Origin: Acidobacteriota bacterium
GTDB taxonomy: Bacteria > Acidobacteriota > Vicinamibacteria > Vicinamibacterales > JAFNAJ01
Direction of reading: 5' to 3'
Length of the DNA: 32,268 nucleotides
NCBI GenBank assembly: GCA_023384575.1
Contig: JAHDVP010000049.1
Location: 5,112-37,379, forward strand
Numbering within the stretch: position 1 is the first letter of the stretch; each line of letters begins with the position of its first letter. The notes under the pieces were generated by a model. That model saw only the letters and a program-made list of their open reading frames with translations. It had not been told where the DNA came from and made no database searches. The translations under genes and the position numbers were made by a program. This document shows, piece by piece, positions 1 through 32,268 of the stretch.

Positions 1-46
1 CGCCCAGACGCGCCGGAGAGGCGTAGGATGGAACGTGGAGGACATC

Positions 47-970
47 ATGTCGCGACACTGCACGCTCGCTGTGACAGTGGTGCTGCTGGCGACACCTTCA
101 CTCGGTCGCGCGCAGCCACTCCAGTCCTTCCAGGACCTGGCCCTCCGCGTCAATCTCCACGACGAACTTCGAATCGAGGCTCCCTCGGGCGCGACGACCA
201 GCGGACGCCTGACGAGCCTCGGCCCCGAAGAACTCGTCGTGGCCACATCCGACGGCGAGCGGCGCCTGTCGGGTGCGATGGTGGGCAAGGTATCCATCCG
301 ACGACGGGCCCTGAGGACGGGCGTGCTCGTCGGGGCGGGTATCGGCGCGATTGCTGGCGCGCTCGCCGGGTGCACGGGCGAAGACCGGGAAGAGTGCGCC
401 GACGCTCCGCTCCTGCTCGGCGGGCTCGGCGCAGCGGCCGGAGCGGCGGTCGGCGCGCTCATGCCGCGGACCACCGTCGTCTACGTCGCCCCGTCAGCCT
501 CCACGGCCCCGGGGGCTGCGCCGAGGCGGCCCGGGCCCCTCGACGCGATCGGCCTCCACGCCAACCTCGGCGATCGGATTCGTGTCACGGACCGTTCGGG
601 AGCCCGTCACGCAGGCCGCCTCACCGGTCTCACCGGTGACACCCTGACGCTGGAGGGCGAGGCCGGCGAACGACGCTTCACCCATGAGCAGGTGCAGCAG
701 GTCGCCCTGCGAGGCCCAGCGATGGGCCTCGGCGCGCTCGTGGGGGCGGGGACGTTCGCCGCTGCGGCGCTGGCCTCCTCGTCGTGCCGGGACAACCCAG
801 ACTGTCAGCCGCTGGCCGTGGCGGCCGTGGGCGCCGGGGTCGGGGTGGCGGTCGGTGCGCTCGTTCCGCGGATGCGGCCGGTGTACCGCGCGGAGGAGCC
901 GCCGCACGCGTCGATCCGGCCGGCGTTTTCGCGCGGCGCCGTTGGTGTGCGGGCCATTGTCCGGTGGTAA
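47..970 (+). CDS. Exported protein with internally duplicated domain
   Basis: Unrecognised protein of 307 residues. ATG 47 is chosen because GGAGG lies just upstream and a signal peptide follows directly (hydrophobic core VTVVLLATPSLGRAQP). The mature part is two copies of one unit. Each begins with a polar, probably beta-rich stretch (LHDELRIEAPSG in the first, LHANLGDRIRVTDRSG in the second), continues with a GRLT segment, and ends in a Gly/Ala-rich hydrophobic hairpin carrying two Cys (CTGEDREEC in the first, CRDNPDC in the second) and closing with GAL(M/V)PR. The Gly/Ala segments resemble glycine-zipper membrane segments, and the paired cysteines could form a disulphide outside the cytoplasm. 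Envelope location is inferred; function is unknown. An in-frame GTG at 35 is a less likely start because it overlaps the Shine-Dalgarno. Confidence 0.8.
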   Translation: MSRHCTLAVTVVLLATPSLGRAQPLQSFQDLALRVNLHDELRIEAPSGATTSGRLTSLGPEELVVATSDGERRLSGAMVGKVSIRRRALRTGVLVGAGIGAIAGALAGCTGEDREECADAPLLLGGLGAAAGAAVGALMPRTTVVYVAPSASTAPGAAPRRPGPLDAIGLHANLGDRIRVTDRSGARHAGRLTGLTGDTLTLEGEAGERRFTHEQVQQVALRGPAMGLGALVGAGTFAAAALASSSCRDNPDCQPLAVAAVGAGVGVAVGALVPRMRPVYRAEEPPHASIRPAFSRGAVGVRAIVRW

Positions 971-1044
971 GGGTGGCGCCTGCGCGTTCGATCGCCTCGC
1001 GCACGGCCTGATACGCTACCGATCGACGTGAACAGGGAGGTCCG

Positions 1045-2601
1045 ATGCGCAAGGCGGTGATGGTCGTCGTGGCGTGGATGATGCTCGGCGCGGGTGGGCG
1101 GTTCGCGACCGCGCAGCCGACGGCCGTGGAGACGCGCGATGCGGTGCGAGCGTACCGCCTCGCCAACGAACCGGCCATCCTGGCCGAACTCCGGGCGCTG
1201 CTCGCGATTCCCAACGTGGCGTCGGACGCGCCGAACATCGCCCGCAACGCGGCCGCGCTCGAGGCGATGCTGGAGAAGCGTGGTTTCGAGACACGGCTCC
1301 TGACGCTCGACGGCGCGCCGCCCGCCGTCTTCGGCGAACTGCGGCAGCCGGGCGCGACCCGCACGATCGTCTTCTACGCGCACTACGACGGCCAGCCCGT
1401 CGATCCGAGCCAGTGGGCGAGCCCCCCGTGGACGCCCACCGTCCGCGATCGCCCGATCGAAGAGGGCGGCCGCGAGGTCCCGTGGGAGACGCTCACGTCG
1501 AGCGTTCCCGGCGAATACCGGATCTACGCGCGTTCGGCGTCCGACGACAAGTCGCCGGCTGTCGCCTTGCTCGCCGGGCTCGACGCCCTGCGCGCATCGA
1601 ACATCCCGCTGTCGGTGAACCTCAAGGTCTTCCTCGAAGGCGAAGAGGAGGCGGGGTCGCCGCACCTCGAGCGCATGCTCACGACGTATCGCGAGGTGCT
1701 CGATGCCGACGTCTGGATTCTCGGCGACGGGCCCGTCCACCAGTCGCGCACGATGCTCGTGTCGTTCGGCGTGCGCGGGGTCATCGGTCTCGAGATGGCC
1801 CTCTACGGTCCGCTCCGCGCGCTGCACAGCGGGCACTATGGGAACTGGGCGCCGAACCCCGCGGCCGAGCTCGCCACCCTGCTCGCGTCGATGCGGGACA
1901 GCGACGGTCGCATCCTGGTCGACGGCTTCGCGGCGGCGGTCCGTCCGCTGTCTGGGCTCGAGCAGCAGGCGGTGCGCGAGATTCCCGATGCGGATGCCGA
2001 CCTGAGGCGCGAGCTGGCGCTGGGACGCACCGAGACCGTGCGCGAGCGGCTGGCCGACAGCATCACGGTGCCGGCGATGAACGTGCGCGGCATTCGCAGC
2101 GGCGCGGTGGGTGCGCAGGCGGCCAACGCGATCCCCGTCGACGCCCAGGCCTCGATCGACTTCCGCCTGGTGCCCGACGTGACGCCAGAGAAGGTGGTGG
2201 AGTTCGTCGAGGCCCACCTGCGGGCGCGAGGCTACCATGTCGTCTACGCCGCACCGGCCGCCGAGACGCGACGCGCGCATCCGCGGCTGGTTCACCTCGA
2301 CTGGGAAGCGGGCTACCCGGGGCACCGCACGCCGATGGACCTGCCGGTGTCGCGCGCGGTGGTGGAGATTGTCGAGCAGGTGTCCGGCGGGCCGATCGTG
2401 AGGGTGCCGAACATGGGCGGCAGCCTGCCACTGTACCTGTTCGACCGGGTGCTCGGCACGCCGCTCATCACCGTGCCCATCGTCAACCACGACAACAGCC
2501 AGCACGCGGCGAACGAGAACCTGCGGGTCCAGAACCTCTGGGACGGGATCGAGGTCTACGCGGCGCTGCTCGCGCGGCTGGGTCTCGAGTGGAGGGAGTG
2601 A
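1045..2601 (+). CDS. Secreted M20-family dipeptidase-like metallopeptidase
   Basis: Probable zinc-dependent M20 peptidase (carnosinase/PepV-like group), 518 residues, that hydrolyses dipeptides or N-acyl amino acids outside the cytoplasm. It has an N-terminal signal peptide (hydrophobic core AVMVVVAWMMLGAG, then ATAQP). Family landmarks are in order: first metal site FYAHYDGQPVD (His113, Asp115), bridging Asp in SASDDKSP, catalytic glutamates in EGEEEAGSP, a further ligand in ILGDGP, the dimerisation domain, and the C-terminal His in HDNSQHAANEN. The full set suggests an active enzyme. GGGAGG precedes the ATG. The gene converges on the ABC transporter gene with a 62-base gap. Family is confident; substrate cannot be read from the sequence. 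Confidence 0.93.
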   Translation: MRKAVMVVVAWMMLGAGGRFATAQPTAVETRDAVRAYRLANEPAILAELRALLAIPNVASDAPNIARNAAALEAMLEKRGFETRLLTLDGAPPAVFGELRQPGATRTIVFYAHYDGQPVDPSQWASPPWTPTVRDRPIEEGGREVPWETLTSSVPGEYRIYARSASDDKSPAVALLAGLDALRASNIPLSVNLKVFLEGEEEAGSPHLERMLTTYREVLDADVWILGDGPVHQSRTMLVSFGVRGVIGLEMALYGPLRALHSGHYGNWAPNPAAELATLLASMRDSDGRILVDGFAAAVRPLSGLEQQAVREIPDADADLRRELALGRTETVRERLADSITVPAMNVRGIRSGAVGAQAANAIPVDAQASIDFRLVPDVTPEKVVEFVEAHLRARGYHVVYAAPAAETRRAHPRLVHLDWEAGYPGHRTPMDLPVSRAVVEIVEQVSGGPIVRVPNMGGSLPLYLFDRVLGTPLITVPIVNHDNSQHAANENLRVQNLWDGIEVYAALLARLGLEWRE

Positions 2602-2663
2602 TCCCAGCTGACCCACAGCTGCCCCGAGGTGACAAGCCGGCTGGCGGCTGGCGACTGGCGGCA

Positions 2664-4373
2664 TCAATACGCGTGAGATCCGCTCCAAGGCGGGAGCGTT
2701 CCCGCTGTCGCGTGCAGGCGCCCGTCTTCGAGGGCGAACACCTGGTCGGCGACCTTCACCGCGCGGATGTCGTGGGTGACGAGCAGCACCGCCGGCGCCG
2801 ACGCGTGATGCACGATCCGATCGAGCACGGCAGCCGTCTGCTCTGGCGACAGGTGATTGGTCGGCTCGTCGAGCAGGAGCAGGCGCGGCTCGCGCATGAG
2901 AGCCCGGGCGATGGCCAGGCGCTGCCGCTGCCCGCCCGACAGGCCCGAGCCGTCATCGCCAACCCGTGTTGCGAGGCCGTCGCGCAGATCGTCGACCAGG
3001 TGAGCGGCTCCGGTCCGGGCGAGCAGGTCTGCGAACTCGGCCGACGTTGGGCCGACCGGCAGGCCGAAGGCGAGGTTCTCGGCGGCGGTCCCGGCGAAGA
3101 CGAGCGGCTGCTGGGGCACGTGGCCGATCGAGGTCCTGAGCGCGTGCAGGTCGAGCACGTCGTAGGGCACGCCCTCGGCGAGCAGGCGCCCGAAGGTCGG
3201 GCGGTACCACCCCAGGATGAGCCGCAGCAGCGTCGTCTTGCCCGCACCGTTGCCGCCGACGAGGGCCACGATCCGGCCGGGCGCCGTGCTGAGCGTGACA
3301 CCCTCGAACACGCGGCCGCTCCCGTAATCGAAACCGACCTGCTCCAGCACGATGTGGCCGGCGAAGTCGACGCGCGTCGTTCCGGTGTAGGGTGTGGGCG
3401 CCTCGAGGCGAGCGAGCGCGTCGAGGCGGCCGAGGGCCGTCCATCCTTCGATCACGTTCGGCAGGGAGACCGAGATCGCGTGCATCGAGGCCCGCGCGAC
3501 GGCGAGCGCGGCGTAGAAGGCGAGCAGCTGCCCCCCGCTCATCCGGCCCGCGATCACCGCGCTGCCGCCGACGACGAGCACCGCCACGCCGGCAACGACG
3601 AGCAGCGTGCGGGGCAGGGCGGTGAACACGCCGGCCCAGTGCACGACTTCCTGACCCGAGGCGGCCGCACTGTCGACGATCCGCTCGTCGACCCGCGTCT
3701 CGCGATCGTCGAGGGCGTCGGAGCGAACGAGGTCGGCATAGCGGACACGGAAGAGGATGCGCTGGCTGAACGCCGCGAACCGGTCGTGGTGGGCCCGCGC
3801 GACGTGAAGGTGTCGCCGGGCCGCCCAGCGGCCAGCGACGAGCACCGGCGCCAGGCACGCCACCGCCACCAGGAACAGCCACAGGTCGACGAAGGCCAGC
3901 ACGAGCGTCAAGCCCGCGAGCAGGACGGCCGCCGGAACGATCTGCAGCAGGGTCTGGCTGAGCATCCCGTCGACCCGCTCGCTGTCGTGCACGAGCCGAT
4001 CGTGGAGCGTCGACGTTTCGAGCCGATCGAAGAAGGCGCGCGGGCGGCTCAGCACGTCACCCGCCAGGTCCCGCCGCAGACCCGCGACGATGCGCTTCGC
4101 GGCTCGCGAACCACTCCGGCGCGCGATGAGCAGGCAGCCCTCGCTGAGCCCCTGCAAGGCCAGGATGGCCGCGGCGACGACGAACAGACGCGTGCGGTCG
4201 GCGGCGGGCAGCGCCGCATCGAACGCATGCTGGACGAGCAGCGGCAGCGGGAGCAGGGCCACGCTCTGCAGCGTGCCGAACACGAGCGACACCAGGAGCA
4301 CCAGGCGCTCGGACGGCAGGTGTCTCCCCAGCATGGCGAGTCGGGAGCGGCGGGCGGACACCCGGCGTTTCAT
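2664..4373 (-). CDS. ABC exporter half-transporter (fused permease and ATPase)
   Basis: Inner-membrane ABC exporter of 569 residues. The N-terminal ~310 residues form the transmembrane domain; the C-terminal ~230 are the nucleotide-binding domain. ATPase motifs are intact: Walker A GGNGAGKTT, Q-loop VPQQPLVFAGT, signature LSGGQRQRLAIARAL, Walker B RLLLLDEPTNHL, and switch His in VTHD. As a half-transporter it should dimerise. It is a single gene divergent from the SDR/DUF2867 gene (74-base gap), so no neighbour reveals its substrate. No Shine-Dalgarno is seen; a TATCCT hexamer ends 8 bases before the ATG, so the mRNA may be almost leaderless. Class is certain; cargo is unknown. Confidence 0.93.
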   Translation of the reverse strand: MKRRVSARRSRLAMLGRHLPSERLVLLVSLVFGTLQSVALLPLPLLVQHAFDAALPAADRTRLFVVAAAILALQGLSEGCLLIARRSGSRAAKRIVAGLRRDLAGDVLSRPRAFFDRLETSTLHDRLVHDSERVDGMLSQTLLQIVPAAVLLAGLTLVLAFVDLWLFLVAVACLAPVLVAGRWAARRHLHVARAHHDRFAAFSQRILFRVRYADLVRSDALDDRETRVDERIVDSAAASGQEVVHWAGVFTALPRTLLVVAGVAVLVVGGSAVIAGRMSGGQLLAFYAALAVARASMHAISVSLPNVIEGWTALGRLDALARLEAPTPYTGTTRVDFAGHIVLEQVGFDYGSGRVFEGVTLSTAPGRIVALVGGNGAGKTTLLRLILGWYRPTFGRLLAEGVPYDVLDLHALRTSIGHVPQQPLVFAGTAAENLAFGLPVGPTSAEFADLLARTGAAHLVDDLRDGLATRVGDDGSGLSGGQRQRLAIARALMREPRLLLLDEPTNHLSPEQTAAVLDRIVHHASAPAVLLVTHDIRAVKVADQVFALEDGRLHATAGTLPPWSGSHAY

Positions 4374-4381
4374 CGTGCATC

Positions 4382-4387
4382 AGGATA
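4382..4387 (-). promoter_or_regulatory. Candidate -10 for the ABC exporter (near-leaderless)
   Basis: TATCCT on the minus strand lies 8 bases before the ATG at 4373. A poor -35 (TTCGTG, 4406-4411) sits 18 bases upstream. If used, transcription would start within a few bases of the start codon, which would fit the missing Shine-Dalgarno. Confidence 0.3.
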
Positions 4388-4447
4388 CTCGGGCCGCCGC
4401 CTCGTCACGAACCCACGAGGGATCGGCCGGCCCCGGCCGAGCGTCAG

Positions 4448-5938
4448 ATGAGCGTGACCCGACGCGTCGTCGTGACCGGAGCGACTGGCTACATCGGGGC
4501 GAGGCTCGTACCTCGCCTGCTCGAGGGCGGCTATCAGGTCCGGTGCCTCGTGCGCGATGCGCGGAAGCTCACCGGCCGGCCCTGGGCGGGCGAGCCCGGG
4601 GTCGAGGTGGTCGAAGACGACCTCACCGACGAGCAGCGGCTGGCCGCGTCGCTCGGCGGCGCCGGGGCGGCCTACTATCTGGTGCACGCGATGGTGTCCG
4701 CGGGCTCGGACTACGCCCGCGAGGATCGCCTCATGGCCGGGCGCTTCGCGCGCGCCGCCGCACGCGCGGGCCTCGGGCGCATCGTCTACCTTGGTGGCCT
4801 TGGTGAAACCGGTGCCGGCCTCAGCGAACACCTGGCCTCGCGGCGCGAGGTGGAGGACGTGCTGGCCTCCGGCCCCGTGCCCGTCACCGTGCTGCGGGCG
4901 GCGATGGTCATCGGCTCGGGCTCCGCGTCGTTCGAGATTCTGCGATATCTCGTGGAGCGGCTGCCCGTGATGGTGACGCCTCGCTGGGTCCGTACCCCCT
5001 GCCAGCCCATCGCGGTCCGCAACGTCCTGCACTACCTCGTCGCCTGCCTCGACGAGCCAGCGACGGTCGGTAGACGGCTCGACATCGGGGGCGCCGACGT
5101 GGTGACCTATCTCGATCTCATGCGCGTCATGGCGGAAGAGCGCCGTTTGCCCCGCCGGGTCGTCATCCCGTTGCCCGTGCTGACGCCTCGCCTCAGCGCG
5201 TTGTGGATTCACCTGGTCACACCGCTTTCGCGCGACATCGCCGCACCGCTGGCCGAGGGGTTGCGGAACCCGGTCGTCTGTCGGGACGACGAGGCCGTGC
5301 GCCTGATGCCGCAGCGCCTGCTCGGCGTTCGCGAGGCCATCCGCTCGGCGCTCGACCGCGTCGAGCACCACGACGTCGAGTCGATGTGGTCGGGCGCGGG
5401 GCGGGTGCCCGGCGATCCCGACTGGTCGGGCGGGAAGGTGTTCGTCGATCGCCGACACATCGACGTGGCTGCGCCGGCGGACGCGGTGTTCCGGGCCGTC
5501 TGCCGCGTGGGCGGGACGCACGGCTGGTATGCCGCCAACTGGCTCTGGCAGGTGCGCGGCTGGCTCGACCGGCTGGTGGGCGGACCGGGCCTTCGGCGCG
5601 GAAGGCTCAATCCCGATCGCGTGGCGTACGGGGAAGCCATCGACTTCTGGCGCGTCGTCGGCATCGAGCCCGACCGGCGCCTCGCGTTGCGCGCCGAGAT
5701 GCGGTTGCCCGGCGATGCCCTGCTCGAGTTTCTCGTCGAAGCCGATGCCGCATCGCCGACCCGCAGCCGTCTCGTCCAGGTGGCGACGTTTCGGCCGAAA
5801 GGCCTCTTCGGCCTCGTCTACTGGTATGGGGTGCTTCCGCTCCACGGGGTGGTGTTTCGCGGGATGCTGCGCGGCATTCGCGACGCGGCCGAGGCCGGCG
5901 CGACATCCGTCTCGGGCGCTCGCCCGGCCCCGAGCTGA
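4448..5938 (+). CDS. NAD(P)-binding SDR protein with C-terminal DUF2867 domain
   Basis: Protein of 496 residues with two domains. Residues ~1-310 are an atypical short-chain dehydrogenase/epimerase-like Rossmann fold, with the dinucleotide motif TGATGYIG near the N-terminus and a YYLVHAM segment typical of NmrA/complex-I-subunit-like SDRs. Residues ~330-485 resemble DUF2867, with a WYAANWLWQVRGWLDRLVGG segment. This two-domain arrangement recurs in bacteria, but its reaction is not established. No good Shine-Dalgarno precedes the ATG. The gene ends in a hairpin shared with the converging amidohydrolase gene. Probably cytoplasmic; no signal peptide is seen. Confidence 0.88.
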   Translation: MSVTRRVVVTGATGYIGARLVPRLLEGGYQVRCLVRDARKLTGRPWAGEPGVEVVEDDLTDEQRLAASLGGAGAAYYLVHAMVSAGSDYAREDRLMAGRFARAAARAGLGRIVYLGGLGETGAGLSEHLASRREVEDVLASGPVPVTVLRAAMVIGSGSASFEILRYLVERLPVMVTPRWVRTPCQPIAVRNVLHYLVACLDEPATVGRRLDIGGADVVTYLDLMRVMAEERRLPRRVVIPLPVLTPRLSALWIHLVTPLSRDIAAPLAEGLRNPVVCRDDEAVRLMPQRLLGVREAIRSALDRVEHHDVESMWSGAGRVPGDPDWSGGKVFVDRRHIDVAAPADAVFRAVCRVGGTHGWYAANWLWQVRGWLDRLVGGPGLRRGRLNPDRVAYGEAIDFWRVVGIEPDRRLALRAEMRLPGDALLEFLVEADAASPTRSRLVQVATFRPKGLFGLVYWYGVLPLHGVVFRGMLRGIRDAAEAGATSVSGARPAPS

Positions 5939-5957
5939 GAGAGCCCGGCGGGCTCTC
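5939..5957. terminator. Hairpin between converging stop codons
   Basis: GAGAGCCC, loop GGC, GGGCTCTC is a perfect 8-bp stem. It begins at the base after the plus-strand stop codon (5936-5938) and overlaps the minus-strand gene's stop (5956-5958). There is no T-run on either side, so it is a probable bidirectional terminator or mRNA 3'-end protector rather than a classic intrinsic terminator. Confidence 0.55.
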
Positions 5958-7335
5958 AGCGCCACGACAGGTGATCGTACCGCGCGCCGTCCTTCATGAT
6001 GAAGCGGACGCGCCGGACCGCGGTGATGTCGTCGATCGGGTTCCCGGCGACCGAGATCAGGTCGGCGAGCTTGCCGGCCTCGATCGTGCCGAGGTGGTCG
6101 CCGTACCCGATGAGTCGCGCGGCGGTGCTGGTGACGGTGCGCAGCGCATCGATCGGCGGGATGCCCGCCTCGACGAGGAACTCCACCTGGAGGGCGAGGA
6201 CGCCGTAGAAGCCATCCGAGCCCAGACTGAAGGGCAGGCCGGCCTTCCACGCGTGCAGATACTGGCGCTGCACGGTCTTCACGGCCTGGAACATGTCGCG
6301 TCCTGCGCGTCCGGGCTCGTTGTCCTCGTAGGGCCGGTCGACCGTCTCCTGTTCCGGGTGCGCGGCGCGGTAGGCGGCGAACTCCCGTGCCAGATGGTTC
6401 ATCCACTCCTCGGCGCCCGCGACACCCGTGTCCATCGTGCGCCAGGTGGCCGGCGTCGGACGCCAGCCGATGTAGACGTGCGGCGTCAGGCTCGCGGACA
6501 CGCCGCGTTCGATCATCCGCGCGACGAGGTCCTCGGTGAGCGGCCGCGCGTGTTCGATGTTGTCGACACCCGCGTCGATCGCCGCACGCATGGCCGACCC
6601 CCATCGTCCGGTGGCGTGCATCGTCACCTTGAGTCCGAGGCGGTGCGCCTCGTCGACCGCGGCGCGAATGTCCTCGAGGGCCATCTGGCCCGACTCCGGT
6701 GTGGCGTCGAGATGCGTGAGCTTGATCCACTCCACGCCGCGGGCGAAGTTGCGCCGTACGGCGCGGCGAATGGCCTCGGGACCGTCGACGCCGTCGGCGC
6801 CGGCATTGTGCGCTCCGGTGTTGGTGATGTGCGGACCTGAGGCGACGATGCGCGGGCCCACCTGGCGACCGTCACGGATGGCCTCGCGCAGGAGCACGTC
6901 GTTGAAGTTGGGCTCGCCCGCCTGTCGGACGGTGGTCACTCCGAGGAGGAGCTGGACTCGCGCGGTCCGGATCACCGTGAGCATCTGCTCGTTGGGGGGC
7001 GCCTCACGCTGCGCCTGGAGGCCCAGCACTCCGCCCGGGGCGTAGCGCAGCACGAAGTGCGAGTGCGTGTCGATGAAGCCCGGCAGAAGGGTCTGGCCCG
7101 GCAGGTCGACGACCTCCGCTCCCGCCGGGACGCCGACCGACTCACGTGGGCCAACCTGCGCGATTCGTTGTCCTCGCACGAGCACGGCCATCTCGGGCTG
7201 CGGGGCCGAACCGGTGGCGTCGATCAGCCACTCCGGCCGGATGACCAGGGTACGGTCTGCCGGCTGGGCGGCGGCGCCCGCTACCAGGGTGAGCGCGGAC
7301 AGGGCGACCAGACCCAGGCGATCGCGGTTGGACAT
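5956..7335 (-). CDS. Secreted amidohydrolase-superfamily enzyme
   Basis: Metal-dependent hydrolase of 459 residues, of the imidazolonepropionase/Xaa-Pro-dipeptidase-like amidohydrolase group. An N-terminal signal peptide (LGLVALSALTLVAGAAAQP) implies export. The usual landmarks are present: LPGFIDTHSHF with the first HxH metal site, Lys in WIKLTH (candidate carboxylated or bridging Lys), His in VTMHATG, His in DNIEHA, and the late Asp in LGSDGF. The C-terminal part has the small beta-sandwich signature AARLIGYGDHLGTIEAGKLADL. Such secreted enzymes usually act on dipeptides or cyclic amides; the substrate cannot be assigned. The gene is divergent from the gamma-glutamyltransferase-like gene, perhaps under shared control. 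No Shine-Dalgarno is visible. Confidence 0.92.
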   Translation of the reverse strand: MSNRDRLGLVALSALTLVAGAAAQPADRTLVIRPEWLIDATGSAPQPEMAVLVRGQRIAQVGPRESVGVPAGAEVVDLPGQTLLPGFIDTHSHFVLRYAPGGVLGLQAQREAPPNEQMLTVIRTARVQLLLGVTTVRQAGEPNFNDVLLREAIRDGRQVGPRIVASGPHITNTGAHNAGADGVDGPEAIRRAVRRNFARGVEWIKLTHLDATPESGQMALEDIRAAVDEAHRLGLKVTMHATGRWGSAMRAAIDAGVDNIEHARPLTEDLVARMIERGVSASLTPHVYIGWRPTPATWRTMDTGVAGAEEWMNHLAREFAAYRAAHPEQETVDRPYEDNEPGRAGRDMFQAVKTVQRQYLHAWKAGLPFSLGSDGFYGVLALQVEFLVEAGIPPIDALRTVTSTAARLIGYGDHLGTIEAGKLADLISVAGNPIDDITAVRRVRFIMKDGARYDHLSWR

Positions 7336-7343
7336 GATGCGGC

Positions 7344-7372
7344 AGTATAGGCACGCACTTCCTTGAATTCAA
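7344..7372 (-). promoter_or_regulatory. Sigma70-type promoter of the amidohydrolase gene
   Basis: Minus strand: TTGAAT (7367-7372), 17-base spacer, TATACT (7344-7349). Both hexamers and the spacing fit a housekeeping promoter. The -10 ends only 8 bases before the ATG at 7335, so the transcript would be leaderless or nearly so. Confidence 0.6.
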
Positions 7373-7385
7373 CCGGGTGGTTGAA
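7368..7385. promoter_or_regulatory. Operator-like dyad between divergent genes
   Basis: TTCAACC-GGGT-GGTTGAA is a perfect 7-bp inverted repeat. It overlaps the -35 of the amidohydrolase promoter and lies six bases upstream of the -35 of the ggt-like promoter. That position suits a repressor acting on both genes. No regulator gene is nearby. Confidence 0.5.
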
Positions 7386-7391
7386 CGCCGA

Positions 7392-7420
7392 TTGACACCC
7401 TGGCACCCTTTCGCTAGGGT
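7392..7420 (+). promoter_or_regulatory. Sigma70-type promoter of the gamma-glutamyltransferase-like gene
   Basis: TTGACA (7392-7397), 17-base spacer, TAGGGT (7415-7420). The -35 is a perfect consensus. The start codon at 7495 leaves a 5' leader of about 67 bases. Confidence 0.6.
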
Positions 7421-7494
7421 GGACGCATACTGACAGGGCTGTCTTCCCCCGTCTGGCGTAGGGATTCGACCACCCGTTCGAACTGGAGGCCGTT

Positions 7495-9222
7495 ATGCGT
7501 GTGCGACCGTTGTTGGGGGCCCTCTTCGCCGGCATCCTGCTCGCTGGCGTCGGGGGCGTGGCCGAGCAGCAGGTGCTGCCGCCCAATCTGCCAGCCGATC
7601 CTCGCGACCCCGCGCTCAATCAGGGGCCCAAGCCAGCCGCGACCGGCCGCCAGGGCATGGTCAGCACGCAGCTGCCGATCGTCTCGGAAGCGGCCCTCGA
7701 GGTGCTGCGCAAGGGGGGTAATGCCGTCGATGCGATGGTGACGGCGGTCTTCCTCCAGCACGTGAACGACTACCACCAGGTCTCGCACTTCGGGGCGATG
7801 TCGGCGCTCTACTACGAGGCCAAGACCGGGACACTGCACGCAATCAACGCCGTGTCGGAGCGACCGCGCTCCGATCGCGGCGATCGCGGCGATGCCAACA
7901 AGGTCGCGATTGGCGGTGTGGTACGCGGGCTCGAGGCCCTCGCCACCCGGTTCGGCACGCGACCGTGGGCCAGCTACCTCGAGCCGGCGATCGCGTCGGC
8001 CGACGAGGGTGTGGTGGTGACGTCGTACATGTATGGCATCAACTACCAGAAATGGAGCACGGAGGAGTTCATCCAGAGCAACCCGGCCGCCCGCGCCTTC
8101 TACATGCCCGAGGGGCACCTCGTGCCCGTCGGCGCGCGCTGGAAGATGCCGGCGCTCGCCGCGCACCTTCGCCGCCTCGCGGCTGAGGGGGCGGACTACA
8201 TGTACTCCGGCGAGTGGGGCAGGAAGTTCGTCAAGGAAGCCACCAAGCGCGGCGGCCGGGTGACCGAGGCCGACTTGGCCGAGTACCGCCCCCACTGGGA
8301 CGAGCCGGTGCGCTTCACGTACCGCGGTCACGAGATCGTCGGCTCGCCCGCGCCCGACACCGGGGGCCTCGTGGTCGGGTACAACCTGAACATCCTCGAG
8401 CAGTTCGACCTGAAGGGGATGGGCCACTACGCGCAGTCGGCCGAGACGCTCGAGACGATGGCGCGGGCGTTCGCGCGGGTGTCCGACGAGACGCGCTGGG
8501 CCATCAACGATCCGCTGAACTTCCACGTGCCGCAGGCCCTCTGGCTGTCGAAGGACTACGGCCGGATGGGCGCGGAGTACGTGAAGCAGACGCGGGCGAA
8601 GGTCTCGCTCGCGGGCGCGGCCGAGACGGAGGAGGCGCAGGCGGCTGCCGGCGTCCGCACGCCGGTCGTGGGATTCGGCCACGGCGATGAAGCGCTCGGC
8701 AGCAACCACAACGTCATCGTCGATGCGGAGGGCAACTGGATCTCGATGCTGCACACCGGCCACGGCGGTGCGCCGGGGGTGCACATCGACGGCGTCGAAG
8801 CGACCGGCAGCACAGCGCGCGCCCTCGCCGTCGGACCGGGACGCCGGCTGGTGCTTCCCATCACGGCCATCATGATCCTCAAGGACGGCAAGCCCTGGCT
8901 CGCGATGGGCACGCCCGGGTCGCCGCCGCAGCCGGTGACGCAGGTGCTCGTCAACATCCTCGACTTCGGCATGACGCCGGGTGAGGCCGCCGATGCCCCG
9001 CGGTTCTGGGCGGCGCGCGGCACCGACCGCACGCTCGACATCGAATCTCGAATCGCGCCGTCGGTCCGCGAGGGACTCGCCGCCCGCGGCATCAAGATCA
9101 AAGACCTCGGCGACTACAACTGGCACACGGGATCGATGCAGATCGTCTGGCGTGACGCCGCAACAGGCGCACTGCACGGGGTGACCGATCCCCGGCGGCT
9201 GGGCCGCGCCAGCGGGTTCTGA
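7495..9222 (+). CDS. Secreted gamma-glutamyltransferase-like Ntn hydrolase, atypical active site
   Basis: Protein of 575 residues resembling the gamma-glutamyltransferase/cephalosporin acylase family, which cleave gamma-glutamyl or acyl amides after self-cleavage into two subunits. A signal peptide is present (LLGALFAGILLAGVGGVAEQ) and GGAGG precedes the ATG. Family features are the N-terminal GMVSTQ...ALEVLRKGGNAVDA block and the mid-protein block GSNHNVIVDAEGNWIS. In classical enzymes the latter reads TTH.SVVD and the first Thr is the nucleophile. Aligned on the His, Ser403 takes that place. The downstream GSPGG loop reads GSPPQ here (475-479), and no SSM(S)P segment is evident. It is therefore a divergent member: either a Ser-nucleophile hydrolase or inactive. 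Topology and export are well supported; activity is uncertain. Confidence 0.88.
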   Translation: MRVRPLLGALFAGILLAGVGGVAEQQVLPPNLPADPRDPALNQGPKPAATGRQGMVSTQLPIVSEAALEVLRKGGNAVDAMVTAVFLQHVNDYHQVSHFGAMSALYYEAKTGTLHAINAVSERPRSDRGDRGDANKVAIGGVVRGLEALATRFGTRPWASYLEPAIASADEGVVVTSYMYGINYQKWSTEEFIQSNPAARAFYMPEGHLVPVGARWKMPALAAHLRRLAAEGADYMYSGEWGRKFVKEATKRGGRVTEADLAEYRPHWDEPVRFTYRGHEIVGSPAPDTGGLVVGYNLNILEQFDLKGMGHYAQSAETLETMARAFARVSDETRWAINDPLNFHVPQALWLSKDYGRMGAEYVKQTRAKVSLAGAAETEEAQAAAGVRTPVVGFGHGDEALGSNHNVIVDAEGNWISMLHTGHGGAPGVHIDGVEATGSTARALAVGPGRRLVLPITAIMILKDGKPWLAMGTPGSPPQPVTQVLVNILDFGMTPGEAADAPRFWAARGTDRTLDIESRIAPSVREGLAARGIKIKDLGDYNWHTGSMQIVWRDAATGALHGVTDPRRLGRASGF

Positions 9223-9285
9223 TCGCCGAACCGATCTACACTCTCCGGCGGGCCGTACGTCCGCGCGGCCCGCCGGAGGGAGCGC

Positions 9286-10875
9286 ATGTCCGCCCACGCC
9301 ATCGGCACGTCCTCGGGTCGTTTCAGTGGGCCCGACGAGTGGGACGCAATCGTGGTCGGCTCGGGCATCGGTGGTCTCGCGACGGCCTGGCTCCTCGGTC
9401 GCAAGGCGGCCAAGCGCGTACTCGTCCTCGAGCGGCACTACACGGCCGGCGGTTTCACGCACAGCTTCAGACGCCCGGGATACGAGTGGGACGTCGGCGT
9501 TCACTACGTCGGCCGCGTCGGCCGGGCCGATGCCGACCTGGGCCTGCTGTTCCGCGAGATCGCCGGCGACTCGCTGCACTGGGCGTCGATGGGCGACGTG
9601 TACGACACCATCGTGCTCGGCGATCGGCGATTCGACTACGTCGTCGGGCGCGACCGTTGGCGGGAGCGCCTCATCGAGTACTTCCCCGGCGAGCAGCGCG
9701 CCATCGACGAGTACCTCGCGGCCGTCGAGAGTGCAGTGCGCGGACTGAGGCTGTACTTCGCCGAGAAGGCCATGCCGCGCCCAGTCGCGGCGCTCACCGG
9801 CACGTTCATGCGGTCGCGCTTCATGAAGCGGGCGAGGCAGACGACCCGGGCCGTACTCGAGTCGCTGACTGCCAACCAGACCCTGATCGCCGTGCTCACG
9901 GGACAGTGGGGCGACTACGGCCTGCCGCCCGCCGAATCGAGCTTCGGCATTCACGCCATCGTCACGCACCACTACTTCGAAGGCGGGTTCTACCCGGTCG
10001 GAGGCGCTCGGGCCATCGCCGCTGCCATCGTGCCACGCATCGAGTCGCTGAAGGGCGCCGTGGTCGTGGACGCCGAAGTCACGCGGCTGCTCGTCGAGCG
10101 CGGGCGGGTCGTCGGTGTGCAGCTTGCCGGCGGCCGTGAGTTCAGAGCGCCCATCGTCGTGAGCGACGCCGGGCTCCGCCGCACGCTGGCACTGCTTCCC
10201 GGCGGGGTGCCCGGTCGCTCGGTGCTCGACCGCGTCGCCGGGCGGGTCGCTCCCTCGGCGGCCCACGCGTGCCTGTACGTCGGACTGTCGCGTGACGACG
10301 CCGAGCTCGGTCTCGAGAAGCGCAACCTCTGGGTCTACCAGGACGAGGCCCACGAGAAGGCGCTCGCGCGCTTCGCCAGCGACCCGGGCCAGCCCTTCCC
10401 GCTCGCGTTCGTTTCGTTCCCGTCGGCCAAGGATCCGACGTTCGGATCGCGGTACCCCGGCCGGGCGACCATCGAGGTCGTCACCCTCGCGCGGTACGAG
10501 TGGTTCGAGCGGTGGGCCGCGGAGCCGTGGCGTCGCCGGGGCGATCCGTACGCCGAGTTGAAGGCCAGGCTGACGGAGCGGCTGCTCGACGTCCTGTATC
10601 GCGAGGTACCGTCGGTTCGCGGGCACGTCGAGGTCGCCGAGCTGTCGACTCCTCTCAGCACCCGCCACTTCGCCGGGTACGATCGTGGAGAGATCTACGG
10701 GCTGGCCCACACGCCGACGCGGTTCGCCGAACGGGGACTGAGGCCGGCGACTCCGGTGACGGGATTGTGGCTCACCGGCCAGGACGTGGCCACGTGCGGC
10801 GTGGGCGGCGCCCTCTCGAGCGGGTACCTGACGGCCTCGGCCATCGTGGGCCGGCCGGTGTTCCCGCGGGGATGA
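9286..10875 (+). CDS. FAD-dependent oxidoreductase, phytoene desaturase/retinol saturase-like
   Basis: Flavoprotein of 529 residues in the CrtI/CrtISO/RetSat group, which saturate, desaturate or isomerise polyene chains. The N-terminal dinucleotide motif VVGSGIGGLATAWLLG is followed by VLVLERHYTAGGFTHSF, the usual Rossmann plus GG-doublet pattern, and by WDVGVHYVG. The C-terminal FAD-closing motif GLWLTGQDVATCGVGGALSSGY is intact. No signal peptide is seen. GGAGGGAG precedes the ATG. The gene sits 136 bases upstream of the PqqD-like gene on the same strand, but nothing shows a functional link. No other carotenoid or isoprenoid genes are in the window, so the substrate is open. Confidence 0.9.
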   Translation: MSAHAIGTSSGRFSGPDEWDAIVVGSGIGGLATAWLLGRKAAKRVLVLERHYTAGGFTHSFRRPGYEWDVGVHYVGRVGRADADLGLLFREIAGDSLHWASMGDVYDTIVLGDRRFDYVVGRDRWRERLIEYFPGEQRAIDEYLAAVESAVRGLRLYFAEKAMPRPVAALTGTFMRSRFMKRARQTTRAVLESLTANQTLIAVLTGQWGDYGLPPAESSFGIHAIVTHHYFEGGFYPVGGARAIAAAIVPRIESLKGAVVVDAEVTRLLVERGRVVGVQLAGGREFRAPIVVSDAGLRRTLALLPGGVPGRSVLDRVAGRVAPSAAHACLYVGLSRDDAELGLEKRNLWVYQDEAHEKALARFASDPGQPFPLAFVSFPSAKDPTFGSRYPGRATIEVVTLARYEWFERWAAEPWRRRGDPYAELKARLTERLLDVLYREVPSVRGHVEVAELSTPLSTRHFAGYDRGEIYGLAHTPTRFAERGLRPATPVTGLWLTGQDVATCGVGGALSSGYLTASAIVGRPVFPRG

Positions 10876-10932
10876 CGAGGGGCGTCTCCGCCCGGCTGCG
10901 GCGACTCGCGTCACGCCACGTGTCACTCCACC

Positions 10933-10961
10933 TTGCGTTCTGGCGCCAGCTTCGGTAGGGT
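10933..10961 (+). promoter_or_regulatory. Possible promoter of the PqqD/kinase/GT operon
   Basis: TTGCGT (10933-10938), 17-base spacer, TAGGGT (10956-10961), with the same -10 hexamer as the ggt-like promoter. A start about 7 bases downstream would leave the GAGGAG at 10962-10967 out of the mRNA, so either this promoter or that ribosome-binding site is probably not used as drawn. Confidence 0.3.
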
Positions 10962-10973
10962 GAGGAGCCACGA

Positions 10974-11015
10974 ATGCACTCGGTCGACTCTTGCCTGGTT
11001 CCCAGCGTCCGATGA
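10974..11015 (+). CDS. Possible 13-residue leader ORF coupled to the PqqD gene
   Basis: ATG 10974 has GAGGAG at 10962-10967, six bases away. It opens a short frame, MHSVDSCLVPSVR, whose stop overlaps the PqqD start as ATGA (11012-11015). The PqqD start has no Shine-Dalgarno of its own, so re-initiation after this mini-ORF is a plausible way to translate it. It may be a regulatory leader peptide; it is probably too short to be a RiPP precursor. It could also be chance. Confidence 0.35.
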   Translation: MHSVDSCLVPSVR

Positions 11016-11500
11016 CTCCCCGCTATCGCGTCAACGCCCCGCACGTCGTCTCGGAGACGATCGACGGCGAGTCCATCGTGATCAACTTACAGAACGGGTG
11101 CTACTACAGTCTGCGCGAGACGGCGACCGAGATCTGGTCGCTCGTCGGGCCGCTCGGCTGCGCCGGGGCCATCGCGGCCAGGCTGGCCCGCCGGTACCCC
11201 GACGCCGGGCCCGTTGTCGCGGACCAGGTGTCGGCATTCATCGGGCGTCTGTGCGGCGAGGGCCTGCTCGTCGAGGTGAGCGGCGACGACGATGGCGCCG
11301 TGCCGCCGCGTGAGGCGACGCGCGACGATCAGGACGGTATCGCACGCCCCGCGTTCGCACCTCCGGCGTTCGACAAGTACAACGACCTGCAGGAACTCCT
11401 CCTCGCCGACCCGATTCATGAGGTCGGGGAGGGCGGATGGCCGACCCAACTGCCGCCCGAATCGCGCGTCGCGCGGCCTCCGGACGAGTCGTCGCGGTGA
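11012..11500 (+). CDS. PqqD-family RiPP recognition protein with leader-like C-terminal tail
   Basis: Protein of 162 residues. Residues ~1-92 form a PqqD-like domain, the winged-helix recognition element that binds leader peptides of ribosomally made, modified peptides. Typical features are GESIVINLQNGCYYSLRETATEIWSL and the later VSAFIGRLCGEGLLVEV. Free-standing PqqD proteins are about 90 residues. Here an acidic linker (~93-110) leads to a tail (~111-145) reading FAPPAFDKYNDLQELLL and then ADPIHEVGEGGWP. The tail resembles the YxxPxLxxxG leader motif of lasso-peptide precursors. The start is ATG 11012, overlapping the stop of a 13-residue ORF; TTG 10991 is an alternative. This is the first enzyme-sized gene of a run of overlapping genes (kinase, two GT2). 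Domain assignment is strong; the tail's role is inference. Confidence 0.88.
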   Translation: MTPRYRVNAPHVVSETIDGESIVINLQNGCYYSLRETATEIWSLVGPLGCAGAIAARLARRYPDAGPVVADQVSAFIGRLCGEGLLVEVSGDDDGAVPPREATRDDQDGIARPAFAPPAFDKYNDLQELLLADPIHEVGEGGWPTQLPPESRVARPPDESSR

Positions 11501-12570
11501 GCCGTCGAGCTGGTGAGTTCGGAGCCTCGGCGGAGGTCGACGGCGGCCTCTCGGTGCTGGAGGCAGCGTTCGACCGCGCCGCGGCGCGGTGCGGGCGGTT
11601 CGACGCGATGTTCCGCATCGGCGGCCAGCGCTGCCGGGTGGTGGCCGCGGGGACGCGGATGTTCGACCTGCTGGTCGCACCCCTTCGCCACCTCGAGGTC
11701 GCCGACGGCGTCGCCGACTTCACGCTGCTCGCCTGGGATCGTCACTCGACGGGCGAGGCGCTGCCTCGCTGCGAAGGGCGCGACGTCCGTGTGCCGGGCG
11801 ACCCCTCGTCGCAAGGCGCCACCGACGGCGTGCTCGCCTTGCGCCAGCTCGATCAGGGCACCTTCTCGGCGTACGCGCCGGGACATCGTCTCGGCGTCTT
11901 CTGGGCCGATGATCTGCGTGCCTGTGACAGGGTCCTGCCGCTCCGGCTGTTCCTTCACTGGTGGATGGCGCCGCTCGGCCTGACGCTCGTGCACGCCGGC
12001 GCCGTGGGCTCAGGAGGCCGAGGCGTCCTCGTCACGGGCGCCGGTGGACGTGGGAAATCCACGTCGTGCGTGTCGGCCCTGGTCGCCGGTCTCGACTACG
12101 CCGGCGACGACTTCGTCCTCGTCGACATGCGCGACGACGACGTCGTGGCGCACAGCGTCTCGTGTTCGGCGCGGTTCACGGCCCAGAGCTTCGCTCGGGT
12201 GCCGGCCGTTGCGGGCGACGTGGCCGACGCCGGGCCTGCCGTGGACGGGAAGCGCTTCCTGGTCCTGCATCCGCGCTGGCGGACGCGGCTCGTGCCGTCG
12301 ATCGCCATCGATGCTCTCGTGATTCCGTCCATCGTCCCCGGCTCGGCGAGCCGCGTCGTTGCCATTTCGTCGGGCGAGGCGCTCCGGGCGATGGTCAGTA
12401 CGCTCGTCGCCATTGTCGGCGACCGCGACGAGGCGTTTCGGCGGCTCGCGGCGCTGGCGCGCCGCCGCCCGTGCTATCGGCTGGAGGCGGGCAGCGACAG
12501 CTCGGGCGTCACCGACGCCATCCTGGCCCTCGTGTCCCGCGACCATCTCTCGCATGGCCGCCTCACCTGA
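11437..12570 (+). CDS. HPr-kinase-like (HprK-related) P-loop kinase
   Basis: Protein of 377 residues. The C-terminal half resembles the catalytic domain of HPr kinase/phosphorylase: TLVHAGAV, then the P-loop GAGGRGKST (201-209), then LDYAGDDFVLVD, matching the His, Walker A and Asp-Asp order of that family. The N-terminal ~180 residues are not recognised. HPr and other sugar-phosphotransferase parts are absent, and HprK-related proteins next to PqqD proteins form a known association (HPr-rel systems); relatives in lasso clusters phosphorylate a Ser of the peptide. ATG 11437 is preferred because GGGGAGGG precedes it; it lies inside the PqqD tail and gives a 64-base overlap. GTG 11497, overlapping the PqqD stop as GTGA, would give 357 residues. 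It overlaps the next gene by 17 bases. Confidence 0.87.
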   Translation: MADPTAARIARRAASGRVVAVSRRAGEFGASAEVDGGLSVLEAAFDRAAARCGRFDAMFRIGGQRCRVVAAGTRMFDLLVAPLRHLEVADGVADFTLLAWDRHSTGEALPRCEGRDVRVPGDPSSQGATDGVLALRQLDQGTFSAYAPGHRLGVFWADDLRACDRVLPLRLFLHWWMAPLGLTLVHAGAVGSGGRGVLVTGAGGRGKSTSCVSALVAGLDYAGDDFVLVDMRDDDVVAHSVSCSARFTAQSFARVPAVAGDVADAGPAVDGKRFLVLHPRWRTRLVPSIAIDALVIPSIVPGSASRVVAISSGEALRAMVSTLVAIVGDRDEAFRRLAALARRRPCYRLEAGSDSSGVTDAILALVSRDHLSHGRLT

Positions 12571-13267
12571 TCCACGTCCGACCGTCGCCGTGGTCGTACC
12601 CGTCTTCAATGCCGCGCGGTTCCTCCGCGAGGCGCTCGCGAGCGTGCTCGCCCAGACCTATCCTCACACCGAACTGATCGTGGTCGACGACGGCTCGACC
12701 GACGGAAGCGCGGAGCTCGCCGAGGCTGTGACCGGGCAGCCCGTGATTCGCCAGCCACATTCCGGCGCGGCGGCAGCGCGCAACGCGGCCCTGGAGCGGT
12801 GTCGCGCGGACATCGTCGCCTTCCAGGATGCCGACGACGTGTGGCTGCCGCAGAAGACGGCCCGGCAGGTCGAGTACCTGCTCGCGCATCGCGACGAGCC
12901 GTGCTGCACGTGCCAGCGCATCGACTTCCTCGATCCGTCGATCGCGGGTGACGCAGCCGTCTGGTGCCCGGCGTCGACGCTCAATGTGCCGCTGGTCTCG
13001 TACGGGACGGGGACGATCGTGGCGTGGCGGAGCCTGTTCGACGAAGTGGGCGACTTCGATCCGTCGTACGACATCGTTCACGACACCGAGTGGATGGCTC
13101 GGGTCCGCGCACGCGGCTACCGGTTGGGGGTGGTTGAGGAAGTGCTCTATCACCGTCGCGTCCACGCGGCGAACCTGTGTGCGGACCAGGCGAAGATGAG
13201 CCTCGAGCTGTTTCGTGTCTACCGGGCCCAGGCCCGACGGCATCGTTTGGAGGCGAGCTCGTCGTGA
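12554..13267 (+). CDS. Family 2 glycosyltransferase (first of a pair)
   Basis: GT-A-fold glycosyltransferase of 237 residues, cytoplasmic, that transfers a sugar from a nucleotide-sugar donor. Landmarks: VAVVVPVFNAARFLREALASV, nucleotide-binding VVDDGSTDGS, SGAAAARNAALE, metal-binding FQDADDVW, and an acceptor-side DTEWMARVRARG. It ends near YHRRVHAAN, with no membrane segments. ATG 12554 lies 17 bases inside the end of the kinase gene, so the two are probably translated together. It ends in a GTGA overlap with the second, paralogous GT2. The acceptor is unknown. Given the operon it could be a modified peptide, or a polysaccharide intermediate. Confidence 0.9.
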   Translation: MAASPDPRPTVAVVVPVFNAARFLREALASVLAQTYPHTELIVVDDGSTDGSAELAEAVTGQPVIRQPHSGAAAARNAALERCRADIVAFQDADDVWLPQKTARQVEYLLAHRDEPCCTCQRIDFLDPSIAGDAAVWCPASTLNVPLVSYGTGTIVAWRSLFDEVGDFDPSYDIVHDTEWMARVRARGYRLGVVEEVLYHRRVHAANLCADQAKMSLELFRVYRAQARRHRLEASSS

Positions 13268-13989
13268 CGCCCGGGGACGGTACGTCGGGCCGGGCGGTGG
13301 CGCCGCTGTCGATTGCCGTGGTGGTGCCGGTGCGCGACGGTGCGGCGACGATCGCCGAGGCGCTCGAGAGCGTGCTTGGACAGTCAGTGCAGCCTGATGA
13401 AGTCGTCGTCGTCGACGACGGGTCGACCGATGGGACGCTCGAGGTGCTCTCGCGGTTCGCTCCCGCGGTCCGCGTGTACGAGCAGCCGACGGCGGGAGCC
13501 GGACCGGCGCGCAACACGGGCGTGGCGATGACGTCGGCGCCGTGGATCGCGTTTCTCGATGCCGACGACCGCTGGGTGCCGGATGCTCTCGAGCGGCTGG
13601 CGGCTCCGCTCGAGGCCGACCCGACCCTCGATGTCGTCCTCGGACGTCAGCGGCTGGTGCCGGCCCGCCTGTGGGACGCCGCCCTGGCCGGGACCGTGAC
13701 CGAATGCCTCGAGGAACGTCCAGGAGCCGGCCCGGGGACGGCCCTCGTGAGGCGCGCGGTGTTCGAAGCGGCCGGGGGTTTCGCGACCGGCTGGCAGGTC
13801 GGCGAGTTCGTCGACTGGCACTTGAGGGCCGTCGACAGAGGTGCGCGCGTGGTGCGGGTCGACGACGTCGTGCAGTGGCGGCGCGTCCACGGCGCCAACA
13901 CGGTGATCGCGCGGCGCGACGCGTATGGAGACTACGCCAGGATCATCAAAGCGGCGCTCGATCGGCGGCGGACCGCTGGCGGGGGGTGA
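13264..13989 (+). CDS. Family 2 glycosyltransferase (second of a pair)
   Basis: GT-A-fold glycosyltransferase of 241 residues, paralogous to the gene before it. The same sequence of motifs is seen: IAVVVPVRDGAATIAEALESV, VVDDGSTDGT, AGPARNTGVA, FLDADDRW, VDWHLRAVDRGAR, and terminal WRRVHGANTV. The start is GTG 13264, which overlaps the previous stop as GTGA and has GGAG about 11 bases upstream; the open frame extends further upstream, but that part is not family-like. Two similar transferases in tandem suggest two sequential sugar additions, as inference. It is the last gene of the operon and converges on the nucleotidyltransferase gene, with a short heptamer repeat between them. Confidence 0.9.
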   Translation: MTPGDGTSGRAVAPLSIAVVVPVRDGAATIAEALESVLGQSVQPDEVVVVDDGSTDGTLEVLSRFAPAVRVYEQPTAGAGPARNTGVAMTSAPWIAFLDADDRWVPDALERLAAPLEADPTLDVVLGRQRLVPARLWDAALAGTVTECLEERPGAGPGTALVRRAVFEAAGGFATGWQVGEFVDWHLRAVDRGARVVRVDDVVQWRRVHGANTVIARRDAYGDYARIIKAALDRRRTAGGG

Positions 13990-14000
13990 GGGGTAGAGGG

Positions 14001-14021
14001 TTCTTGGTCCTTGGTTCTTGG
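14001..14021. repeat. Three tandem heptamers T(T/C)CTTGG
   Basis: TTCTTGG, TCCTTGG, TTCTTGG follow one another in the 35-base gap between converging genes, preceded by a G-rich stretch. It looks unlike the surrounding coding DNA. It could be a copy of a dispersed intergenic repeat; copy number cannot be judged from one window. Confidence 0.6.
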
Positions 14022-14024
14022 TGA

Positions 14025-15170
14025 TCAGTTCCCCATGGCGCCCTGCTGGCGCCGCGAGCCCCACTCTCGCGCGAGCAGCCACGGCGTGCGCCACGATCGC
14101 TCCACCCGCGCCGTGTCGGCGCAGTACCGGACGAAGCCGATGGGGCCACGTCCGTAGCGCGCAGCCGGCAGGGCTCTCCGGAAGTGCCGCCAGAACCGCG
14201 GCAGGTAGCCCGGCGCGAAGGAGCGCCCTCGCATCCGGCACGCGAAGTCGATGCGGTCTCCGAGTGACGGCCTGACGGCACGGGCATGGGCCACCGCCGG
14301 CGCTGGCAGCACACCGGGCAGGAGACGCTCGACGTAGGTGAGTCCCTGCGCGACGATCCAGTCGACGCGATGAGCCGCGACGCGGCGCCAGAAGCGGCGC
14401 CAGTCGAGGGCCGGCCCGGTGGCGCGCACGAGGCCGACCACATCTGCTACCCAGCGGATGGGAGCGACCGGGGCCCACGCCAGCCCGTGGGTGAGCGCGT
14501 GCAGCAGGTGGTCGGCCGGCTGCAGCGTCAGCGTCGACGCGTGGAGCAGCTCGAGCGGTTGGGCACCGGCCCACGATTCATCGTCGGCCCCGGGCCGCAT
14601 GTCGTCGTAGAGGATGTGCCAGTGGAGGTCGAAGCTGCCGCCGCGCACGTGCTCGAACGGCGACGATGCACGGCAGCGCATCTCACGGCTCAGAGGGGGG
14701 AACACGGCACGCCAGCCGCGCCGCTCGAGCAGGCCGGCCGCGTCGACGGCCAGCTCGCGGGGGACGACGACGTCTCCGTCCTCCATGGCCCGTGCCCCGC
14801 TGCCGCCGTACGCGACGATCTGAAGGGCCAGGCCCTTCACGACAAGCGTGGGAATGGCCGCGGCCGACAGTGCCTCGATGACGTCGGCCATCAGTCGCGC
14901 GTGCAGCTGGTTCCTGACCCACGTGTGCCGGTAGAGCCCCTTGAGGCGGGCGGCCTCCGGCATGTCGGGCGCATCGCGCCACAGGTGCTCGTACACCAGC
15001 GGGAACAGACGAGTCGATGCGGCGTCGGCTGCATCGAGCGTGTAGAGGCGCGTCCAGCGCGTCCACTCGTCGAGCGCGATGGTGGGCTCGGCGAGCGCAG
15101 CCCTCAGCAGACGTTCCTGAGAGAGCGTCGGCCAGGCGTCCCAGGGTACCAGCGCGGGAGAATCGGGCAT
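14025..15170 (-). CDS. NTP_transf_5-type nucleotidyltransferase
   Basis: Protein of 381 residues with the pattern of the NTP_transf_5 nucleotidyltransferase family. LVVKGLALQIVAYGG (Lys112) is followed by the metal-binding GARAMEDGDVVV (Asp131, Asp133) and FDLHWHI (Asp181, His183). ATG 15170 is chosen from the fit of the N-terminus; the frame stays open to 15236 and no Shine-Dalgarno is clear. Members of this family accompany PqqD-like and HPr-kinase-like genes, and one in a kinase-type lasso cluster (pseudomycoidin PsmN) is reported to act on the phosphorylated peptide. It converges on the PqqD/kinase/GT2 operon and lies downstream of the GT39 gene on the same strand. Activity here is inferred, not shown. 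Confidence 0.87.
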   Translation of the reverse strand: MPDSPALVPWDAWPTLSQERLLRAALAEPTIALDEWTRWTRLYTLDAADAASTRLFPLVYEHLWRDAPDMPEAARLKGLYRHTWVRNQLHARLMADVIEALSAAAIPTLVVKGLALQIVAYGGSGARAMEDGDVVVPRELAVDAAGLLERRGWRAVFPPLSREMRCRASSPFEHVRGGSFDLHWHILYDDMRPGADDESWAGAQPLELLHASTLTLQPADHLLHALTHGLAWAPVAPIRWVADVVGLVRATGPALDWRRFWRRVAAHRVDWIVAQGLTYVERLLPGVLPAPAVAHARAVRPSLGDRIDFACRMRGRSFAPGYLPRFWRHFRRALPAARYGRGPIGFVRYCADTARVERSWRTPWLLAREWGSRRQQGAMGN

Positions 15171-15201
15171 GGAGAGCAAGACCCGGCAGGCGAGTGGGCG
15201 C

Positions 15202-15207
15202 AGTATA
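15202..15207 (-). promoter_or_regulatory. Possible -10 of the nucleotidyltransferase gene
   Basis: TATACT on the minus strand, 31 bases before the ATG at 15170. No convincing -35 is visible 16-18 bases upstream. Confidence 0.3.
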
Positions 15208-15220
15208 CCACCGGGAGTCC

Positions 15221-15244
15221 GGGCTCTTGTCGCCACAAGCGCCC
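15221..15244 (-). terminator. Hairpin after the GT39 gene
   Basis: GGGC-T-CTTGT, loop CGCC, ACAAG-C-GCCC. A 5-bp and a 4-bp stem are separated by one mismatch, 12 bases beyond the GT39 stop. There is no T-run, so it may attenuate or stabilise rather than end transcription before the nucleotidyltransferase gene. Confidence 0.4.
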
Positions 15245-15256
15245 AGCCGCCGGGGG

Positions 15257-16864
15257 TCAGCGGGCCGTCGGCGCCCGAGTGGATGTGCCCTCGACGGAAA
15301 CGATCGTGAGCAGCGGTCCGGGCTCGTGACGAACCGATGAGACACTCCGGGAATCGACGTCCGAGGCGAGGCGTCGAGCATCGTCGCGAAGGGCCGGCAC
15401 GAACCCGGCGTCGTGGCTGGTGACGACGAGCACCTCGGCGGCGCGGCCCTCCTCGATCCAGGTCAGAGCGGCGTCGGTCACCGACTCCACCGCGTCCATC
15501 CTCGCCCGACTCGACAGGTCGACCCGGATTACGAGGAAGAGTCGGGCGTCGCCGGCGCTCGTGCGGAGGAGACTGGTCAGGTCGTCGCCGGCCCGAGGTC
15601 CGCGGCTGAGCGGCACGCCGTGGAGCGGAACCGTTCCGCGCCTCGAGAGATTGGCGGCGACGCCGTGCACGGCGTAGTTCGGCACGACGACGACGACGTC
15701 ACCGGGGCGCCAGGATGCATCGACGACGCGCGCGACTTGCGGCCATGGCTCGATCGGCTGCGAGGCGAACACGGCGGTCCACGAGACGCTTCCGAGCATC
15801 GCCAGGCCGACGGCGGAAGCCCAGCCTAGTCTTCGGAGCGCCGGTCGTCGCAGCGAGGCGATCTGCAGCGAGGCGGCTCCGGCGAGAAGGGGGAGGAGCA
15901 GCAGCAGCGACCGCGGCACCAGGAACGGCCGCATGACGACGCTGACGAGGGCGAGGCCGGCGGCAACCGCTGCCGCCGCGCCGACCCAGGCGAGGGCGGC
16001 TCGTGAACGGCCCGATGCGGCCGACACCAGTAGGCCTGCGAGCAGGACACCGTGGGCAGCCACGAACGCGAATGGCGCATCGGCGAGATCGGCGGCTGGA
16101 TCCGCCCAGTAGGAGCCGATTTGCGCGGCCAGCCGGGCCGCAAGGGGCGGAGTGACCGGTGGCATCCACCACTCGTTCTCCGCAGGCCAGGAATAGAGCC
16201 ATCGCGCGATCAGCACAACGGCCGGCGCGGCCAGACCAATCGCCATGGCGCCAGTCACGGGCCGGGCCGTCAGTGAGCGCCACGTGCCAGACGCCACGAC
16301 GATGAACACCGCGACGGCGGGCACGAGGAGCAGACCCGTGAAGTGCAGCAGCCCGCTGGCGAGGAGGCCGCCAGCGAGCACGACGCGCCAGCGGCGGTCG
16401 TCGGGTGCGTCACGCAATCGAACGACGGCGACGAGGACGAGGGCCTGCGCCGCGAGCAGCCACGCGTAGGGCCGGAGTTCCTGCGCGTATCGGAGCAGCA
16501 TCGGGTGCGCCCCCATCAGCGTGACGGCGAGCCGGCCGGCGGTGGGGCGGACCCTCTCGAGTGCGACGGCGACCAGGACGAGGGCGGTGACGGCCGGCAG
16601 TATCGAGAAGAGGCGCAGCCACCACTCCGCCTCGCTGGCCAGGGCCCACGCTCGAAGGGCCAGGAAGTACGAGGGAGGCGAGTGTTCCGTCGCCAGCGCG
16701 CGCAGCGCGTCGTGGAGCGAGGAGGGGACCACGACCCGCAGGGTGAGCGCCTCGTCGAGCCAGTAGCCCTTCTCGAGTCCGAGCAGGCGCAGCATGGCGG
16801 CGGCGGCGAGGATGCCGGCCAGTGCGACGGACGCTCGTGGGAGGTGGCGTGGGACTGTCGGCAT
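15257..16864 (-). CDS. Membrane glycosyltransferase, GT39/ArnT-like
   Basis: Polytopic inner-membrane protein of 535 residues resembling GT-C-fold (GT39/GT83) transferases, which use polyprenyl-phosphate sugars on the outer face of the membrane. After the first membrane segment the canonical acidic loop motif YWLDEALT (Asp37, Glu38) appears, followed by TEHSPPSYFLAL, LRYAQELRPYAWLL and many Leu/Val/Ala-rich helices. The last ~150 residues are a soluble, probably periplasmic domain. No Shine-Dalgarno is evident before ATG 16864. It is co-directional with the nucleotidyltransferase gene downstream (86-base gap) and separated from the TonB receptor gene upstream by a hairpin. Sugar and acceptor are unknown. 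Confidence 0.88.
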   Translation of the reverse strand: MPTVPRHLPRASVALAGILAAAAMLRLLGLEKGYWLDEALTLRVVVPSSLHDALRALATEHSPPSYFLALRAWALASEAEWWLRLFSILPAVTALVLVAVALERVRPTAGRLAVTLMGAHPMLLRYAQELRPYAWLLAAQALVLVAVVRLRDAPDDRRWRVVLAGGLLASGLLHFTGLLLVPAVAVFIVVASGTWRSLTARPVTGAMAIGLAAPAVVLIARWLYSWPAENEWWMPPVTPPLAARLAAQIGSYWADPAADLADAPFAFVAAHGVLLAGLLVSAASGRSRAALAWVGAAAAVAAGLALVSVVMRPFLVPRSLLLLLPLLAGAASLQIASLRRPALRRLGWASAVGLAMLGSVSWTAVFASQPIEPWPQVARVVDASWRPGDVVVVVPNYAVHGVAANLSRRGTVPLHGVPLSRGPRAGDDLTSLLRTSAGDARLFLVIRVDLSSRARMDAVESVTDAALTWIEEGRAAEVLVVTSHDAGFVPALRDDARRLASDVDSRSVSSVRHEPGPLLTIVSVEGTSTRAPTAR

Positions 16865-16923
16865 GACGCGCGGTGTCGGCAGCCTCTGCGAACGACCGGC
16901 TCCGCATCACGAGCGTACACGAC

Positions 16924-16961
16924 GCGACCCGGAAGACCGGATGGACGGTCTCCCGGGTCGC
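16924..16961 (-). terminator. Strong hairpin after the TonB receptor gene
   Basis: GCGACCCGG pairs with CCGGGTCGC (9 bp); after one mismatch AGACCG pairs with CGGTCT (6 bp), with loop GATGGA. It lies 18 bases beyond the receptor's stop on the minus strand, before the GT39 gene. No T-run follows. It is probably a terminator or 3'-end structure separating the two genes. Confidence 0.55.
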
Positions 16962-16979
16962 CTCGTCACGCGCGTGCGC

Positions 16980-19900
16980 TCAGAACTGGTACTTGATCCC
17001 GAGCTGGACGATCCGGCCATCCTCGGCGCTCAGGATCCGGCCGAAGGTCGCCGCTCCGATGTTGTTCACCGGTTGGTCGAAGCGGGCCTGGTTGAACAGG
17101 TTGAAGATCTCCAACCGCAACTGGACGCGGTGCCGGCCCGCGAAATCGAAGTGCTTGAAGAGCGACATGTCGGTGCGCTGGAACCCGGGCCCCCGGACGC
17201 CGTTGCGCTTCTGGTTGCTCGGATTCTCGGGCCCGGTCTGCGCGAGCACCGTGCGCCGGGCGAAGCAACTGGTGTTGAACCACTGGTCCGTCGTCTTGGG
17301 CCCGTCGTTCGGGTCGCAGGTGACGTTGGGCCGGTTCGTCATGAACCTGATGTCAAGGACGGGATCGAAGACGGTGAGCGGAAAACCGGTCTGTGCCTGG
17401 TAGATGCCGTTCAGCTGCCAACCGCCGAGCAGGTAGCGGAGAGCCGCCGCCTGGTCGTCGAGTTGCGGCAGTTCGTACCCGAAGCTGAAGACGAACCGGT
17501 GCCGCGCGTCGAAGAGCGCATCGCCCTTCTCGGCGGCAAGCGCGGCGTCGATGCTCGCCTGATCGCCCTGGACGACCGGTGTGGGCGGACGGCTTTCCCC
17601 GCCGATGTTGAGGCCCGAGACGTGGTCGACGGCGTGGCTGAGGGTATACGACGCGAGGAAGTTGACACCCCGTGTCGGCAGCATGCGCACGCTCGTCTGC
17701 AGCGAGTCGTACCAGGACCGGGCCTCGGAGAACGTCGGGCGGACCAGCGAGAAGGCGGGCATGATGCGTGCGCCACGAGTGGTCTGGCCCGTGGTGTACA
17801 CGCCAGGATTCACTTCCATGAAGATCGGAAGCTTGTAGCCGCGCGATCCGACGTAAGCGACCTCGGCGCCGACGCGGGTGGTCACCTGGTGCTGCACGCC
17901 GACGTTGAAGTGGAAGGCATACGGCGTGTTGTAGTCGTCGCCCCACCCGATGATCGTGAGCGCCGGCGGGAACGGGTTCGGCGGGCCGGCCACGGCCGCG
18001 AGCGGATCCGCGATGGTGATCGGCGTCGGCGCGTTCAGCTCGACGAGCGGCGTGAACGGCGGCGCGAGGACGCCGCTCTGGAACAGGTCGCCCTGGCCGG
18101 GGACCCCGTCGAAGAAAACGCCGAAGCCGGAGCGCACGCTCGTGCGCCCGTTACCCCTCGGGTCCCAGGCCATCGAGACGCGCGGCGCGAGGTTGTTCTT
18201 GTCGGTCTTGATCACGCCCCGGGGCACCCCGGGGTCGCCCGGGTACACGAGACCGGTCGGCGCGTTCGGGAACACCTGCGACTGCACGCCCGTGCGGAAG
18301 CTGACGATGGTGTCGGCCTTCTCGACGTACGGGCGGGTCAATTCCCACCGCAGGCCCAGGTTCAGGGTCAGCCGCGAGTTGACGCGGAACTCGTCCTGCG
18401 CGTAGAGCGCGTAGGCCCACCCCTGGCCGTCCTGGATGGCCTGCTGCGTCGTCGCACGCACCTGCGCGGGCAGGCCGAGCAGGAAATCGGCGGCCGAGTT
18501 GCCGCTGCGGGCGCCGCTGAAGGTGAGGTCGCCGTTGGGGCGGTTGATGAAGGCAATCTTCATCGCCTCCCGGCGCAGATCGAAACCGAACTTCATGGAA
18601 TGCCGACCGGTGATCCAGGTGAGGTCGTTGGCGAACTGGAACGTGTTGTTGGCTCGCTCGACGAACGGCTGCTGCGGGTCACCCAGAGTGGCGAAGCCAG
18701 AGATCACGATGGAGGCAAGGCCCGTCGCGAGAGGGTTCGTGTTGGCCAGGCCAATACCGTAATCCGCGTTGCTGAGGCCACTCGTCACCGCGGGATTGGC
18801 GTCGATCTTGTTGATCGACGCACGCATCTGGTTGATCGCGTTCGACGTCATCACGAAGGTGTGCGACACCATGAAGTCCTGCAGCGTCGCGAGCGAGAGC
18901 TGATCCACGGGCTGCACGGTGCGCGGCGTGAAGCGCTCGCTCTCGCTGCGGATGTACCGGCCGAGAATCGTCTGGTTGTCCGTGAGCCGGTAGTCGAGCC
19001 GGATCCCGAACTGGTCGCGGTTGTCCTCGATGGTCGGGGAGACCGTGTAGGTGTTCGTGCCGGTGTTCGGCAGCGGCATGAAGTCCTGGAGCAGCTTCTG
19101 GGACGCCGGGTTGATCCGGTTCGTCGGAATCGCGTTTCCCGGGAACGGCAGCCCCGTGAGCGGATCGCGAATCGTCGACGGGAAGACGCCGTTGCGCTGC
19201 GCCTGCGAGAGCACCGTGAGCGTTTGCGTGCTGCCGCTCTGGTTCCGGAACCCCTCGTAGTAGCCGAACCCGAACAGCTTGTCGCGCACGAGCGGGCCGC
19301 CGAGGCTGCCGCCGAACTGGTTCTGCTTCAGCTTGGGCTTGGGCTGAGTGGAGGGGGCGAAGAAATTGCGTGCCTGCAGGGCGTCGTCGCGATTGAACTC
19401 CCAGAGCGCGCCCGACCAGATGTTGCTGCCCGACTTCGTCACGACGTTGACCACCGAGCCGGCGCTGCGCCCGTACTCCGCGGTGTACGAGTGGGTCAGG
19501 ATCTTGAACTCCTGGATGGCGTCGGGTGGCGGCCGCAGGACGAAGCCCGTGTTGAACGTGTCGTTGTTCGACGCGCCGTCGAGCAGGAAGTTGTTCGACT
19601 GGTTGCGCATCCCGTTCACGTTGAACCCGCCGGTCACGTTGCCGAACCCACCAGGCGTCGCGTCGCCGGTCTGCCCGCCGAGCGCCGTGGGCGGCGCCAG
19701 CACCCCCGGAATCAGCGTCCCGAGCTGCGTGAAATTGCGCCCGTTGAGCGGCAGGTCGACGACCTTCTGCTCGTCGATGACGATGCCCATCGTCGCGTTG
19801 GTCGTCTCGACGAGGGGCGTCTCGGCCGACACGGTCACCGTTTCGGCGAGCTGCCCGACGAGCAACTGCAGGTCGATGCGCGCGGTGCTGTCGACCGAGA

Positions 19901-20192
19901 CGACGACGCCTTCGCGCACGGTGGTGCGGAAGCCTTCGAGCGTCGCACGCAGCTGGTAGCGGCCCGGTGGCATCAGCGGGGCGGTGAAGAAGCCATCGCT
20001 GCCGGTGACGACCACGCGGGTCTGGCCCGTGGCCTCACTGGCGATCTCGACGGTCACGCCCGGCAGGACGCTCCCCGACTCGTCGGTCACGAGCCCGGTG
20101 ATCGAGCCGGTGGCCTGGGCCGCCGCCGGCGCAGGCTGGAGGAGGAACAGGCCGGTCGCGAAGAGCATGGAAAGGAGCAGCCATCGCTTCAC
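16980..20192 (-). CDS. Oar-like TonB-dependent receptor with carboxypeptidase-regulatory domain
   Basis: Outer-membrane receptor of 1070 residues. It starts with a signal peptide (LLLSMLFATGLFLLQPAPAAAQA), then a CarboxypepD_reg-like beta-sandwich (~28-110; GSITGLVTDESGSVLPGVTV ... LRATLEGF). A plug region follows, with LPLNGRNFTQLGTLIPG and GFNVNGMRNQSNNFLLDGASNN, then a long beta-barrel ending in the outer-membrane signature GIKYQF. This architecture is typical of the very numerous Acidobacteriota Oar-like receptors, which probably import large or poorly soluble nutrients. GTG 20192 is chosen because AGGAGA lies seven or eight bases upstream and the signal peptide starts directly; the frame runs on upstream without meaning. 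A near-consensus promoter precedes it. Ligand unknown. Confidence 0.95.
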   Translation of the reverse strand: MKRWLLLSMLFATGLFLLQPAPAAAQATGSITGLVTDESGSVLPGVTVEIASEATGQTRVVVTGSDGFFTAPLMPPGRYQLRATLEGFRTTVREGVVVSVDSTARIDLQLLVGQLAETVTVSAETPLVETTNATMGIVIDEQKVVDLPLNGRNFTQLGTLIPGVLAPPTALGGQTGDATPGGFGNVTGGFNVNGMRNQSNNFLLDGASNNDTFNTGFVLRPPPDAIQEFKILTHSYTAEYGRSAGSVVNVVTKSGSNIWSGALWEFNRDDALQARNFFAPSTQPKPKLKQNQFGGSLGGPLVRDKLFGFGYYEGFRNQSGSTQTLTVLSQAQRNGVFPSTIRDPLTGLPFPGNAIPTNRINPASQKLLQDFMPLPNTGTNTYTVSPTIEDNRDQFGIRLDYRLTDNQTILGRYIRSESERFTPRTVQPVDQLSLATLQDFMVSHTFVMTSNAINQMRASINKIDANPAVTSGLSNADYGIGLANTNPLATGLASIVISGFATLGDPQQPFVERANNTFQFANDLTWITGRHSMKFGFDLRREAMKIAFINRPNGDLTFSGARSGNSAADFLLGLPAQVRATTQQAIQDGQGWAYALYAQDEFRVNSRLTLNLGLRWELTRPYVEKADTIVSFRTGVQSQVFPNAPTGLVYPGDPGVPRGVIKTDKNNLAPRVSMAWDPRGNGRTSVRSGFGVFFDGVPGQGDLFQSGVLAPPFTPLVELNAPTPITIADPLAAVAGPPNPFPPALTIIGWGDDYNTPYAFHFNVGVQHQVTTRVGAEVAYVGSRGYKLPIFMEVNPGVYTTGQTTRGARIMPAFSLVRPTFSEARSWYDSLQTSVRMLPTRGVNFLASYTLSHAVDHVSGLNIGGESRPPTPVVQGDQASIDAALAAEKGDALFDARHRFVFSFGYELPQLDDQAAALRYLLGGWQLNGIYQAQTGFPLTVFDPVLDIRFMTNRPNVTCDPNDGPKTTDQWFNTSCFARRTVLAQTGPENPSNQKRNGVRGPGFQRTDMSLFKHFDFAGRHRVQLRLEIFNLFNQARFDQPVNNIGAATFGRILSAEDGRIVQLGIKYQF

Positions 20193-20258
20193 AGAACACT
20201 CTCCTGCGCTGGGCCGGCACCGCCGACCGCTGTGGCCTACTGAGGGATTGCGGGTGCC

Positions 20259-20288
20259 ATTAGAGCCGGGACGGCCGGGCTTTGTCAA
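20259..20288 (-). promoter_or_regulatory. Near-consensus promoter of the TonB receptor gene
   Basis: Minus strand: TTGACA (20283-20288), 18-base spacer, TCTAAT (20259-20264). Eleven of twelve hexamer positions match the sigma70 consensus. The leader to GTG 20192 is about 60 bases. Confidence 0.65.
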
Positions 20289-20346
20289 TCGTCCGAAGAA
20301 AGTGCCGAATCGCTCCCTCACGAACTTGCGCGTAAGCTGGAGGACC

Positions 20347-20517
20347 ATGCGAATCTGGCTCAGTCTGATCGCCATCGGACTCGGCGCCGGCGTCGGCGGC
20401 ACCGTGCTCGTCTCGGGCCGTTTCGACGTGTGGTCGCTGGCAATTGCGATCTTCCTGATCGCCGGTGGGCTGCGACTCTGGCACCGCCGTCGAATCGACG
20501 ATGGACCCGGCGCCTGA
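20347..20517 (+). CDS. Small two-helix membrane protein
   Basis: Protein of 56 residues, not recognised. It is two hydrophobic segments, IWLSLIAIGLGAGVGGTVLV and VWSLAIAIFLIAGGLRLW, joined by a short SGRFD turn, with an Arg-rich tail (HRRRIDDGPGA) likely to stay in the cytoplasm. GGAGG lies just before ATG 20347, which supports real translation. It is divergent from the TonB receptor gene (154 bases between starts) and upstream of the charged 75-residue protein. It could be a small inner-membrane accessory protein; no function can be assigned. Confidence 0.65.
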   Translation: MRIWLSLIAIGLGAGVGGTVLVSGRFDVWSLAIAIFLIAGGLRLWHRRRIDDGPGA

Positions 20518-20548
20518 TCGGCTGTCGGGCGTCGGGCCGCCGGGGGCG

Positions 20549-20569
20549 GTACACGACAAGGTGTACAAT
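20549..20569 (+). promoter_or_regulatory. Dyad overlapping a -10 hexamer
   Basis: GTACAC-N6-GTGTAC (20549-20566) is a perfect 6-bp inverted repeat. Its right arm overlaps TACAAT (20564-20569), a good -10 hexamer for the gene starting at 20642. No recognisable -35 precedes it. The layout suits either a repressor site or a promoter dependent on a bound factor. Confidence 0.45.
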
Positions 20570-20641
20570 GCAGGGAGGTGGATGGTCCGCATCCCCCTGC
20601 CGGTTGCCCGGCCGCGCGAACGCCCTTCAGGAGGGAGCATA

Positions 20642-20869
20642 TTGGCGAACCGTCCAAAGGTCTCGATGCAGAAGCGTGCGCGAGAGCGTGCCCGCCAGGA
20701 GCGACAGCAGGAGAAGCTCCAGCGTCGTGAGGAAGCCAAGGTGCGCCGGGCGACGCTGGCGTCGCGCGGCGGCGGCGAGGATCCCGACCTCGCCGGCATC
20801 GTCCCCGGTCCGCAGCCCGTCCCCTGGGCCGACGAGGTCGAGGAAGCGGCCGACGAAGAGTCGAGCTGA
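20642..20869 (+). CDS. Small highly charged protein, TTG start
   Basis: Protein of 75 residues, not assigned. The start is TTG 20642, with a strong AGGAGGGAG (20629-20637) at ideal distance. The N-terminal half is extremely basic and helical (KRARERARQERQQEKLQRRE), suggesting nucleic-acid or ribosome contact. After a Gly-rich turn the C-terminal half is acidic, with DPDLAGIVPGPQPVPW then ADEVEEAADEE. The defined PGPQP segment between opposite charges looks like a conserved feature rather than random coding. No signal peptide or membrane segment is present. Transcription probably starts at the TACAAT near 20564. RNA binding is a guess from composition only. Confidence 0.65.
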   Translation: MANRPKVSMQKRARERARQERQQEKLQRREEAKVRRATLASRGGGEDPDLAGIVPGPQPVPWADEVEEAADEESS

Positions 20870-21142
20870 CGCCCGCTACCGCGGGGTTCCGGCTGTCGGC
20901 AGGACGCGGTGACGTGTCCCGCTGATGTCCGACGACCCGCCCGGCGTGGCGCGCCGCCCCGTTTTCCGCGTTCAGGACCGTTGACCACTTCCAGCGCTCG
21001 GCAACGAGGCCGCCGGCGAGTTCCGGCGCCCACGTGCGTGGTGAGATCCGCGCGGCGGCAGGCGGCGGACCGCTGATACGTCCGTCGACCGTCAGGCGGG
21101 CCGAAACGAGAACGAACGGCCTGTCGGACCGCGGACGCAGGA
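20870..21142. other. Intergenic stretch with a protein-like but startless minus frame
   Basis: No complete gene is seen. On the minus strand, from about 21120 to 20930, one frame reads plausibly (RPFVLVSARLTVDGRISGP, later ERWKWSTVLNAENG), with mostly G/C third bases. It has no start codon or Shine-Dalgarno near RPF and runs on into clearly non-coding sequence. It may be a remnant of an old gene or mere GC-rich readthrough. No RNA gene or terminator is evident. Confidence 0.25.
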
Positions 21143-21844
21143 TCAGACGCCGAGGTGCGTGGCCAGCTCGGTCAGCGAGGCGACGACGATGTCGGGCGTG
21201 ACGGGCTCGCCCGGCGGCGGCGTGGCGCCCCACCCGGCCTCTCCCCGGCGGCGGTCGACCCAGGCCGTCCGGAACCCGAGCGCTTTGGCGGGCACGTGAT
21301 CGTGAAACAGGCTCTGGGCGACGTGCAGCGTGGTCTCCACGTCGCAGCCCAGATCGGCGAGCCGCCGACGCGTGGCGGCGAACATCCGGATGTCGGGCTT
21401 GTAGGCCCCCACCTCCTCGGCCGTGACGACGGCGTCGAAGTCGATGCCGAGTTGGGGAGCGCTCGCTTCGAGCGCGCGCCGATCGACGTTCGAGACGAGC
21501 ACGAGGCGGAATCGTGTCGCCAGGCGGCCGAGGGCCTCCGCGGTGTCCGGAAACGCGGGCCAGCGTCCGACCGACGCCGCGAAGCGCCGGGCCGCGTCGG
21601 CGTGCTCGGGCAGCGCGAGCCGGCGCGCGAGCGCGCCGTGCACGCGCTCCAAGAGGTCAGAGTAGGGCAGACGGGGGTGGGCCTGCTGCACCGCCGGTTC
21701 GACCTCGGCAAACGCGGCCAGCAGCCGTGACGGCGCCGCGTCGCCTCCCTGCGCCGCCACCCAGGGGACGAGCGCCTCGAGCAGGCCGGTCTCCCAGTCG
21801 ATCAAGGTCCCGTAGCAGTCGAAGGTGAGGGCGCGGAACGGCAT
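21143..21844 (-). CDS. HAD-family hydrolase, haloacid dehalogenase type II-like
   Basis: HAD-superfamily hydrolase of 233 residues, resembling the (S)-2-haloacid dehalogenase-like group. Motif I is FDCYGTLID, with the nucleophilic Asp. A helical cap follows; motif II is LVLVSNVD, motif III Lys is in VGAYKPD, and the last motif lies around HVAQSLFHDHVPAKALG. All catalytic positions are present, so it should be active. The substrate could be a phosphorylated metabolite or a 2-haloacid and cannot be told apart here. ATG 21844 gives the usual short N-terminus before motif I; the frame is open to 21877. A TATGCT hexamer lies 12 bases upstream, and no Shine-Dalgarno is clear. Confidence 0.9.
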   Translation of the reverse strand: MPFRALTFDCYGTLIDWETGLLEALVPWVAAQGGDAAPSRLLAAFAEVEPAVQQAHPRLPYSDLLERVHGALARRLALPEHADAARRFAASVGRWPAFPDTAEALGRLATRFRLVLVSNVDRRALEASAPQLGIDFDAVVTAEEVGAYKPDIRMFAATRRRLADLGCDVETTLHVAQSLFHDHVPAKALGFRTAWVDRRRGEAGWGATPPPGEPVTPDIVVASLTELATHLGV

Positions 21845-21968
21845 GCCGGTGCGGCCAGCATACCCCACCTGCCCCAAGGCACGGAGACCCTCCGGGCCGG
21901 CAGCCCGCCGGTGAGGGCGGACTGCCGGAGAACGGGCCGGACGAGCGTCGTGGCCGGGACGACCGGGG

Positions 21969-22154
21969 TCAGGCGTAGTAGTTCACGTGCTGCCCGCGGT
22001 CGCCGGATGCGGTCGCCTGTTCGACCAGGCGGACGAGTCGTGCGGCCTCCTCGCGCTGGCGTTTGAGCGCCTTCGAGAGGACGCTCACGACGACCTCCGA
22101 CTGCGTCGTGGCGGCGAGCGCGCCGGCCGATGGAGCGATCGCAGAGGTCGCCAT
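21969..22154 (-). CDS. Small YjfB-like putative motility protein
   Basis: Protein of 61 residues. The core TQSEVVVSVLSKALKRQREE and LVRLVEQA resembles the YjfB-type small proteins called putative motility proteins, about 60 residues long and one or two helices. Their biochemical function is unknown. ATG 22154 gives the family-like length; a TTG nine codons upstream is an alternative. The ribosome-binding site is weak. The gene is divergent from the response regulator gene (118-base gap). No flagellar or chemotaxis gene is in the window. Family call is by eye and moderate. Confidence 0.6.
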   Translation of the reverse strand: MATSAIAPSAGALAATTQSEVVVSVLSKALKRQREEAARLVRLVEQATASGDRGQHVNYYA

Positions 22155-22272
22155 ACCGACCCAATCGGCCGCCACGCGCAAATCTTGAACGCGATTCTGA
22201 CGACGATGTCAGGCGAAGTTCAGGTCGGGTCGGACCAGGCTCGGGATATGCTGGCCGCGGAGCCGATCCGGA

Positions 22273-22956
22273 GTGCGCATCCTGATTGTCGAAGACGACT
22301 CGAAGGTGGCACGGGCCCTGCTTCAAGGCCTCTCCGCCGAGGGCTACGAGGTGCGGGTGGCGTCGAGTGGCGAGGAAGGGTTCTTCCTGGCGGCGCGCGA
22401 GACTTTCGATCTGGTCCTGCTCGACGTGATGCTGCCCGGGCGCGATGGCTTCGAGGTCCTCGCGACCCTTCGCCAGCGGCAGATCGTCACGCCGGTGCTC
22501 ATGCTCACGGCGCGCGATGCCGTCGAGGATCGCGTGGCAGGCCTCGACGCGGGGGCAGACGACTACCTCGTCAAGCCGTTCGCCTTCCCCGAGCTGCTGG
22601 CGCGTGTTCGCGCGCTGGTGCGTCGCGGCCGCCCCGAGCATGCCCTGCGGTTCAAGGTGGCCGACCTCGAGCTCGACGTGGTGACGCGGACGGCGACGCG
22701 TGGGGGGCGGCCGCTCGACCTGACGGCCCGGGAGTTCCAGCTGCTGGAGTATCTGATGCGGCACCAGGGGCAGCTCGTGTCGCGCGAGATGCTGGCGGGC
22801 GACGTCTGGAAGGAGCCCAACCGGGGCACGCCGCTCGACAACGTGATCGACGTGCACATCGCGCGCGTGAGGAAGAAGGTCGATCCCGCGTCTTCGGCGC
22901 GGCTCATCCACACGGTGCGCGGCGTCGGGTTCGTACTACGGGAAGGCGAGCCGTGA
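22273..22956 (+). CDS. OmpR/PhoB-family response regulator
   Basis: Two-component regulator of 227 residues. The receiver domain (~1-115) has the acidic pair in MRILIVEDD, phospho-acceptor Asp51 in LVLLDVMLPG, Thr in MLTARDA and Lys in DDYLVKPF. The C-terminal winged-helix DNA-binding domain (~128-225) has DLTAREFQLLEYLMRHQGQLVSRE and a terminal VRGVGFVLRE. The start is GTG 22273; GGAG lies close upstream. Its stop overlaps the kinase start as GTGA, so the two are co-translated. Position directly before the decaheme cytochrome and porin genes suggests control of that electron conduit. Such regulators bind direct repeats; a repeat pair lies at 24384-24414. Confidence 0.95.
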   Translation: MRILIVEDDSKVARALLQGLSAEGYEVRVASSGEEGFFLAARETFDLVLLDVMLPGRDGFEVLATLRQRQIVTPVLMLTARDAVEDRVAGLDAGADDYLVKPFAFPELLARVRALVRRGRPEHALRFKVADLELDVVTRTATRGGRPLDLTAREFQLLEYLMRHQGQLVSREMLAGDVWKEPNRGTPLDNVIDVHIARVRKKVDPASSARLIHTVRGVGFVLREGEP

Positions 22957-24371
22957 GACCGCACGGACTCCGCACCCGACTGACCTGGTGGTACGGCGGC
23001 AGCCTGTTCATCGTGCTGCTGGTGTTCGCCGCTCTCACGGTCTGGGTGCAGTGGAGCGTGCTGCGCGAGGCGCTGGACCACCACCTCGAAGAAGACCTCG
23101 AGGTGGCCGCGCAGATGCTCCGCATCGACGCCACCGGTGCCGCGTGGCGCAGCGCCGAGCCTCGCGACCCGGGATACGACGACGGTGACGTACGTTGGGT
23201 CGAGGTCTGGGACGGAGACGGGAACCCGCTGTTCGTGCGGGGGACGGATCGTCACCGCCGCCTGCAGGCGGCGGTGGGGCGGCCCTCGTTCGCGCGGCTC
23301 GGAGTGGCCACCGTTGAGCCCGGGGGTGTCCCGCCGCTCAGAGTCCTGGTCTTGGCGAAGACGATCGACGGGCGGCAGGTCTTCCTCCGCGTCGGCCGCA
23401 CCGAGTCGGCGATCCGCGAGCAGCTGCAGGGTGGGCTGCTTGCGCTCCTCGTCGCCGTGCCGGTGGCGATAGCCTTTGTCACAGTCGGGGGCTACCTGAT
23501 GGCGGGGCGGGCGCTGGTGCCGCTCGCCCGGATGACGGCGCACGCCCACCTGATTAGTGCCGATCGCCTGTCCGAGCGCCTGCCAGTCGTCGAATCGCAC
23601 GACGAGCTGGGCGAGCTGGCCCGGGTGTTCAACGCGACGTTCGTCCGGCTCGAGGATGCGTTCGAGCGGCTTCGCCGGTTCACTGCCGATGCGTCCCACG
23701 AGCTGCGCACGCCGCTCACGGCCTTGCGCAGTGTGGGCGAGGTCGCGTTGCGTGACGCGCGGACGGCTGAAGCCTACCGCGACGTCATCGGCAGCATGCT
23801 CGAGGAAGCCGAGAGGCTGACGCGCCTCGTCGACAGTCTGCTGACCCTGTCACGCTGGGACAGCGGTCGGGTCGTGCCGTCCCGGGAGTGCGTCGACCTG
23901 GCCGACCTCGCGCACGACGTCGTCGGGCATCTCGAGGTGCTGGGCGAGGAGAAGCGCCTCACGATCGACGTCGAGACGGCGGGCCCGGCCATGATCGTGG
24001 CCGACCGCCTCATGGTACGCCAGGCGGTGATCAACATCGTCGACAACGCCATCAAGTTCAGCCCCATGGGTGGCCGGGTCGTCGTGGGCGTGAGCGACGA
24101 CGGCGTGACGTGCAGGTTGAGTGTCGCCGACCAGGGCCCGGGCATTCCCCGCGAGCACCACGATCGCGTCTTCGACCGGTTCTACCGCGTCGACAAGGCG
24201 CGTGCCCGCGAGCTCGGCGGCGCCGGCCTCGGCCTCGCGATCGCGCACTGGGCCGTCTCCGCCAACGAAGGGCGGGTGTCGCTGACATCGGAAGTTGGGC
24301 GCGGCACCTGCTTCACCCTCGCGTTTGCCGCAGCGAGTCGCCTCGATCCCGTGCGACCACCAGAATCCTGA
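22953..24371 (+). CDS. HAMP-containing sensor histidine kinase
   Basis: Membrane sensor kinase of 472 residues, cognate to the regulator just upstream. The first membrane helix is ~12-33, a periplasmic sensor segment ~34-158, the second helix ~160-182 and HAMP ~183-235. HisKA carries the phosphorylated His249 in DASHELRTPLTALRS. The ATPase domain has the N box NIVDNAIKFSPMGG, G1 DQGPGIPREH and G2 GGAGLGLAIAH. All catalytic boxes are intact. GTG 22953 overlaps the regulator's stop as GTGA, with GGAAGG upstream. The periplasmic segment is short and has no heme, Cys or PAS-like mark, so the signal is unknown. Confidence 0.95.
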   Translation: MRPHGLRTRLTWWYGGSLFIVLLVFAALTVWVQWSVLREALDHHLEEDLEVAAQMLRIDATGAAWRSAEPRDPGYDDGDVRWVEVWDGDGNPLFVRGTDRHRRLQAAVGRPSFARLGVATVEPGGVPPLRVLVLAKTIDGRQVFLRVGRTESAIREQLQGGLLALLVAVPVAIAFVTVGGYLMAGRALVPLARMTAHAHLISADRLSERLPVVESHDELGELARVFNATFVRLEDAFERLRRFTADASHELRTPLTALRSVGEVALRDARTAEAYRDVIGSMLEEAERLTRLVDSLLTLSRWDSGRVVPSRECVDLADLAHDVVGHLEVLGEEKRLTIDVETAGPAMIVADRLMVRQAVINIVDNAIKFSPMGGRVVVGVSDDGVTCRLSVADQGPGIPREHHDRVFDRFYRVDKARARELGGAGLGLAIAHWAVSANEGRVSLTSEVGRGTCFTLAFAAASRLDPVRPPES

Positions 24372-24383
24372 CGACCGCGCGAC

Positions 24384-24422
24384 CCTGCCCGCGAGTGCGA
24401 TCCTGTCCGCGAGTTCAGGATC
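24384..24422. promoter_or_regulatory. Direct and inverted repeats upstream of the cytochrome operon
   Basis: CCTG(C/T)CCGCGAGT occurs at 24384-24396 and 24402-24414, an 18-base period. A perfect 7-bp inverted repeat, GATCCTG-N10-CAGGATC, spans 24399-24422. It starts 12 bases after the kinase stop. It could bind the OmpR-type regulator encoded upstream or act as a weak terminator for the kinase mRNA. A possible -10 (TATCCT, 24452-24457) lies downstream. Confidence 0.45.
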
Positions 24423-24539
24423 TCTTCAGTTTCGCGTCGCGTAATCGCACCTATCCTGCTGATGGACGACCGCGCGCCCCCGGCGGCCTGGGCGGCGCCA
24501 GCCGCCCGGCCGATGGCCCCCGCCACCAGGAGGATGTCA

Positions 24540-25463
24540 ATGAATTCACGCCGCTGGCTCGCGCTCGTGGGCGTGGTGTCGACGCTCGCGCTGTCGCTCG
24601 GGCTGGGGTCGACGACGGCCAAGTCGGTCAAGAAGCCGATCGACTGGGCCACCGTGCACCCCGCCTACGAGGGCGCGACGTACGTCAACGACCGCGACGC
24701 GTGCCTGACCTGTCACGAAGACGCGATGAAGACTTTCGAGGTCACGGCACACGGACGGGTGTTCCGTCACGACGCGCCGTCGATTGGAGGTGAGTGCGAG
24801 AGCTGCCACGGTCCGAGGAGCAAGCACCTCGAGGAGCCGTCGAACGAGCTCGCGTACGCGACGCTCACGACGGCGCAGCAGTCGGCCATCTGCCAGCAGT
24901 GCCACTCGGGCGGCACGCAGTTCGGCTGGAAGAGTGGCGCCCATCACGCCGGTGACGTCAGCTGCGGCTCCTGTCACAACGTCATGGAGAAAAGGAGCGA
25001 GCGTGCCCTGCTCGTGAAGTCGTCGCAGAGCGACGTCTGCTACACGTGCCACGCCGAGATCAGGGCCGACACCATGAAGCCGTCGCACCACCCGGTACGC
25101 GAAGGGCAGATGGAGTGCTCGAGCTGCCACAACGTGCACGGTGCCACACCTGGCCTGCTCGTGAAATCGACGCTCAACGAGACCTGCACGACGTGCCACG
25201 CCGAGAAGCGTGGGCCGTTCCTGTGGGAGCACGCGCCGGTGCGCGAGAGCTGCGCCAACTGTCACACGCCGCACGGGTCGAACCAGCGGTTCCTGCTGAC
25301 GGCGAAGGACCCGTTCCTCTGCCTGAGCTGCCACAGCTATGGCGGGCACATCAACCTGCCGCGCTACAACCGCACCAGCAACCCGTATGGGCACGGGTGC
25401 ATGAACTGTCATGTGGGCACTCACGGGTCGAACCACCCGTCGGGCGCCAAGCAGATGAGGTAG
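24540..25463 (+). CDS. Periplasmic decaheme c-type cytochrome, MtrA/DmsE/PioA-like
   Basis: Secreted cytochrome of 307 residues with exactly ten CxxCH heme sites: CLTCH, CESCH, CQQCH, CGSCH, CYTCH, CSSCH, CTTCH, CANCH, CLSCH and CMNCH. The spacing and length match the MtrA/DmsE family (MtrA ~333 residues). In Mtr, Mto and Pio systems this protein sits inside a beta-barrel partner and carries electrons across the outer membrane. The N-terminus is a signal peptide (WLALVGVVSTLALSLGLG). ATG 24540 is chosen because AGGAGG (24528-24533) lies six bases upstream; ATG 24534 is too close. The porin gene follows after nine bases. It differs from PioA in lacking a long N-terminal extension. Direction of electron flow cannot be read from sequence. 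Confidence 0.95.
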   Translation: MNSRRWLALVGVVSTLALSLGLGSTTAKSVKKPIDWATVHPAYEGATYVNDRDACLTCHEDAMKTFEVTAHGRVFRHDAPSIGGECESCHGPRSKHLEEPSNELAYATLTTAQQSAICQQCHSGGTQFGWKSGAHHAGDVSCGSCHNVMEKRSERALLVKSSQSDVCYTCHAEIRADTMKPSHHPVREGQMECSSCHNVHGATPGLLVKSTLNETCTTCHAEKRGPFLWEHAPVRESCANCHTPHGSNQRFLLTAKDPFLCLSCHSYGGHINLPRYNRTSNPYGHGCMNCHVGTHGSNHPSGAKQMR

Positions 25464-25472
25464 GGGGCTGCC

Positions 25473-27917
25473 ATGACGCACAAGGCATTCATCATCGCAG
25501 GCGCCCTCGCCCTCGCGCCCGTGGCCGCCGTGGCCCAGGACGCGAAACCCGTCGAAGTCACCGGCTCCTTCTCGGTGGGCCTGCAGCAGTTCGACAACGA
25601 CACGAACTCGAGCAAGTTCAACGAATATCGCGATATTCGCGACAACCTCTCGCTTTTCTCCCTGAAGCTCGGCATCGACGACCCGACCGGAGCGCGATAC
25701 TTCGACCTCTTCGGGACCAATCTGACCCGCGACGACCAGAACCTGCAGGCTCGCGGCGGCGTCTACGGCCGGTGGCGCCTCGGGGTCGACTGGAACGACA
25801 CGCCGCACCTCTTCTCGAACAAGGCACAGACCGCGTTCATCGAGCGCGGTCCCGGGCTCCTCGAGGTGCCGGCGACGATTCCGATTACTTTCAAACGACT
25901 GGCGACGGCGGCGGCTGACGCGCCCGGTGTGCGGGCGAGCGACGACCTGATTGCGGCGTTCCAGTCGACCTATCTCAAGCCGGTCGCGTTGAGGACGCAG
26001 GTGCGACACGGGCGCGCGAGCTTCGAGTACACCGGGTCGGACGCCGTGACCCTGGGCATCACCTACGATCTTCGTAAGCGGAACGGGACGCGTCCGGGGT
26101 TCGGGCCGATCGGCGACAGGCCGCCACGCACGCTCAACGTGCAACTGGCCGAACCCGTCGACCATCGGACGCAGGACGTGACGCTCACGGCCGAACACCT
26201 CGCGCGCACGTTCCAGGTCCAGGCGTCGTACCTGTATTCGGACTTCGCCAACAACGTCGACACGCTCGTGTGGCAGAACATGTACACGACGCAGGCCCCC
26301 GGGGCCGACTTCGACGTGTGGGACCGCGCGGTGTCGGTTTACGGACGCCGGCCACTCGCGCCCGACAACCGGTACCACCACGCGCAGGTGACGTTTGGCG
26401 CCGATCTGCCGGCCGAGAGTCGTCTGGGGTTGACGGCGGGGTACGGGCGGCTCGACCAGAACGAGACACTGGTGCCGTACAGCTACCACACGGCCATCGC
26501 CAATTCGGTGCTGCCCCAGACCACGGCCAACGCCAAGATGAACACGATGCAGCTTGGTGCCGACTTCACCATCAACCCGGCGCCGCTGCTCAGCGTGCGG
26601 GCGTTCCTGCGTCGCTACGACCTCGACAACAAGACGCCCGAGGCGCAGTGGCAGTACGTGACGTCGGACACGAGCAACCTCAACGGCACCGTCAGCTACA
26701 AGAACAAGCGCATCAACCTCGCCTACGAGTACGACCGGACGAACTTCGGGGCCGAGGCCACGTACCGTCTTCGCCCGGTCAAGGGCGCCCTCACGTTCGG
26801 GTACGAGCGCGAGGAAGTCACCCGCGCGTATCGCGAAGGCGACACCAGCGAGAACCGGCTGTCGGCGTCGCTGCGGCTCCGGCCATCGCGCTGGGCCAAC
26901 GCGCGCCTGCGCTATCTCTACGCGGATCGCGACGGCGGCAGCTACAACGGCACGGTGACCCAGCAGAGCTACTGGTACGCGTTTGCCGAGGCCGATAACG
27001 ACAACCCGCAGTTCGCCTTCAGCAACCATCCGGACATGCGCCGCTACGACGTCTCCGACCGCAAGCGGCACCAGGTGGACGCCACGCTCAACCTCGTGCC
27101 GCGAGACAGCCTGACGGTGGCCGCCTCCGTGCGGTATCGGACCGACGATTACGACTCGGGAGTCGGGCCGAGCCAGCCGCTGGCCGGCCTCAACGTTGCG
27201 GAGCGCCAGGCGACCACTCCGGGTGACCAGCTTGGACTGCTGGAGGACTCGCGGCTTCGCTACGCCGTCGACGTGTTCGGGATGCCGAACGACCGGGTCA
27301 CGCTCAACGCCTTCATCAGCTGGGACAAGGGCGCGAGCCTCATGCGGTCGATCGAGTACAACGAGAACAACAAGCTGAACCCGAGCGCCATCCAGACGGC
27401 CGAGCTCGGCCCGTGGACCCGGGCCGGGAGCCAGTGGTCGGCAGACACCGACGACGCCACGGCGACGCTCGGCGCGGGGATGACGTTCTTCACCTCGCCA
27501 GGCGGCGTCTCGCTGAGTCTGAACTACACGGTGTCGCTCTCGGACGTCGACATCGCCTATGCCGGCTTTGGGGTGACCAATTGGGACGGCACGCCCTACC
27601 CACCGAATCACCAGTTCGCGTTCCCCGCGACGCCGCCGACCATCAGCAACGACCTCCACGTCTTCGATGCGCGGGTGGAGATCCCGCTGGTGCGCGGGGT
27701 GGCGATGACGATTGGCTACCTCTTCGAGCGCTATCGGCTCGACGACTGGCAGCAGAGCGACGGCCAGTCGTTCTTCGAGTCGGTGGGCAGCGAGTTCCTG
27801 CTGCGCGACACGTCGCGCTCGCACCAGTGGGGCAACCGTCTCTTCAACCTGGGCTCGTATCTCGCACCCAAGTACACCGCGCACGTCGGTTACGCGGGCT
27901 TCTCGTACCGCTTCTGA
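25473..27917 (+). CDS. MtrB/PioB-family decaheme-associated outer-membrane porin
   Basis: Outer-membrane beta-barrel of 814 residues, partner of the decaheme cytochrome encoded just upstream. Signal peptide FIIAGALALAPVAAVAQ; mature start VEVTGSFSVGLQQFDNDTNSSKFNEYRD, a typical MtrB/PioB opening; many alternating strands (for example INLAYEYDRTNFGAEATYRL); and a C-terminal aromatic end GFSYRF. It forms the sheath through which the cytochrome passes electrons. The length is close to PioB and longer than Shewanella MtrB (~700). It contains no Cys at all, so the N-terminal CxxC reported for gammaproteobacterial metal-reducer MtrB is absent. An intrinsic terminator follows. No surface MtrC/OmcA-type cytochrome gene is in the window. 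Confidence 0.93.
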   Translation: MTHKAFIIAGALALAPVAAVAQDAKPVEVTGSFSVGLQQFDNDTNSSKFNEYRDIRDNLSLFSLKLGIDDPTGARYFDLFGTNLTRDDQNLQARGGVYGRWRLGVDWNDTPHLFSNKAQTAFIERGPGLLEVPATIPITFKRLATAAADAPGVRASDDLIAAFQSTYLKPVALRTQVRHGRASFEYTGSDAVTLGITYDLRKRNGTRPGFGPIGDRPPRTLNVQLAEPVDHRTQDVTLTAEHLARTFQVQASYLYSDFANNVDTLVWQNMYTTQAPGADFDVWDRAVSVYGRRPLAPDNRYHHAQVTFGADLPAESRLGLTAGYGRLDQNETLVPYSYHTAIANSVLPQTTANAKMNTMQLGADFTINPAPLLSVRAFLRRYDLDNKTPEAQWQYVTSDTSNLNGTVSYKNKRINLAYEYDRTNFGAEATYRLRPVKGALTFGYEREEVTRAYREGDTSENRLSASLRLRPSRWANARLRYLYADRDGGSYNGTVTQQSYWYAFAEADNDNPQFAFSNHPDMRRYDVSDRKRHQVDATLNLVPRDSLTVAASVRYRTDDYDSGVGPSQPLAGLNVAERQATTPGDQLGLLEDSRLRYAVDVFGMPNDRVTLNAFISWDKGASLMRSIEYNENNKLNPSAIQTAELGPWTRAGSQWSADTDDATATLGAGMTFFTSPGGVSLSLNYTVSLSDVDIAYAGFGVTNWDGTPYPPNHQFAFPATPPTISNDLHVFDARVEIPLVRGVAMTIGYLFERYRLDDWQQSDGQSFFESVGSEFLLRDTSRSHQWGNRLFNLGSYLAPKYTAHVGYAGFSYRF

Positions 27918-27945
27918 ACAGCACGCGCACGTCTTTCCTCCGAGC

Positions 27946-27980
27946 GGGGGGCTGCCTGTGATCGGCAGTCCCCCTTTTTT
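27946..27980 (+). terminator. Intrinsic terminator of the cytochrome/porin operon
   Basis: GGGGG-CTGCC, loop TGTGATC, GGCAG-T-CCCCC, a 10-bp GC-rich stem with one bulged T, followed by six T's (27975-27980). It lies about 30 bases after the porin stop and is a textbook rho-independent terminator. Confidence 0.9.
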
Positions 27981-28027
27981 CTTGATGTGCCGCCAGTCCG
28001 GCGCGTCTTGTCTCCGGCCCCTCCCCC

Positions 28028-28056
28028 TTGTGCCTCTCCGTCGTCCGCAGTACCAT
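28028..28056 (+). promoter_or_regulatory. Candidate promoter of the BNR/VPS10 protein gene
   Basis: TTGTGC (28028-28033), 17-base spacer, TACCAT (28051-28056). It is placed between the terminator and the start codon at 28151, so a separate transcription unit is likely. Confidence 0.4.
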
Positions 28057-28150
28057 CGCCCGCGCGCCGCGACGCCGGCTGGATGCATGGCGAACCCCGG
28101 GGCCGCCAGCGAGGCGGGCCCGGGCGCGAGGCGTGATGGAGGAGAGACCC

Positions 28151-31100
28151 ATGGTGCGATGGTTGCGTCGCGCGGCGGTGGTGACCGCCATGTGCGTGCT
28201 CGCGGGCGGGGTGATGTGGACCACGATGCCCGCATCGCACGCGCAGGCGCCGGTCGGTGGCTACGACGAGAGCTACTTCACGGGACTGCGGTGGCGGAGC
28301 GTCGGCCCGAACCGGGGCGGGCGCTCGATTGCGGCCGAGGGCAGCCCCAGCCGACCGCTCGAGTACTACTTCGGCGCAACCGGCGGCGGGCTCTGGAAGA
28401 CGACCGACGGGGGCACGACGTGGGAGCCGATCGCGGACAAGGCGCTGGCGACGTCGTCGGTGAGCGCCCTCGCGATTGCGGAGTCGAATCCTGACGTGGT
28501 GTACGTCGGGATGGGCGAGACGCAGCTGCGGGGCAACGTCATCCAGGGCGACGGCGTCTACAAGACCTCCGACGGCGGCAAGACGTGGGCGCACGTCGGA
28601 CTGAAGGACACGCAGACGATCGCGCGCGTGCGCGTGCACCCGCGCAGCGCCGACGTCGTGTTCGTGGCCGTCCTGGGCCATACTTACGGCCCGAACGAGG
28701 ACCGCGGCGTGTTCCGGTCGAAGGACGGCGGCGCGACATGGCAGAAGGTCCTCTTTCGCAGCGACAGGGCGGGCGCGGTCGACATCTCGATCGACCGGGC
28801 CAATCCCGACGTCGTCTATGCCGGCTTCTGGGAGGTCTTCCGGACGCCGCACTCGCTCTCGAGCGGCGGCCCGGGCAGCGGGCTCTTCAAGTCGACCGAT
28901 GGCGGCGACACCTGGGCGGAGCTGACGAAGAATCCGGGCCTGCCGCAGGGCGTGTGGGGCAAGGTCGGCGTCAGCGTGTCGGCGGCCGATCCGCGGCGTG
29001 TGTTCGCCATGATCGAGGCGCACGACGGGGGCCTCTTCCTGTCGGACGACGGCGGCGCGACCTGGGCGCTGCAGACCGCCGACCGGCGCCTGCGTCAGCG
29101 CGCGTTCTATTACACGCGCGTCTACGCCGACACCAAGGACCGCGACACCGTGTACGTGATGAACGTCCAGTTCCTGAAGTCGACCGACGCGGGCAAGACG
29201 TGGACGACCATCCGCGTCCCGCACGGCGACAACCACGACCTCTGGATCTCCCCCGACGACCATCTGCGCATGATCAACGCCAACGACGGCGGGGCGAACG
29301 TGTCGTGGAACGGCGGGCAGAGCTGGACGGAGCAGGACTACCCGACGGCGCAGATGTACAACGTCTTCACGACGAGGCACGTGCCCTACCACGTGTGCGG
29401 CGCGCAGCAGGACAACACGACGGCGTGTGTGCCGTCCAACGGTGATGGGTCGGAGTGGTACGCCGCGGCGGGCTGCGAGAGCGGCTACATCGCGCCCGAC
29501 CCGCAGAACGTCGATGTCACCTACGGCGGCTGCTACGGGGGATCGCTGACGCGGCTCGACCGCTCGACGGGGCAGCTGCGTGCGGTGCACGTCTGGCCCG
29601 ACAACCCGATGGGCCATGCCTCGAAGGACATCCGCGAGCGGTTCCAGTGGACGTTTCCGATCGTCTTCTCGCGCAAGAACCCGGCCGTGCTCTATGCGGC
29701 ATCGCAGCATCTCTGGATGACGACGACCGGGGGCGCCTCGTGGCAGCGCATCTCACCCGATCTGTCGCGGGCGGATCCCCGCACGATGGGCGATTCGGGT
29801 GGCCCGATCACGCTCGACCAGACGGGCGTCGAGACCTACGCGACGATCTTCACCGTGGCACCGTCGCACCACGACGCCGACACGATCTGGGTGGGCTCCG
29901 ACGACGGCGTGGCCCACCTGACGCGCGACCACGGCAAGAGCTGGACGCCGATCACGCCGCCGGATCTGCCACCGTTCACGCGCATCAGCCTGATCGAGGA
30001 ATCGCCGCACGCGCCGGGCACGGCGTACCTCGCGGGCAACCGGTATCAGCGCAACGACCGTGCGCCTTACGTCTACAAGACGACGGATTTCGGGGCGACC
30101 TGGACGAAGATCGTGACCGGTCTCCCCGGCGACGACTTCCCGCGCGTCATTCGCGAAGACCCGAAGCGGGCCGGCTTGCTGTACCTCGGAACGGAGCACG
30201 GCCTCTACGTGTCGTTCGACGCGGGGGGGCACTGGCAGTCGCTGCGGCTCAACCTGCCGGTGACGCCGGTGCACGGCATCGTCGTCGAGGAGAACGACCT
30301 GGTGATCGGCACCCACGGCCGGTCGTTCTACGTCCTCGACAACATCGGCGTGCTGCGGCAGCTCTCTGCCGAAGTCACCAGTCGACGGTTCCACCTGTTC
30401 GAGCCGGCCGTCGCGATGCGCCGCCTGCACGCCAGCGCTCCGATCGACTACTACCTCGCCGAGGCGGTCGACCGCGTGACCATCGAGATCCTCGATGCGC
30501 AGGGGGCGGTCGTGCGGACTTTCACCGGGACAGCCGAGGAGGCGAAACGCCCGGCGCCACCCGCCGGCGGGTTCGGCCCTCAACCGCCCCGCGTGACGAC
30601 GACCCAGGGTATGAACCGCTTCGCCTGGGACATGCGGTTCGCCGGACCGACGACGTTCCCCGGGATGATCCTCTGGGCCGCGGCGCCGCGCGGGCCGCTG
30701 GCCGCGCCAGGTACGTACGAGGTGCGAGTGACGGCCGGTGACGAGACGCGGACGACCGCGCTCACCGTGCGCCGCGACCCGCGCGCCGCTGGCGTCACCG
30801 ACGCCGATGTCGCCGAGCAATTCCGCTTCGCCGTCGAGATTCGGGATCGAGTGACCGAGGCCAACGAGGCCGTGATGCGGATCCGCCACATGAAGGCCCA
30901 GATCGCCGACCGCATCGAGAAGGCCAGGCACGACCGGGTGACGAGCGACGGGCAGGCCTTGACGGCACGCCTGACCGAGGTGGAGGGCGAGATCTACCAG
31001 TACCGGAATCAGAGCAGCCAGGACCCGCTCAACTATCCGATCAAGTTGAACAACAAGATCGCCGCGCTGCAGGGGATCGTCGAGAGCGCGGAGGCGCGGC

Positions 31101-31288
31101 CCACCGAGCAGTCGTACGCCGTGTTCAAGGAGTTGTCGTCGCGGCTCGCCGTCGAGCTCTCAAAGCTCGATGCGCTCGTTCAGCGCGAGGTCGCCGGGTT
31201 CAACCGCCTGGTCACGGGGCGCAGGCTCGAAGCGGTGCGCAACGAACTGCCGGCTGCCGAGCCGGCGCCAGGCCCCGGCGTGCGGTGA
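28151..31288 (+). CDS. Secreted BNR/VPS10 (sortilin-like) beta-propeller protein
   Basis: Exported protein of 1045 residues. The signal peptide (AAVVTAMCVLAGGVMWTTMPASHAQ) follows ATG 28151, which has GGAGGAGA at good distance; upstream in-frame GTG and TTG codons are less likely. The first ~750 residues carry repeated BNR/Asp-box motifs such as KTTDGGTTWEP, RSKDGGATWQKV, KSTDGGDTWAEL, LSDDGGATWALQ, KSTDAGKTWTTI and KTTDFGATWTKI, giving a ten-bladed VPS10-like propeller. A small beta domain and a helical, coiled-coil-like C-terminal region (~880-1030) follow. Proteins of this length are often called glycosyl hydrolase or exo-sialidase, but Asp-boxes are structural and no sialidase Arg triad is evident to me. 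It may bind peptides or assist protein turnover at the cell surface. Function unknown. Confidence 0.9.
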   Translation: MVRWLRRAAVVTAMCVLAGGVMWTTMPASHAQAPVGGYDESYFTGLRWRSVGPNRGGRSIAAEGSPSRPLEYYFGATGGGLWKTTDGGTTWEPIADKALATSSVSALAIAESNPDVVYVGMGETQLRGNVIQGDGVYKTSDGGKTWAHVGLKDTQTIARVRVHPRSADVVFVAVLGHTYGPNEDRGVFRSKDGGATWQKVLFRSDRAGAVDISIDRANPDVVYAGFWEVFRTPHSLSSGGPGSGLFKSTDGGDTWAELTKNPGLPQGVWGKVGVSVSAADPRRVFAMIEAHDGGLFLSDDGGATWALQTADRRLRQRAFYYTRVYADTKDRDTVYVMNVQFLKSTDAGKTWTTIRVPHGDNHDLWISPDDHLRMINANDGGANVSWNGGQSWTEQDYPTAQMYNVFTTRHVPYHVCGAQQDNTTACVPSNGDGSEWYAAAGCESGYIAPDPQNVDVTYGGCYGGSLTRLDRSTGQLRAVHVWPDNPMGHASKDIRERFQWTFPIVFSRKNPAVLYAASQHLWMTTTGGASWQRISPDLSRADPRTMGDSGGPITLDQTGVETYATIFTVAPSHHDADTIWVGSDDGVAHLTRDHGKSWTPITPPDLPPFTRISLIEESPHAPGTAYLAGNRYQRNDRAPYVYKTTDFGATWTKIVTGLPGDDFPRVIREDPKRAGLLYLGTEHGLYVSFDAGGHWQSLRLNLPVTPVHGIVVEENDLVIGTHGRSFYVLDNIGVLRQLSAEVTSRRFHLFEPAVAMRRLHASAPIDYYLAEAVDRVTIEILDAQGAVVRTFTGTAEEAKRPAPPAGGFGPQPPRVTTTQGMNRFAWDMRFAGPTTFPGMILWAAAPRGPLAAPGTYEVRVTAGDETRTTALTVRRDPRAAGVTDADVAEQFRFAVEIRDRVTEANEAVMRIRHMKAQIADRIEKARHDRVTSDGQALTARLTEVEGEIYQYRNQSSQDPLNYPIKLNNKIAALQGIVESAEARPTEQSYAVFKELSSRLAVELSKLDALVQREVAGFNRLVTGRRLEAVRNELPAAEPAPGPGVR

Positions 31289-31296
31289 GGGCAACG

Positions 31297-31302
31297 TATA
31301 AT
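31297..31302 (+). promoter_or_regulatory. Perfect -10 hexamer before the acylphosphatase gene
   Basis: TATAAT stands out in very GC-rich DNA, nine bases after the BNR gene's stop. No good -35 lies 16-18 bases upstream. It probably drives the acylphosphatase and adenine phosphoribosyltransferase genes, with a leader of about 68 bases. Confidence 0.5.
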
Positions 31303-31376
31303 GACGCGTTGACCAGGGGCGCGGCGCGCGGACCTCGGCGGGGCGTTGCGGCCCGTGCACCGAGGAGACCCGTGCG

Positions 31377-31652
31377 GTGATTGTCAGGCGACATTACGTC
31401 GTGCGCGGCCGCGTTCAGGGTGTCGGCTTCCGGTTCCACACCGAGCGGAGGGCGCTCGCCGAGGGGCTGTCGGGGTTCGTGCGCAACCGGCCCGACGGCA
31501 CCGTCGAGGTCGAGGTGGAGGGCGAGGCCGAAGCCGTTGCGCGCTTCGAGTGGGCTCTCGGTCAAGGGCCTCCCGGCGCGAGAGTGGACCGCCTGGAGAC
31601 GACGGAGCTCGCGCCCACGGCGCGGGCCGAGGGGTTCACCGTCCGGGGTTGA
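31377..31652 (+). CDS. acyP: Acylphosphatase
   Basis: Small cytoplasmic enzyme of 91 residues that hydrolyses acyl phosphates such as acetyl phosphate or carbamoyl phosphate. The family signature is complete: [18 protein letters not shown] with catalytic Arg19, and [19 protein letters not shown] with catalytic Asn37. Length is normal. The start is GTG 31377, with GAGGAG about nine bases upstream. Its stop lies nine bases before the adenine phosphoribosyltransferase start, so the two are probably co-transcribed. The physiological substrate of bacterial acylphosphatases is generally unclear. Confidence 0.95.
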
Positions 31653-31660
31653 GTGTCCTC

Positions 31661-32182
31661 ATGGAGCACCTGAAGCAGAAGATTCGCAACGTCCCCGACT
31701 TCCCCAAGCCGGGCATCCTCTTCTACGACATCACCACGCTGCTGCGTGATCCGGTCGGGTTCCGGGAGGCCATCGACGCCGTCGAGGCACCGTACAAGGG
31801 GCGCCCCATCGACCTGGTCGTCGGCGTCGAGAGCCGCGGGTTCATTCTGGGCGCCGCACTCGCCGACCGCCTCGGCGCGGGGTTCGTGCCCGTCCGCAAG
31901 GTCGGCAAGTTGCCTTCGACGACCGTGAAGGTGACCTACGACCTCGAGTACGGGTCGGACAGCCTCGAGATGCACGACGACGCCATTGCGGCGGGGCAGC
32001 GGGTTCTCGTCGTCGACGACCTGTTGGCGACCGGGGGCACTGCGCGCGCCACGGTCGATCTGGTGCGGCGTCTCGGGGGGCAGGTGGCAGGCGTGGCCTT
32101 CCTGGTGGAGTTGACGTTCCTGGGGGGACGCGCGAAGCTGGCAGGAGAGGACGTCTTCAGCGCGATCCAGTACGCCGAGTGA
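31661..32182 (+). CDS. apt: Adenine phosphoribosyltransferase
   Basis: Purine-salvage enzyme of 173 residues that joins adenine and PRPP to give AMP and pyrophosphate in the cytoplasm. The typical APRT opening [21 protein letters not shown] is followed by [26 protein letters not shown], the flexible-loop region [14 protein letters not shown], and the PRPP-binding motif [14 protein letters not shown]. All expected segments are present and length is normal. ATG 31661 follows the acylphosphatase stop by eight bases; a TTG at 31649 in the same frame is a less likely start. It is followed after 45 bases by a tRNA gene. Confidence 0.96.
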
Positions 32183-32227
32183 CGCACGTCCGCCCGTGGC
32201 GACGAGGCGTCCGTCGAGCGCCCGAAC

Positions 32228-32268
32228 GCGCGTGTAGCTCAGTAGGATAGAGCGTCCGCCTCCTAAGC
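32228..32268 (+). tRNA. tRNA-Arg (anticodon CCU), 5' part, cut by window end
   Basis: Forty-one bases of a tRNA are visible: acceptor strand GCGCGTG, T8-A9, D-arm GCTC-AGTAGGATA-GAGC, and anticodon stem 5' strand TCCGC with loop CTCCTAA, giving anticodon CCU for Arg AGG codons. The anticodon stem's 3' strand, variable loop, T-arm and acceptor 3' strand lie beyond the window. Confidence 0.9.

Follow-up and report, generated by a model that had tools for sequence, protein, structure and literature searches.

HprK-like kinases phosphorylate Ser residues in paeninodin-type peptides and in the linear polyphosphorylated peptides (LPP) of Bacillota (PMC9266682; Popov et al. 2026, PMC13381572). The hexose carried on the phosphorylated Ser requires a nucleotidyltransferase homologue, PsmN (PMC9266682), which may act as a nucleotidyltransferase or as an unusual glycosyltransferase. 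The LPP systems have a separate precursor of the form YxxPxVLxHQxIxFETxxS, a phosphorylated Ser3 and a SpI-type leader peptidase, and the leaders of both lasso peptides and LPP bind discrete RREs via the motif [Y/W]xxPx[L/V/I/F/A] (PMC13381572). Within the sections of two RRE surveys drawn on here, RREs fused to enzymes are described, glycosyltransferases included, and no fusion of an RRE to a precursor is (PMC7470986, PMC12710340); among open-access papers, none was found that names such a fusion or the operon reported below.

The locus to be compared with these systems lies in a stretch of 32,268 nucleotides (the window) on a 37-kb contig (C49) of a 5.9-Mb Acidobacteriota genome. From the gene ends, four plus-strand genes form a translationally coupled operon (11012–13989), each overlapping the next. 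They encode a PqqD-type RRE protein of 162 aa with a precursor-like C-terminal tail (11012–11500, ATG start; PF05402 2.1e-11, above cut-off), an HprK-like kinase (11497–12570, starting probably at GTG 11497 in a GTGA overlap with the PqqD gene) and two GT2 glycosyltransferases (12554–13267, ATG start, PF00535 5.6e-30; and 13264–13989, GTG start with a GTGA overlap, PF00535 2e-30). Convergent to them, on the minus strand, is an NTP_transf_5 nucleotidyltransferase (15170 to 14025, ATG at 15170; PF14907 4.4e-39). The overlapping chain and the converging nucleotidyltransferase had both been claimed in a sequence-only reading of this DNA and are confirmed by the gene ends and the profile match. Next to the nucleotidyltransferase is a multi-TM protein (15257–16864, minus strand), possibly accessory and GT39-like by eye, for which the Pfam and NCBIfam searches gave no family match and homologues of which stand near RRE and HprK genes in two other loci (L025 and L147). 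A large minus-strand ORF reaching the PqqD gene (7414–10971) was rejected as a shadow frame on the basis of GC by codon position. Also upstream of PqqD are a gamma-glutamyltranspeptidase (7495–9222) and an amidohydrolase (5956–7335), which were taken as unrelated to the system because neither family is prominent among the recurrent neighbours of the related loci. Elsewhere in the window, a multihaem cytochrome with doubled CXXCH is followed by an MtrB/PioB outer-membrane porin (24462–27917), together a possible extracellular electron-transfer conduit.

Judged by its sequence, the kinase is a distant HPr kinase. A Walker A motif (VTGAGGRGKST) followed by GDD was recognised by eye, and the protein matched TIGR04352 (HprK-related kinase A) at 5.3e-9 and 35.6 bits, far under the curated cut-off of 200 bits, and TIGR04355 at 1.4e-6, likewise far under its curated cut-off. 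The kinases of the relatives scored 25–47 bits against TIGR04352, all under 200, and neither the kinases nor the RRE-tail proteins attained the curated cut-off of any NCBIfam model. The Pfam search of the window kinase returned no match, a PHROGs search matched none of PqqD, kinase and NTP_transf_5, and a sequence search of HprK against the PDB gave chance-level matches only, HprK P-loops among them. A scan of genome contigs with the single HprK protein found nothing because this protein is too divergent, whereas a scan with an alignment of four tailed proteins succeeded; in the tail loci so found, 68 of the 78 HprK ORFs have a Walker A motif and 67 the downstream DD. The kinase and the RRE show distant homology to the HprK-related kinases A and B (TIGR04352/TIGR04355) and to ScmC/ScmD of SynChlorMet, with all scores far under the curated cut-offs.

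The PqqD protein seems to carry the candidate precursor as its own C-terminal tail, so that no separate gene would be missing. In the window protein the RRE ends near residue 90 and is followed by a variable linker and then by a conserved tail (residues 115–144, FAPPAFDKYNDLQELLLADPIHEVGEGGWP), in which a leader-like motif of the YxxPxL type (FAPPAF, 11354–11371, plus strand) precedes a conserved core (DLQELLLADPIHEVGEGGWP, 11384–11443, plus strand) that bears the residues invariant in relatives. The four-protein alignment, scanned against about 85,000 species genomes, yielded 152 relatives, of which 80 were kept; 79 of the 80 have the tail, preceded by a linker that varies. Its consensus is [FY]xxPxLxKY[TS]DMQDLLLLDPIHEVDExGWP, with Phe oftener than Tyr as the first residue of the leader-like part, and relatives from the same order have the identical tail type behind unrelated linkers. 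The scan pattern was D[ML]Q[DE][LF]LL[LAV]D, by which the conservation of that stretch was partly selected; conserved outside it are P134 and H136 (82 of 82 sequences), G142, W143 and P144 (79–80 of 82), and F/Y115 and P118 (78 of 82 each). The invariant residues of the core are Asp, Pro and His, namely D125, D133, P134 and H136 (81–82 sequences). In three Nitrospirota loci (L095, L103 and L130), a second GWP or DWP repeat was seen past the core (e.g., SGWPNVDDKKGWPTRNPD).

Going by the genome records and the tree of RRE domains, tail loci span about 18 phyla, including Chloroflexota, Bacteroidota, Cyanobacteriota, Planctomycetota, Nitrospirota, Pseudomonadota, Actinomycetota and Acidobacteriota. 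Within the Acidobacteriota the system is patchy, since the tail occurs in 13 of 396 evenly drawn genomes. A core that is near-invariant over so many phyla is unlike most natural-product cores and looks more like a docking motif or the precursor of a cofactor. PQQ and mycofactocin are RRE-dependent and have a highly conserved core in many phyla; the near-invariant core is shared with them, but here no radical SAM enzyme was seen among the recurrent neighbours of the tail loci, and the putative precursor is fused to the RRE.

No Ser or Thr is invariant anywhere in the tail (82-sequence alignment). Between the DMQ and GW motifs, 43 of 78 cores, the window's included, contain neither residue, and the window has Asn at a position held by Ser/Thr in 64 of the 78. 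Of the RiPP-tailoring proposal made earlier from the sequence, one part stands, namely a conserved RiPP-like gene set lacking B2 and cyclase; Ser phosphorylation of the paeninodin or LPP type is not simply transferable, because so many cores are without Ser/Thr. The second option of that proposal, a polysaccharide system, may apply. In a rival explanation the tail would be an unmodified docking and assembly motif: kinase, nucleotidyltransferase and glycosyltransferases would be brought together on the RRE-tail protein as a scaffold, to make a glycolipid or a polysaccharide of the cell surface, and the leader-like part would act as a switch by folding back. A near-invariant core that has no invariant Ser/Thr agrees with such a scaffold. 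We regard it as possible, if rather unlikely, in view of the structural and phylogenetic evidence below.

The F/YxxPxL that opens the tail agrees with the YxxPxL motif through which the leaders of lasso peptides and LPP attach to their RREs. Using the 81-sequence alignment, AlphaFold2 gave the window protein a pLDDT of more than 90 in the RRE, near 65 in the linker and 57–81 in the core, while residues 111–120 reached 93 and a short strand was formed by residues 120–123. A second member, from Ignavibacteria, gave the same picture, the leader part standing at pLDDT 93–94 and the core at 56–83 over both models, and the tail beyond the leader part being loose. Lasso B1–leader complexes were the best structural matches, namely TbiB1 with the TbiA leader (Z 13.4, Foldseek E 1.9e-4; 5v1u, 5v1v) and TfuB1 with its leader (Z 12.1; 6jx3). 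From these models we infer that the tail strand pairs with strand 3 of the RRE, and the leader-type motif is predicted to dock on its own RRE, which speaks against an unmodified assembly motif.

Gene content was counted in the 55 tail loci whose sequence extends 7.5 kb or more downstream. HprK was present in 54, at least one GT2 in all 55 (with up to six GT2 matches per locus) and NTP_transf_5 in 49, bearing out the conservation of these neighbours in relatives on which the earlier proposal depended. The first recognised gene after the RRE-tail gene was HprK in 43 cases, NTP_transf_5 in 18 and GT2 in 11. PqqD genes of other phyla repeatedly have these parts around them too, so the arrangement is not due to chance. 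Other recurrent neighbours were GT4 enzymes (22 loci), sulfotransferases and NAD-dependent epimerases (about nine loci each), and unbiased clustering of the neighbours of tail loci showed no recurrent peptidase. Both the abundance of GT2, GT4, sulfotransferase and epimerase genes and the lack of a recurrent peptidase are in keeping with the scaffold for polysaccharide or glycolipid synthesis. A search of the loci for leader-like small ORFs, as candidates for a separate precursor gene, returned only the RRE-tail genes and unconserved noise. The largest unannotated neighbour cluster (64 loci) was set aside as antisense frames of GT2 genes, because almost all of its members lie on the opposite strand at GT2 gene positions.

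Matches to the ABC profile of the system were found in 34 of the 55 loci, with exporter identity putative, as this profile was grown by iteration and may take in unrelated ABC proteins; 21 of 53 matches have the motif LDEPTNHLD. The candidate MsbA-type exporter of the window (2664–4373, minus strand), 6.6 kb off and a less sure member of the set, matched this profile at 3.2e-178 and MsbA_rel at 244 bits, under the cut-off. It may be the exporter of the RRE-tail system, since its LDEPTNHLS resembles the LDEPTNHLD of the profile matches. Multiple GT2s, an MsbA-type transporter and no peptidase would also suit a tail serving as peptide primer or carrier, on a modified core residue of which the GT2s would build a glycan, the whole glycoprotein or glycopeptide then being exported; PsmK/PsmN provide a precedent in the hexose on phosphorylated Ser (PMC9266682). 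There is no invariant hydroxyl acceptor, however, which would leave Asp, His, Tyr or some variable site in that role, and we consider this explanation distinctly unlikely.

Lasso B2 was found in none of the 55 full-context tail loci (0/79 overall), and the lasso cyclase in none of 80 (L081–L160, by motif and profile). The absence of both beside these tailoring parts, noticed in the sequence-only reading, holds for the whole of C49, and the B2/cyclase pair with a normal precursor that would have overturned that reading was found neither there nor in the tail loci. The single B2 (PF13471) of the genome lies on contig C4, where its neighbours are another PqqD, this one without a tail, and another NTP_transf_5, while Asn_synthase matches are on contigs C34, C93, C1 and C5. 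These genes, together with the lasso kind of the RRE, would be expected of a degenerate or split lasso cluster with B2, cyclase and precursor elsewhere in the genome. We rejected this as highly improbable because all 80 examined tail loci are without B2 and cyclase, and the C4 locus moreover has a tail-less RRE of its own. In that locus (L022, C4:207000–226900), PqqD, B2 and NTP_transf_5 are adjacent, an HprK homologue is close by and no cyclase was found within the stretch; a leader-like ORF near the PqqD gene (YTPPVLEAHGSIVDLT, at 16435, minus strand) aligns by eye with FxPPxLxxYTDMQDLL of the tail. In comparison with the paeninodin and pseudomycoidin lasso clusters, the window shares the RRE (B1), the HprK-like kinase and NTP_transf_5, but has no B2, macrolactam synthetase, separate precursor or conserved C-terminal Ser; its PqqD-type discrete RRE is of the B1 kind, yet bears a tail.

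The PqqD proteins collected mostly either end soon after the RRE or bear an extension of about 40–60 aa that contains the leader motif. B2 or a cyclase adjoins many of the tail-less proteins and none of the tailed ones. In a tree of 120 RRE domains, built on 89 columns only, with tail-less rows all from one order, most tailed rows found via the tail, and the LppB and paeninodin RREs left out, 86 canonical and four variant tailed RREs formed one clade (support 99/96) apart from the lasso-type RREs. A single origin of the tailed RREs is likely, as is their descent from peptide-binding lasso-type RREs, and the latter counts against a purely scaffolding tail. So do the variant tails inside the clade, YAPPVLNAYRDMDDMLALDPPAPGL (L073), YETPRLNAYHDMADLLALDPPHPGL (L075) and YVSPHMEKHGKLDQLMLSGE (L074), in which the C-terminal parts differ behind the same leader motif. 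L025 has a variant tail, WDAPTVTPHG, that keeps the motif outside the tailed clade; there (L025:8526–10861) the RRE with tail WDAPTVTPHGRPLAQV is followed by HprK and GT2, and the homologue of the multi-TM protein is nearby.

One genome (G156) has two tailed RREs and one tail without an RRE. This RRE-less copy (FTEPTVHTYADMQDLLLLDPIHDVDETGWPNAK; L069, about 9690–9870, minus strand), located directly before a GMC oxidoreductase, may represent either a precursor in its own right or the remnant of a gene, and it too is at odds with a tail that works only as part of a scaffold. In L197 (Planctomycetales), on the other side, RRE, tail and HprK are in one ORF with the tail internal, before the kinase, as a docking motif could well be. 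HprK and GT2 are fused in 18 ORFs of the tail loci. In L035 (5649–6230, minus strand), an RRE-like protein with a Tat-like segment and a Cys-rich C-terminus (SCTQNCASAANCVPCDNCNKRCC) adjoins an HprK homologue and is possibly another RRE–precursor fusion.

Among the systems described so far, LPP of Bacillota comes closest. Both have a discrete lasso-like RRE, an HprK-like kinase and an NTP transferase without B2 or cyclase, as well as a YxxPx leader motif in a glycosyltransferase-rich neighbourhood, and the MsbA-like transporter of LPP has its putative counterpart in the ABC matches described above. Unlike LPP, with its separate precursor and SpI-type peptidase, the tailed system has the precursor-like peptide fused to the RRE, another conserved core, no conserved Ser and no recurrent peptidase, and its range is about 18 phyla in place of the Bacillota. 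With a probability of roughly 50%, we read the locus as an LPP-related system in which an RRE is fused to its own precursor, the C-terminal core being modified by the kinase, nucleotidyltransferase and glycosyltransferases. Counted in favour were the gene content, the conservation of the tail, the one clade, the predicted docking, the conserved operon, the fusions between parts, the absence of B2 and cyclase, the RRE-less tail in G156 and the lack of any other conserved leader-like small ORF; counted against were the absence of a recurrent peptidase and of an invariant Ser/Thr, the near-invariant core and the internal tail of L197. Alternatively, the tail could serve for docking, or as a carrier from which the load is not released, and these two together were weighted nearly as high.

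If the RRE is fused to its precursor, it would bind in cis to the leader part (F/YxxPxLxxY) of the tail, thereby presenting the core DMQDLLLLDPIHEVDExGWP to the enzymes of the operon, whose substrate we infer it to be, along with the following order of steps and product. On the pattern of paeninodin, pseudomycoidin and LPP, phosphorylation of the peptide by the HprK-like kinase would come first; a group derived from a sugar or a nucleotide would next be attached and lengthened by NTP_transf_5 and the GT2s, and the linear product would be exported by the MsbA-type exporter. No leader peptidase that would account for release of the core in the fusion reading recurs in the neighbourhoods. More tentatively, the tailed proteins could represent a widespread, unnamed RiPP-like class whose recogniser and precursor form a single polypeptide acting in cis on a near-invariant core; its product would be a conserved phosphopeptide, cofactor-like or bearing a glycan, whose export involves no leader peptidase. 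The system may be a separate class of its own.

The combination, in about 18 phyla, of tail, kinase, nucleotidyltransferase and sugar transferases, often with an exporter, points to a kind of decorated ribosomal peptide not yet described, and the scant variation of the core favours some basic role over that of a variable toxin or antibiotic. If the fusion reading is true, a small protein's tail would become the defined candidate substrate of a widespread gene set, the customary difficulty of locating the precursor would be gone, and the chemistry of HprK-like kinases and NTP_transf_5 proteins would become directly testable in one small operon.
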